DNA of 64,000 nucleotides from Sacculina carcini (GCA_916048095.2 OU696595.1:3668295-3732294); one strand, 5' to 3'. Numbered from the stretch's first letter, positions 1-64,000 are shown. Program-made: numbers and translations. Notes: generated from the sequence alone by a model not told the origin.

Positions 1-355
1 CAACAACAACAACAATTCTCAAGTCTCACCATCTTTTTCGCCAGCCCTTTTCAACTCAACCCCCCTGCGAAATATATCTGGCGTCGCCATTGTGAAATAG
101 AATAGCATTTCAGCATTTTGCTTACTCATCTTAATACTTCCATCTCCATAATATTTGTTTCGTCAAAACGCTTCCAAAAAAGCAACCATTCACATAAGAT
201 TTTCCAAATCGTTTCCGTACAAACTGGTTCCATTTTGAACATCTATATAATATCACTGACTTTGTTTGAGTAAATAATTCATTATTTAATCAGGATAACA
301 AATTCTCTAGTTATATTTCACCATGAAATATAAATCCTTTGTCATCTGCTTTGCA

Positions 356-575
356 CAGTGGCGGCGCTAGGATTATTCCCGAGTGGGGCTGGGGAATAAT
401 ATTCGTAGGCTTGGCGAAACATGAGGAACTACAGTTGAAATGCTCATGTTCGGGATTTTCTTGGGAGGGGGGGGGCAATCAGGGGGCTTGCCGCACTTTG
501 GGGGACTTCAGCCATAATACCCCCCCCCCCTGATTTGCCCGTTCTAAACCCCTCCGCCATCGTATCTACAGCACT
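356..575. mobile_element. Possible hAT-like MITE relic, GC-rich
   Basis: A GC-rich island with G and C runs sits in AT-rich DNA. It starts CAGTGGCGGCGCTAGG and its right end, read on the other strand, starts CAGTGCTGTAG. CAGTG ends are common in hAT elements. The 8-bp flanks do not match, so the exact boundaries are unproven; a shorter element ending near 559 is also possible. Confidence 0.35.
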
Positions 576-604
576 GGTTGTCCCATCTCCGAATTAATCA
601 CGAA

Positions 605-2057
605 TCAAGCCCGAACAACGTCTGTGCCGAAGTTGACCACATAGGCCACCAGCTTCAATCCGGATCCGAACAGTTTGCCTATTTGATACGACCTTCCAGG
701 ACCTGTAACCTGGCGTCTCCTGCTCGAGAGAGGCTCTGAATTGTCTGCGGCTGCGTTGGAGGCTGCTACATCGCTGCGTCTAAGAGCTCCACGCTGAGCA
801 TCGGTCCACCATCTCTGGCGTTCCTGCTGGTTTCGTTGCCAGCGGCGCACCAGCGGCGAAACCGAGCTAATAATTGACATCAACGACGGAGTGGCCCGGG
901 TGACGGCCGGAAAAGCCACTCGCATTCCGGCCCACACTCCGGCCGACCGGACACGCTGTACGGCCGTCGAGATGTCGGAAACGAACGCAGGACCAGCGCG
1001 GACAAGCAGCTGAGAGACAGCCGAAGTGAGCTTCGAGACGTTCAGTCGATCGTCAATGTCGCTCTGTTCTGCAAAAGAGTACAAATTCACTGGATCTGGG
1101 GATACAGAGGTGAACGGTGACTGAGCCGAGCCGGTAACGGCCTTGAGAGGATTAGCCGGATCCAAATCAGCATAAGACGCCGATGTTATTTCTCCTGCAG
1201 CAACATCTGTGGTCTCGAGTAGTGTTTGGTCTTTTAGCGAAGAAGAGGCAGATGGTTTGGACACCTCAACTGTACCAAACGAACTCGGTTTTGTGTTCGC
1301 ATTTCCTAAATCACCACCCATCAATAGACTTGTAAGCTCGGCCAAAGATGTGACGTCCAGACCAGAATATGTCGAAGCTGGTGATGGTTGTTGGTCTTTT
1401 TCAGAAGTGAAAGAATCTTGTAGACCTCCGTAGAGTTTGGAGAACAATTGTACTCCCTCGTCAAACAATTGTTGCTGACTATCAAAAGCAGTTGTTGTTG
1501 TCGAAATTGTTGTTTCCGTTGTTGTCATCGTCGATTGCGCACCATTGGTCATCAGCTTGAGTATCTCACCAAGCAGTTGATCGGGAAGACCCCAGATGTT
1601 GTTGGACGAAGTCGGAGCATGAGGCAAGACCACATCTTCCTCTCCTACATTAAATGACGACGAAGGAAAGCTAGCTTGTGCAGATATATCTCCTTTTTCA
1701 ACAAGTTGATGCAGCAGGTCTATCGGAGCTGGCGTACTGGTTGTCGATGGAGCCGGAGTGGAAAATGAAGACTTGGTTCTCATGATCACCCGCAAGAGGT
1801 CGTTCATCTGATCTTTGGTGACCACCGAAGGCTCGGCATCCACAACTCCTGCAGAAGAGCTAGGAGTTTTGACGAGCTGTTGAAGGATTGCTTCAGTCTG
1901 AGTTGGACCCATAAGCAGTCCACGCGGTTGATGATATGATTCAGCATGCCCAGACATATCTCGGACGCGGGGTTGAACGTCTCGCGAGGAGGCAGCTGGC
2001 AAGAAAACGACTCCTTCCAGGAACAATACCACCACACCAAACCAATACCAGACAGCA
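605..2057 (-). CDS. Last exon of an unrecognised, probably secreted Ser/Thr-rich protein
   Basis: One open frame of about 484 codons ends at TGA (605-607). There is no ATG at its upstream end. Instead the minus strand has a convincing splice acceptor (GTGTGTTTGCAG) just before 2057, so at least one upstream exon carrying the start is missing; I could not find it. The exon opens with a hydrophobic stretch (AVWYWFGVVVLFLEGVVFL, then PAASS) that looks like the core of a signal peptide. The middle is Ser/Thr/Pro-rich with short Thr runs. The last 140 residues are more basic, with an RRR site and a hydrophobic C-terminus. I recognise no family. The entry phase is 2. Secretion is inferred; a type II membrane protein is the alternative. 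Confidence 0.6.
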
Positions 2058-2316
2058 CTGCAAACACACAACACGCCACAACAGACATCAACACAAAGGT
2101 TAGAGGTTAAAGGCCTAATTTACAGCTGCTACACGGCAAGAAGCCGAATAAAAATGTTGAAGATGATAAATATTACCGGTAAAATTATTATTATATTAAT
2201 ATTAATATGATTGTTATAATTATAGATATTATTACCTGCAATGGTGTTCAGTATAATTTTCAGTCTAAGTGCCTGTGCCTTTGAATACTTCAATTGTATC
2301 CTAATCCTGAATCAAT

Positions 2317-2498
2317 GTGTGTGTGTGTGTGTGTGTATTTACATGTATGTGTTTGTGTGTATATATATGTGTGTGTGCGCGTGTCATTGTGTGTGTTTGT
2401 GTGGTTGCATTTCGCCATATATCATATAGCATATGGCTTGATCGAACACGATTTCGTCCTATGCAATCATTAATCTAACGGTACATCACACAAACACA

Positions 2499-2545
<47 letters not shown>

Positions 2546-2770
2546 ACACACACACACACACACACATACACACACATAATGTGTATATTTGTCGTGATGA
2601 TTTCGGTCATACGTCTGGTGTTTTATCTATGTGTATGTGTGTGTGTGTGTGTCTGCTTGTCTTTGTATCAGAGTGTCGTGATTTGCATAAGTGTCATACA
2701 CACAGACACACATACACTCGCACACACACACACACATGCACACACACACACGCACACAAAGTTATGGCAA
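2317..2770. repeat. (TG)n and (CA)n microsatellite cluster
   Basis: TG tracts at about 2317-2400 and 2630-2650 and CA tracts at about 2485-2578 and 2700-2757, with interspersed TA and CTGA steps. Open frames here translate to Cys-Val or His-Thr repeats and are not genes. Confidence 0.9.
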
Positions 2771-2830
2771 GCCTCAATCATATTATAATGTATATTTGCA
2801 CTTGTGGAAATGTACTTTATCATTCAAAAT

Positions 2831-2961
2831 TTTAATATTATTATTATAATTATTATTAATTACAGGTAAATACAGTAGCATGGGGGAAGAGTGTAAGTGC
2901 ACTATATTACCACCCTGTGTGTGTGTGCGGTGGCCTCATGTGTACCCTGGAAGCTAACCAA
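2831..2961 (-). mobile_element. Short dispersed repeat with (AAT)n tail, copy 1
   Basis: A core of about 105 bp (key motifs CCAGGGTACACATGAGGCC and GGTGGTAATAGTGCACTTGC on the element strand) ends in CTGTAATT plus a trinucleotide AAT tail. At least eight related copies lie in this window in both orientations. A simple-repeat tail at one constant end suggests a SINE-like retroposon or a LINE 3' end. Confidence 0.7.
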
Positions 2962-3412
2962 AAAAATGTATATAGAGAGACAAAAAAGAGAATTTCAGTA
3001 AGAAAAATTAATTTATGAAAACATTGTTTTGGCGTAAAAACAGAGGTTATTTATATATTTAGTTGTTTTTAAATGTGATAATTGATTTTAGTTATAGATT
3101 AATTCAATCATTGTCTACAGAGATTCCAAATATTACAATGTTATACGTTTTAATTAGTGCAGTATCTGATAGTTCATGTAATTTTGTGGCAAAATAGTTA
3201 TTTTCATACCAGCTGTTAATATAATATTTAATAGAATGGCTTGGCGAGCCCAGGCTACTTCACGGCCTGGACGTTTGGAAACCACTGGCGTATAATGTTC
3301 ATGATAGCACTCGAACACAATTGGTAGGAAAAAAACTTTGAGAAAACGAGATTATCAAGTGTGTCTCGTCGGCAAGTGTATTAAACATTCTTCCAAATGA
3401 AACATGAATTTT

Positions 3413-3504
3413 AAACATGGCTTTGAAAAATGGCTTTGAAACATGGCTTGGAAACATGGCTTTGAAACATGGCTTTGAAACATGGCTTTGAAACATGGCT
3501 TCGA
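3413..3504. repeat. 13-bp minisatellite
   Basis: About seven imperfect tandem copies of AAACATGGCTTTG, next to the start of a long CA tract. Confidence 0.75.
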
Positions 3505-3581
3505 ATGAAACATGAATGCAGTCAATAAAATGAGCCGTATAGGGCGTATAATCGATTTCTATAAATATGAAACATACATAA

Positions 3582-3583
<2 letters not shown>

Positions 3584-3674
<91 letters not shown>
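3584..3674. repeat. (CA)n microsatellite
   Basis: About 45 nearly uninterrupted CA dinucleotides. Confidence 0.95.
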
Positions 3675-3676
<2 letters not shown>

Positions 3677-3898
3677 GACACAAGCACGATCGCGCTAGTT
3701 AATAACTGCGTTAAAAATATAGCATTATATATACCGTTCAACACTAGTGTCAAGTAAAATGTCAAGCTTAAGAATAAAAAGATGAATTGTTAAATTGGTA
3801 TAATTTAATACAGTTTGATTAAATTATACCAATCTATTTTCCCGACCAAAATTCTTTAATTTTTTCCAACTCGCTTTTTTTTCTCTGTATACACTCTT

Positions 3899-4020
3899 TG
3901 GTTAGTTCCCAGGGTACACATGAGGCCACCGCACACACAGGGTGGTAATAGTGCACTTGCACTCTTCCCCCATGCTACTGTATTTACCTGTTATTAATAA
4001 TAATAATTATTATTATTATA
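3899..4020 (+). mobile_element. Short dispersed repeat with (AAT)n tail, copy 2
   Basis: Same family as 2831-2961, opposite orientation. It begins GGTTAGTTCCCAGGGTACAC and ends in AATAATAATAATT. Confidence 0.75.
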
Positions 4021-4212
4021 CACCAACATCATATGTATATATGTATGTGTGTGTTTGTGTGCATTGTTGCATGAATTACTAGTGGAAATGAGGACATTGC
4101 ATTTAGTGGAGTCATTGTAATTAGTGAAGCATCATTGTACAAAATGTGTGCTTGTTTGTGTGTTTGTGTGTGTGTGTGTGTGTGTGCACTTTCACCGCTT
4201 TATGGCAGTTCA

Positions 4213-4229
4213 ACAGAAACCAAAACACC

Positions 4230-4318
<89 letters not shown>
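4213..4318. repeat. (CA)n microsatellite
   Basis: About 50 CA units, preceded at 4160-4186 by a shorter TG tract that could pair with it. Confidence 0.95.
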
Positions 4319-4321
<3 letters not shown>

Positions 4322-4500
4322 AGCGTGATGAGGCTTAACCAAGCGAAATTGGTGAAATGTGACTAAGGCTTGATGACTTGGGAAAGTTCATTGTGCATGA
4401 ACTGAGGTGGTAAGGCATTGTGGTAATAATATATTGTGGTAATAAATGTCGAGTAATAATGTGGGTAAGTAATGGTATAAATACCAGGTGGTAACAGTGT

Positions 4501-4600
4501 CATTATTATTATTATTAATTACAGGCAAATCCAGTAGCATGGGAAGAGTGCAAGCACTATTACCACCCTAAGGTGGCCCCATGTACCGGAAGCGCCCAAA
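4501..4600 (-). mobile_element. Short dispersed repeat with (AAT)n tail, copy 3 (degraded)
   Basis: Same family as 2831-2961 with internal deletions: the CACACAC stretch is missing and the end is altered. Confidence 0.65.
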
Positions 4601-4619
4601 AAGGTGGTAATATATCTTG

Positions 4620-5600
4620 TCAGGTGTCAATATATCAATTATTGTCAGGTGGTAATATATCTTGAGGTAATTTAGAACCATAAACAAGTGATTTAAAACT
4701 ATAAAGTTAAGAGCATAAGAAAAAACCCAAATATAATTATATAAATTAATTTATTATAACAGAGTTAACTAAACAGTAGCACAATATTAAACTTGAAATC
4801 AAAATAGGCAAATATATATGATTTTTAATTTTAATATTATTAATTACAGTCAAACAAAAACACCATAGAATATTAAAATAAAACAATTCAGTAGAAATAT
4901 ATATGTATATTTATATATTTATAATTAAGAATTTAGCGGAATTTAGCGAAAATTAATATGCTTTCATATACAAACATCTAACATAATTGGAAGAATATTT
5001 TTATTGTAGAAGATTATCAGCTAATTAACGGTATTTTTACAGAGTACTAAGGGGTTATTTTGATTATCAAGATAAAGCAGAAATTTAGCCCAGGACATAA
5101 AATTCAACAAGAATTAAAATAAATAATAAGCAAGAGCTATTTAGGCTTGAAATATATAAAAAATAGTTTGGTTAACATTGTGTACAAAGTATAATATTAA
5201 TTATATTAAATTATTGAATAACAAAAAAATTCAAAAAATTCAATAAATGTTCAAATATTAAGATTTTTTTTCTGCAAATATTTGTTTTTTGGACATCTAT
5301 TAACTGTTATTATAAACTTAATACAATATTTTAATTAAATTTAATTGAGCAATCCAGAAAGAAATTAATTTATCTCAGGGGAAAACTTACTTAGAAATAT
5401 ATATTTTCTATATTATAATATTTTTGAGAATCAATTGATAAATAAACTTACCCGTCCATTTCCAAAAACTCGCCAATTGCTGCTAAGTCAAAAAATTGGC
5501 ATTTTTAATCAATTATACCTATCTAAAACACAAAACACTCATTTTTTCACTAGATCCAAAATTTCACCATCGATCAAGCCAATTGAATTTTTCCAACCTG
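4620..5600. other. AT-rich spacer, nothing recognised
   Basis: Very AT-rich sequence without convincing coding potential, ending in a short interrupted CAGACACA microsatellite at 5611-5660. Confidence 0.6.
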
Positions 5601-5884
5601 GAATTTTGTACCAAACACACAGACACACACACAGACACACACACACAGACACACACACATTTCATGAATGCACACGACCCAAAAGCTACAGCCTTTAGTT
5701 TCTAAATTGGCCACTAGGTGGCGCAACGATCGCGATCTCAGATTCAGGTCATGTGGTCACCCAAGGTGGGGGTGGGGAGTGGGGATGGGCCAGGGATGGG
5801 AGGGGGTTTGGCCACGGTAAGCTCCAATTACCTGGCGATAACCTGAAGTTGCATTGACCCAAAACGTATCCTGCTTGGAAGAGC

Positions 5885-6504
<620 letters not shown>

Positions 6505-6568
6505 GCGCTTTTGAGACCCTCGGGTGAAAAGCGCGATATAAATGTCTTAATGTAATGTAATGTAATGA
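6505..6568 (+). mobile_element. LINE/SINE 3' tail relic
   Basis: The motif AAAAGCGCGATATAAATGTC followed by four TAATG units resembles the conserved 3' ends (GCGCTATATAAAT plus a short tandem tail) of L2-type LINEs and their partner SINEs. The body is missing; a long TG tract abuts the 5' side. Confidence 0.55.
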
Positions 6569-6574
6569 TTGTTT

Positions 6575-6822
6575 CAGTGTGTATTTGTGCGTGTGTGTGT
6601 GCGTGCTAGTGTGTGTGTGTGTGTATGTGTGTGTGTATTTCAGTGTGTGTGTGTATCTATGTATGTGTGTGTGTGTCAGTGTGTGTGTGTCAGTGTGTGT
6701 GTGTGTGTGTGTGTATGTGTCAGTGTGTGTCAGTGTGTGTGCGTGTTAGTGAGTGTGTGTGTGTGATTGTGTCAGTGTGTGTGTGTGATTGTGTCAGTGT
6801 GTGAGCTTGAGTGTTTCAATGC

Positions 6823-6858
<36 letters not shown>

Positions 6859-6990
6859 CTTCTTGAGTGCTCATTTGACTATGTGTCAGTGGGTATTAGT
6901 ATGAATATGTTTGTGTGTATGTTTGTGTGTCTTCATGTTTTAATGAGTGTTTATTTGTGTGTGTGTGTGTGTGTGTGTTAATGTTTATGT
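6575..6990. repeat. (TG)n with regular CAG interruptions
   Basis: TG repeats broken by TCAG and TTTCAG at short intervals. The same TGTGTCAG pattern recurs at 35938-36067 and 38240-38450. Confidence 0.85.
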
Positions 6991-7009
6991 ACTCAGCTAG
7001 TTGGGTTAC

Positions 7010-7510
7010 AGGATATGAGTTATACTCGCACTTTTCCGTGTCTCTTTTCCAATACTTGTCTAGTTTTTCTAGTTAAGCAGTGATAAATTATTGACTTCTG
7101 CAATCGTCTTGTGTAGACTGTTTCATTCATTCATTTATACTCAGCACAACGGAAAGCTATATTTCTCGATGTCTTTTCTACATCTGGTTTTTCTCAATGT
7201 TTTGTTTATGATGTCTTCCTGGTTATTTTTGCTGCACTAGTCCAATTTCTTTCGAATCCAGTATTCCTGTCATGAATCTGTAGATGTTAATTAAGTCTCC
7301 TCTCTCTCTCCTTCTCTCCAGCGTTGGTAGATTCATCTCATCCAACCTTTCCTCACAGGGTAGCGCACGAATCTCCGGTACTAGTTTGGTCGCCAAACTC
7401 TGTAACTTTCAAATTTTTCTTATATGTCGCACTTCGTGAGGACGCCATACAACAGCAGCATACTCAATTATTGGTCTCATTATTGTCACTATTATATTTC
7501 TCATCATATC
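7010..7510 (-). mobile_element. Decayed LINE reverse-transcriptase C-terminus
   Basis: On the minus strand broken frames read IIEYAAVVWRPHE, then LPCEERLDEMNLPTLERRR and DLINIYRFMTG. This is the usual region after the RT domain of non-LTR retrotransposons (YAAVVW, ERL..L.LPTLE.RR). Stops and frameshifts make it a relic. It belongs to the same family as the fragment at 62985-63990. Confidence 0.75.
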
Positions 7511-7639
7511 TTGGTCGATGTGATGTGTATGTGTGTGTCAGTGTGTGTGTGTGTGTGTGTGTGTCAGTGTGTCAGTGTGTCAGTGTGTGTGTGTGTGAAG
7601 CAATGTCTATGGTGTATATTTGAAGTTGAACGCGTTTGA

Positions 7640-8900
7640 GTTTAATTGATTTACATGATTTTTTTTCTTGCGGAAAATGTACCGCCTTTTCTTGTTAATA
7701 TTTTTAGTTTTTGATTCATCTTATTACTTTCTTTTTTTTTCTCTATGTTTTTTCAGTTTCTCATATTTTCCACTTGCTAAATGTATTTATATTTGAACGA
7801 ACGAAATCTCGTCAGGTTAATGATATTTAATTTTTTTTCGTATATTTGCACTGTGAGTTTGGAAAAAAATATTGAACAAATCAGCTGACAAAATGTAGGG
7901 GACATATTATTAATGCGAATGTATGCCGTTCTATTTGGCTTGTTTTTAACTATTGTTTTTGAATTTGAATTGTCTTTTTCATCCAATTATGTTTTTAATC
8001 AATTTTTGTATCCAAATGCTGAATTATATGTGCTAAATGTTAAATTAGGGTGTTAAATTGTCTTAGATTGTGTTAAGTTGTGTTTTTTATGTTCAATTGT
8101 TTTTGTTTTTTTAAAATTGTGCTTAAATTGAGCTTAAATTTCATTTAATCAAATTGTGTTTTCAATCCAAGCGCTAAATTCTGTGTGATACACACATTTT
8201 ATTGTATTGTTTCGTTGTTTTTCTAATGACAAACATTCAAGCCATTTTTTATGCTGAATTTTGCTATCTTTTTAGAATTGATGTACTCTCGTCAATGTTT
8301 TAGCCAAAAATACAATACAACTAATGAGGTTACTTGAAACGTTTTCGCTCTTCCTGTGTTAACTTATAAAAATGTTATATGCTAGTAATTGTACATATCT
8401 TATGCAATAATAATAATAATTGATATTATTATATTGATAAAAAAATTGAAATTATCACAGTTTTACATAGTTCAAAACTGATTCACATCCTACATTCAAA
8501 GCACCCATTTGAAGGTATTTTATTAGCGGAATAATTTGATTTATGATAGAAATATTATAAAATCATCATATTTTATTATTAATATTAACATTGTTGAGAT
8601 TGTTAATTATATTTATTATTATGTTACAATGTTGTTTTGTGTGTTGAAATTTCCTGGCTGGTTTTTTGATGAAAGAAAATTCGTTAAATTTCTCATCAAA
8701 TCAAATTTCAGTTTAATTACAAGGGACCCTACAAATAGCGGAATGAGCTATTGAACCTTTCTGGAAGAGCATATTTTCGACATTTTTCGCTTGACAACTG
8801 TATATATTAATAAATATTAACATATTTGTGATGTTACTCACATTGAAACCATTTTCATCTTGTATTTGGTAATACATTTTTTATCGTATTTTTAACATTT
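7640..8900. other. AT-rich spacer, nothing recognised
   Basis: AT-rich, T-run-rich DNA. The short open frames carry no recognisable motif. Confidence 0.55.
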
Positions 8901-9428
8901 ATCCAGTGGTGTAGCTAGATAATCTGCCTCCCCGGGGTGATAATATTGTTCCACCATCATCCATCATGTATTATTGCCAGTCTTATAGCCACAACAAACT
9001 GTGTTCACTTCAACACGACTGTAATAGGAAATTAACAAGTCCAGCATGTTGATTCAACAGAAGTCACAAACCTCTTATAATAGTGCATTCCTCCAGTCAT
9101 CTAATCAAAGAAGATAATTATTTTCAATCAATCTTGCCTTCTTTCAGTTATTTGAGTTATTAAAACAGTAAATATTTAATATTATCTTTGAAAATGCGAC
9201 TCAGATATAACTGAAAATTTAAGGTTTTCAGCAGCTCTTACATTTAGATGAATATATACTGTGGAATTACATTTAATATTGATTTGAATGCAATGAAGTT
9301 TCATGTATAGTTAAATCAGAATATAAGACTAGAAAAGACAAAAATACAATAAAATATATCTGCGGTATGAATGGGGTTTCAATAATTAGAATTTTATTTG
9401 AATTAAATTCATTTCCGAGCTTAATTAA

Positions 9429-9475
9429 TCAAATCAAATCAAATCAAATCTTTTTTTCCATTCAGAACGGAACAG
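9429..9475 (-). mobile_element. Retroposon 3' tail, (GATTT)n on the minus strand
   Basis: Four to five AAATC units, read on the minus strand as a GATTT tail after GTTCCGTTCTGAATGG. This looks like the tandem tail of a LINE or SINE. No body could be assigned. Confidence 0.4.
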
Positions 9476-9479
9476 AAAA

Positions 9480-10380
9480 CATAAGACACCAAAATAATGA
9501 AAATTATTATAATGAAAAATAATAAATAACATTTATGACCAAAATAATATTTAATGAAATATTTATCACCAAAATAACATTTATCTCCAAAATTTTATTT
9601 AATGAAAATATTTGAAATCGGAGCTGGATTTTGAATTAAGAGATCACAAAAAATCCACAAAATAATGTGACCCATTTCTGGCGCGGTAGCATTCAGAAGT
9701 GAAAGTTTCCTTTGAATATATTCAAGTGTTTACACGATATTAACAATCGCAGAATTTTGATTTTGAAATTCATTGGCATAAGCATAATTGTTGATGCGAG
9801 TTTATTGTATTCTTTCAAAACGTTTTTATACTTCTAGATATACGTCAATTGTTGCGGTCGGTGCGTCTGTCACTATTGCCGCATTTTCTGTTTTAGGCAC
9901 GCTTCATATTCGGTTTCTTCCTTGTTTCTTCATTGTCAGGTTTGGTTTCTATATATTTTCAAGTTATGAGTGTGTACGATTGTTTTGTGCGTTACAGTAC
10001 TGTATATAATTGCTTGTATGCGTTTCCTTCTACTGAAACTCAAGCTGGGAGGCCCAAGATAGACCTATATATTTGAAACAGACCTAATACTGCTTTCAAA
10101 TCGATCGAATGGATAGTGAAGTAAAAAACTTGCGTGTTATATCGTGCAAATTATTTATTGTGACACCAGGAGTAGTGTCAATGTCAATGGAAATATTTAA
10201 ATTATTTTGAATTTTATTTTGACCGCTAGTATATGCATTCCTTTCTCTTCTTCAAAAGTGCGCTAAATTAATGAATTAATCAACGAGATTTTTTGTAGCA
10301 GTGAAGGAAATTACTAGAATAATTATTAGTGAATTCTGCGCCGATAAGAATATTTGACGCGTTCAGACAGAATAGCCTAA
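9480..10380. other. AT-rich spacer, nothing recognised
   Basis: No coding or structural signal that I can support. Confidence 0.5.
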
Positions 10381-10384
10381 ATTA

Positions 10385-10560
10385 GCTCAGTGACTAAACG
10401 GCTTTCTCGTGTGTCTGAGAGGTATGCGGTTCAAATCCTGGACCGGGTTTGTTTTTTGTTTACTGCTTCCTGCTTGAGTCTCCCGGTAGTTATCCAAATG
10501 TAGATTTGGCTCAAAGCGGGGTATCTATTCCTATTCTGCCAGCTACTATTCGGCGAACAC
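10385..10560 (+). mobile_element. tRNA-like SINE head and partial body
   Basis: TTAGCTCAGTGAC resembles an A box and GCGGTTCAAATCCTGG a B box, 36 bases apart. An anticodon-like stem TTCTC/GAGAG lies between them, but the acceptor and T stems do not pair. This fits a decayed tRNA-derived SINE better than a working tRNA gene. Confidence 0.5.
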
Positions 10561-10564
10561 TTGA

Positions 10565-11168
10565 TGTACACGCTAACAATTTACACCATCATGCAGGAAA
10601 TTTTGTCGTCTACAAGATGGGCTAAATTTTAAGCCGAAAAATAGTTTTTAAAAAAGTTATAGCAGAGTAAAGACCAAATTAACACTGAAAATGCGGAAGT
10701 TTTTGGTCAATATTTTGCCATCTACTTCTCATAGGCCAACAATGGCACAGCTCTACAAATTATACCATTGTATAGAGAATTTTGTGTTCTACAAGATAAG
10801 CTATAATTCATGCCCAACACATTTACACAAAACATGTAAAATTGACAAAATTCCAATATACATTTAAAATTCTACTTGAACTTCGGGCGACCAAAATGCA
10901 TGTTTTTTAATATACTTCTCAACTAATAATCATCGCACATCCAAGTAGATTATACCATCATGTTGGAAATTTTGTCTTCTATAATACGGTATAATTTTTA
11001 ACTTTTCAAAGCGTACTGTAAAAAAATGACGGCGGTTCAAAGTCAAAAAGGCAAAATTAGCACTGAAAAACGTGAATATTTTGGTCAATATTCCGCTATC
11101 CATTCCTCATAAACCAGCAATGGTACAGCTATAAAAATAATACCATTGTATAGAGAATTTTGTGTTCT
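10565..11168. repeat. Two diverged tandem copies, period about 380 bp
   Basis: Two blocks share, in order, TACACCATCATG / TATACCATCATG with GGAAATTTTGTC, then AAAATTAGCACTGAAAA-like text with TTTTGGTCAATATT, then TACCATTGTATAGAGAATTT. The shared end lies at 10761-10790 and again at 11140-11168. The array stops about 105 bp before the ALYREF start codon. Confidence 0.7.
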
Positions 11169-11275
11169 GTTATACACACAAACACACACACTGACACACA
11201 CACAAAACAAACACACTAACTGAAAACACCACCAACTTTCTGTTTCGCACACAGTACACGTCAGCATTGATCACT

Positions 11276-11485
11276 ATGGATATGAGTTTGGACGACATCA
11301 TCAAGAGTGGCCGCAAGAACCGAGGCGGAACTGGTGGTGGAGGAGGAATGAGACGAGGAGGAGGTGGTGGTGGTGGTGGAGGAATGGGTCGTAATCGAGG
11401 AGGAAATCGCAGTGGTGCTGGCGGTGGTGTCGCCGCTAATGGTGGAAATAACACCAGGAGAAGACCCACCGCACCCTACAAGCGA
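11276..11485 (+). CDS. ALYREF: ALYREF exon 1
   Basis: 70 codons: [10 protein letters not shown] motif, then Gly/Arg-rich sequence ending in APYKR. Donor GTAAGT, phase 0. Confidence 0.9.
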
Positions 11486-14400
11486 GTAAGTGTGTTTGTA
11501 TGTGTGTGTCTGTATGTGTCAGTGTGGGTGTACATATATGTGTGTGTGTATATATGTATATGTATGTGTCGTTGTGGATGTGTGTGTGTATATATGTATG
11601 TGTGTCATTGTGTTTGTATATATTTGTGTGTTTGTCAGTGTGTGTGTGTGTCAGTGTATGTGTGTTTGTCAGTGTGTCTGTATATATGTGTATATATGTG
11701 TGTGTCAGTGTGTGTATATATGTGTGTGTCAGTGTGTGTGTATATATGTATATGTATGTGTCAGTGTGTGTACATATATGTATATGTATGTGTCAGTATG
11801 TGTGTGTGTGTCATTGTGGATGTGTGTGTGTATATATGTATGTGTGTCATTGTGTTTGTATATATTTGTGTGTTTGTCAGTGTGTGTGTGTGTGTGTGTG
11901 TGTATCAGTGTGGGTGTGTGTGTATATATGTGTGTGTGTGTCTAGTGTATGTCAATGTGTGTGTGGGTGTGTTAGTGTGTATATTTTCATATATATACAT
12001 TTATTTGTGTCTGTGTGTTTGTTTATTCATATATGCAGGCATTCATGTGTATGTATGTGTGTGTTGTTACCTTGTCATCAAAACGGTTACCAGGGTAATG
12101 TCGATGGTCGCTGGTCTCATGACATGTACGACTCTGGCAATAACACCAACACTTCTGGCGCTGGCGGCGGAGGAGGAGGAAGGCGTAGTGGAGGATCAGC
12201 GGCAGGAGGAGGTGGTGGAGGAATATCTTCCGGTCTTACCAAAATGATGATCTCCAATCTGGACTTTGGTGTGACCGATGCTGATATTCAGGTACACACA
12301 CAATGACACACACACACACACAAAGCAGAAAAGCACCTATACGCACAAACCAAAACATACAATCCCGTTTACATACGGAAAAAGAGAAAAATACACACGC
12401 ACACACACATACATATTGAATAAGATAGCAAAGCCGACATACAGCACATAATACAACACATTAAGACAACACAGCAGGCATACAACGACATACACTCAGA
12501 TTGACAAATCACAACACAATAGACACACAAATACAAACCAGAAAACACAACATAACAGACACACAATGACATACACTCAAACAAATAGACAGAGAACACA
12601 ACACAACAGACACACAAACACATATAACTGAGCTCAACACAACAACACACAGACAACATACAATGGAGAAACATACACAAGAACGGAAAACACACGCATG
12701 AAGCACATACACATAGAAGACAGAATTAGGAAACAATCAGACCTTATATTCAGTACTAATATATACAATATTATTAAGACAGTAATAAGACTTAGTGAGA
12801 AAGAAATTTTTAGTATGTTTTTTTTAAAAGAGATATAGATTTGATTGAGCGTATTGAGGGAGAAAGCCTATTGTAGATACGAGGTCCTAAGATAGAGAAA
12901 CAACGATTGTAGTGAGAATGCCTCGAAGGAAAGGAAGGTTCAACTAGTAGAAAAGGATCGTTAGAAGACCTAAGAGAAAGACACACACACACACACACAC
13001 ACACATACATATTTCAACTAAATATATATTTGCGTGTCTGTGTGTGTGTGTGTGTGTGTGTAGGAGTTATTTGGTGAGTTTGGAGCTGTTCGTAACGCGG
13101 TCGTACATTACGACAGGTCAGGTCGCTCATTAGGCACTGCTCATATAATGTTTGAACGAAGAATCGATGCTGTCAGGGCTGTCAAACAATATGGAGGCGT
13201 TCCTCTTGATGGTCAGTTTTTATTACCCATATATCTTTGTATGGTCAGTTTTTATTACTCATATATCTCTGTATGGTCAGTTTTTATTACTCATATATCT
13301 CTTGATGGTCAGTTTTATTACTCATATATCTCTGTATGGTCAGTTTTTATTACTCATATATCTCTTGATGGTCAGTTTTTATTACTCATATATCTTGATG
13401 GTCAGTTTTTATTACTCATATCTCTGTATGGTCAGTTTTTATTACTCATATATCTTGATGGTCCGTTTTTTATTACTCATGTCTCTGTATGGTCAGTTTT
13501 TATTACTCATATCTCTTGATGGTCAGTTTTTATTACTCATATATCTCTTGATGGTCATTTTTTATTACTCATATATCTCTGTATGGTCAGTTTTTATTAC
13601 TCATATATCTTGATGGTCAGTTTTTATTACTCATATCTCTTGATGGTCAGTTTTTATTACTAATGTCTCTATATGGTCAGTTTTTATTACTCATATCTCT
13701 TGATGGTCAGTTTTTATTACTCATATATATTGGTCAGTTTTTATTACTCATGTCTCTTGATGGTCAGTTTTTATTACTCATATATCTCTTGATGGTCAGT
13801 TTTTATTACTCATATATCTCTGTATGGTCAGTTTTTATTACTCATATATCTCTTGATGGTCAGTTTTTATTACTCATATATCTCTTGATGGTCAGTTTTT
13901 ATTACTCATATATCTCTATATGGTCAGTTTTTATTACTCATATATCTCTATATGGTCAGTTTTTATTACTCATATATCTTGATGGTCAGTTTTTATTACT
14001 CATATCTCTTGATGGTCAGTTTTTATTACTCATATATCTCTGTATGGTCAGTTTTTATTACTCATATATCTTGATGGTCAGTTTTTATTACTCATATCTC
14101 TTGATGGTCAGTTTTTATTACTCATATATCTCTGTATGGTCAGTTTTTATTACTCATATATCTTGATGGTCAGTTTTTATTACTCATATCTCTTGATGGT
14201 CAGTTTTTATTACTCTTATTTCTTGATGGTCAGTTTTTATTACTCATATATCTTGATGGTCAGTTTTTATTACTCATATATCTCTGTATGGTCAGTTTTT
14301 ATTACTCATATCTCTTGATGGTCAGTTTTTATTACTCATATATCTCTGTATGTTCAGTTTTTATTACTCATATATCTTTTTATGGTCAGTTTTTATTACT

Positions 14401-15516
14401 CATATATCTTTGTATGGTCAGTTTTTATTACTCATATATCTTTTGATGGTCAGTTTTTATTACTCATATATATTTTGATGGTCAGTTTTTATTATTCATA
14501 TATCTTGATGGTCAGTTTTTATTACTCATATTTCTTGATGGTCAGTTTTTATTACTCATATATCTCTCTATGGTCAGTTTTTATTACTCATGTCTCTATA
14601 TGGTCAGTTTTTATTACTCATATATCTTGATGGTCAGTTTTTATTACTCATATCTTTTGATGGTCATTTTTTATTACTCATATATCTTAAGTCAGTTTTT
14701 ATTACTCATATATCTTAAGTCAGTTTTTATTACTCATATCTCTTGATGGTCAGTTTTTATTACTCATATATTTTGATAGTCAGTTTTTATTACTCATATA
14801 TTTTGATGGTCAGTTTATATTAATCATATCTTTTGATGGTCAGTTTTTATTACTCATGTCTCTATATGGTCAGTTTTTATTACTCATGTGCTTTTCTGTT
14901 GTCATTTTCATGTTTCATGTCATGTTTGAGCTAACACTTAATATTGTTGAACTGTCAAAATATATTGTTCAATTCTGTTCTCATATTGTTAATTTTTTGT
15001 CATTTTTATCATATTTATTATTATTATTAGTAGTATTTTTATTTCTTCTCAATTCTGTTTTGTCTGCGCTCAATTGTGTGTCCTGTTTTCTTTAAATATT
15101 CACTAATTTAATATTTTCCTAATATTCCCTCTAAATATTTGTTTGTGAATTGATTTTCTTGTTATATTCAAATATGCATATGTGTGTGTGTGTATCTGTG
15201 TGTGTGTGTGTATGAGTTAGGTCGCGCAATGAAACTGGAATTGGCAACCAGCCAACTAAACTCCCCATCTGGCATCACTAATAATAATAATAATCAACAA
15301 CAACAACTAAATAACAACAACAACAACAGCAGTGCGTATGTTCGTCGCTCGGCGGGTTATCGTCGTGGTGGGGGTAGTGTTGGGGGGCGGGGTAGGCGAG
15401 GTGTTGGGGGAGCGGGTCGCGGTACAGGTGGCGCCACCGCGCGGCCAAAACAGAAAACTCCGACGGCGGCCGAATTGGACGCCGAGCTGGACGACTATAT
15501 AAACTCGGCCAAGTGA
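11276..15516 (+). CDS. ALYREF: ALYREF / THO complex subunit 4, mRNA export adaptor (4 coding exons)
   Basis: Coding exons are 11276-11485, 12094-12291, 13064-13211 and 15221-15516, giving 283 residues ending at TGA. ALYREF binds spliced mRNA in the nucleus and passes it to the NXF1 export receptor as part of TREX. The N-terminus starts [10 protein letters not shown], the UAP56-binding motif that identifies the family. A Gly/Arg-rich segment follows, then WSHDMYDSG, then one RRM with RNP2 MMISNL and RNP1 SLGTAHIMF, helix text [12 protein letters not shown] and [18 protein letters not shown] basic Gly-rich tail with Asn/Gln runs closes on [12 protein letters not shown], the second UAP56-binding motif. 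ATG 11276 is chosen because family proteins begin near MDMSLDD; the upstream TTG is not a plausible start. Intron phases are 0, 0, 1. The tail is longer and more Gly/Asn-rich than in vertebrates (about 257 residues). A 3' UTR intron (donor GTGAGT at 15534, acceptor TTTTCAG near 16163) is possible but unproven. Confidence 0.93.
11486..12060. repeat. TG/TA-rich compound microsatellite in ALYREF intron 1
   Basis: Most of intron 1 is TGTGTG with TATATG and TCAG steps, reaching to about 30 bp from the acceptor. The long open frames across it are repeat artefacts. Confidence 0.85.
12094..12291 (+). CDS. ALYREF: ALYREF exon 2
   Basis: 66 codons: WSHDMYDSG, a Gly-rich stretch, then the first RRM strand [17 protein letters not shown]. 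Donor GTACAC is weak-looking and is followed directly by CA repeats. Confidence 0.9.
12795..12980 (-). mobile_element. LINE reverse-transcriptase C-terminal fragment in ALYREF intron 2
   Basis: Minus-strand frame reads [22 protein letters not shown] then [16 protein letters not shown]. This is the GPRIYN.LP..IR...S...FK C-terminal signature of CR1/L2-type non-LTR elements. Only the 3' end remains. Confidence 0.7.
13064..13211 (+). CDS. ALYREF: ALYREF exon 3
   Basis: Core of the RRM from [18 protein letters not shown] to QYGGVPLDG. Phase 1 donor GATG|GTCAGT. This junction is the repeated motif of the minisatellite that follows. Confidence 0.9.
13202..14890. repeat. Minisatellite, about 54 copies of a 28-33 bp unit, built on the exon 3 splice donor
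   Basis: The unit contains TTGATGGTCAGTTTTTATT plus ACTCATATATC, with variants GTATGG for TGATGG and 28, 30 or 32 bp spacing. The first unit overlaps exon 3: the coding text CTTGATG and donor GTCAGT are the start of the repeat. Most copies therefore keep a sequence equal to the real 5' splice site. Open frames reading MVSFYYSYI repeats are artefacts. Confidence 0.95.
15221..15516 (+). CDS. ALYREF: ALYREF exon 4 with C-terminal UAP56-binding motif
   Basis: Starts in phase 1 with [13 protein letters not shown] (end of the RRM), continues with Asn/Gln runs encoded by AAT/AAC/CAA repeats and an RG-rich stretch, and ends [16 protein letters not shown], stop TGA. The start codon of the conserved C-terminal motif and the stop agree with the family. 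Confidence 0.88.
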
Positions 15517-15980
15517 GAGAGTGTGGGTGTGAGGTGAGTGAGAGTGACAGAGAGTTTAATTGTCGATTTTGGTGTGAGTTTTGCTGAGTTTCAGTGGATT
15601 TCAGTGAGCTCAAGTGAAGGAGTTTTTTAGGTGGTATATAAGTGTGCGTTTGAGGGAGTTTTGGTGGAGTTTGATGGAGTTTTGGAGAGTTATAATGTGC
15701 TGGGGTGTTAGTTTGAGTGGTTTTTAGAGGTTTAACTGGGTTTGGTAGAGTTTGGTAGAGTTTGAGTGTGTTTAATGGCGAGTTTTAGGGAGTTTAACTG
15801 AGTTTGAGTGGATTTAAGTGTGGTTTTCAGTGAGTGCTACTGAGTTTTACTTGAAGTGAGTTTTGATTAATTTTAGTGTGATTTTAAATGCGTTTCACTG
15901 AATTCAAGTAAATTTAACTAAATGAAGATTGGGCGATAGTTTTGTTTTATAATTTTGTTCTATATTTCAAAGTTAATAAA
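15517..15980 (+). other. ALYREF 3' UTR with GAGTTT-type degenerate repeats
   Basis: Over about 350 bp nearly every 10-15 bases carry GAGTTT, GGTTTT or GTGAGT words. The pattern is directional (G/T on the sense strand). No open frame. Confidence 0.6.
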
Positions 15981-16102
15981 GTAGATTAATTCATGTGTTA
16001 ATTAATCTACTTTATTAATTCTATATTAATAAAGTGTAATCTAAAAAATTATTTTTTAATAAAAAAATAACGAAATTATACAATTTCGTGTTTTTTAGAT
16101 TA
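15973..16102. repeat. Two adjacent inverted repeats
   Basis: Arms TTAATAAAGTAGATTAATT at 15973-15991 and 16000-16018 are exact 19-bp complements around an 8-base loop. A second hairpin pairs TAATCTAAAAAA (16037-16048) with 16091-16102 and, inside it, ACGAAATT (16070-16077) with 16082-16089. Confidence 0.8.
15975..15980 (+). terminator. Candidate poly(A) signal of ALYREF
   Basis: AATAAA about 460 bp after the stop, at the left edge of a perfect hairpin. A second AATAAA lies at 16383-16388 and could serve a longer or spliced 3' UTR. Confidence 0.55.
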
Positions 16103-16389
16103 ATTGCCAAAAAAATATGTGAAAATATTTTCAACAACGAATTTCTTTTTGTTTGTTTTCAGTTTTACACTGAAGGACGCGTTTGTACCGTGTCTGTTTT
16201 TCACACACACAAGTTGTGGGCTGGGTGTACAGCCTCTGACATTTGCGTCTTGTTCTTTGCTTGTTCGCTGTGTGTACCGTGTTTGTTTTTGCCGCCTGAC
16301 GTGTTTTGTGTATGGTGTACCGTGTCTGACATGGGCTACTCACATCTATTCACTGTGCTTTGTAGACAGTTTGTGATTTGTCAATAAAA

Positions 16390-17010
16390 AAAGTACTTTC
16401 ATTTATTCGGCATTTTTCTCTTTGGGAACTTGATAATTTGTATGGTTTTATTTCAATTTTTTCCATTTTAATTGCATATTTTTACGAGTTTTTTTTGTGC
16501 CAAATTCGATTTGAATTTTACAAGATTTTTTTATATATTTAACTGTCAATTTTATCAATGTTGTCCAAGATTATAAGCTGCTATTTATTCCCTAGATATT
16601 TTATCAATTAATTATAATTATTTTAAACATTTACACAAAATAATACACTTTTTATTTTATGCATTTTAGGTTCGCTGGAAAAGCCAGGGTTACTTACGTT
16701 GAAAATACCACTCAACTCTACTATCCTACAATTTTCCGTACATTTATCGTTTGAGTGTCATTAGCAACATTGAACTTTGCCTTTTGTAAAAGTTCACCGC
16801 GCTCATTTGCCGATTTAATCACGTCGACCTTGAGCACATCTCAGACAGACTTATTAAACCCTCTTAGCTCAAATGAGATAGCTTTTGCCGTTACTAATCG
16901 GCTTTCTAAGATAAAACTTTTGTGCTTGCTCAAAAAAACCGCACACAAAAGCTGTGTAATCTTATGAAGTTATCTCATGTGTAAGCTAGGTCTTTCATCT
17001 TGCCCATCTA
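16390..17010. other. Spacer, nothing recognised
   Basis: AT-rich sequence after the ALYREF 3' region; no supported gene. Confidence 0.5.
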
Positions 17011-17224
17011 ATATACAAATACATACACACACACACACACACACAAATAAGCACACATGCACAAACAAGTACTCACAAATACACACATACACATGTACAC
17101 ACGCACATACATTACTAACTCTATAAGGCACAACTCAAATGCACAAATGGGCATCTCGATTTGTCACATTTCTCCACTCTTCAAGCTCAGAGAACTTAAG
17201 TACAGAGAACATGTGGTACGATTG

Positions 17225-17530
17225 GACTGTATGGTGTAGTGGTGTAGCACACCTGCCTCACAAGCGGGAGGTCCGTGCTTCGAATCTCTGCGGAGAATTT
17301 CTTAATCCAACAGTCCCTGTCCACCCAGCAGTAAATGATGGTACCAGATATCAGTCATGTGTTGTGTCATGCATTCTGGGGAGGTGGTCCTCTCTAATAC
17401 GTCTTCCGTATTTGTGGTGTCATAGCGTGGAGAGGGTCGGTTCTGCGGTGGCAGCGAGCTGCACGGGACACACCTGTGTGTGTTCATAAGCTTCGACTTC
17501 TTCCCGTGTAGCAGCTGTCACTTGAGACAC
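17225..17530 (+). mobile_element. SINE with tRNA-Val(CAC)-like head
   Basis: TGGTGTAGTGGTGTAGCAC is an A-box region. CCTGC/GCGGG forms an anticodon stem around loop CTCACAA, whose anticodon would be CAC (valine). GTGCTTCGAATCTC is a degenerate B box. From 17352 the body matches 57250-57425 at about 95%, which shows a dispersed family. No long open frame. Confidence 0.72.
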
Positions 17531-18250
17531 TAAATCTTTAAGCTTTTCTACGGATAACTGGTCTGATCAACCGCGTCTGGTATGTTTATTCAAAGAAACA
17601 TCAAAGGCCCATCGATATCCGAAAGAAAAACGAAGCACCAACAACAACACACACACACACACATACATACATACACAAATACACAAATATCATCTATGGG
17701 ACGTAAGACGAAACTCGTCCTGTCACCAAGGCACACCGCGAGGGAAGAAAGGCCGTTATTCCGGAAGGACACAATGGCTAACGGTACATTGGGCACAGCG
17801 AAGGAGTAGAGTGTCAGGATGTCTGTACACGACGAGAAAAACAAGTATAATGCTTGGAAGGCAGAGAATGAGAGTAGAGAAGAGTGTGAGCGGAGTGAGC
17901 TCAGTGTGCAAAACAAGCTTGGATAGGAGCAGAGTTGTGATGAAGGAAAGTGTAAGAGGGCAGGTGCCGCATGGAATGCAATGACGTTTGGAGGGTGAAA
18001 TATCTATACATTTTCCCTCTGAACAATTATGAACATAAAAGCAATAAACAGCACTATTACGTTCATATACAGACACACAAGGCCCTTACTATATATACAT
18101 GTAAGACGTGGGACGCTACAATATATGATATTGTGTGTTCCTGAGCTCGTCGTGGGAGGGCGTGTTTTTGTGGTCTCCTGGCTTATCAGCCATTATCTGT
18201 GTGTGTGAGTGTTTGGTCGGTGGGTCGGTGTGTGTGCCCGCGCGGTATTA

Positions 18251-18314
<64 letters not shown>

Positions 18315-18347
18315 GTCTGTGCGGCCACCCAGTTTGTGCGCGCCGTC

Positions 18348-19520
18348 ATGGCTTCATCGCCCTCCGCTCCTCCCTCTGCCCCGGTGCAGACATGTCGCTG
18401 TGGGGACACCCTAAAATCAGCGACGTACATTGTTTGTGACTGCTGCCGCGCATCACTACATGTTTCATGTGCTGGCCTCTCCATGCCTGCGTACAATGCC
18501 GTGCGCAAACACCGACTATTCTGGGTGTGTCAAGAGTGTCAACAAGCTCTCCGCTCATCACCCCCGAAGTGCACCCCACCATTGACGGCAGAGGCGGTGT
18601 CGACCATTGTCGAGTCGCGTCTCAACGTTTTTCGCGACCAGCTCATGACGGATATGGAGAACTCGCCCAGCCCAGTGAAAAGTTCTGCTGTGCCGCTGGA
18701 CAAGCCGGTGCCTAGTTCATTCGCCGTGGTGATAAAAAACAAAGACCAGGGGCCGGTGAATACCAGTTGCGTCCAAAACGCTCTTCGCGCTGTGCCTGTC
18801 TCACAGACCCGTAAGACGTCTTCCGGAAGTCTGGTTGTGCACTGCAGCAGCCAGGAAGCGGCAGTCACTGCCAAAAAGTGCATCGCGGAGAAGGTGACTA
18901 CGGTGACGGTCACAGATGCAAAAAAGACTCCGGCACTGCTACCTAAAATCACCATTGTTAATGTGCCGTCGTCCACTCCAGAGGAATTCGTCGCGTCCCT
19001 GCGCGAAAAGAACAGCTTCTTGCGTGACGTTCCGACCTCAGCTTTAAAGCTGTTTTTTATCACCCGACCGAGGCATGGCCGTTCAGACGCGGTTCTGGGT
19101 GTCTCCCCCGAGGTGCGGCAATGCATCGCTGCGGCCGGTGATCGACTCTTTGTGCACCTGTGCTGCTGCCGAGTCTACAGCAGATTTTGGGTGGCTCGCT
19201 GTGTGCGCTGCTGCGGTTTGGGGCACAAAATCGACCGGTGCCCGTCTAGAGCCGCCACGTGCGGCCATTGTGCGGGTCCGCATGACTCCTCTGCGTGTCC
19301 CGACTCTGCACTTGTCAAGTGCACGAACTGTGCACACCATGGACGCCCCACTGACCATTCGGCATTCTCTCCCCAATGCCCCTCTCTCCTGGCAGTGAGA
19401 AACTCGCTGCGTCTCCGCACCCTGCTCGCGCCACCGGAAGGGTCTATGCCCTCTGTATTCACTCCATTCCCATCAGCACCACCTCCCCCCACGGCGTCCA
19501 ATAGGCCCGCATCGGACTGA
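18348..19520 (+). CDS. LINE ORF1: PHD finger plus CCHC zinc knuckles (nucleic-acid binding)
   Basis: 390 residues from ATG 18348, the first ATG after the TG tract. Residues 16-64 (CRC..C....CDCC....HVSC......FWVCQEC) form a PHD-type C4HC3 zinc finger. A middle region of about 150 residues resembles the RRM-like part of LINE ORF1 proteins. Residues 284-345 carry gag-type zinc knuckles (CVRCCGLGHKIDRC, CGHCAGPHDSSAC, then CTNC). The tail is Pro/Ser-rich. ORF1 proteins of this kind coat the element RNA. It ends in TGA, and the same frame stays open into ORF2. Confidence 0.85.
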   Translation: MASSPSAPPSAPVQTCRCGDTLKSATYIVCDCCRASLHVSCAGLSMPAYNAVRKHRLFWVCQECQQALRSSPPKCTPPLTAEAVSTIVESRLNVFRDQLMTDMENSPSPVKSSAVPLDKPVPSSFAVVIKNKDQGPVNTSCVQNALRAVPVSQTRKTSSGSLVVHCSSQEAAVTAKKCIAEKVTTVTVTDAKKTPALLPKITIVNVPSSTPEEFVASLREKNSFLRDVPTSALKLFFITRPRHGRSDAVLGVSPEVRQCIAAAGDRLFVHLCCCRVYSRFWVARCVRCCGLGHKIDRCPSRAATCGHCAGPHDSSACPDSALVKCTNCAHHGRPTDHSAFSPQCPSLLAVRNSLRLRTLLAPPEGSMPSVFTPFPSAPPPPTASNRPASD

Positions 19521-22403
19521 CTATCGTCACACACATACCCTGTTCACTCTACCACTCAATCAAGTTATCGCTATATAGCTGTCGGACTGTTGAACATAAG
19601 ATCATGTAGATATAAAACTGATTACATCTCCCACATTTGTTCCTCTCACAACATCCAGATTCTCTGTTTAACAGAAACATGGCTTGTGGACACAGACATA
19701 CCCTCTTTTGTTGCCCACATTCCACAGGACTACGGATTTCTGCATGTGTCTCGCTCCAGTCTTGTTAGCTCTCGTGGTGGTGGTGTTGGCTGTTTGTTCA
19801 AAAAGTCAATTTCTCTCCAAATTTGTTCCCAATTAATTTCGGCCTATTCATCCTTTGAGTTCATCGCATTGTCATTATCTCTCCCATGTATTCCGAAATT
19901 CTGCATTATCATACTTTATAGGCATAATCATCCAGGCACTGCTACTCATTTCTTTGACGATTTCTCAGATCTGATTGAATTAGTGTCAACAGTCTTTTCA
20001 AATAGGTACGCTGTTGTAGGCGATTTTAATTTCTGGTTAGACGACCCGTCATCTGACCCTTATTGTCCCCGTTTTGTCTCTCTCATTGACACACTCGGTC
20101 TCACATCTCCTGTATCGTCTCCCACTCACCTGTCTGGCCATACGCTGGATCTTCTCTTGTTTCCCAGTCCTACACTCTCCACTGATCTCGATGTACCTGA
20201 TGTTGAGGTTTTTCCACCGGACAGTTTTTTCTCTGACCATAATTTATGCTTGTTTGATCTTCCACTTTCGTGTAACTCTCAAAATCGTTCTATTCCCACG
20301 TTTCGTTCATATAAAAACTTTCATACTGATCTTTTCTTCTCGTGCTTATCATCTCGACTGCCATTCCATATATTTTGTACTCTATCTCCAGCCGAGGTAT
20401 ACACTCAATTCAAAATTGGCCTATCAGAAATCAATGATCGTCTATTTCCTTTAGTCTCACGCTTCCGCTCAAACACTCACACACCATGGCTTAATTCTGA
20501 GCTTCTCACCCTAAAACGGTCCCAACGGCGTTCAGAAAGAGCGTGGCGCCGCACTCGTTCCGCTTCTGAGTGGTCCGATTTATGTACTGCTCGAACTGCA
20601 TACATTGCTGCTCTTTCTGAGGCTAAACGCTCTCACTACATAACTAAATTGTCTTCACTGTCCAAGTCGCAAAAATCACTCTGGTCCACACTCAATAATA
20701 TTTCCGGTCGTAGCTCCACTAGCATAAATTGTTCCGTCACTGCATCTGAGCTCTGTACATTTTTTGCTAATAAAGTCAAGTCTGCCCATGCTAGTATCCC
20801 TATGTCCAGCTGTGTCATCAATCATACCGTTTCATCTTCCACTTTTTCTGCTTTTAATCATGTTGATCTCTCTGATATTCTTGCTCTCCTTGCCTCAATT
20901 AAAATCTCATCCTCCCCAGCCGACCCAATTGATTTTAAGGCCATCTCTCATTCTGTTATATTATTTGCTCCTTATTTCTTGCATATGATAAACCTCTCAC
21001 TTCTCCATGGTTGTTTCCTACCAGAAAAACATGCAATTGTCTACCCTATATTGAAAAAACCCACACTGAACCCATCTGAGTGCAACAATTACCGACCAAT
21101 TTCTATCATTAGCCTAACTTCGAAATTATTAGAATCTGTGATATTTTCACAGATCCCTCCTTTAATAAATAGTGTTCTGGATCCCCACCAGTCTGGCTTT
21201 AGACCCGCCCATTCAACAGAAAACGTTCTCACATCAGTTGCCCAAACCGTATTTTCTCAATTCTCACACCGTAATTCCGTAGTATTAGTGCTGTTGGACA
21301 TGTCATCGGCCTTTGATCTAGTCAGACATGATATTCTCCTCAATGACCTATCTCACATCGGTCTTACTTCTACGGCTCTTTCACTTATGCGTTCCTATCT
21401 CACTGACCGGTCCTTCTCTGTAAAATTCAACTCACTGTTATCTGATCCAGTTCCCCTAATTTCAGGTGTCCCCCAGGGTTCTATCCTTGGTCCCACTCTC
21501 TTCAATTTATATATGTCCTCATTATGCCCCATATTAAAACGTTATCCTGTGTCATTTCATGTATATGCTGATGACATACAGCTAATATGTCCACTAACAT
21601 CTTTAGATCATTCTTTCATCAATGCTATGCTCTCTGATATTGTCTCATGGGCTGCATCTCGTTGTCTTTTAATAAATAAATCCAAAACTGAGTTCCTGTC
21701 GCTGCATCCTCCTCGACTTTCCCCTCCTCTGCTTTCTTTCCCGGTCCGATCCTCTGTTCGTGATTTGGGTATTGTGCTGGATTCATGTCTTACTTTTGAA
21801 AACAATATTCATTCTGTTGCGCGCTCCTGTCGTCTAATCCTCCGTGCTCTTTATCCCATCCGACCATATTTGGACCAGGCGTCAGCCATCAAATTTGTAA
21901 AAACTTTCATATTTCCACGCATTGATTATTGTATCACTTTGTATTTTAATACTCCCCGCAGTTTTTTGAGGATTTTGCAGTCCGTCTTGAATCAGTCTTG
22001 TAGATTTGTGCTCTCTCCTGTCCCTTGCCGTCACACCTCTCAATATCTCTACAAATTCCATTGGCTGCCCATCATTCCACGTGTGCATTACAAATTAGCT
22101 TGTACCATATTTAAACTCTTAAACGGCATCGATCAGCCTCAATACCTTGTTAGCCTGCTCTCTCATTCCTCTCATTTTTCCCCTCGCATCACTCGGCCTC
22201 TGAATTGCCCAAGAGCTCTGAACGAATCATGCTGGTCGGCCAAATCATTTTCATTTTTTGCACCCCGTTTCTATAATTCGCTTCCATTACATGTTCTCTC
22301 GTCTACATCCTATGCGTCTTTCTCCTCCTCCCTACGTAAACATTTATTTTCAATATCCTTCGATCCAAACACTCATACATTAACACCGTATGCTAAATTG
22401 TAG
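19521..22403 (+). CDS. LINE ORF2: AP endonuclease plus reverse transcriptase
   Basis: 960 codons open from just after the ORF1 stop. It supplies nicking and target-primed reverse transcription. The endonuclease (first 230 residues) shows LNIRS, CLTETWL, GDFNFW and SDHNLC. The RT shows NYRPISIISLTSKLLE, SGFRPAHSTENVL, LLDMSSAFDLVRH, SGVPQGSILGPTLFNLY and catalytic YADDIQL. The C-terminal FAPRFYNSLP region is complete and the stop is TAG. The frame has no in-frame ATG in roughly its first 400 codons, so normal initiation would lose the endonuclease. The frame is the same as ORF1, and the separating stop reads TGA CTA. Readthrough or reinitiation is therefore inferred. Clade: CR1/L2-like by motifs. 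Confidence 0.88.
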   Translation, partial: LSSHTYPVHSTTQSSYRYIAVGLLNIRSCRYKTDYISHICSSHNIQILCLTETWLVDTDIPSFVAHIPQDYGFLHVSRSSLVSSRGGGVGCLFKKSISLQICSQLISAYSSFEFIALSLSLPCIPKFCIIILYRHNHPGTATHFFDDFSDLIELVSTVFSNRYAVVGDFNFWLDDPSSDPYCPRFVSLIDTLGLTSPVSSPTHLSGHTLDLLLFPSPTLSTDLDVPDVEVFPPDSFFSDHNLCLFDLPLSCNSQNRSIPTFRSYKNFHTDLFFSCLSSRLPFHIFCTLSPAEVYTQFKIGLSEINDRLFPLVSRFRSNTHTPWLNSELLTLKRSQRRSERAWRRTRSASEWSDLCTARTAYIAALSEAKRSHYITKLSSLSKSQKSLWSTLNNISGRSSTSINCSVTASELCTFFANKVKSAHASIPMSSCVINHTVSSSTFSAFNHVDLSDILALLASIKISSSPADPIDFKAISHSVILFAPYFLHMINLSLLHGCFLPEKHAIVYPILKKPTLNPSECNNYRPISIISLTSKLLESVIFSQIPPLINSVLDPHQSGFRPAHSTENVLTSVAQTVFSQFSHRNSVVLVLLDMSSAFDLVRHDILLNDLSHIGLTSTALSLMRSYLTDRSFSVKFNSLLSDPVPLISGVPQGSILGPTLFNLYMSSLCPILKRYPVSFHVYADDIQLICPLTSLDHSFINAMLSDIVSWAASRCLLINKSKTEFLSLHPPRLSPPLLSFPVRSSVRDLGIVLDSCLTFENNIHSVARSCRLILRALYPIRPYLDQASAIKFVKTFIFPRIDYCITLYFNTPRSFLRILQSVLNQSCRFVLSPVPCRHTSQYLYKFHWLPIIPRVHYKLACTIFKLLNGIDQPQYLVSLLSHSSHFSPRITRPLNCPRALNESCWSAKSFSFFAPRFYNSLPLHVLSSTSYASFSSSLRKHLFSISFDPNTHTLTPYAKL

Positions 22404-22774
22404 TATCTTCTTTCATACCGCTCACTTACTTCCTTCGTCCATCTCATGTCTATTTGTCTATATGTCTTCATCATTTTGCTTCCTCATTCTTTATTCTTAA
22501 TTCTTGCTGTTTCTTTTGCTAGTTTTGTGTTGTGCGATGTTTATCATATGTATGTCGTTGTTCTATATCGCTGTTCATTGTTTCTTGTCGCATTTTTACA
22601 TTGTTGTTGCGGCATTGTTTCCCGGTACATGATGTTTTTCTCTGTCTTTTTTTGTTTCGCGTGTGTGTCATTTACGTGCGCTCTAAATATATTGATTGAT
22701 TGATTGATTGATATTATCGGAAGGTAATGGACTAATGGACTAAAGGTAATGCTGTTTTCCATCTTCTAAACTTA

Positions 22775-22865
22775 AAAACAACAACAACAACATGTATTTA
22801 ATATAGCGCACATAATTATACACAGGCGCGAAAAAGACACAACCGACAGGAACATCACTGCGAGC
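22775..22865 (-). mobile_element. Retroposon 3' end, minus strand, (TTG)n tail
   Basis: On the minus strand GTGCGCTATATTAAATACATG runs into TTG repeats. It is similar to 33908-33990 and to the tail at 6505-6568. Confidence 0.5.
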
Positions 22866-22969
22866 AGGGAGTAGGCACAAATAGAACAATGAAAACACGT
22901 TTGCAAACTGGAACATGCTAGATGGCCGTTGGCTATCAGATAGCTCATCCGCCCTTGAAATAGGTTTTG

Positions 22970-23143
22970 TTTTCATTCCTGACCACATTTTCTCACAATT
23001 TCGAAACGAATTCATTCTTTGTAAAACCTGCAATAGTTTGGAACACGGTGTTATCCCCACTAGTTAAACATCTTTCTCACCTGCCTAATAAATTTCGTCA
23101 ATTTAAAGTCCTGATTCAAAAAGTCTTACAGGAGGATTACTAA
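22970..23143 (+). mobile_element. LINE reverse-transcriptase C-terminal fragment
   Basis: Frame reads FFVKPAIVWNTVLSPLVKHL then PNKFRQFKVLIQKVLQEDY and stops TAA at 23141-23143. This is the usual C-terminal signature of non-LTR RT proteins. The body is absent. Confidence 0.65.
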
Positions 23144-24171
23144 AATTATCCAATATGTACTTATTTTTAATATTTAATGTTATATTTTCGTTTGTCTTAT
23201 TTTCGTTTATTTTGTTTTAATTTCCTCTTTATTTAGTCTTAGTAGATAAATTTTGGATGTTAAATATGAGTAAGTATTGGAAGATTGAGGAAGTATTGTT
23301 AATTCTCTTACGTCACCCGTGCTTCTGAATTTTCATTTATATTCAATGCCTTTTTGTTCATTTGTTTTTTCTGCTTTGGCTTCATTGCTTCGCATAGCAT
23401 GTTGTTATTTAAATATACATTAAATGTAGCCTAAAAAAATAAACTAAATAAAGCACCCAAACACACACACACATACATGTCACATATACTCGACTTAGCA
23501 ATGTTATTTTGTTGTGTGAAACTGTTATGTGGTGATGTTTGACTATAGTTTTGTGTTTATATATGATTGATAAAATGACCGTCACTGCATAATCATTCAG
23601 TGTCATTTATTTAATTATTTAAGTCTCAATTTGGTTAAAATTGTGTCATGTGCTTGTGTGTCATATAGTAGATGTATAGTTTACAATTATATTATGATTA
23701 TTGTGTTCGTGTATGAGTGTTTGCGCGTATAACCGCATACGCGTATGACCACATGTGTGTGTGTGTGTGTGTGTCGGTTGCATATGAGCGTGTATGTTTG
23801 TGTGTGAACGGGTCAGTGACCCAAATGCCCCAATGGCCCAAATGTGCCCAAATGGTGTATGCGTGTTGGTGTGTTTGTGTGTATGTGTGTGTGGATGTTG
23901 ATCTTAAATCCTCACAAATTATATTTTTTTAATGATTGGAAAGGATTAATCAATATTAATCCAATTTCTATGAAAAAAATTTCCTCATTCGATAGAGAAT
24001 TATGATTATTTCTGTTTTATATTTTACTGTTTTCATTGTGTGTGTGCGTGCTATTGTTTAAAAGTGTATTTCGGTCCATAATTTTAATCCTACCAAGTAT
24101 TAACTATATATAATTCACAAATGTACTCCGCAAATTTTAGCATAAATCTATAATAATAAAGCTCAACGTAC

Positions 24172-25150
24172 GTGTGTGAGTGTGTGTGCAGAACGGCAAA
24201 TTGGTGTATATATATTGGTGTGTGTGTCTGTGTGTCGATATGCCATGACTCACGTGCATTGCAGCGAGCGTTTGCAGCGAGCGTTTGCAAATGCACAGTG
24301 GCGTGCAGAGTGCGTAGTAAAACAGAGTGTTTAAATAAGTACATTGTCGTGCATGTGCGTGTTCCACAGGCGTTTTTCGAGTGGATATGTGTAGCTTACC
24401 AATATTGTAATTGTAATTAACATTTATTTTTCTACTGGTGTTTGTTTTTCACCATTATTCTACACACTGCGCCATTCAGTTGAGCGATTGCTAGAAACGC
24501 CCATGCGAGATTGCTACTTCAGGCACACACGCACTCACATACACACTGACATACATGCACACACACACACACACATACACACTGACATAGATGCACACAC
24601 ACACACACACACACACATACAGGTACACGTACACACACACACACACACATACATACACAGTGTACAGAACGGCACACTGATGTATATATTGGTGTGTGTG
24701 TCTGTGTGTCGATATACCATGACTCACGTGCATTGCAGCGAGCGTTTGCAAATGCACAGTGGCGTGCAGAGTGCGTAGTAAAACGGAGTGTTTAATTAAG
24801 TACATCGTCGTGCATGTGCGTGTTCCAGAAGCGTTTTTCAAGTGTATATGTGAAGCTTACCAATATTGTAATTGTAATTATCATATATTTTTCTATTGGT
24901 GTTTGTTTTTTACCTTTATTCTACACACTTTTGTCATTCAGTTGAGCGATTGCTAGAAACTTCCCTGCCAGATTGCCACCACATCTTTTCTGCGAACTGT
25001 TCTTGCATAATTTTGCAATTCTTCCCAGGAATTGCACACACGATACCGTTTTGCATTTTGTATTGGTATGTGTGTCCGTGTGCCGAAATTCTATGAACGA
25101 ACACGTGTGCAGCCAGTGTTTGTATGCGTGTGCGTCTGTATGTGCGATGC
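24172..25150. repeat. Tandem duplication, two close copies and one diverged copy, period about 480 bp
   Basis: 24172-24510 and 24655-24970 match closely (CATGACTCACGTGCATTGCA, GCAAATGCACAGTGGCGTGC, GTGCATGTGCGTGTTCCA, CAGTTGAGCGATTGCTAG). A third block from 25030 keeps only scattered matches. CA microsatellites sit in the spacer (24530-24660). No conserved frame runs through the copies. Confidence 0.8.
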
Positions 25151-25663
25151 GAACTTATATAATGTCGTGCACACGGATTGTGCAACATTTTGATGATCAG
25201 ACGGCGATTCTGTCGCAGGCTGGTTAAACATACCAGAACCATTGACATGCCATAACCATGACACCATTTGTTTGCATTGGCCTTGACGTTTGCTTCAAGT
25301 GCATTATCATCATATTTGCATTGCTATCCCAGACAAAACTCAAGGCGACCGCATCACTTACAATACTACAAACGAAGCTACGAGACGCACGTAGTGCGGA
25401 TCTACTAGCGACCAGGAACTTGTCGCTAGTATTAGAATATAGCGCAAACCAAGCCTACAATAATACACTGTTTACGCTTGTAATAATGTAATTTAATATT
25501 CAGCGTGATATGCTTATAATTGCTAACATTACGCATAATCCTAACATTGCATAATTGTAGCATATTTTTGTGGCAAAATTGTCATTTTCCGCTTGATATT
25601 TTGACGACCCAAATATTGAGAACCTAACTTCGCACTAATCAATTTTCTAATCATCTACAGTTA

Positions 25664-25676
25664 GTGTGTGTGTGTA

Positions 25677-25740
<64 letters not shown>
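25664..25740. repeat. (TG)n microsatellite
   Basis: About 35 TG units with one TATG interruption. Confidence 0.9.
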
Positions 25741-25741
<1 letters not shown>

Positions 25742-26129
25742 TATGACTCATCAGAGTTGAGTCATTGTTTCAGTAATCTCTTTGTCGGTAACTGTACGAT
25801 TACTCTACGATAGATGTGTTTTCATTTCAAGATTCATCTCTCGCTCTTAAACTCTTTCTTTGGCGTTGTTTTGATTCTCTTCATCTTTTCCTCATCCTTT
25901 CATCATCTTGTCCTCATTCAAAGTTCTCATATTACTTCGCATATTACTATGTGGAAAAATAAAATTTGTAATGCAAATCAATTCAATATTACTTTACGTG
26001 TACAAACTAAATTGTAATTGCTAATATTATTATTATATATTGAATAGACAAGGTGTATAATGCGAATCGTGTGAATTATATGAAAATATTGCCTTAACTT
26101 TTATCTGCATGAATATTGATCATCAACCG

Positions 26130-26691
26130 ACATACAGACACACAGACAGACAGACAGACAAACAAACAGACATACAGAGAGAAGAGTAATAATATCAGAA
26201 CATAAAAGCACACAAACACACTGACACATACATACATACACTGACACACACTGACACACACTGACACACACTGACACACACTGACACACACTGACACACA
26301 CTGACACACACTAACACACACACATACGTACACTGACACACACTGACACACACACATACACTGACACACACACACACACTGACACATACACAAACACACA
26401 CACACTGACACACACATACACTGACACACACTGACACACACTAACACACACACACACACACACACACTGACACACACACACTGACACATACACAAGCACA
26501 CACACACACACGCACAAACACATACACAAACACACACACACACACACACATACCCCAACACACACACACAAACACAATTCGCACAGACAAACACATTCGC
26601 ACAGGTAGTAGTTCGGTCTTAGTTCAATGACCCGGGTATATTTGTCTGTTGTTGTCTGTCTGTCTCTGTGTGTGTGTGTGTGTCTGTCTGT

Positions 26692-26752
<61 letters not shown>

Positions 26753-26835
26753 TCTCTCTCTCTGTGTGTGTGTGTGTGTGTGTGTTTGTGTGTGCTCATG
26801 TGTTTGTTTGTTTGTGTGTGTGTGTGTGTTTATGA
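26130..26835. repeat. (CACACTGA)n block followed by (TG)n block
   Basis: 26215-26580 is CACACTGACA-type repeat; 26640-26835 is TG with CTGTCTG and TCTCTC steps. The two halves are largely complementary. Confidence 0.9.
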
Positions 26836-26839
26836 TAAT

Positions 26840-27246
26840 ACTAAGATTATCAACAACAATGTGAACAAGGCAAATGTTGTTCACATTTTATTGTTTTCAT
26901 TTATTTTACATGAGGTCTATTGAAGGGTACAATATAGGCATTTATATAATTTGTGGGGTTCATTAACTCAAATAAGGTTAAGGTAACTATAATAAACTGA
27001 TTTTATAACTGACGAAAATTTCCAAAGATTTACATTTCTACATTAACAAAGCTAGCCAATCTAACTGAATTGAAAATACATTATTTTTTGATTTTATCAC
27101 AAATATAGTTTAATGAAATAAAATATATTGATAAATTATATAAAATATAAATATAAAATCTATACTATCTTCATTTTGAAACCCAACCGAAAGCAGAATT
27201 TTCATTTTGCTATTGGTCTTATATTTCATATAAGACTTTTTCCCAA

Positions 27247-27277
<31 letters not shown>

Positions 27278-27390
27278 CTGTAACTTTGCTTTGCTAATTA
27301 TATTTGATTCGTCGTTTATTTCTTTTTCATTATTTCTTCATCTTGCTTACCAAAATTCTCCAGTTTTTTCAAAGTCTTTTTCTCTCTTTC
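26840..27390. other. AT-rich spacer with (AT)n
   Basis: Includes an AT dinucleotide tract at about 27250-27277. No gene seen. Confidence 0.5.
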
Positions 27391-27404
27391 TTTATACATT
27401 TTTA

Positions 27405-27525
27405 TGGTTAGTTCCCAGGGTACACATGAGGCCACCGCACACACACAGGGTGGTAATAGTGCACTTGCACTCTTCCCCCATGCTACTGTATTTACCTGTA
27501 ATTAATAATAATAACAATAATACAC
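27405..27525 (+). mobile_element. Short dispersed repeat with (AAT)n tail, copy 4
   Basis: Same family as 2831-2961; full core and AATAATAATAAC tail. Confidence 0.75.
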
Positions 27526-28079
27526 TATTTGGTGGTATATTATAAGTAAGTGTTATAACCTTGTGTCTTGCGCTATGCGTTATGTTTATGCATTGCATTT
27601 TTGTCTTATTGGAAAAGCAGAGATTTGATCGAGTCACAGAGCATGCAACTTTCTGGAAAATCCAACACAAACACACACAGACATACACACACATACACAC
27701 AGACATACACATGTCTGACGTCATGTGGTGTGGTCAAATGACGACTTTCTCAGGTATGCGTGTATGTGTGTGTGTGTGTGTATGTATGTATGTGCGTGTA
27801 TGTGTGCTTATGTATGTTTGTATGTGTGCGTGTATGTAAACGTGAGTGTGCGTGCGTGTGTGTGTGCGTGTGTGTTTGGGGAATTCCCGGATTAGGTAGG
27901 CACACACACACACACACAGACACACAGAGACAGACAGACACGCGCACACACACGCATACACGCATACGCACACACACACACACACGCACGCATACACGCA
28001 TATATATACACATATACAAAGGCATATACACATACAAATATACACTCAAATAATGTTGAAATTTTGGAATTCTTAAACT

Positions 28080-29400
28080 TTATTTATTTTCTGCCTATGA
28101 ATTTAAACCACTTTAAAATAGACAATACAATATTGACTGTATCTTTCGATTTATCTAAATTTAAATTAAATGAGCTATTGTGTTTTTTGTTTACGTAATT
28201 TCCTGTCGCCCAGGTGAATTTTACGTAATTGCTTATCGTTCTGCTATGTGAAATTTAATTATCTTCGTATGTGTCATATATATTTATAGACCGTATTCTT
28301 TCCAATTTAAGACACATTTTTGGTTTGAGTTTTCAATTTATAAATAAGGGGAGCTTATACATCTTTTATACGCTTATAAATACGTTTTATAGCATCAATT
28401 TCTTATGATATCTGTATTGAAACATTTACTGCAAGCGTATATATATATATATATATATATATAATTATAATTTTCCTTGTAGCTGAACAATTTGGAGATA
28501 TTTTTTAGCTAAAGATGGCTTGTTTAATTAGATATATTACGTTACGTAGTTAGTCGCTACTAAATTAGTTGTTTTTATTAAGAATGTTGGTAAAAAATTC
28601 AATGGTTTATCATTTACACGGATATATATTTACTCAGTCTTGTTAAACATAATTTGAAATTTGAAATAACAAACATTTTTTGTTCCTGGGGAAAAAAATT
28701 CACCTTTGATTTCGACTAACTGTGAATTTTTCAATGCAGGATTTTTTTACACAAAAATCGAAAGTATCGAAAGTTACACTATATAGCGAAAATATCCAAA
28801 TAAAATATGATTCAGTACTATTTGCACATTTTATTAAATCAATCAACAATTGTTTTTCCGCAATTTTGTAAAATTGTGCTGAAAACGAAATAAACACCAT
28901 GCAAAAACAATTATTTATTTGAAGTTAAGTGAAAAAAAAAATTCGAATAAAATTAGCAAAAACGGATACAAAAATGAGATATACATGATAAATATTGTGA
29001 ATTTTTTGTATTAATACATATGTATGCTATTTATAGTGTTATAGATTCGTCTTATAATATATTATCTAATTTGTGCATATATAAAATTTTCATTAAAACT
29101 AATTTTGAAATTATTCAATCAAATGACTTTTTTCCAAATATCAACAGCAATTACACAGAAAATTTCTGATGATGTGAAGCAGAACGTTTTTGCCAATTTA
29201 TTTCTTCTTGAAGAATTTCTGCTTGATGTAGCGATAAAGCTTAAACTATATCTGTATGTATGCGATTTTGTATGTGTGTATGTATGTGTCTGTCTGTGTC
29301 TGTATGTATAATCTGGACATTTCCAAGCACACACACACACACACACATACACACGGATTATATATGACGTCACAATAAGGTATGCGTGTGTGTATGCGTG
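28080..29400. other. AT-rich spacer upstream of the small secreted-protein gene
   Basis: AT-rich with an (AT)n tract at about 28438-28462. No gene supported. Confidence 0.5.
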
Positions 29401-29426
29401 TGTGTGTGCGTGTGTGTGTATGTGTG

Positions 29427-29434
29427 TATATAAG
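29427..29434 (+). promoter_or_regulatory. TATA box of the small secreted-protein gene
   Basis: TATATAAG at the end of a TG tract, about 25-30 bp before a likely start site near 29458. A short noncoding exon then ends at the donor GAG|GTAGGT (29484). Confidence 0.6.
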
Positions 29435-29949
29435 CCACGTCAGAGACCAAGCAGAATCACTTCTTTCTCTCGACACAAACTGAGGTAGGTCAACAAACAC
29501 ACAGATATACAAACACACACAGACTCACATGTGAGTGAGTGTGTGTGCGTGTGCGTATTCGTTTACAAATTGTTAGTGATATATGTATATAGGGTTAGTT
29601 TGAATTATATTGTATGAATATTTGGAATATTTCTAAAAACAAGATATAAATTACCTATCATGTGTTATTATACCTTACTGTATCATATAATCATATTTTC
29701 TATTCCATGATTCATTTTGCTTGTTTGATTTAGCACAGAAAAATATGCAGTTTTGTAATATATGGAATGTTTATATTTATATACGTGGATTATAATTTTT
29801 CATCTGTGCATATAATTATAGAGGAATGTGCTAATATATGTGTGTATGTTTGTGTGTGTGTTTAGGTGTGATATTGCACAGTCAGATCTGTGAAATTCAC
29901 TTATAAATTTTGTTGTTGAAATCTATTCAATAAAACCTCTTGAAAAACA

Positions 29950-31132
29950 ATGAATTCTGCTTCGATGCTGGCCGTTTTCTGCTCTCTGCTGCTGCTGGGG
30001 TCAATGACCTTGGCTCAGCCATTCGGCAACTTCCGGCGACCTCAAATTCCAAACATTATTCGGCCTCAATCTTCAGCCGAGGGTTTTGCGGACGCTCAAG
30101 GAACCGCAGCTCAAAACGGCAACACACAAATCTCCAATGTTCGCGCTTCAGCAGGGGTGAGTTGGTTTCTGCTGTGTCTGCTTCAGAGCAGCAGCCACAT
30201 TTCAAGAACTTCATAATTACACCTCGAATTATGCGCAGAAATTTGCTCTAGGCTGAAAATGTGGAATTTCTGCTCGAATTCTGCTCAGAAGTAGTTGGTT
30301 ATTCAGCTGATGGTTTTCTCATAGATTTCTGCTTAAATTCAGACATTGAAATCAAGAATTATGCCGTTTTAACTTTTCAATTTCTGTTGATTTCCAGTTT
30401 GCTATCACTCCAGGCGATTTTTGCCAAGATTCTTTTCCGATTCTGTTAAATTTCTGCTATTTTTTATTTATTAAATTCTCCAATTCTGAAATATAAAGTT
30501 TCTTTCAATTTTGTTTAAACTCAGCCTTATTCTTGCTCCAAGTCTAAATTTTCCTCAATGATTTTTGTTAAATTTCTGCTTCAATTTAGTTTAATTCCTG
30601 TTCAAGTTCTGTTCAACTTCTGCTTATCTTCTACTCAAAATCTCAATTTTCTGCTAAAATTTTCTCAATTTAATTACTGCTTAAATTTCTGCTCTGATTT
30701 CTACTCTTCTCAAGAATAATTTATTCACCACAAAATCCAACAAATTTCCATTCAAATCACGCGTTTTATTGGCGTAATAATTTCAATGACAAAAGTTTCT
30801 TTAAAAAAACAATCACTTACATAATCGACTGATTTTTATATTATTAGATTCATTATATATTATCTATACTATTTACACTTAGGTGTGTGTGTGAATATAT
30901 AAGTGTTTATTTGAATGTTTATGTGTATGTATGTTTGTGTGTGTGTGTGTGTTTTCAGGGGCATGTGCGTGGTAGCGGATCTTCCAGTAACCTCGCGACG
31001 GCTTTAAGTGTGGGCCAGTCGACTCCGTTCGGCAGTTCTCAGCAAGTTCTCACCAACGCCCAGTCAAACCAAAAAACTTTCGATCGTCCTCAATTTCTGC
31101 ATCAGAGAAGACGCATTTCGTTCCGCGGCTAA
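29950..31132 (+). CDS. Small secreted protein, 126 residues, two coding exons
   Basis: Coding exons are 29950-30156 and 30959-31132 (phase 0 junction). The first ATG follows a 5' UTR with no upstream ATG; a 5' UTR intron runs from 29485 to 29865. Residues 1-22 (MNSASMLAVFCSLLLLGSMT, then LAQ) form a clear signal peptide. The mature part is about 104 residues, rich in Gly, Ser, Gln, Asn and Arg, without cysteine. The C-terminus is FLHQRRRISFRG, so a basic site precedes a short peptide ending in Gly. That arrangement can yield an amidated peptide, but only one such site is present. I recognise no family. AATAAA follows at 31219. Both acceptors are preceded by TG repeats. A matrix or signalling peptide role is inference only. 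Confidence 0.72.
30157..30958 (+). other. Intron with degenerate TTCTGCT repeats
   Basis: From about 30235 to 30715 the intron carries many TTTCTGCTTAAATT-like words at 20-40 bp spacing, all in the sense orientation. The acceptor is a TG tract plus TTTTCAG. Confidence 0.6.
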
Positions 31133-31218
31133 AATTCATACAAAACAACGACTGATGCGACATCTATAGTTCAAGCTGACAACTATGTTTTGACCTAACG
31201 GCATTCAGCGCCATCTAT

Positions 31219-31224
31219 AATAAA
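31219..31224 (+). terminator. Poly(A) signal of the small secreted-protein gene
   Basis: AATAAA 87 bp after the stop codon. Confidence 0.65.
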
Positions 31225-31259
31225 ATGCGGTTTCGATGAAAGTAACTGCAGGAATTCAA

Positions 31260-32380
31260 TGCATTTTCATTCTGAAGTATTTATTAAGAATAGTGTGTGT
31301 TTTTGTGTGTGTGTATGTATGTATGTGTGTGTATATATATCAATGTGCATATGTCTGCGGTGTTATGCGCTGGCTTGGAAATATATTAAAAAAAATGTGA
31401 CAAAAATGAGTGAATTTCGAAGGAAATATTTGTTTGCTTGAGAAATACTATAATTTTATAAGTAAATCTGTTTATTTTATTGGCAATAAGATGAAATTTT
31501 GATCGGTATAGTTTTAGACATACAATAACACAAATATACGCCTACACACATAAAATCACTCGTACATAATATAAATTAGGAATGATTTTCATAATTGCTC
31601 CTTGTTATGGGAAAATTACAAGAAAATTAAAGAGAAATAATTTTGTTTTTAGTCAACAACAAAAAACCTGCACACAATAAAAATATTACTTATAAAAATA
31701 CTGTTTAATCAATGCAAAAAAACGAAAAATTAGAATGTTTGAATTTTTTCAAAGTTATTGAAAATTAGACGCATTATAGTTGAAAAAATAATTTTTGTTC
31801 AACTTTTTTTTAAATACTTAAATTTAATATTTTATAAGTTCCAAATATATATTACAAAATGAAAATGTACATAAATATTGAATTGTATTATTTAGCAAGG
31901 TAATATTGATAATAAACACATTCTACAATACACACATACACACATGTGTGACAAAATCGATGCTAAAATTAATTGGAAATTAATTTACCAAAATTTAACT
32001 TTTTTAGAGCCTCGCCAAAATAAGAATCATCCAAAACTCAAATGAACGCAGGAGTGAAAAGTTCGCGAGTGCAAAACGTAAATGGCTCAATTCTGGAACA
32101 TACTGGGTGCGATTTAACATTGAATATTTAAAATTAACATAGATGATTTTTCAACTAAATGTCACTGTTTCATAAGATGCCTAAAACTGCATGAAAAAGT
32201 TGTGTACGATATTTATTGAAAAAGTTATTAGGTTACCAAAAGTTACTTTTTCATCGTTAGGTTACTTTTTTGATTTTAGGTTACTTTTTAATCGTCAGGT
32301 TACCTTTTGTTATTTTTCTTGTTATTAGGTCACTTTACCACGAAGTTTGGTGACTTTTTGCAGATAAGAGGCACAAAAAC
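31260..32380. other. AT-rich spacer with TTAGGTTACTTTTT words
   Basis: Nothing coding. From 32225 to 32340 the word TTAGGTTACTTTTT recurs; more copies lie at 33855-33905 and 34018-34062. Confidence 0.5.
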
Positions 32381-32392
32381 GGCATATATATG

Positions 32393-32743
32393 CATCGGCG
32401 TAGATTTGTGTCGAGGCTCGGGGAGATGACAGCCATCATGCATTAGTGTTCAAAGTTGACTCAGTTGGTTAATTGCATGAGACCCTCAACTATTTTCACC
32501 CTATTCAATTACAACTCACACATACCTCAATTAAAAGTGTATTGCGTGATATATTTCTTCACATATTTATAATTTCTTGCATTTTTTGCGCATTGTCATT
32601 TGCCTTCTATGCTGATTTTGATGATAATATACCCAATGAGCTGAACTCAGCAGAATTCTCGGGGGGTATAATTGCATAATCATACCCCAGCCAATTTGTC
32701 GGGGTTATATATACCCCCATACCCCCCAGGATTTACGCCCATG
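32393..32743. mobile_element. MITE with imperfect terminal inverted repeats
   Basis: Left end CATCGGCGTAGATTTG and right end (other strand) CATGGGCGTAAATCCTG are inverted repeats with three mismatches in 13. The unit is 351 bp with internal runs of G and C. TATATG flanks it at 32387-32392 and 32744-32749. Superfamily not certain. Confidence 0.6.
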
Positions 32744-33570
32744 TATATGAGGATAAAATAGGAAAAGAGATGGAATATCAGGTCTGAAGATCAAGAAATG
32801 TCAAAATTTCTGCTGTTAGGATTTAGCAATTGATCTTCATCTTAATATCTATGGTACACGTTATTTAGAAGTGTTTGGGTACGCAGGATTGCGGCATTCC
32901 ATTTTAGGAAATGTCCACGAACCGGAGGGTGTCGTGAGATGTTTGGAGCGTGGTATAGTACGATATGTGATCTCTCTATACTAGATACTGCACTGTAGCA
33001 CTTGACAGTACGCATTTACTTGAACCGGAATTAGCACGTGATTTTCAGGGCGTGAGATAGCGCCATTTTCCCACGTTTGACATTTATAAGACTGTGAGCA
33101 CAGGGTGCTATATATGGGAGGACGGGGGCATTCACACATGCAGTGTTTACGCTCACACTAATATACAAGCTGTAGAGCGTGCTATTTGATAAAAAGTTCC
33201 ATTGAAACAATATGAAGAACATTATTGCGACCATTCCTAGAAATATTTACATTTGCAATTAGTGTATTTCACTTACATATTAGCTTTCCACTTTAAATTC
33301 CATTTTGTTGGTTATGCTCCTATTTGCGATGTTAACCAAATAATATTTAGTCACTTTTGGTGGTTTGTTGTAAAAATGGTACCAGATCGGAGAGAGGTTG
33401 GAAAAATAGTACCAACTCGGAAAGAGGATAGAAAAGAAGGACTGGTGTATTTTCTTCATTTATTCATTTATTGCGACACTCATCCACTACGTGGTTTTTA
33501 GAAGTATCTTACAACATAGATAATCATTATAGGTATACACAATAAAAGCATAGTCATACGTACCACTGTT

Positions 33571-33795
33571 TTGGAATAAAAGTTATTTCAAGTAGTTGGA
33601 ATAAAAGTTATTTCAAGTAGTTGGAATAAAAGTTATTTCAAGTAGTTGGAATAAAAGTTATTTCAAGTAGTTGGAATAAAAGTTATTTCAAGTAGTTGGA
33701 ATAAAAGTTATTTCAAGTAGTTGGAATAAAAGTTATTTCAAGTAGTTGGAATAAAAGTTATTTCAAGTAGTTGGAATAAAAGTTATTTCAAGTAG
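33571..33795. repeat. Perfect minisatellite, nine 25-bp copies
   Basis: Nine identical copies of a unit beginning TTGGAATAAAAGTTATTTC. The lack of any mismatch points to recent expansion or ongoing homogenisation. Each unit carries AATAAA on the plus strand. Confidence 0.95.
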
Positions 33796-33907
33796 TTTCT
33801 TCCTTCAGAACTGCAAAAAATCGACCTTTTTTGAAGGAAGTTCGTTTTACGAAGATTAGGTTATTTTAGGTTACTTTTTTATTGGCTATTAAGCTACTTT
33901 TTTAGGC

Positions 33908-33990
33908 TCACAAACAAACAACAAACAAACCGTGTATTTCATATAGCACACTAATCAGCAAAGGCGTGATAAACATGTGATAAAGCGATA
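33908..33990 (-). mobile_element. Retroposon 3' end, minus strand, (TTTG)n tail
   Basis: Minus strand GTGTGCTATATGAAATACAC followed by TTTG/TTG repeats, similar to 22775-22865. Confidence 0.5.
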
Positions 33991-34149
33991 TATAAGTAAT
34001 AATAGCATTGAAGCTCATAGGTTATTTTTAGGTTACTTTTATAGGTTACTTTTTATCGAAAATAAAGTTAATTTTTTCTGGTTTTTAGATTACTTTCTTG
34101 ACAGCCCTAATAATTACTTATTGAGTTATTAGGTTATCAAAAATGTTTC

Positions 34150-35360
34150 CTTTTCATCATTCATTCATATATTTTTCCAGCCTTCATGTCAACAGAATAA
34201 AAATATGTCATCAAACCAGAACTGAAATGTCAATTGAAGCTAAATAGCTTGTGTTGCCTGGGTTAAATCAAATTGTTAATACGATGCAATACATACACGC
34301 TCACATATCATCATATTCATACATTCACTAACTTACTCATCTAAACACTGATAAATATATCATGCACACAATCACACAATCACACTCATACACACTAATA
34401 CAGATAATTGACATTATGTTTATAAGTAGCATTTTAAATTTGATGTTATTTTTACTGATTTTTGGTTAATTTTTTACATTGTTATATGTATATGGGTGAT
34501 TGGGTTACGGATTTGGGTTTTTGCAGTTAATAAATTGTTTTTTAAATGAATAAAATTAACAGAAGATAATATAATAGACAAAAACCAAACGGAGAAACAT
34601 TTTGAGTCTTTATTAAAAATAAATGCTGCTCTAAAATTATAATAAAAATAATTATTCTATTCATCCATGTAATTCCTGAAATTTTCAGACATTTGATAAA
34701 GTAATATTTTCTTCACATTTAAAAAAAAAAATAGTTTGTGGATGTTTAGTATAATTTTTTAATGTACACGATTTTTATTTTGATATTGAATGCCTTTGTT
34801 TTCTAAATTTGAGCACATTTTTTAAATTATTTCAAGTTGACTATAAGTTTAAATGATTTTTAATTAGGCATTCTGAATTAACGTTTTGGAAAGTTACCTG
34901 CCAATTTTCCCAGGGAAATAATATATTGGACTTTATTGAAATTTGATTCGTGCTTAAAATATTATATCTTATATATTAGTTATTTCAAATCTGCCCATTT
35001 TGGAAATTTATTTTTTTACTAATAGTAATTAACACACAATTCAAATTATTTTGCAAAATATCTTGAACACCATAATCCATAAACAACATCAAACTGTGTC
35101 GACAATTCGCAAATCTTTCTAGCATGTTTCTGTGTGCCAAAAAAAACCAACAAAAAACACCAACAAACATATGTTCAGTTGAACAAACATATGTGTGTGT
35201 GTGTACGATTTATGAGTTGATAAAAATTAGAGTATTTGAGTGATGGATTTATTTTCTATTCTAAAAGCGCATGCTGCCTTTGCAAATTCAGGAATTCTTG
35301 GGTAATTTCGGAGGAGCAGAAATTAAAAACCACACGCGGAAGTTGCGCAGCAGAAATCAA
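34150..35360. other. AT-rich spacer upstream of the modular gene
   Basis: No gene seen; the last 150 bp before the TATA box lead into the promoter. Confidence 0.5.
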
Positions 35361-35392
35361 TCAAGAACATATAAAAATTCGCACCACGCGCG

Positions 35393-35402
35393 TATATATA
35401 AG
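35393..35402 (+). promoter_or_regulatory. TATA box of the modular FN3-like gene
   Basis: TATATATAAG, 101 bp before the ATG. An alternative, ATATAAAAAT, lies at 35369-35378. The core matches that of the small gene at 29427, suggesting the same tightly regulated promoter class. Confidence 0.6.
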
Positions 35403-35502
35403 CACACACACTGACACAAATATATATTGAAGTTCTTGATTGTACTGCTTGATTGTAAAGCAGAAATCGCACCTGATTGCTGCTTGATCAAGAATTTTCG
35501 AT

Positions 35503-35554
35503 ATGCACACTTTATTGTGTTTGGGCGTAATATTGACCTACGCGGCACAATTAG
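35503..35554 (+). CDS. Modular gene exon 1: signal peptide
   Basis: First ATG after the TATA box. [17 protein letters not shown] is a signal peptide; cleavage after YAA or AQL is likely. Donor TTAG|GTAAGG, phase 1. Confidence 0.75.
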
Positions 35555-38500
35555 GTAAGGCTTATCTAAGCTAAATAAATATATCTGACAAGTATTAGTG
35601 TATTTATTGGTATCTATTTGTAATATATTCGATTTAACAGAATACTTGATACAATATTCAATACTTTCTGACATCAAATATATATCCGTGATTTATATTT
35701 ATATAGTTATTGATAGATATATTTTTATTAATTTTTGAAGGAATTCATACCAAATTTCTTCATTTTAACAATATGTACAATTGATTTAGATTTGAATGTA
35801 TTTTTGGGATATTTCAGTATTAATTTGGTTGTTTTAAAACATAATTTTAACTTTGTTTAATTTTTTGTATATAAATGGTTTAATAACGCTCGTATACGCA
35901 TGGTTTACTGAAATAAATTAATCGTGTCTCTTTTCGTGTCAGTGTGTGTCAGTGTGTGTCAATGTGTCAGTGTGTATCAGTGAATGTGTGTGTCAGTGTG
36001 TCAGTGTGTATCAGTGTGCCAGTGTGTGTCAGTGTGTCAGTGTGTAAGTGTGTCAGTGTTTCAGTGTCTTAATAAAATATTAACTAGTATCAATATGATT
36101 ATCATTCTCATAATAAATATAACGATTATGATTTTTGGTATTGGTGTGCGTGTATGTATGTATGTCCGTGTGTGTGTGCGTGTGTACGTATTTTTGTGTA
36201 AATAGCCCTAGGCGGACATTCTCAGAAAATCTCCATTCCCTACGGTACGCCGGGAGTTAGGGCTTTCGCCGTTTTCATTCAAACCGACAATGTCGAGCCG
36301 GAATTTTTCCGATTTGTTCCGACTTCCGGACACCGGATTGGCGACAGTATTCCGGTGCAAGTTCCGGATATAGTGCCGGGCCACCAGTATCGATACCACA
36401 TCAGTACTGTTCCATCACAAGCGAATACAGGTACTTGAGTGTCTAAATGCGTATACAACCTTCTGTGAAACTCGAATCTCCTATATTTTTTGTATTTAAA
36501 TACAGTGTGTGTATGTGTGTATGTATTTGTGTGTATTAGTGTGTATATGTATGTGTATGTTTGTGTGTATATTAGTACATATGTATGTGTGCGCGTGTAT
36601 GTGTGAGTGTGTGTTTTAATTTATTTCAAGTAAGTTATAGGAATGGTGAAATCCAAGTGAATTTTCAATGAATATTCACATTATTTTGCATGCTATTTTA
36701 ATATAGAAAAATCCATGATTTTTTTCACTCATTGAAATAGATTTGATCAATATTGCAAAAATAATACAAGAAGTGTCCAATGTTTTGCGCGCGGTATTTG
36801 TAGAATATTTTGTTCACAATTTACTTCAATTTTCGTAATAATTTATGAGGAAAAAAAATATTTGGTGGGAATATTTTGAAAAAAACAGCATTGGTCATTG
36901 CAAAGATTAACAAGTTACTGAAGAAAATATCTGAAAAATAGTTCAATAAATGTAATAAGAAACAATAAATTCTCTGGTAATATGCTATTTATAAATTGTT
37001 GGTATATGAATGTATTAACCAAGCTATCCAAAGGATATATAGACTAAACAATTTAAACATACACAATATATTAAACATTAACTTGTATATAGAAAAAAAT
37101 TGATTGGAAACAAATTCAAATGGAAAAATTTGAAATTTGAAAATTTTAAAAATCTTACATAAAACTATTTTAGATCTATTGAAAAATGTGCGTGTGTGTA
37201 ATATTTATTTTATATTTTTTATATTTCAGAAGTGAAAACTTCATTTCAAGGCCAAACCACAATCAAATATCGAATTTTCTTCAAAGATTTCGAATCTTAT
37301 GCACTCTTCAAAGCCCCGGCTAACGGAGGGGATTTGGAGTTTGTGCAGCTGAAGCGAATCTCCCCTGCGGAAACCTCCGCCGGTGTAGTCACCTTTTACC
37401 CGTCCAAAAATCTCCAAGGAGACTTGTGGTTTGTCGCTCCCGTGGCGAAAAAATCTTCCACAACAGGTGAAAAGTGTATAAATATTATTATTTTCATTTC
37501 ATTAATATTATTACTAATAATATTACTATTATCAATTAGAGCAAAATTAGTATAGGTGCTATTTTGGCGTTAATAAATTATAACTCTACTCGACTTATTA
37601 TTATAATTATTATATATGTTTATTATCAATTACACATATGTTGTTGCGTGTGGATTTGTGTATGTTTGTGTTTGTGTTTGTGTTTGTTTGTGATAATGTG
37701 TGTGTGTGTTTGTTTGTTTGTGTAAGTGTGTGTGTTTTTTTGTGTATGTGTGTGTGTTTGGGTGTGTTTGTGTGTGTGCGTGTGTGTTTGGGTATGTGTT
37801 TGTGTGTTGGTTTATGTGTAAGTGTGTGTGTTTGTTTGTGTGTGTGTTCCATATATACATGTGTTAATCAATGTGTGTATGTGTGTGTGTTTGTGTGATC
37901 GCAGATGTTGGCGAAATGCGATCTTTGATCCGTTTGTTTGTCAATTTCACCATAGTTGATCCTCAGATCAAACACTACGCTCTCTTCTATACCAGCGATC
38001 AAGATCGACAACATCCGGAGTTTGCGCGCACCATATCCGTCCAGCCGGATAAGACCAGCGTCGGATCTAGTGTGTCGTCGGAAGTGTCCGGACTCGAGCC
38101 GGATAAGCGTAGCTATCGTTTCTATCTCACCAATATTCCCAACCGGCCGAATGTTGGTAAGCTTTTCTCATGTCAACAATTTAAATTTAATCTAACAATT
38201 TTCAAAACTCTCAAAATGCTACTTAAATAATATAGGTGGGTTATTTGTGTGTGTGTCAGTGTTTGTGTGTGTGTGTCAGTGTGTGTGTGTCAGTGTGTGT
38301 GTCAGTGTGTGTGTCAGTGTGTGTGTCAGTGTGTGTGTCAGTGTGTGTGTGTCAGTGTGTGTGTGTTTCAGTGTGTGTCAGTGTGTGTGTCAGTGTGTGT
38401 GTGTGTCAGTGTGTGTTTCAGTGTGTTTCAGTGTGTGTCAGTGTGTTCGTTGTTTGTATTTATTCCAAACGACAATTTATTTACGCAAGTATGAAATAAA

Positions 38501-41500
38501 TCAATATTTAAACAAAGTCTATCAAATATCATAAATGGCAATTTAATAAGTGAAAATAAATATGCTGATGAATGCAAATACTCGACAACATCAAGAAAAT
38601 GCAACAAATTTATAATGGCATATATATATGACCTAAATTTAAATGGAACTTGGGTCAATAATTAAATTTATCATAAGAAAAAACATAATATAAGCCGTGT
38701 TAATAGGTAAAATATATCCATAACCAAATTTACTAGAATTTTTTTTCTCACCAATATTTAACTATAATTTTCTGTCCTTATATAATTTCTATATCTAATT
38801 ATTTCTAATTCAATTTTTTCTCGCAGAGCTGCCAAACGGACCTGGCACTGATTTGGTGAAATTTCGTCTGGTCGGTGGTTTTCAAACATCGTGGTACGCG
38901 TTGTTTGGCGCCAAAAACGCCAACAAATCGCCCGAATTTATTTCACTACTAAATGTAGGTCGCAAACCCACCGCTGGCGCCATCTATAAGTCGCGAGTTT
39001 CCACCGACAATTTCGGTCAATTCCAGCGCTATTTTGTCTGTCCAATCCAGCGTTACGTCGCTAGCATTGGTGGAGGTGAGGACAAATAAGCTAAACATCT
39101 AGCGCCATCTATACTTGAATTGAAAATATTCATTCAAGTGTGGTTGTGTTTAGCGCCATCTATATATTAATTAGATTTAAGTTTGTAATAATACATTTCC
39201 CCCAATCATTATATTTATTTGAACGAATATAAAACTTTCAAGCTTGTATATGAATTAATGTAAATCAATTATGTTGGTAAATATTGCGTCCATATAAAAG
39301 AAATATTCATAATCAATATGTACCAATTAATAAATATGTACTAACAAATAAATATGCGATAATATAGACAGGAAGTAAAATACAAAATATGGAATTTTTT
39401 GTACGATTGTCATGTGGGATCACCGCGGAACTTATGAGCTGAATCAAAATATTATTTCACGTGTGGTTCTCTTCAGCGCAATCTATAAACTAAATTACAA
39501 TTTTAATTTTAACTTCGATTACACAATGCCAACTATAATGTACACACACACACACATACGTTTTCGTAATTACAGTGTTAATATAGTGTGTATGTATGCT
39601 GGTGTGTTGGTATGCTAATGCTTGGGTTATAGCACTTCTGTATAAACGCGTGTGTATGAGTGTGTGTGTGTGTGTGTATTTATATATGCGTGTGTGTGTG
39701 TATGTGTAAACATTACATACCTGTTCAAATGTTCTCCCTATGTAGTATAAACTCAAACGGCGTTGGGAATCGAACTCGGGCCCCTTGGACGCAGAACACA
39801 ATCGCTAACCAACTGAGCTATAAGCAAGCCCTAGTACGTTAGATAAATTTGTGATTTTAACTTGCGCAAACACAAAACATTACATGTGCTTGTCTATGTG
39901 TATGTGTGTGTTTGTGTGTGTTTGTGTGTGTGTTTCTGGTGTTTTCCCATAGGAGAGGAAGAGTATAAGGTAAAATTTACCTGGTTGGATCAGAGCGCTG
40001 CGGGCTATGCCATTTTTTACGAAACCAATTCTGCCCAGCTAAGCTTGGCTAGTGTAGTAACCAAGCAGGAGATGATCTCATCTCTCGGAGGTCAACGACC
40101 CCAGGTTGGCTCAGAGGTCAGCGCGACAGTGCGACTACCCAAGCAGGATGGCTATGTATTTCACGTTCAACCGCTGCCTGAAAACGCCGGAGGGCAATCC
40201 AATGTCAAAAGTAAGTTGAATTTATTACTTAAAATAGTAAATTAAATTGTGTAATTATATTGAGTATAACAAGCTGGATATTCTCAATTCATGTTTATTA
40301 TATATCTTCGGTAAACAAATTCTGAAAATGTTGCGTTGATGATATCAAATAAATGTTATTAATGATTTTAATCTAATAATTGAATATGTGTGTTAATATA
40401 GACACAAATTAATGAAATATGTTCATGTTTAATTGCTCTTATATTAGATTGAACATTTTTTTGCATCATCACAACATCAACACAACGCAACATTGCAGTT
40501 TGTGCACTCGATTGCAATCGCTAATCAACATTTTTCTGCAATAAAAAATGGGATTTCGAAGGAATTTGTCGATTTCGTGTTGTATCTACTATATATGTAT
40601 GTATGTAAGTTTTTTAGTTACAATATGAAATGTCATAATATAAATAACATTAATCATTATAATAAGTTTCAATTTTCAATCAAGTTTCAATTTTCAATTT
40701 GATATTTTCATTTAATTTGTGGTTTTTTATTATTTTTTATAAAAATAATTCTCCGTGTGTGTGATTGGTAATTTCAGTGTTAGCAGGCGGGGTGGTAAAA
40801 TTTACCAATATGGATCCTTATATCAGTTATTACGCCGTGTTCAGCCTATCTGGCGATGGTACAAAATATCGCATGCTAACTCTGGTGAAAATGGGCGCTA
40901 AGCCTCCGCTGGGCGAGGTCCAGGTTCAAATCCCGTCGATGGCGAGTTCTTCCAGCAAACAATCGCTTCTAGTTATACCAGCCAAGCGACGAGAAGTTAT
41001 AGGTAAACTATTCAATTGGATAATTTCATTTAATTTATCGTTTATTTGTACTTTTAGCTTCTTTTTCCTATTATATTTTATCTTCCTGACTGAAATATGC
41101 CAATAGACTTGCCTGTAATTAATATGATGAATATATGATGAAAATAATGTTTATAGAGAAGATGGAATAAGTTGAAGAGAGGAAAATTTTCGACTAGAAT
41201 TTTCCAATAACTGTTTTCTTGTTTCTCTTTGTCATTTCAAGAATAAAAAACAACACTCATTAACTTTATAAAGAAACTCATACATTTTCACCATTTTGTG
41301 AGATCTACCTAGGTACTAATATAATTTCCTATAGCATATACACTCATATGAACATATATATCTGTATATCTGAGTGTCTATGTATGTTTATGTGTTTGTA
41401 TGTGTGTTTGTATGTACGCAGGAAGTTCATCGCTTCTAATTGTGCCCTCAAGATACGAACGAGGGAAGCTTCGTTTTACTGTTCCGCAAAGTGCCTTGGG

Positions 41501-44306
41501 CAGTGTGTTCTATGTGTACCGTGTAAAAGCCAGCTCCGGACTGCAGTTGGTGTCGGCAGTGAGCGGACAGAGACGGTACAACCTGCGTCTGCCCGGCCTG
41601 CCATCTAGTGGCCAAGTTCAGTACCTCGTCTCAGCCAGAATAATGGACATTGAAGGTGATATTACCCAATACAACACAACAACAGCGACATCTATATGTT
41701 TATTGTGGAATTCCCAAACTCGATCTATAGATGACGCCACATTAATTTCGCATTTTTCGCTTACAAATTGCCTAATTTTGTGAATAAATTATGCGTGAAA
41801 TTTACAGATTCAATTTTGCACGTTTACCGGACATATTTCAGCCAGCCCATTACTATATTGGAAACATATTTTTACTAGTTTAGCTTGCTCAAATTTCCAT
41901 ATGAAATCTATTTTGAAACGATATTGGGTTAAAAAATTTTGAAGCCTCTAAAATATATAAAAAAAATGCATACTAAATCTGCACCTTTCGAAAATATTTC
42001 ACAAAAACACATTATAAACATTTTCTTGAAATATGCACATATATAATGCGTTAGAAAGCGTATTACTAACATTATATACACATGTATGTGTGTTTGTGTG
42101 TTTGTGTGTGTATTTTTGATAGCTACCTCAACAATGATTCTGAAAACCCAAAGTATTTCATCCAATCAATGGCGTTTGAATTTCTGGGCCTCATCCACTC
42201 TTTCTACATCACCGCAGTCCTCTGCAATAAGTCAGTTTTACATTTACGGCGTCGACGCACACGGAGCGAATCCGCGTTTACTGAAAATAGTGACGGGTTC
42301 GGTGTCGCGACACCTGTACTCGGTACTCGTTCGACAATCGAGTACAATTGACGGCGGGTTCATGGTTTCCACCACTCCGATGCATGGTATGTGTTTATTG
42401 ATGTTTTTTGTGTTTGAGTAAAATACTCGGTAGAATTATAAATAAATTGATAAAATTGATGTATTGAAAAATTGATTTGAAGTGATTTTTTGTCAGTAGA
42501 ATAATCTGTAAAATGCAAAATTGAATTTAATTATACTTCATGCTTCTTTCAAATGTATATTTAAAGAAAATCAAGAATTTAATATAATTATTTTTGTATA
42601 ATAATTGCATATTTTTGTATGATAAATGAATAATTTAGTTTTGAATATATATGAATTTGAGTATTCACATGTGTATATGTGTATATATGCATATATGTAT
42701 GTGTTTATGTATGTGTACGTGTATGTATGTGTGTGTGTGTGCAATGCACATACACATACAACACAGGTGGCGGATAAAAATATTTAATGCTTCCTGATTG
42801 TAATTTGGGGATTTCACAACTCAACTAAAATTCTCAAGTCATACTTTCAAACAGTGAAAATATATTTTTACGATTGTAGAAAAATCAATTTTCACAAAAA
42901 TGAAAATCAAATTCAAAATACATAACTTGAAACAAATCGAAATTTTAATTCCTGCATGCCACTCAAAATGATTAAACATTGCAATTTCTCAAAGCAGATT
43001 TGCGACCGCTAAATATTGTCTAATTATGCTAATTTTTATGCCATTGCAATAAAAATCATTCAAAATCTACGAAAAAAATACCTACATTGAAAATTCTTTA
43101 ATTTATTTGGTAGGTAAAATGACCAAACCTTATGTGCATGTGTGTCTACATGTATGTGTATGTGTGTATGTGAGTGTGTGTGTGTGTCCGTAGGCGATTC
43201 CTCTACGTCTGTGATTCATGTTACCATGACAACTGTTGCCCAAGGCGGTGTTCAGTTGTTATGGAAACCAACAACGCATATAACGCATGGCCAAATATTT
43301 TTCCTATACGAAGTTCGAATAGATGGAACTTTACATTTGATTGCACGCATTCCTTGGACCAATCGGAAAGAGTTTACCTACACGGTGAAAAATCTCCAGA
43401 TTGGCAGCACTGTGCTGGTGTCGAGTGTTGCCAAACACAGCAGTAAGTAATCAAGAGTTATAGAAATTATCAACAATTTCATTAGTCAAAGTAATTTAGA
43501 AAAGAGTCACTTTTCAAAGTAATTTAGAAAAAAGTTATCTAATTACAGCAATATTCATACCTGAAATATCCGAAGCAAAATAAAAAGGGAAATTAATTGA
43601 TTTTAATATATTATCAATACAAAATGTATAAAATATTAATATGTATTGTTGTGTAATATTTCATAACTTTTACATATTGGAAAAAAGTATGTATTTGAGG
43701 GTGGTTAATAAAATAAATCCCCTTTTTAGTGTATATTTTCATAGTACTATTTGTATATTAATATTTGTAATTTTTGGATTTATCAATTTGTATGATAGAT
43801 ACCGCTCTTTATTACTGAAAAAACATTTATTAATTAGTCATTTAGCGATTCAATCATTATAATCTTGATTATATAATTATATAGTAAAATGTGTAGATAT
43901 TATGTGTATTAAAATATGTATATCTTCGTGTGTGTATATAATTGTATGTAAATTGTTTTGTATGTATATTGTGAATATTCACATGTATATTTAAATTACG
44001 CTATATATTTTGCAGCTAAAGCTCCAGTTATTACCGACATTACGACTACATCTTCGCATGAGCGCCAAGTCCATTGGGTGATGGAACAAACTAGTATACA
44101 GAGTATCGAGTACTTTTACATCTACCAACGCACCGAAACGGGACGATTAGTGATGGTCAAGCGAGTACCGGTCATATCTGGTCAGAGTGCGTACGAGTTG
44201 ATAGTGCCGGAACAAGTGGGCATATACGGCATAGTGGTGTCAACGTATACTATAGGTGAGTACTGAGTACTGAGTACTAAGCAACGAGTACTTTTGATAC
44301 ACCCTA

Positions 44307-44377
<71 letters not shown>

Positions 44378-47300
44378 TTTAGGTTAGCTTCCAGAGTACA
44401 CATGGTATCACCGCACACACAGGGTGGTAATAGTGAACTTGCACTCTTCCCCCACTGGCTAATGGATTTGCCCTGTAATTTATAATAATAACAATAAAGA
44501 ACGAGATAACAAGAGGAACAGGAGGAACAGGAGAGCGGCCCCTGAGCTACTCGCTACTTGAGCGTTCGCTGCCTAGATTAAGCCACCACCCCGGCGATGA
44601 GCGATGGGCGATTTCTGATGCATCTTCTTGATTTCTTGATGGGCGATTTCTGGCTGCAGCAGCTCTACACGCACCAATTCTGGCGTGTACCGCCGACAAC
44701 ACGATGTCGAAGTCGGAGGTGTAAGCCCCTTCCCTCGCCATAGCCCACTCATAAATTGGGTCGGGTAGAACTTCGTAAAACGTGGCGCGAAACGCCAAGT
44801 CCTCGGTGTTCGAACCCACACGGCGACCTAGACGCTCTAGGTCATCCGCAAAAGCGCCAACGGACTCGCCAGACTGGAGCTGGCGAGCCGAGAAGCGCCT
44901 CCACGCCTCTTGGGGAGACATTCCGAACTCGGCGACCAGCGTGGCTTTCACCACGGCCCACTGTGAGGCGTCGCCCACGAGCATGCGCCGGTAAAGCCGG
45001 CGCGCGCTCCCATCCAGCATATGGTCGACCATTTCGCAAGGGTCGACCTGCTGGACACGACATAGCCGCTCAAAATTGGCCAGCCATTCGGTAACGTCAA
45101 GAGTGACGTCACCATCGAAACGCGGTAGGAACCGCCCTATCCTATCGAGGATCGACCCGCGGGCCTGCATTAGAATGTTGGCCAATTGACCCGCATCCGC
45201 AACGGGTCCTGCGGCCCCCTGCCTGGGTATATCAGCCTCCTGACCGAAGTATTCGGGTTCGCTATTGGAACCTTCTCGACAAACTCGCGTTTGCCACCTC
45301 CACCGCCGGCGGCCTCAACCATACCAGCCGAAATAGCTTGCAAGCTAAACGGGGCAAAGCGCTCTCACCTTCGCGCAGACGAGAATTCGTCCACACAGTA
45401 TCCGCTGAAGCGTACACTCAGACACGGGAGCGATGCGTCCAAAGCGCAGGCCATTAACAGAATGACGCTCGAACGCTCGCAAACCAGCTTCACACGCGCC
45501 AGCTGATACACGCCTCCGGCAGTCGGCTCAAATTTCGACCAATGAGCGCACGTGTTAAAAGACTGCGCTACATAGGCGCCAGCCAATCAGCGCACGCCTT
45601 TCACGCGAACCATTGGAACGTTCTCGAACGTTCAGTGGCGTCCAAATTAACGCCACATAAATAATATACAAGCACAACCTATATAAAATAGATCATTAAC
45701 AAATTCATTTTATAACCAAATATATCGTATTGTGACCACCATTTTTAAAAATATATTTTTGTGTGTTTGCGTAGAGCCTGAAGAAAAACAAACAACTACT
45801 ACAACTACTACTACTACAACTACTACAACTACGACTACAACTACTACTACAACTACTACAACAACTACAACTACAACTACAACTACAACTACTACAACTA
45901 CTACTACTACAACTACAACTACTACTACCACTACAACTACAACTACAACTACTACTACTACAACTACAACAACTACTACTACAACTACAACTACAACTAC
46001 TACCACTACTACAACCACAACTACAACTACAACTACAACTACAACTACAACTACTACAACTACTACAACTACTACAACTACTACAACTACAACTACAACA
46101 ACAACTACAACTACAACTACAACTCCAAAACCCAGCCGTTCAAGTGAGTGTACTAGAAAATTTCCCAAAAAATGGCCAAGTACACTCTTAACAAGGGCGA
46201 AATACATATATTTGTAGATTCATTGATTAAGTTTTTGAAATCTTCAAAACCACATTGTACAAATATAATATTTATATGATATTTTTATTTTAATTTGCAC
46301 CAGATATTGTTGAGAAATATTATTTAACCAAAAAGTATTTAACAAAAAAATTGTTTTATCACTCGGCTCATTTTAACCCAAAAACTATTTTATTTTCACA
46401 GGATCAAAAGGTATTTCCGGAGCTCCAGGATTTACTCTGGGGTCCAAAGGTACGAAAAAATTATTCAATTCTTCACTCAAACATTGTTTTTATAGCATCT
46501 CTAAATTTGAATTGCCATATATTCTAAATCCATGTCCTAGATCCTCAATTCACATACTAGATCCTAAATCTAGATCATATATCCTTAATTCAGATCGTAG
46601 ATTCTAAGTCTAGGTCCTTGATCTTAAATCCAGGTATTAAATCCTAAAATCACATCGTGGATCCTGAATATAGGCCCTATATCTTAAATATAGGCCCTAG
46701 ATCCAAAATCTTGATACTAAATCTTAAATTTACATCTTAGATCCTAAATCCAGGTCCTAGATCCAAAAATAAGCTTCTAGATCCTAAATTAATGTCCTAT
46801 ATTGTATGTCTGTAGATCCTAATTCAGCCATAAATAATGGATAGTCCTAAATCAAATTGCTTACATGCAGATATACTTTGTTGTCAATTAATTAATTAAT
46901 ACGTGACGATGTGGAAAACAAGAGTACGAGTTTGAGCTTAGATTTTCTTGAAAATATTTTGAGCTATTACTTAACTGAATATTTCACTTGAATCCTTCAA
47001 ACCTTGGATTTCGCTCACTTGGGTTGCTCATGACTTCACATAATAAGGAGTTTTTCTTGAATTCATTATATATCTTTTTTGGTTAGCTTCCAGGGTACAA
47101 GTGGGGCCACCGCACACACAGGGTGGTAATAGTGCACTTGCACTCTTCCCATGGTTCTGGACTTGCCCTGTAATTAATAATAATAATAATAATAATACCA
47201 CATCGCGTGCCATTTGGCAATTTCATTTATTTGTTCGCAATTGGCATCACTATTTGTGGGTGTGTATCTGTCAACAGCTGTTGTGTCGAGCGTGATCGCC

Positions 47301-49449
47301 TCAAGCGTTAAGCCCGCAGGCCAGGGTCATGTGAGCGTTTCGTGGAAGCCCAGTCGCCAGCAGATTGTCAGCGGCCAATCAGTATACATTTATCAAATCA
47401 CCGCCTCGGGGCGTGTTACTCTCGTCCAATCAGCGATCGCGAAGGCCGGAGCTATCAAAGTGGCGACATCTAGCGGTCAACATGTGCAATATATTGTTTC
47501 CACACACAAAATCACCACAGGTATGTTAACCAATAACTAGGCTGAAAATAATTATCCTAAATAATTATAAAAACAATTTCCCTATTATATTTAATTTCTT
47601 GTGATATTTTAATATTATATATCATTGTTTAGAATATTTATATTAATATTAAGTATATTGTTATTATATTATATATATATATTATATTGTATTATAAAAA
47701 TATAATTATATTCAAATGTGAAAATAAAGAATATAAAAATTATATAATATTACAATATTTATGGTAAAATAGTCACAATCTATTTTTCGGATAATTTTAG
47801 CTAAACTATATTTTGAAGAAAATCAATTCGTAGCCACTAATTTAATTCTGCTTTGAAAAATATTTTTTAAACACATTGATTATCAATTTGTTAAAATATA
47901 GCAAGATTTGTGTTGGCTTTTGTAAAGGATATTCTATAAACTATTCAAATGGAATTATAATTTTCAACTGGTTTTGCTTTAGTTTGATAATCGTTGAATC
48001 ATTTATAAATAAATAAAGTTTTAAATCTATGGATTACAATAGACGACGCATCTATAGTGGTTTTACTAAGCTAAATATTTCTTGAATCCATTTGTCCATA
48101 ATATTAATTAATATAAAATGATCATCATTTTTTATGAATTGTTTCATTATATTTATTTGTTAAAAAAGGATTTATCTTTAATTTTCTGTAATGAAATATT
48201 AATGTAATATTTCTCTTTAATGTAATATTACATATTTTAAAATTATATTTGACAAGCAATTATATTTGAAATTCCGTTGGTTATATTGAGTAGAGTTTTC
48301 AAAACAAAAAACAAATCTTGCGCAAATGATTTCAGGTCAGAGTACCTCGCTGGTGTCCATCACTAAACAAACGAGTACCGGAGGTCAGTCCACCACTATT
48401 TCGTGGTCGGCTAGCAAATCTACTTCCAGCTCTATCTACTGGTATACAGTATACGCCATTTCTGTAGACGGTACTCGTACGGAGGTAGCGCGTATACCCG
48501 TGCAACCGGGCACTATCGAGTACAACTTCAACGGTGTTGTACAAACGGGAGTACAGTACTTGGTGGTGTCTTCCAAGCAAGCTAGTGGTACGTACCGACA
48601 CACAGACAATCATACAAGCAAAACGCGCACACACACAGACACACACTTATGTACATACATACACATATACATATACAAATGCTAACATAGATGCCAATTT
48701 CGAGGAAAACAAATAAGAAAAGGTTTCAAATGAAATATATGAAGTATTATACAAATAAAATTACCACAAATTAAAAGATGTCTAAATGAAAAGAGAAGAA
48801 AACAATTTAGACGAATAATTATTTATTCAAATATCAAATTTGGCACACACACAGACATACACGATTCAACTATACAAATACTTACATAATGCAATGTTGT
48901 TTAAACTTTCACTACATAATAGGAAACTATTAATATATAATATAGTAAATTTAATTAATTTGTTAATTTGAATTTTGTTATTCTGTAATATTTTTCAAAT
49001 ATATGTCGTTCATTTTTAAACAATATTGACAACGTACAAATTTGGCAAATATAAAATAGGAGTATTGTAAAATTCAAATATTAAATGGCTTATGAAATAT
49101 AAATATAATTAAGAAACTTTTGTTTTTAATTAGAAAACAAAAAGTCAGATTAATTTTGCAAATTCTTAATGTTTGGCTTACAGTGGAGTCGTCTCGCTCT
49201 GTGGTGCCATTCAAATGGAACCGCGGTGCCAAAGTGGTTTCCTTCAGCCTGCATGTGAGCAAAACGACCGTGGTTTATTTGTACCGGGTACATTGTACCA
49301 CTGGGACAATTATATCCTTGGGAAAAGCTACCGTTGGAGTTACAAGCACAGGCAAACGCTTTCAAATCTCCACGGGATCTGTGACCAAGAACTACAAGCT
49401 GCTACTCACCACAGTACACCTGACTAAACCACAAGGTAACCTACACACT

Positions 49450-49510
<61 letters not shown>

Positions 49511-50830
49511 ACACACACCCATATAAAAAGTTAGGTCTACCAATTGTAGATGTTAGTAGGTTGGGAGAATTTTCGGTCACAGTCTATATATATTTTACCG
49601 GGAAAAACAATTTTGCTTAACAAAAACGCAAGTTAAAAAAGAGGACATTCACAAAATGTAGTTTAGCAAAATGTAATTTAGCAAAAATATAGTGCCGAAT
49701 TGAAGGCAACAATTATTTATCGAGCGACAGTATTTAATTAACCAACAACACAATTGTTCAAGAAGAAATAATCATAATTGTAATAATAGAAGTGATAATC
49801 AGAAGAATTCAAATTCAAGAAGAAATAATCATAATAATAATAATCTTTTCATAATCTGAGCGTGTTTGTATATTTTTATATTTTTATATTCACAACTGCG
49901 ACGATATTGACGTATCGAATTCATTGCAAACGATGCAAGACCAACAACATCAAACTCATAATTTATTTATTTTCATTTAATGTATTTTGTCACATGACTA
50001 AAAAATTCCCCACATTCTGTGATAGTATCTAGTATTTTCTCGTTAATTTATCATATGTTTGGTTTTATTTTAATAACCTATGTGTGTTTGTATATTTTTT
50101 CATTTATCTAGTCTCAACTGCGACAATATTGACGCATGAAATCAACCAAAAACGCCGCAAAGTAATGCTGGAGTTCATAGTTCCCCCCTTTTATATGACG
50201 TCATTTAGTATTTTCTTCTTAATTTATCATATATTTTGTATTTTTAATACGTCGTGTGTGTGTGTGTGTTTTTGTATTTTTTCATTTATCTAGTATCAAC
50301 TGTGACAATCTTGACGCATAAAATCAACCAAAAACGCCGCAGTGCCAAGCTGAAGTTCATAGTTCCCCCATTTTCGGTGACGTCATCAACTTCCACTCGC
50401 CTTGTCTACATTTACCAATCAAGACCCGGACTCAGTCATCCGCAACTGGTTAAAGTCAAACAGATTCGCGCCAAAAAACTCGTATATTCCGTCACTATTA
50501 ATCATCTATGCTCCAAGTACCAGTACTCGTTCACTGTGACAACAAAACCGCTATACGGTGAGCTCCATCACTAATCAAAAATACTCTATCCACTTATTTT
50601 TCTTCCATGTTTTTCTGTGCTGTCAATTTTTTCAACTTGAACAAATTTAAAATCATCCGTTATGTAGTTTATGTAATAAATGTCGAATACTGATGAATTA
50701 TTTGATGATAATATTATATTTATTATAAAATTAATTAAACATTTGTGTGTCAATTTCTCAGCTAATATTTATTGTTTGTGTTGTTATATTTTTGTAAAAA
50801 TTAAATATCTGTAATATTATTGATACGACG

Positions 50831-50869
<39 letters not shown>

Positions 50870-52539
50870 ACACACTCTCTCTCTCTTTCTCACTGCAAAC
50901 AATCACACCACAAAGCACAAATTAACTTCTTGATGGCTGAAGACTACTAAACTATTTCCAATGTTTCAAAGTCCACCAAATTTGGTTGAAATTCTTTCAG
51001 GCGCTGCTCCTGAGGTGTACGGCGTGAAGACGATATCGGGCGGTCGAACCCAAGTAAATTTTGTGTCTCCAGTATCGTCTTCTGGACAGTTTTACATTTA
51101 TCACCTATCGGCGGGAGGAGAGGCTAAAGCGCTTTTGGTGAAAACCATTTCTGCCAACTCGAATCGTCATATTTACAAAATCACTATCAATCAAATTCTG
51201 GTCGGAAAATTGGCCGTGACAAGTCGTCTAATCACAGGTGCCCTGACAATAATATCTCGAGCTTTGTTGGCAAAGGAACCTCTCCGTTTCCTCATTAATT
51301 TGTTCTAAATATATATTATTCAATTATTTACCTGTTAAATATGATTTAAAGGAATAATATTAACCGAAAACGAAATGCGGCTGGAATATCGGCAATTCGT
51401 CTCAATAATAATACAAATATCAAGTTTTGTGTTATAATAATATTAAATTAATAAGTTAATAATAGTAAATTAACTAGTAACTAGTAGTAGTAACTAACTA
51501 GTAGTAGTAATTAACTAGTAACTAGTAACTAGTAGACAAGTAAATTAATAGTTTGTTCTGCGAGCTCCTCCGGAGGAGTAGAACTAAAATATTCATAAAG
51601 AATAAAGAATAAAAGAATAATATTACTATTATCATAAAATTTACGCCAGTATCAAAATAAGCCCATTTAAGCAAACGTTTTTTGGATTTTGTTTGTAAAG
51701 TAAGTGTACCTTTTATAAATGTAAATTGCCAATGTAAATGTGTGTGAAATTTGATATAATTTTTCTCAATTATTTTGTTGAAATAGTTTTATAGTTTCAT
51801 CGTATCATACGCCATATACGTTCGATGGATATTTATTTTTATTCTCGTTTTGTTGTAATAAATCTTGCGAGGTATTTTGAAACATGTTATAACCATCTGC
51901 TCCGTTTATACTTGATATAAAATAGCTTACTTATATTAGCTGTTATATCATTATATTATATCATATATATTAGGTATTATATATAATTAAATTACTTATT
52001 TGGTGAGTAAAGCATAATTCAATTCTTAACCATGCAATTTTGAATGTGTGTATGTCTGTGTGTGTATGTCTGTGTGCGCGTGTGTGTATGTCTGTGTGTG
52101 TATGTCTCTGTGTGTGCTTGTGTGTGTCTGTGTGTGTGTACTTTTGGCTGCAGATTCCAGTGTGTTGTTGTCACAATGGAGAACAATTCAATCCAAATCA
52201 GGAGCCTTAATAGCACCGCCTCGAAGTGAGATATAAGATATCACTAACACTCACCTCCATATTTGGGGCAAATACTGACTGATTGATTCACTGATTGATT
52301 GTTATATTGATTAATTGATTCAATAATTGTTTGATTGCTTAAATGACTGATTAATTTATTGATTAATTGTTTGATTAGTTAATGGATGGAATGATTGATT
52401 GTTGTATTGATTGATTAATTGATTGATTGGTTTATTGAGTTTTCGATTGATTGACTGATTGATTGCTAATTAATGGACTAACTAATTAAATACTTGATTG
52501 GTTAATTAATTAACTAATTGTGTAACTTTATATTAGGTT

Positions 52540-52614
<75 letters not shown>

Positions 52615-53552
52615 TGACTGATTGATTGATTAATTAATTGACTAATTGATTGATTAATTGATTAATTAACTGATTGAATAATTCATTGATTAATTGATTA
52701 ATTAATTAATTAATTAATTGATTTATTGATTATTAATTAATTAGTCAATTGATTGATCGATTGATTGATTGGTTAAGTGATTGAATAATTAATTGATTGA
52801 ATAATTGATTGATTAATTGATTGATTTGTGGGAAAGACATCAAGCGCACTCCTCTAGAGCAGTTGAACGTGCACATCAAGTTCGTGCAGTCTGGACGTGC
52901 TGCACTTCTCCAGTGGACCTACAACGTCGGCGTGCCTAAGCGTCGTGCCGGCAAGTTCTTCGTCTACCAGGTGTCTGAAGGTCGCATCAGACTAGTGGCC
53001 AAGGTGAAAACAAAGAGCAGAATGTCCCAGTACAAGACCACCGTCAAGGATCTGAGACCAGGAGTGAAGTATATGTTCTACGTTACATCAACTTGCCTGA
53101 TAAAAAGAGGTTAGTGTGTGGAGTTAATCGTAATTATTACTATTATAATTATTAATTACAGACAAGTCCAGTAGCATGGGGGAAGAGTGCATGTGCACTA
53201 TTACCACCCTGTGTGTGTGCGGTGGTCTCATGTATTCCCTGGAAGCTAACTAAATAATGTATACAGACATCAATAGAGTTGAGAAAAGGTAAATACTTCT
53301 AGAGAGAAAGAAAGCTCGAAAACAAAATAGTAAATAAATAACAATAAACAAATCATACGATAACACTGCATAATGTCACTCCGCCCACACTTGTATATAA
53401 ATTACAACAATCAACAATAATTGAATATGAGATTCATTCAATTACTACAATAAACAACAAATATGAAAAAATGGGGAAAAATTATTAAATAAGAAAATAA
53501 ATATAACTGAATAGCCTTTCTCAGATTAACTTTATTTGGTTGTATGTTGTTT

Positions 53553-53595
<43 letters not shown>

Positions 53596-56500
53596 TGTGT
53601 GTGTGTGTGTGTTTGTGTGTGTGTTTGTGTGTGTGAGTTTGTGTGTGTTTGTGTGTGCGTGTTTGTGCGTGTTTGTGTGTGTGTGTGTGAGTTTGTGCGT
53701 GTTTGTGTGTGTGTGGGTATGTGTTTGTGTATGTTTGTGAGCGGTTCTGTTTGTGTGCGTGCTTCTATATTCCAATGTTTTTGCTGTTTCTAATATTGTC
53801 TTTCAAAGTTTTAAATATCAAATGTTTTTGTTTATTTATTTTTCTGATAACAACGTACGTTAACTGTCTTGAAGACACAACGAAAAATTTGCTTAACATC
53901 TTGACCATAATTTAATTGAAATTGAGGAACATTGAGCGAAAGTTGAATTCACACACGGTTGAGGAATTTTTTGGCAATAATTTATTCAGCGGTTATGCCA
54001 CGGAAAACGCTCGTGTGTTAGCAACAGTCTTGGTTTCCTCTGATGTCTCCCTTATATAGCGCTCTTCAATTCTGCTCCGTTCTTAGTCAGACTTAGGGTT
54101 TCTTGTAGATAAAACGCTGGCGTGCAATTTTTACGAATTACGGCGTTTCCGTTGACAAAACCTAGTGTAGCTGTTTGTTTCCAGAAAGGAATGCTTGGAA
54201 AACGTGTTCTGCAAGGAACATGTTGTATAAGGATGAAATACATTATTCCTAGTGGGACAAGGAGATTATTCCTCGAGGGTTATTCTTCGGAGAAGTTATC
54301 ACTCCGGTTAGAGAGCCACTGATGTTGTGGATTGGTGAATTTGTTGACAAACTCGGACCCTGACAGTAGTGATGGTAAATTAAGCCGCTGACATCATTCA
54401 TCTCCTCGCCCTGTCTTCACCGCTTGAGATTGCGGCGTAGAAATAAAAATGAAATTGACAAAAGGAGACTGGAAGTGTCTGCCTTTGGTTGGGAATTCAG
54501 CCTGAATTCACTGTGTGATTTCAGCACACGATAGTGACCAGATAGCTGGAATTGTATCCTGATGTTAGATAACCAGCAGGGTGCATCCTTCATTCAGCAG
54601 GTGTTGTGCTCGTTTCTGCAGAGTGTGCAGGCACCATTTTCAATAAATCACCTTGTCAAATGAGTATACGACAATCTGATGGTTCATCTGAACTCCTCAG
54701 AATCGACAGAATCCCTCATCGTCTCATGATGTTGTTGTTGACGTAACTCATTGTCTAGTCTTATTATATCCCAGAATTATCGAGATAATCAGTATGAGCT
54801 CCTGAGATGGGTTTAACCACAGATCTTTTGTGGTGTGCATGTAGTTGGGCTGCATTCAGCACAGACGTCATTGCTGGAATGTTTGACCTTCTTCTAGCAG
54901 CTCAGTGAAGTTCCTGGATGTTCAAACTACGTCCTATTTCTTCCAGGGGTAAACTCTGGAACGGCCACTATGATGAATGCCCAGTTTTAATCGGCGAAAC
55001 CTTATAGCTCCTTTCTCCAGCGCTTCATTTGCCGCGCTCTGCGTCATGAATGTTAGCAATGCGTAACAGAGCCAGCCTTGGCTACCGTGCAGCTTCGGCG
55101 GCGCCCGACGTCGTTCAATGGCAATTTCAGTGATGGCTCCGTATCTACCAAACATATCGTGCAGCATGAATTCATCAACACCTGGCATGAAACCTTCCAC
55201 GTAAATGACCCGACCGTCGACCGTATCGCTCTCATTTCTTGCAGCTGCCGCCACCAGAGGAGACATCATCGTATCATCATCACTGGCATCGTCACTTGCA
55301 GCACATGGCTGTGTCGCAGCAGAGTCACGAGTCGGTGACGAACAGATGATCCACCACAGCATGTCGGTGCAGTCGTCCTGCGGTGCTGGCGGAGCAAACA
55401 GCTCGAAATTGGGCCAGTCGAAGGGGCCAGTCGTAAATTGGTCCTCAGTGTTGGGAAAGAGTGGCTTGATGCCTTTCTTCTGCGACAAAGTCGAACTGTT
55501 GCCGGCGTAGCTGGTCGTGACAGTCGAGTGTGTGGCTTGATTTATTGTCGGATTCACTGAACTATCACGCTGGCTTGGTTCAGTTGCTGTTTTCTCAGCT
55601 CGTTTCCAGCGGGTTTGTTTCTTAGCCTCGCGCCTCTTCTCACTGGTTTCTATGGCAACCGCCGACTGTACACGTGATCTGTACTCCTCCAGCAAGACTT
55701 TCCGCTTCTTGCGAGGAGGAATGTCGACTTCAATCAGCTGGGGATACTCGCTGTGCTCCAGATAATGTCCTGTTAGTGCGTCTGATGATGTGTATGATGG
55801 TTGCACTTCTGCAACAAGATTGAGGTTTTGAGACGTCAAGAAGCTGCCAGTTGGCACGGTGACCGCCGAATATATCCGTCTTCTCTTGTCTGCAGGCAAT
55901 GTTGATGTGCCCACTTCACTATCATCATGTCTCCTCTTACCATGAGAGCAGGAAGATGTTGCCTGTCGTTCACGTGATGCTCTGATGTTCACGTGATCTT
56001 TGACATCGGTGGCAGTAGATGTAGTCTGTCGTCTGTGCATGAGCTTGATGTTGGCCACCATGCGCTTCTCTTCTGCTTCCGATATCTTCACTGTTCTTCT
56101 CCTAGCATCAGAGGAGTGTTTCGAACTGTATGATGATGTCTTCATATCACTACGCTCCCTCTTACGAGAAGAGTGACTGGATGCGTGATGTCTGTGCACC
56201 TTGGATTTTTTCCTCTCATGAGTGTCTGATCTTATCCCATGATGATGTTGTGATCTTTGCCTGTGGTCCTCCGATCTTGATGTTCTGCCTTCACTCTCAG
56301 TTGTAGGCCAAGATATCGGAGAAGACCCCATGTTTGTAGCTTTGGCTTGTTGCTTGTCAATGAGACAATATGTTCGTATGAATTTTGACAGTACGAGTAA
56401 GTATCACAGGCACTCAATTGCTTAGAAATCGCATTGAAACTGACACATTAATGAAATTGAAAGATCCAACACAACAATGCTGCTAAATTGAGCCAGACAT

Positions 56501-59181
56501 GCACCTGTCATATGCAAATATTATATGCAATGCAAATATTAAACGAGCGCTTCTAACTGAATCACGCTAATATAAACAAATGACAATTTATTCGTATTAA
56601 TCTCAATGCATATTTTAAGAAGTCTATTTTAAGAACCTTTGCGGTATGCATAAAGTGCTTGTTATATGCATGAAGGATTGTTTGAAATATTATAATACAA
56701 TTATGAAACAGGATAATAGTTTTTCAGTGAGCGATTATATTGTTCTATAATATATACTGGCAATTATTAGAAGGCTCCATATATTTGCTGTCTGTATAAG
56801 CTAATGATTGTAATTGACTGGTATTGTTTGCTGAAATCGATTATAAGATGTCTTGGCTAAATCGATAAACACACTAGAAAAAACGGTTTATTTTTCGACA
56901 AGCAGTTATTTATCCGGATATTGAGTGTTGTACTCTGCTCTTCTGTTCAAAATCATCCAATCATTATACTTCCAGTTATACTCAATATACAGTGCCATCC
57001 CGATATAAGAGTGTTGTCGGGAGAGGTGAGAAAAAGTCTCTCTTAAGTCCGAGGAAAATTACACGTAAAGTATATAAAAGACGGGCCCGAAGAAAGACTA
57101 TCTTATAACCGGGGTTCTCTTATATCCGGGGGGAACACTGTATTTATATAGAAGTGTGATACAATGTCAAATATGTTCAATAATTTACCAACGAATTAAA
57201 TGAACACTCATATGATTGATAAAATTATTGAAAAGTTAGTAAGTATTAGATGTCAGTCATGTGTTGTGTCATGCATTCTGGGGAGGTGGCCCTCTCTAAT
57301 ACGTCTTCCGTTCTTGTGGCGTCGTAGCGTGGATAGGGTTGGTTCTGCGGTGGCAGCGAGCTGCACGGGACACACCTGTGTGTGTTCATAAGCTTCGACT
57401 TCTTCTCGTGTAGCAGCTGTCAATTGAGGTATTCAACCTTCAAGTGCTGATGAAGTATTTGTTGTTTTTGTTTGTTTATTTATCGATGAAGGTGGTCTTA
57501 TCAATGTGGCTCGCATCAGTAAGACAGTTGCTTCTGGGAGTAGGAGTGTTTCACTCTCGTGGAAGCGTCCACAATCTCTCAATAAACAAGATCACTTCTA
57601 CTTTGTCTACGCCCTTATTCCCGACGGCCGCTTCAAGCTGATGGCTCGAAAATCGATCCAGACATCGAGTTCTTCCGTTCAAATTGTGCTAAAAAATATT
57701 CGTCGCCCGGGAAGCTACACCTTCATTGTGGCAACAGTCAAACTGCGAACTAGTGAGTCAACACACAGTCCATTATTATTATAATAAATTACAGGAAAAT
57801 TCAGTAGCATGGGGGAAGAGTGCAAGTGCACTATTATCACCCTGTGTGTGTGCGGTAGCCTCATGTGTACCCTAGAAGCTAGCAAAATAATGTATACAGA
57901 GATAAACAGAGTTGAGAAAAGGTAAATAATTCTAGTGAGAAAAAAAAATCGAAAACAAAATAGTAAATAAATCACAATAAACAATTCATCCCATAACACT
58001 GCATAATGTCATTCCGTCCACACTCCTCAATAACTTACAACAATCAACAATAATTGAATATGAGATTCAATAAATTAATCAATATGTTTTTGTGTTTGTG
58101 TGTTTTCAGACAAACACAAATTAGTTCCGTTCTTCAATTACGGATTAGTGGCTTCGATTATGCATATTAAATTGTCTAACTTGATCAGTACGTCTCGAAT
58201 AACTAGCACCAAGTGAGCTATTCTTCCAGTTTATGGTTTTTAGTATTATATTGGATTCCATTTTGATTTATTTATATTTGTTTAATTTCCAAATGTAATT
58301 AATATCAGCAAAATTCGTGTAAATAAGAGAGCACTAAACTACTTCAAAAATAACAAATTTACAATTTAGCTTACGACATTTCATGTTGATACTTCAAAAA
58401 TACTTCAAAAATAACAAATTTACAATTTAGCTTACGACATTTCATGTTGATAAACAATTTAATTTAATTTAATTTAATTTAAAGAGGTTTTTGTTGTCAG
58501 CATAAAATAATGTTAGATAAATTATCTGTAAATATGTAAGTATCTTGTAAATATTTATGTTTACACTTTTACAAGAAAGCTGTTTTTGATATTCATTTAT
58601 TGTTGAATGTTCTATTCAGAATCACGTCTTCAAGATCTAGTGTCATGACGGGAGCGCCTGAGGGCATTGGATCGCTTTTTGGCGGCAAGAGCCGAAAAAT
58701 CAAGAAGGTTTTCCACAAGAAAAAGTCGTCCAAAGTCTCCTCCCACTACCGTTTCGGAACCAAATACAAGAAGTCGTACGTTAGTGGACCTGGCTTCAAG
58801 TATTCGCATAAACTCAACTGGAAGAAATCATCGAAGCAAAAAGGACACGGGAATTTATCGCTGACTAAAAAGTTCAAATTGCGTAAGCACAAAAAGCATC
58901 ATTTTGTTAAGAAACATTCGGTGACCAAGAAGATTCGTATGACTCATTCACGATCGACGGCATTTAGAGGAAAGTTCAGACTGGGAAAATACAAGATTCA
59001 TTCCCACAAGAAGACACACCACAGCCATTCGCATAGGCAAGTAACAAAAATGCGACACAAATCTATGAAAATCCACAAAACCAGCATTCACAGAAAGACC
59101 ACCCATACTCACACACGTACAGTACATAAACACCATTGGCATAAGAAAACTATACACAAACAGACACATATTGTCGGATAA
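35503..59181 (+). CDS. Giant secreted modular protein: 17 FN3/NDNF-like domains, poly-Thr linker, Lys/His-rich tail (23 coding exons)
   Basis: Joining the 23 exons listed separately below gives 5,421 nt, exactly 1,806 codons plus TAA, with no internal stop. Order: signal peptide (1-17), six type A beta-sandwich domains (about 18-499), four type B domains (500-828), about 110 threonines (835-945), a short Gly-rich exon, seven more type B domains with one 24-codon spacer (968-1585), a 35-residue linker and a 187-residue Lys/His-rich tail. Each domain sits on one exon of 225-273 nt bounded by phase 1 introns, the classic unit for exon duplication. Type B domains keep a central FYIY/VYxV strand plus a W before it, like fibronectin III and the repeats of NDNF (neuron-derived neurotrophic factor). 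Cysteine is almost absent. Secretion is well supported; a matrix, skeletal or adhesive role is inference. Exons 13 and 19 and the exon 20 start are the weakest points. Confidence 0.78.
35938..36067. repeat. (TGTGTCAG)n in intron 1 of the modular gene
   Basis: About 15 TGTGTCAG-type units, followed by a second TG tract running up to the exon 2 acceptor. Confidence 0.85.
36206..36430 (+). CDS. Modular gene exon 2: type A domain 1
   Basis: 75 codons, phase 1 to 1, no ATG of its own. Signature [20 protein letters not shown], then [12 protein letters not shown]. The YALF/FAVF strand followed by PEF is the hallmark of type A. Confidence 0.78.
37230..37466 (+). CDS. Modular gene exon 3: type A domain 2
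   Basis: 79 codons, phase 1 to 1: [35 protein letters not shown]. Acceptor TTTCAG, donor GTGAAA. Confidence 0.8.
37638..37890. repeat. TG-rich microsatellite before exon 4
   Basis: TGTGTTTG-type repeats fill the end of intron 3, up to 15 bp from the acceptor. Confidence 0.85.
37905..38156 (+). CDS. Modular gene exon 4: type A domain 3
   Basis: 84 codons, phase 1 to 1: [40 protein letters not shown]. An NFT sequon is present. Confidence 0.82.
38240..38450. repeat. (TGTGTCAG)n in intron 4
   Basis: About 25 TGTGTCAG-type units just after the exon 4 donor. Confidence 0.88.
38827..39075 (+). CDS. Modular gene exon 5: type A domain 4
   Basis: 83 codons, phase 1 to 1: [39 protein letters not shown]. 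It has one of the few cysteines. Acceptor with a normal pyrimidine tract. Confidence 0.82.
39752..39832 (-). mobile_element. tRNA-like sequence (SINE head) in intron 5
   Basis: Minus strand: TTATAGCTCAGTTGGTTAGC (A box) and CCCGAGTTCGATTCCC (B box) at tRNA spacing. Five of seven acceptor pairs form, but the T stem does not. It is probably a tRNA-derived SINE fragment, not a tRNA gene. Confidence 0.5.
39953..40210 (+). CDS. Modular gene exon 6: type A domain 5
   Basis: 86 codons, phase 1 to 1: [46 protein letters not shown] tract before the acceptor CCCATAG. Confidence 0.8.
40778..41002 (+). CDS. Modular gene exon 7: type A domain 6
   Basis: 75 codons, phase 1 to 1: [39 protein letters not shown]. 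Last of the type A series. Confidence 0.8.
41422..41655 (+). CDS. Modular gene exon 8: type B domain 1
   Basis: 78 codons, phase 1 to 1: [42 protein letters not shown]. The YVY/YIY strand replaces the YALF of type A. Confidence 0.82.
42123..42386 (+). CDS. Modular gene exon 9: type B domain 2
   Basis: 88 codons, phase 1 to 1: [45 protein letters not shown] tract before acceptor TTTTTGATAG. Confidence 0.8.
43194..43442 (+). CDS. Modular gene exon 10: type B domain 3
   Basis: 83 codons, phase 1 to 1: [53 protein letters not shown]. Classic W-strand and FLYEV strand. Confidence 0.82.
44016..44255 (+). CDS. Modular gene exon 11: type B domain 4
   Basis: 80 codons, phase 1 to 1: [44 protein letters not shown]. 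Last domain before the Thr linker. Confidence 0.82.
44308..44374. repeat. (AT)n microsatellite in intron 11
   Basis: About 32 AT units, directly left of a dispersed-repeat copy. Confidence 0.95.
44381..44497 (+). mobile_element. Short dispersed repeat with (AAT)n tail, copy 5
   Basis: Same family as 2831-2961, with ATGGTATCACCG replacing ATGAGGCCACCG and CCACTGGCTAATGGATTTGC at the end. Confidence 0.72.
44520..45660. mobile_element. GC-rich retroelement fragment inserted in intron 11
   Basis: About 1.1 kb of GC-rich DNA with abrupt edges inside an AT-rich intron. It carries one gag-like ORF on the minus strand and a GC-rich leader upstream of it, including an inverted GAACGTTC pair near 45614-45632. 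No LTR pair, protease or RT was seen. Confidence 0.6.
44547..45185 (-). CDS. Gag-like ORF of a Ty3/gypsy-type retroelement
   Basis: An open frame of about 208 residues from ATG near 45170 ([20 protein letters not shown]) to the stop at 44547; the frame is also open further upstream without an ATG. Text such as [53 protein letters not shown] and DDLERLGRR is typical of the capsid part of Ty3/gypsy Gag proteins, which assemble virus-like particles. There is no zinc knuckle and no pol. High GC sets it apart from its surroundings. It could be a truncated recent insertion or a co-opted gag gene; the intact frame keeps both open. Confidence 0.65.
   Translation of the reverse strand: MANILMQARGSILDRIGRFLPRFDGDVTLDVTEWLANFERLCRVQQVDPCEMVDHMLDGSARRLYRRMLVGDASQWAVVKATLVAEFGMSPQEAWRRFSARQLQSGESVGAFADDLERLGRRVGSNTEDLAFRATFYEVLPDPIYEWAMAREGAYTSDFDIVLSAVHARIGACRAAAARNRPSRNQEDASEIAHRSSPGWWLNLGSERSSSE
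45775..46143 (+). CDS. Modular gene exon 12: poly-threonine linker
   Basis: 123 codons, phase 1 to 1: EPEEKQ, about 111 consecutive Thr codons (ACT and ACA, two ACC or so), then PKPSRS. The codon mix ACT/ACA forms a hexanucleotide-like tandem array. Long Thr runs in secreted proteins are usually heavily O-glycosylated, stiff linkers. No interruption of the Thr run is visible. Confidence 0.75.
46402..46449 (+). CDS. Modular gene exon 13: short Gly-rich exon
   Basis: Only 48 nt, phase 1 to 1: [16 protein letters not shown]. Acceptor TTTTCACAG and donor AAAG|GTACGA. Omitting it would also keep the frame, so it may be alternative. Confidence 0.55.
46510..46850. repeat. Degenerate minisatellite in intron 13
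   Basis: About 14 diverged units of 20-24 bp built on TAGATCCTAAATCCAGGTCC. Confidence 0.75.
47081..47197 (+). mobile_element. Short dispersed repeat with (AAT)n tail, copy 6
   Basis: Same family as 2831-2961; nine or so AAT units in the tail. It ends only 80 bp before exon 14. Confidence 0.75.
47278..47520 (+). CDS. Modular gene exon 14: type B domain 5
   Basis: 81 codons, phase 1 to 1: [47 protein letters not shown]. Good FN3-like W and YIY strands. Confidence 0.83.
48336..48587 (+). CDS. Modular gene exon 15: type B domain 6
   Basis: 84 codons, phase 1 to 1: [47 protein letters not shown]. Confidence 0.83.
49184..49435 (+). CDS. Modular gene exon 16: type B domain 7
   Basis: 84 codons, phase 1 to 1: [55 protein letters not shown] tract (49442-49514) starts right after the donor. 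Confidence 0.82.
49880..50202 (+). pseudogene. Truncated tandem copies of exon 17
   Basis: Copy at 50112-50202 repeats the exon 17 acceptor (TTTCATTTATCTAG) and its first 90 bases ([21 protein letters not shown]) 182 bp upstream of the real exon, then breaks off without the FN3 core or a clear donor. A more worn relic (ACTGCGACGATATTGACG) lies near 49894. Confidence 0.8.
50294..50557 (+). CDS. Modular gene exon 17: type B domain 8
   Basis: 88 codons, phase 1 to 1: [55 protein letters not shown] tract about 30 bp before acceptor TTATCTAG. Confidence 0.82.
51001..51237 (+). CDS. Modular gene exon 18: type B domain 9
   Basis: 79 codons, phase 1 to 1: [44 protein letters not shown]. Short and without the usual Trp. 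Confidence 0.8.
52154..52225 (+). CDS. Modular gene exon 19: 24-codon spacer
   Basis: 72 nt, phase 1 to 1: [16 protein letters not shown], then ALIAPPR. Acceptor GGCTGCAG after a TG tract, donor GTGAGA. It looks like the first strands of a type B domain whose rest is missing; skipping it keeps the frame. Confidence 0.5.
52265..52826. repeat. Degenerate (TTGA)n/(ATTA)n block with (AT)n core
   Basis: About 560 bp of TTGATTGATTAATTGA-like tetranucleotide repeat around an AT tract at 52541-52610. It runs to about 10 bp before exon 20. Confidence 0.92.
52837..53109 (+). CDS. Modular gene exon 20: type B domain 10
   Basis: 91 codons, phase 1 to 1: [47 protein letters not shown]. There are two in-frame acceptor choices (AAAG at 52836 or TCTAG 21 nt later); neither has a pyrimidine tract. 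This exon is more GC-rich than the others. Confidence 0.78.
53131..53450 (-). mobile_element. Dispersed repeat with (AAT)n tail, copy 7, long form
   Basis: The 105-bp core is followed by about 190 bp that also match 57890-58080 (GAGTTGAGAAAAGGTAAAT, CATAACACTGCATAATGTCA, CAATCAACAATAATTGAATA). These two show that the element is at least 310 bp long and that the other copies are shortened. Confidence 0.78.
53545..53760. repeat. (TG)n compound microsatellite in intron 20
   Basis: TGTGTG with TTTG and CGTG steps. Confidence 0.9.
53930..54365 (-). mobile_element. Possible solo LTR
   Basis: On the minus strand it starts TGTCAGGGTCCGAG, a start common in Ty3/gypsy LTRs. It then holds a TATATAAGG box and, about 80 bp later, AATAAA. 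The far end and a target duplication could not be fixed. A plain 3' flank of the nested gene is the alternative. Confidence 0.4.
54934..56331 (-). CDS. Nested intronless gene: basic Ser/Arg/His-rich protein with C-terminal RRM
   Basis: 465 residues from ATG 56331 in good context (A at -3, G at +4), inside intron 20 of the modular gene on the opposite strand. The first 120 residues are Arg/Ser/His/Lys-rich ([29 protein letters not shown]), like SR-type splicing proteins. The middle is low-complexity with several KKRK/KRRR nuclear-localisation-like sites. Residues about 375-460 form an [11 protein letters not shown] (RNP2), [28 protein letters not shown] (RNP1, atypical) and [14 protein letters not shown]. 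The RLKLG ending resembles the Boule/DAZ class, but this is weak. Lack of introns suggests a retrogene. Function is likely nuclear RNA binding. The 3' UTR runs below 54934. Confidence 0.8.
   Translation of the reverse strand: MGSSPISWPTTESEGRTSRSEDHRQRSQHHHGIRSDTHERKKSKVHRHHASSHSSRKRERSDMKTSSYSSKHSSDARRRTVKISEAEEKRMVANIKLMHRRQTTSTATDVKDHVNIRASRERQATSSCSHGKRRHDDSEVGTSTLPADKRRRIYSAVTVPTGSFLTSQNLNLVAEVQPSYTSSDALTGHYLEHSEYPQLIEVDIPPRKKRKVLLEEYRSRVQSAVAIETSEKRREAKKQTRWKRAEKTATEPSQRDSSVNPTINQATHSTVTTSYAGNSSTLSQKKGIKPLFPNTEDQFTTGPFDWPNFELFAPPAPQDDCTDMLWWIICSSPTRDSAATQPCAASDDASDDDTMMSPLVAAAARNESDTVDGRVIYVEGFMPGVDEFMLHDMFGRYGAITEIAIERRRAPPKLHGSQGWLCYALLTFMTQSAANEALEKGAIRFRRLKLGIHHSGRSRVYPWKK
56990..57140. 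mobile_element. MITE of Tc1/mariner (pogo-like) type, 151 bp
   Basis: Inverted ends CAGTGCCATCCCGATATAAG and (other strand) CAGTGTTCCCCCCGGATATA, with TA on both sides (56988-56989 and 57141-57142). Ends starting CAG with a TA duplication fit pogo/Tigger-type elements. Confidence 0.65.
57250..57425 (+). mobile_element. 5'-truncated copy of the tRNA-Val-headed SINE
   Basis: Matches 17352-17525 with only a few mismatches (CATGCATTCTGGGGAGGTGG, GCAGCGAGCTGCACGGGACA, TTCATAAGCTTCGACTTCTT) but lacks the tRNA-like head. It ends 66 bp before exon 21. Confidence 0.8.
57492..57752 (+). CDS. Modular gene exon 21: type B domain 11
   Basis: 87 codons, phase 1 to 1: [51 protein letters not shown]. Donor ACTA|GTGAGT. 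Confidence 0.82.
57768..58080 (-). mobile_element. Dispersed repeat with (AAT)n tail, copy 8, long form
   Basis: About 310 bp matching 53131-53450. Like that copy it starts within 25 bp of a type B exon's donor. Confidence 0.78.
58110..58212 (+). CDS. Modular gene exon 22: 103-nt linker exon, phase 1 to 2
   Basis: [20 protein letters not shown], then [14 protein letters not shown]. An earlier GT (58188) would leave the wrong phase for exon 23; donor AA|GTGAGC at 58213 gives the correct one. Same length and phases as the minus-strand exon 62594-62696, with VP and a later H at the same positions. Confidence 0.72.
58341..58451. repeat. Perfect 50-bp duplication
   Basis: 58341-58390 is repeated exactly at 58402-58451, 61 bp apart, followed by an AATTT pentanucleotide tract (58453-58480). 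Confidence 0.92.
58620..59181 (+). CDS. Modular gene exon 23: Lys/His-rich C-terminal tail
   Basis: 187 residues, extremely basic: [67 protein letters not shown], stop TAA. Almost no acidic residues. Such tails bind polyanions, mineral or acidic partners (inference). Confidence 0.82.
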
Positions 59182-59504
59182 TCGGAAAATATGCAAACAT
59201 TTCGGACAATTTATGCCAAGTTAATGTCAGAATGTTAGTCTAGAATAATATTTTTACGGAAAAAGCGCCAAAAAACTGTGTGAGCATTGGAAAAATTTCG
59301 AGTGAAATACAAGAAATGAAACTCAATTTGTGTGGCTTCAAATTTATTGAACAATTATATACACTTCAAATTTATTGAATTCATTATATACATTAACTTG
59401 TTGCGTGTATTTGTGTCACAATCGCGAGTTAATCAAAGCGTTTGTTTTCATTAACTGAAGAAAACATTGCACATTATATATTGAACAATTTTTCAGCGTT
59501 GCTC

Positions 59505-59510
59505 AATAAA
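59505..59510 (+). terminator. Poly(A) signal of the modular gene
   Basis: AATAAA 324 bp after the stop; further AATAAA words follow near 59605-59625. Confidence 0.55.
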
Positions 59511-59731
59511 TGGATCATTAACTTCTGAACGAGCTTGGAAAATATGTTTCCAACTCAAAGCGGCGACAGCTAAATATATTGAAATGAATATGCAACCAAT
59601 ATAAATAAACGCAAAGTCTAAATAAATGCATAGCTTCATTCAAAGGCGAAAATATATCAGCTTCCTTTTATTCTATCGTGAAAATAGATGCCAAAAATTA
59701 AGCGAAAAAAAAAATATATATATGTGGTATT

Positions 59732-59737
59732 TTTATT
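59732..59737 (-). terminator. Poly(A) signal of the convergent basic-repeat gene
   Basis: AATAAA on the minus strand, about 80 bp after that gene's stop. The two convergent 3' ends are therefore about 200 bp apart. Confidence 0.55.
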
Positions 59738-59815
59738 CAGATAATGCTGCAAGATACAACATCTGCAAGATCCTGATAAAAACTGTCGGTCGCCTGATGT
59801 GCTTGCAGCTGAGTG

Positions 59816-60845
59816 TTAGCTCGATCTGCGACTTGAAGATCTTGAAGTAACATGCTCCCCTCTGCCGGAACCCTTAGATCTGCGACTTGAAGAGCTTGAA
59901 GTAACATGTTTCCTTCTGCCGGAACCCTTAGATCTACGGCTTGAAGATCTTGAAGTAATATGTTCCCCTCTGCCGGAACCCTTAGATCTACGGCTTGAAG
60001 ATCTTGAAGTAATATGTTCCCCTCTGCCGGAACCCTTAGATCTACGGCTTGAAGATCTTGAAGTAATATGTTCCCCTCTGCCGGAACCCTTAGATCTGCG
60101 TCTTGAAGATCTTGAAGTAGCATGTTTTCCTCTGCCGGAACCCTTATATCTACGGCTTGAATATCTTGAAGTACTATGTCTTCGTTTTTTTAATCCAGTT
60201 GATCTGGGTGTTAAATTTCCTGGAGTAATATGTCTTTGTTTCCTGAAATCCTTAGATCTACGACTTGAAGATCTTGAAGTAACATGTTTCTCTCTGCCGG
60301 AACCCATAGATCTACGACTTGAAGATCTTGAAGTAACATGGTTCCCTCTGCCGGAACCCTTAGATCTGCGTCTTGAAGATCTTGAAGTAGCATGTTTCCT
60401 TCTGCCGGAACCCTTAGATCTACGACTTGAAGATCTTGAAGTAACATGTTTCCCTCTTCCGGAACCCTTAGATCTGCGTCTTGAAGATCTTGAAGTGGCA
60501 TGTTGACCTTCTCTGAATCCTTTATATTTGAGTCTTGAAGATCTTGAGGTCAAATATTTTCTATTCTTCAATCCCTTTGATCTGCGTCTTGAAGATCTTG
60601 AAGTAGCATGTTGACCTTTTCTGAATCCTTTATATTTGAGTCTTGATGATCTTGAGGTCAAATATTTCCTATTCTTCAGTCCCTTTGATCTGCCTTTTGA
60701 AAATCTTGAAGTAATATGTTTCCGTCTCCCTAATCCCTTAGGTTTTCGTCTAGAAAATCTTGAAGTAATATGTTTTGGTTTCTTCAGTCTTCTAGACCCG
60801 GACCCTGAAGAGTTTGAGGATATGTGTAGTGGTGTTGTCAGTGCC
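59816..60845 (-). CDS. Last exon of the convergent gene: seventeen 18-residue basic repeats
   Basis: 343 residues. Each repeat is encoded by 54 bp and reads S-R-S-S-x-R-R-S-K-G-x-x-R-x-x-H-x-T. Repeats near the 3' end are nearly identical and the 5' ones diverged (for example SRFSRRKPKGLGRRKHIT), so growth probably proceeds toward the 3' end. Acceptor TTATACAG. Confidence 0.82.
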
Positions 60846-61818
60846 CTGTATAATATATGGATAAATATATAATACATTATTACAAATGGCTGGAAAATGT
60901 CAATCATGTATAGCACAAATATTTATCCAACGGTTATAACAAATATGATATACCTTTTACAATTTGATTTGTGCCAACTGAAATGAAATTGTTGTTGTTG
61001 TTGTTGTTAGTGGTTGAGCTCAGGTTAGGTTGAAATGCAGCACAGGCTAGGCTCAAATGCAGATGCACAATACAACTACTCTTGACTAACAGATAGAGAC
61101 TGGCAGATATCTTAGATCAGAGGGATGTGTATACGTAACTTGATGACAATTGGTTGCGTGACAAGGAAAACGATGAGAGATGATCAGACGAGCATGTACG
61201 CAGGTTTAGCACAAACAGAGTGACAGTTTGGCGAACGTAGTAGAGTCTCAGAATTTGCCCGAGTACAGCAATACTCAGTGACTGGTGATTAACTTTTGAA
61301 TAATAATCGGTTTTAGCTAGTGTCACAGGTGCTCATAAAGACCGGAATCTACCAGAAATTTGCTGAGTTGGGGAGAATACAAAAGATGATAGAGCATCAA
61401 ATGTAGCGATGATGGTGTATTGAGCGGGATGCTGTAGAGGAGAGCAGAACGACGGGTGCAGGGCAGTGTAGTAGAATCTGGGGCAGTGTAGTAGAATGTG
61501 CTCAACGTCCTGTCTGGTGTGACATGTATGAAGAGGAAAAAGGATAGGGATGATGTTTCCTGATGTTTTCCACAACTTCCACAGTGTATAACAAACTTCC
61601 ACAATGTTTAAATTGTGTTTCACATGTTTGTCTAGTCTGTCGAGTCTGTCGCACTGATGCCTGGTAGTGACATTTAAATACACAATATAATTTAAAATTC
61701 TCACTTGATTTTAATTTTATGAACTGTTCCAAGGTCTAAATGGATTTTGCAGATATAACATCATCTGATTATGCGATAATAATATTCAAGTACTGTTGAT
61801 CTAAATAGTTGCCCTAAG

Positions 61819-61859
<41 letters not shown>

Positions 61860-62696
61860 TCGTATGCGGTGCTATGCACACGCAGGATGTCTAGCACCAC
61901 ACACGGACACAATGTTCACACGCCTTTCAGATACATGCTTACTGAGTTTATGTTGACAATACATGAACATATGCTGCATTGTACAACTTTACAACTGAAA
62001 TTTTTCTTTGATAGTGTGAAACAATTGTTCTAAAAGTATTAAATTGTCCTAAATCCAGTAGTTGCTCTTAAAATTGAAGAGCTGCAAAAATTGCGCTAAA
62101 AACAAAAAGTTGCAAAAAGTAGCATTTATAACATATTTAATAACTCAGATCAATAAAATATAGATTTTTGGGCTCCTTATGATGAACAGATTCGATGATA
62201 AAAAAATTGCATTTGTAACAAAAGGTCACCCTATTAAGAAGGTATGATATTAAATATAATATCAATAATATAAATTGTGGTTCGAGTTGGGACCATTCAA
62301 AGTTCAGTTGGGACAAATCTTATTTCAGTTGGGACAAATCAAATTGTAAAATGTATAGATATTTACTCGCTCTCATTTTTCTATTATTCTACAACCTTCA
62401 TTTAAATGAGGGGGTATATTCGCATATTTTTACATTTTCCATTACACCTGATATTTTTACATTTTCTATTACACCTTTTTCAAATCTCCATTGCATGCTT
62501 ACGCTCAAATCTTTTATTACTTCCTTAACTTCCTGTCTAATGTGGTCTACTTTGAGTAAACAATACAGCTTAAAGGAGAATGAATGCACTCACGTTGTTT
62601 TGGTCGAATTGTCAATCGCTAGATCGGCACTAGTTGCAACATGCAGAAAATTGACAAGTGCAGCGATAGAAGCTTCTGGAACATTGCCACTCTCAT
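59816..62696 (-). CDS. Convergent paralogue: 3' end of a gene with an Arg/Ser/Lys/Gly repeat tail (2 exons seen, 5' part missing)
   Basis: Exons 62594-62696 and 59816-60845 join in phase 2 to give 377 residues ending at TAA; the entry phase of 1 requires more exons upstream, probably beyond the window. The first exon (ESGNVPEASIAALVNFLHVA, then STKT) has the same 103-nt length and phase 1-to-2 as exon 22 of the modular gene. The second starts with LTTPLHISSNSSGSGS, then seventeen 18-residue repeats of the form SRSSSRRSKGSGRGEHIT plus a partial one. The Ser/Lys/Arg/Gly spacing recalls silaffin-type silica-precipitating peptides, but this is only a compositional likeness. It is probably secreted, if its missing N-terminus matches the modular gene. 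Confidence 0.7.
59822..60720. repeat. 54-bp coding tandem repeat
   Basis: Tandem DNA repeat with TTGAAGATCTTGAAGTA on the plus strand in each unit. It underlies the protein repeats. Confidence 0.93.
61127..61604 (-). mobile_element. Decayed LINE C-terminal fragment with HC-type zinc motif
   Basis: Minus-strand frame holds HTCHTRQDVEHILLHCPRF, the C..C....H....C-like motif found after RT in several LINE clades. Frames are broken. It lies in the intron of the convergent gene. Confidence 0.55.
61820..61858. repeat. (TA)n(TG)n microsatellite
   Basis: About 13 TA then 5 TG units. Confidence 0.9.
62594..62696 (-). CDS. Convergent gene: 103-nt linker exon, phase 1 to 2
   Basis: Acceptor CCTGTGCTTGCAG, donor ACAAC|GTGAGT. 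Encodes 34 residues from ESGNVP to DNSTKT. Its homology to exon 22 of the modular gene rests on identical length, phases and position of VP and H. Confidence 0.7.
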
Positions 62697-62984
62697 CTGC
62701 AAGCACAGGTATGGTAGTGTAGGTGTGAATTTGTATTGAGTGAGAGCTTGTGAGAGAGCGAGAGAGCAAATGTGTGTGTCTGCTATGCTTAACTGGGCCG
62801 TTTACACCTGCTATCAATGTATGTCTTTATGTATTTGCATATGCGCTGTTAAGTGAGGTCTGGGTATATTCTGATTGGTCACTGGATCGGTTTTGTGTTT
62901 GAGTGTCTGAGCTGTGCGTGTGTATGTGGCGTGTTTACCTAGTTGTGGTAGCGGAAATGAGCTTACGCTCGGACTGTCCTGTCT

Positions 62985-63990
62985 CTTTCTCACTGAATAT
63001 CCAATTTATGTTTGAAGTCTCCTATAGTTTTAGCCTCTACGATAGTCTTGTGTAATTTACTCCAAACGTCAATTCGCCTGAATGGAAAACTGTATTTCTT
63101 TATGTATTTTTTGCACAGAGATTTTATGAGCTTCTTGCCGTGCCCCCTTCCTACATCCTGCTTTATCAGTCCAATTTCCTGCTGAGCTGTGATTCCTATC
63201 ATGTTCTTGAAAATATGAATGATATCACCCCGTGTCCTCCTGTCTTCCAACGTCGCTAATCTCAACGCATTTAGCCTGTCTTCATATTTGAGACTTTTTA
63301 GCTCTGCTACCAGTATCTGTTGGCCAGTCTTTGCATCTTTTCGACTTTTTTTTCACCAGGCGCTTCTCGTGGGCACACCAGACCACTGCGGCATACTCAA
63401 GTTTGGGCCCAGAGCCGTTGCGAGGACTTATGAGCCCCCCCCCCCCCCGAAGGCAACATTTGGGGCCCCCCGAAGGCAGCACGAACCCCCCGAAGGCAAC
63501 ACTTGGGGGCCTCCGAAGGCAGCACTTGGGGCCCCCATTATAAATAAACCATCCAATAATGAATTTATTTATTATATATTATCACATAATACAAGCTCAG
63601 GTGAAAACATCTGAGCAAAAAGGTAAAGGCTATACATAATATGATAAATTGTAATATCATACGTGAAGCAACGGGGCCCCTCAACACTCGGGCCCCCCGG
63701 CCGGGGGGTACGGGGGGCGGTTGCTACGGCTCTGTTTGGGCCTAATAATAACTGACACTATTAACTTCCTCATTGTCTCTGCATATATAAAGTTGAACAC
63801 GTGATTTATCCTAGTCAGCAGAGAGTATGTTTTGGCACAGATGTCATCAATGCGGGCCTCAGGGGACAAATCTTTTGTGCGTATGTGTACGTGTATTGAA
63901 ATGCGTGCGCAGTCCAGGTGTAGGAGAGGTTGACGCAGGATAGTGCTGAGAGCATCCAGTTGGTGAAGAATGGTTGGATTGTGGTTACTG
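62985..63990 (-). mobile_element. Decayed LINE reverse-transcriptase C-terminus, interrupted by a MITE
   Basis: Minus strand reads SPEARIDDICAKTYSLLTRI, ETMRKLIVSVIIRP (63869 down to 63742). After the 325-bp insertion it continues KLEYAAVVW, then LRLATLEDRRTRGDIIHIFK and FRRIDVWSKLHKTIVEAKTI, ending IQ-stop near 63000. Same family as 7010-7510. Frameshifts near 63300-63350 show decay. Confidence 0.8.
63410..63734. mobile_element. hAT-type MITE, 325 bp, with perfect 8-bp target duplication
   Basis: Ends CAGAGCCGTTGCGA and, on the other strand, CAGAGCCGTAGCAA (12 of 14 match). TTTGGGCC occurs directly on both sides (63402-63409 and 63735-63742). Removing one copy and the element rejoins the LINE frame at RPKLEYAAVVW. 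The interior is rich in GGGGCC and C runs and has no transposase. Confidence 0.88.
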
Positions 63991-64000
63991 GTTGTATTGT

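Follow-up and report, generated by a model that had tools for sequence, protein, structure and literature searches.

Convergent FN3-like genes in Sacculina carcini: an apparent old inverted duplication with oppositely charged paired domains

The window analysed here, 64,000 nucleotides of Sacculina carcini (OU696595.1:3668295-3732294), contains the ends of two genes that converge tail to tail, with about 0.6 kb between their stop codons and AATAAA motifs for both strands within that interval (Table 1; positions beyond the window continue its numbering and are called extended). In our splice-site models the plus-strand gene carries about 17 FN3-like exons in tandem, each a phase 1-1 exon encoding one domain with 0 or 1 Cys, together with a poly-threonine exon. 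The domains are highly diverged compared with FN3 proteins: none of the 8 ORFs holding plus FN3-like exons reached the Pfam gathering score (best fn3 score 17.4 against a cut-off of 25, at 57428-57784). The predicted structure of 57494-57751 is a beta-sandwich (pLDDT 87). Among the N-terminal exons only the one at 41422 was convincing in a first profile (E 1.8e-4), the rest being weak or absent, and the others are mostly strong only in the profile that includes them. Two splice sites of the model score poorly, namely the donor at 51237 (-0.7) and the acceptor at 57492 (-0.5), the latter lower than a phase 2 alternative at 57520. The intronless minus-strand ORF nested in a plus-gene intron does not share the ancestry of the mirrored pair.

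Table 1. Modelled exons and other features of the two genes.
Feature	Position	Strand	Remarks
Rival first exon, or start of another gene	29950..30156	+	MNSASMLAVFCSLLLLGSMTLAQ..., donor GGG/GTGAGT, phase 0; would join phase 0 acceptor 36226
Candidate signal-peptide first exon, plus gene	35503..35554	+	52 nt, donor TAG/GTAAGG, phase 1; from hydropathy and donor score only
Seven N-terminal FN3-like exons, plus gene	36206..41655	+	modelled phase 1-1
First four of these	36206-36430, 37230-37466, 37905-38156, 38827-39075	+	
Last three of these	39956-40210, 40778-41002 (weak), 41422-41655	+	
FN3-like exons	42123-42386, 43194-43442, 44016-44255	+	phase 1-1
Candidate poly-threonine exon	45775..46143	+	PEEKQ, long T run, PKPSRS; 369 nt, phase 1-1, donor GTGAGT
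FN3-like exons	47278-47520, 48336-48587, 49184-49435, 50294-50557, 51001-51237 (weak donor)	+	phase 1-1
Second-last FN3-like exon, plus gene	52858..53109	+	net charge +16; mirror partner extended 66871-67155 (-)
Intronless ORF	54937..56331	-	465 aa, nested in plus-gene intron; RRM match below Pfam cut-off
Last FN3-like exon, plus gene	57492..57752	+	net charge +13; mirror partner extended 64474-64737 (-)
Linker exon, plus gene	58110..58212	+	103 nt, phase 1 to 2, pI 10.6
Terminal exon, plus gene	58620..59181	+	Lys/His-rich tail, 186 aa, pI 11.9; stop 59179-59181
Terminal exon, minus gene	59816..60845	-	342 aa tail, pI 12.0; repeat consensus KHVTSRSSRRRSKGSGRG
Linker exon, minus gene	62594..62696	-	103 nt, phase 1 to 2, D-ESGNVPEASIAALVNFLHVATSADLAIDNSTKT-T, pI 4.1
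FN3-like exon, minus gene	extended 64474-64737, past the window	-	modelled phase 1-1; net charge -6
FN3-like exon, minus gene	extended 66871-67155, past the window	-	modelled phase 1-1; net charge -11

A preliminary description had drawn attention to the two linker exons, equal in length and phase, with VP at residues 6-7 and a matching H. Both exons are as described: V6 P7 and H19 coincide when the split first codon is counted, the frame is open throughout, and the exons are bordered by TTTTCAG and GTGAGC in the plus gene and by CTTGCAG and GTGAGT in the minus gene. The peptides are 18% identical, and their ungapped BLOSUM62 score of 21 was attained by a fraction of 0.0002 among 5000 shuffles of the residues. 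There are 181 AG-103-GT stretches open in phase 1 in 134 kb scanned on both strands, and two of them reach at least 21 against each linker; since both linkers belong to this set, these two are the linker itself and its partner, so that 1 of 180 other candidate exons of the same shape matches the score. Of the 62,055 open windows of 33 residues, those scoring at least 21 number 9 for the plus linker and 7 for the minus one, the linker itself and its partner being counted in each case. BLASTP did not align the peptides even when E values up to 100 were allowed, ungapped DNA identity (33/103) was not higher than in shuffles (p 0.10), and the 27, 33 and 33% agreement at codon positions 1, 2 and 3 showed no sign of constraint. 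Taken by themselves, the linkers are suggestive but weak evidence of kinship; we accept it because the flanking FN3-like exon pairs carry the case.

The same description had predicted that the minus strand would carry FN3-like exons of phase 1 beyond 64 kb and held that unrelated upstream exons would speak against kinship. Two such exons were found, and both pair with FN3-like exons of the plus gene. Searching the whole genome with 64474-64737 returned, at E<=1, only the query itself and the last plus FN3-like exon (40%, E 3.3e-11); 66871-67155 likewise returned only itself and the second-last one (36%, E 4.5e-7). These searches scored just those candidates that a loose initial screen let through, 3 for the first query and 2 for the second, so more distant relatives could be missed. 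When the two minus exons were run in BLASTP, their best partners were the same. A tree of 18 rows also joined the last pair (88/86) and the second-last pair (92/93), both below the 95/80 that the tool stars, with 9 of 15 inner branches open and a warning of long branches; the two minus exons were joined to each other in 0 of 200 bootstrap trees. Identity at codon positions 1, 2 and 3 is 52, 59 and 28% in the last pair and 53, 55 and 37% in the second-last, that is, positions 1-2 are conserved and third positions are near chance.

Exon order and phases of the minus gene mirror those of the plus gene. This arrangement of paralogous modelled exons is that of an inverted tail-to-tail duplication, and because the FN3-like exons pair one to one, in mirrored order and with matching phases, the evidence supports the view that the genes are paralogues that would stem from an old inverted duplication of at least two FN3-like exons, the linker and the terminal exon, much as had been proposed for the gene end. 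That they are unrelated convergent genes, in which FN3-like repeats from a single family originated separately and the linkers match by chance, is scarcely credible and already strongly disfavoured: the low linker identity and missing BLASTP alignment would suit it, but not the ordered pairing of two FN3-like exons, the tree, or the equal phases and linker length next to these exons.

How much was copied is less clear-cut. About 67 kb upstream of the minus linker yielded two FN3-like exons, versus about 17 in the plus gene, so the minus partner may be less than a full copy; of the full partner with its own FN3-like exons that had been thought likely, the exons stand and the fullness perhaps does not. 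A duplication of the whole gene, after which the plus copy gained FN3 exons by duplication or the minus copy lost them, is a variant of the explanation we prefer, overlapping with it in probability, and has a fair claim to attention while falling short of an even chance. Exon duplication is seen in the plus gene, which has at 50112-50233 half of exon 50294 as a broken copy, and a 52-nt phase 1 ATG exon, equal in length and phase to the candidate signal exon of the plus gene, can be drawn by eye on the minus strand. That exon, however, requires a poor donor (TGA/GTACGT) without a script score above threshold, and the N-terminal FN3 type has no minus-strand counterpart up to extended 134 kb. For the minus gene the single signal-like start candidate is an ATG at extended 68963, whose highest-scoring donor is in an unsuitable phase. 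The finding of two FN3-like exons only and of no clear first exon could also indicate that the minus gene is an incomplete copy in decay. We consider this very improbable, as each of the four modelled exons has an open frame and usable splice sites even though identity at third codon positions is near chance, the FN3-like exons are still conserved at codon positions 1-2, and 17 tail units have stayed in frame.

The terminal exons are very basic, as first noted, and share about 30% K plus R with almost no acidic residues; beyond composition we found no likeness between the tails. The plus tail contains 22% K and 14% H. The minus tail (26% S, 22% R, 10.5% K, 11.7% G) consists of 17 units of 18 residues, some identical to one another (TRF: 17.6 copies of 54 nt), which is consistent with the proposed replacement or runaway growth of the tail. 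The heads differ in charge, an observation beyond the preliminary description: FN3-like domains and linker of the paired region are basic in the plus gene and acidic in the minus gene, while both tails are strongly basic. Net charge ranged from -1 to +16 in the 16 plus FN3-like exons tested, and both minus exons lie below all of these, lowest among the 18. As one pair in one genome, this split could be drift.

FN3 receptors usually have the order FN3 domains, membrane helix, tail, and the same paralogues could be type I membrane proteins with the FN3 domains outside, the linker helix through the membrane and the basic tail in the cytoplasm. The minus linker was modelled as one helix beginning after VP (pLDDT 85, with the plus linker in the alignment), and both linkers, placed between FN3-like domains and basic tail, are hydrophobic mid-way. 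We keep this reading because their best 19-residue hydropathy means (1.19 and 1.48) are not far under membrane-helix values, but judge it unlikely: both means lie below the usual value of about 1.6, the hydrophobic stretches include H, N and K or D, and tails of 186-342 residues with such a composition are unusual for receptors.

Overall, we slightly favour the explanation that the inverted-duplication paralogues make up a structural or adhesive pair, secreted and complementary in charge. The duplication would have copied at least the block of two FN3-like exons, linker and terminal exon, and both proteins would be secreted; hydropathy and donor scores give candidate signal exons on both strands. 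In the plus protein about 17 beta-sandwich domains would form a long rod, its threonine stretch being probably O-glycosylated, and the minus protein may bind the basic body or tail of this rod through its acidic head. Both basic tails could bind polyanions, mineral, cuticle or a surface; the minus tail would grow by in-frame 54-nt units, and the tails would be free to diverge because charge, not order, matters. The pair might then act as a self-assembling secretion, and from composition and architecture its function is perhaps that of an adhesive or matrix. A bolder version, to which we give rather little weight, is a linked two-component secretion: an ancestral protein of FN3 domains, linker and basic tail was mirror-copied and the copies were driven to opposite head charge, such that the short acidic-headed protein with its expandable Ser/Arg/Lys/Gly tail cross-links the long basic FN3 rod with its Lys/His tail into a coacervate, cement or mineral-binding matrix. 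If true, a single inverted duplication would have given rise to an adhesive or matrix system based on complementary charge; a literature search of titles and abstract openings found none of this kind.

The pair departs from FN3 proteins in how it ends, with a linker followed by a basic tail of low complexity. Silaffin-like and histidine-rich mineralising tails have repeats of S, K/R and G, silaffins being diatom proteins. The minus repeats are likewise rich in S, K/R and G, next to the separate K/H-rich tail of the plus gene, and the silaffin likeness is one of composition only. According to the available portions of the reports, the barnacle bulk cement proteins CP52k and CP100k are low in Cys, often strongly basic and internally repeated, and CP52k has duplicated homologues with predicted pI from 4.2 to 11.5 across species (PMC8561864, PMC7177777). 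Innexins of the present genome, which resemble insect innexin 2, suggest an arthropod. The present pair resembles these descriptions in its low Cys content, frequent strong basicity, internal repeats and duplication with a wide span of pI. The likeness is by description only, and these portions mention neither an FN3 fold nor a comparable basic tail. His is given there as below 1% (PMC8561864, PMC7177777), unlike in the His-rich tail of the plus gene.

The preliminary description had explained two convergent genes by an inverted duplication of a gene end and had predicted that the minus strand would carry phase 1 FN3-like exons past 64 kb. The window lies on contig C36, in a genome of 264 Mb and 43 contigs; we added the adjoining 70 kb, with coordinates above 64000 denoting the extended window, in which the stretch L002 starts at 64001. 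Two such exons were indeed present. A whole-genome search with the proximal one (E up to 1) returned itself and the last FN3-like exon of the plus gene (40%, E 3.3e-11), and a search with the distal one returned itself and the second-last plus exon (36%, E 4.5e-7); these searches score only candidates from a loose first look, and the match counts are lower bounds. Pairwise BLASTP within the mirror pairs gave E values of 3e-21 and 3e-16. No further minus-strand FN3-like exon with a profile E below 0.1 was found up to extended 134 kb, which leaves the minus gene with two in the 67 kb searched.

In a tree of 18 FN3-like exons, each minus exon paired with its mirror partner (supports 88/86 and 92/93, both below the tool's star, with 9 of 15 inner branches open and a long-branch warning), and of the 200 bootstrap trees 0% joined the two minus exons to each other. 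Neither the tree nor the charge list included exon 40778-41002 or the poly-threonine exon; in both, as in the second profile, exon 37230-37466 was entered as 37236-37475, a few bases off. This pairing pattern is best explained by duplication of a whole block after the domains had diverged, and we regard the inverted duplication as close to certain. Within the FN3 pairs, agreement at third codon positions is 28% (last) and 37% (second-last), which is near chance, and at positions 1 and 2 it is 52-59%. The duplication is old, and each copy seems to have been maintained as a protein.

The shape of the linker exons, which had first suggested the relationship, held up: both are 103 nt long, preceded by AG and followed by GTGAG, with an open phase 1 to 2 frame, and V6, P7 and H19 are common to the two peptides. 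In total, 6 of 33 residues are identical. BLASTP of one linker against the other gave no alignment, the likeness of their DNA was not above that of shuffles (p 0.10), and agreement of 27/33/33% at codon positions 1/2/3 gave no codon-position signal. Their ungapped score of 21 was reached by 1 of 5000 shuffles and by two of the 181 same-shape candidate exons in 134 kb, namely the linker itself and its partner. AlphaFold2 predicted a single helix for the minus linker (residues 7-32 of 33, directly after VP, pLDDT 85), with the plus linker as the only other alignment row. Phase, length and three residues read by eye can point to real homology that BLASTP misses.

Coordinates of the exons of the convergent gene pair (positions above 64000 belong to the extended window).
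Feature	Gene	Position	Strand	Remarks
Rival first exon	plus	29950-30156	+	fits phase 0 acceptor 36226
Candidate signal exon	plus	35503-35554	+	fits phase 1
Poly-threonine exon candidate	plus	45775-46143		369-nt open stretch, splice-like ends
Second-last FN3-like exon	plus	52858-53109	+	252 nt
Last FN3-like exon	plus	57492-57752	+	261 nt
Linker exon	plus	58110-58212	+	
Terminal exon	plus	58620-59181	+	modelled
Terminal exon	minus	60845-59816	-	modelled
Linker exon	minus	62594-62696	-	
FN3-like exon, partner of last plus exon	minus	64474-64737	-	264 nt, phase 1-1
FN3-like exon, partner of second-last plus exon	minus	66871-67155	-	285 nt, phase 1-1

Similarity of the mirrored introns at the DNA level was considered and rejected: among the 52 blastn rows, the strong ones (above 60 bits) came from dispersed repeats, from self-matches of the tail array and from a nested element. 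The corresponding minus intron holds copies, at 65555-65751 and 65783-65956, of the dispersed repeat 57248-57444, which we did not count because other copies lie elsewhere too. This interspersed repeat is short, about 190 bp, and has ten matches in the adjoining 70 kb (stretches L002-L008; 88-94% identity), in both orientations and two of them clearly partial; one copy stands directly before the last plus FN3-like exon.

The nested element is an intronless RRM-like ORF, 54363-56495 (-), antisense in an intron of the plus gene, with an inverted copy at extended 71520-73638 (+), about 15 kb off. We rejected the view that it belongs to the same inverted duplication: the copies are 93.4% identical and their places relative to the FN3-like exons differ, so that it looks like a separate, later copy. 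The second copy carries an in-frame stop and differs at 54 nonsynonymous vs 17 synonymous codons, as if decaying.

About 0.6 kb separates the stop codons of the two genes, and this interval holds AATAAA motifs for both strands. Homology of the tails was rejected: their local alignment scored 46 against a shuffle mean of 74, a fraction of 0.998 of 500 shuffles reached that score, and the first 45 residues alone gave p 0.19. The tails are alike in composition, not in order. The minus tail contains 17 units of 54 nt (18 residues) with the frame kept throughout. Since some unit pairs are 100% identical and others 54-60%, its growth was repeated and partly recent, and units of differing age allow repeat growth to be followed directly.

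What we consider the most interesting fact, absent from the preliminary description, is the charge asymmetry of the heads. Net charges (plus/minus) are +16/-11 for the second-last and +13/-6 for the last pair, the minus exons having the two lowest values among the 18. The linkers have pI values of 10.6 (plus) and 4.1 (minus), and the whole minus head, 216 residues with the linker, has a pI of 4.5; the tails have pI values of 12.0 (minus) and 11.9 (plus). The split concerns one pair in one genome and could be drift rather than selection. Mirror-image gene pairs are common; in this one, the heads of the convergent paralogues have opposite charge and their basic tails are unrelated. Such a pair is a clean natural case in which to ask how low-complexity tails evolve under selection on composition only.

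Function is inferred only. The best explanation, an old inverted duplication yielding a secreted, charge-complementary structural or adhesive pair, is one that we favour by a modest degree when its mechanism is included. A literature search covering titles and abstract openings returned no description of such a charge-complementary mirrored pair. Barnacle bulk cement proteins offer a comparison: they contain little Cys, are often basic, occur as duplicated homologues, and in CP52k homologues the predicted pI varies from 4.2 to 11.5 (PMC8561864). The same paper gives less than 1% His for the bulk cement proteins, unlike the plus tail, which is His-rich. The pair also lets one ask how two-part sticky secretions arise from one gene.

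The plus gene contains about 17 FN3-like exons from 36206 to 57752, all modelled as phase 1-1. A first profile, built from 10 exons including the two minus ones, recovered plus exons absent from it (43194, E 8.5e-7; 47278, E 2e-6; 41422, E 1.8e-4), matched 36206 (E 0.4) and 37905 (E 0.9) weakly and missed 37230, 38827, 39956 and 40778. Exons 36206, 37905, 37230, 38827 and 39956 score well only in a profile containing them, and 40778 reached E 0.011 in the profile containing the added exons. Some splice sites of the gene score low, for example the acceptor of the last FN3-like exon. Foldseek gave no clear match, which is no evidence for a new fold, and Rfam returned nothing at gathering scores over the window. 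The candidate poly-threonine exon encodes a long threonine run, which would form a mucin-like insertion among the FN3-like domains. Just upstream of the intact FN3-like exon 50294-50557 lies a broken copy of half its length (50112-50233), a sign of exon duplication in this gene.

A sponge biomineralisation reading was dropped on 29 innexin matches in the genome, counted by stretch rather than by gene; sponges are not known to have innexins. The innexin in stretch L014 presumably resembles insect innexin 2, and together with the number of matches this makes an arthropod the likely source. At G000:C20:1127118-1146409, seven innexin matches stand in tandem, with almost the same score and every one within an open frame of 365 residues. 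In the window, a non-LTR retrotransposon at 18252-22403 has two open frames, the first with a PHD-finger match below cut-off and the second with endonuclease and reverse transcriptase domains. At 13204-14887, a tandem array with a 30-bp unit, repeated about 55 times, begins where an RRM-coding stretch ends, in a gene that we take to be Aly/REF-like.
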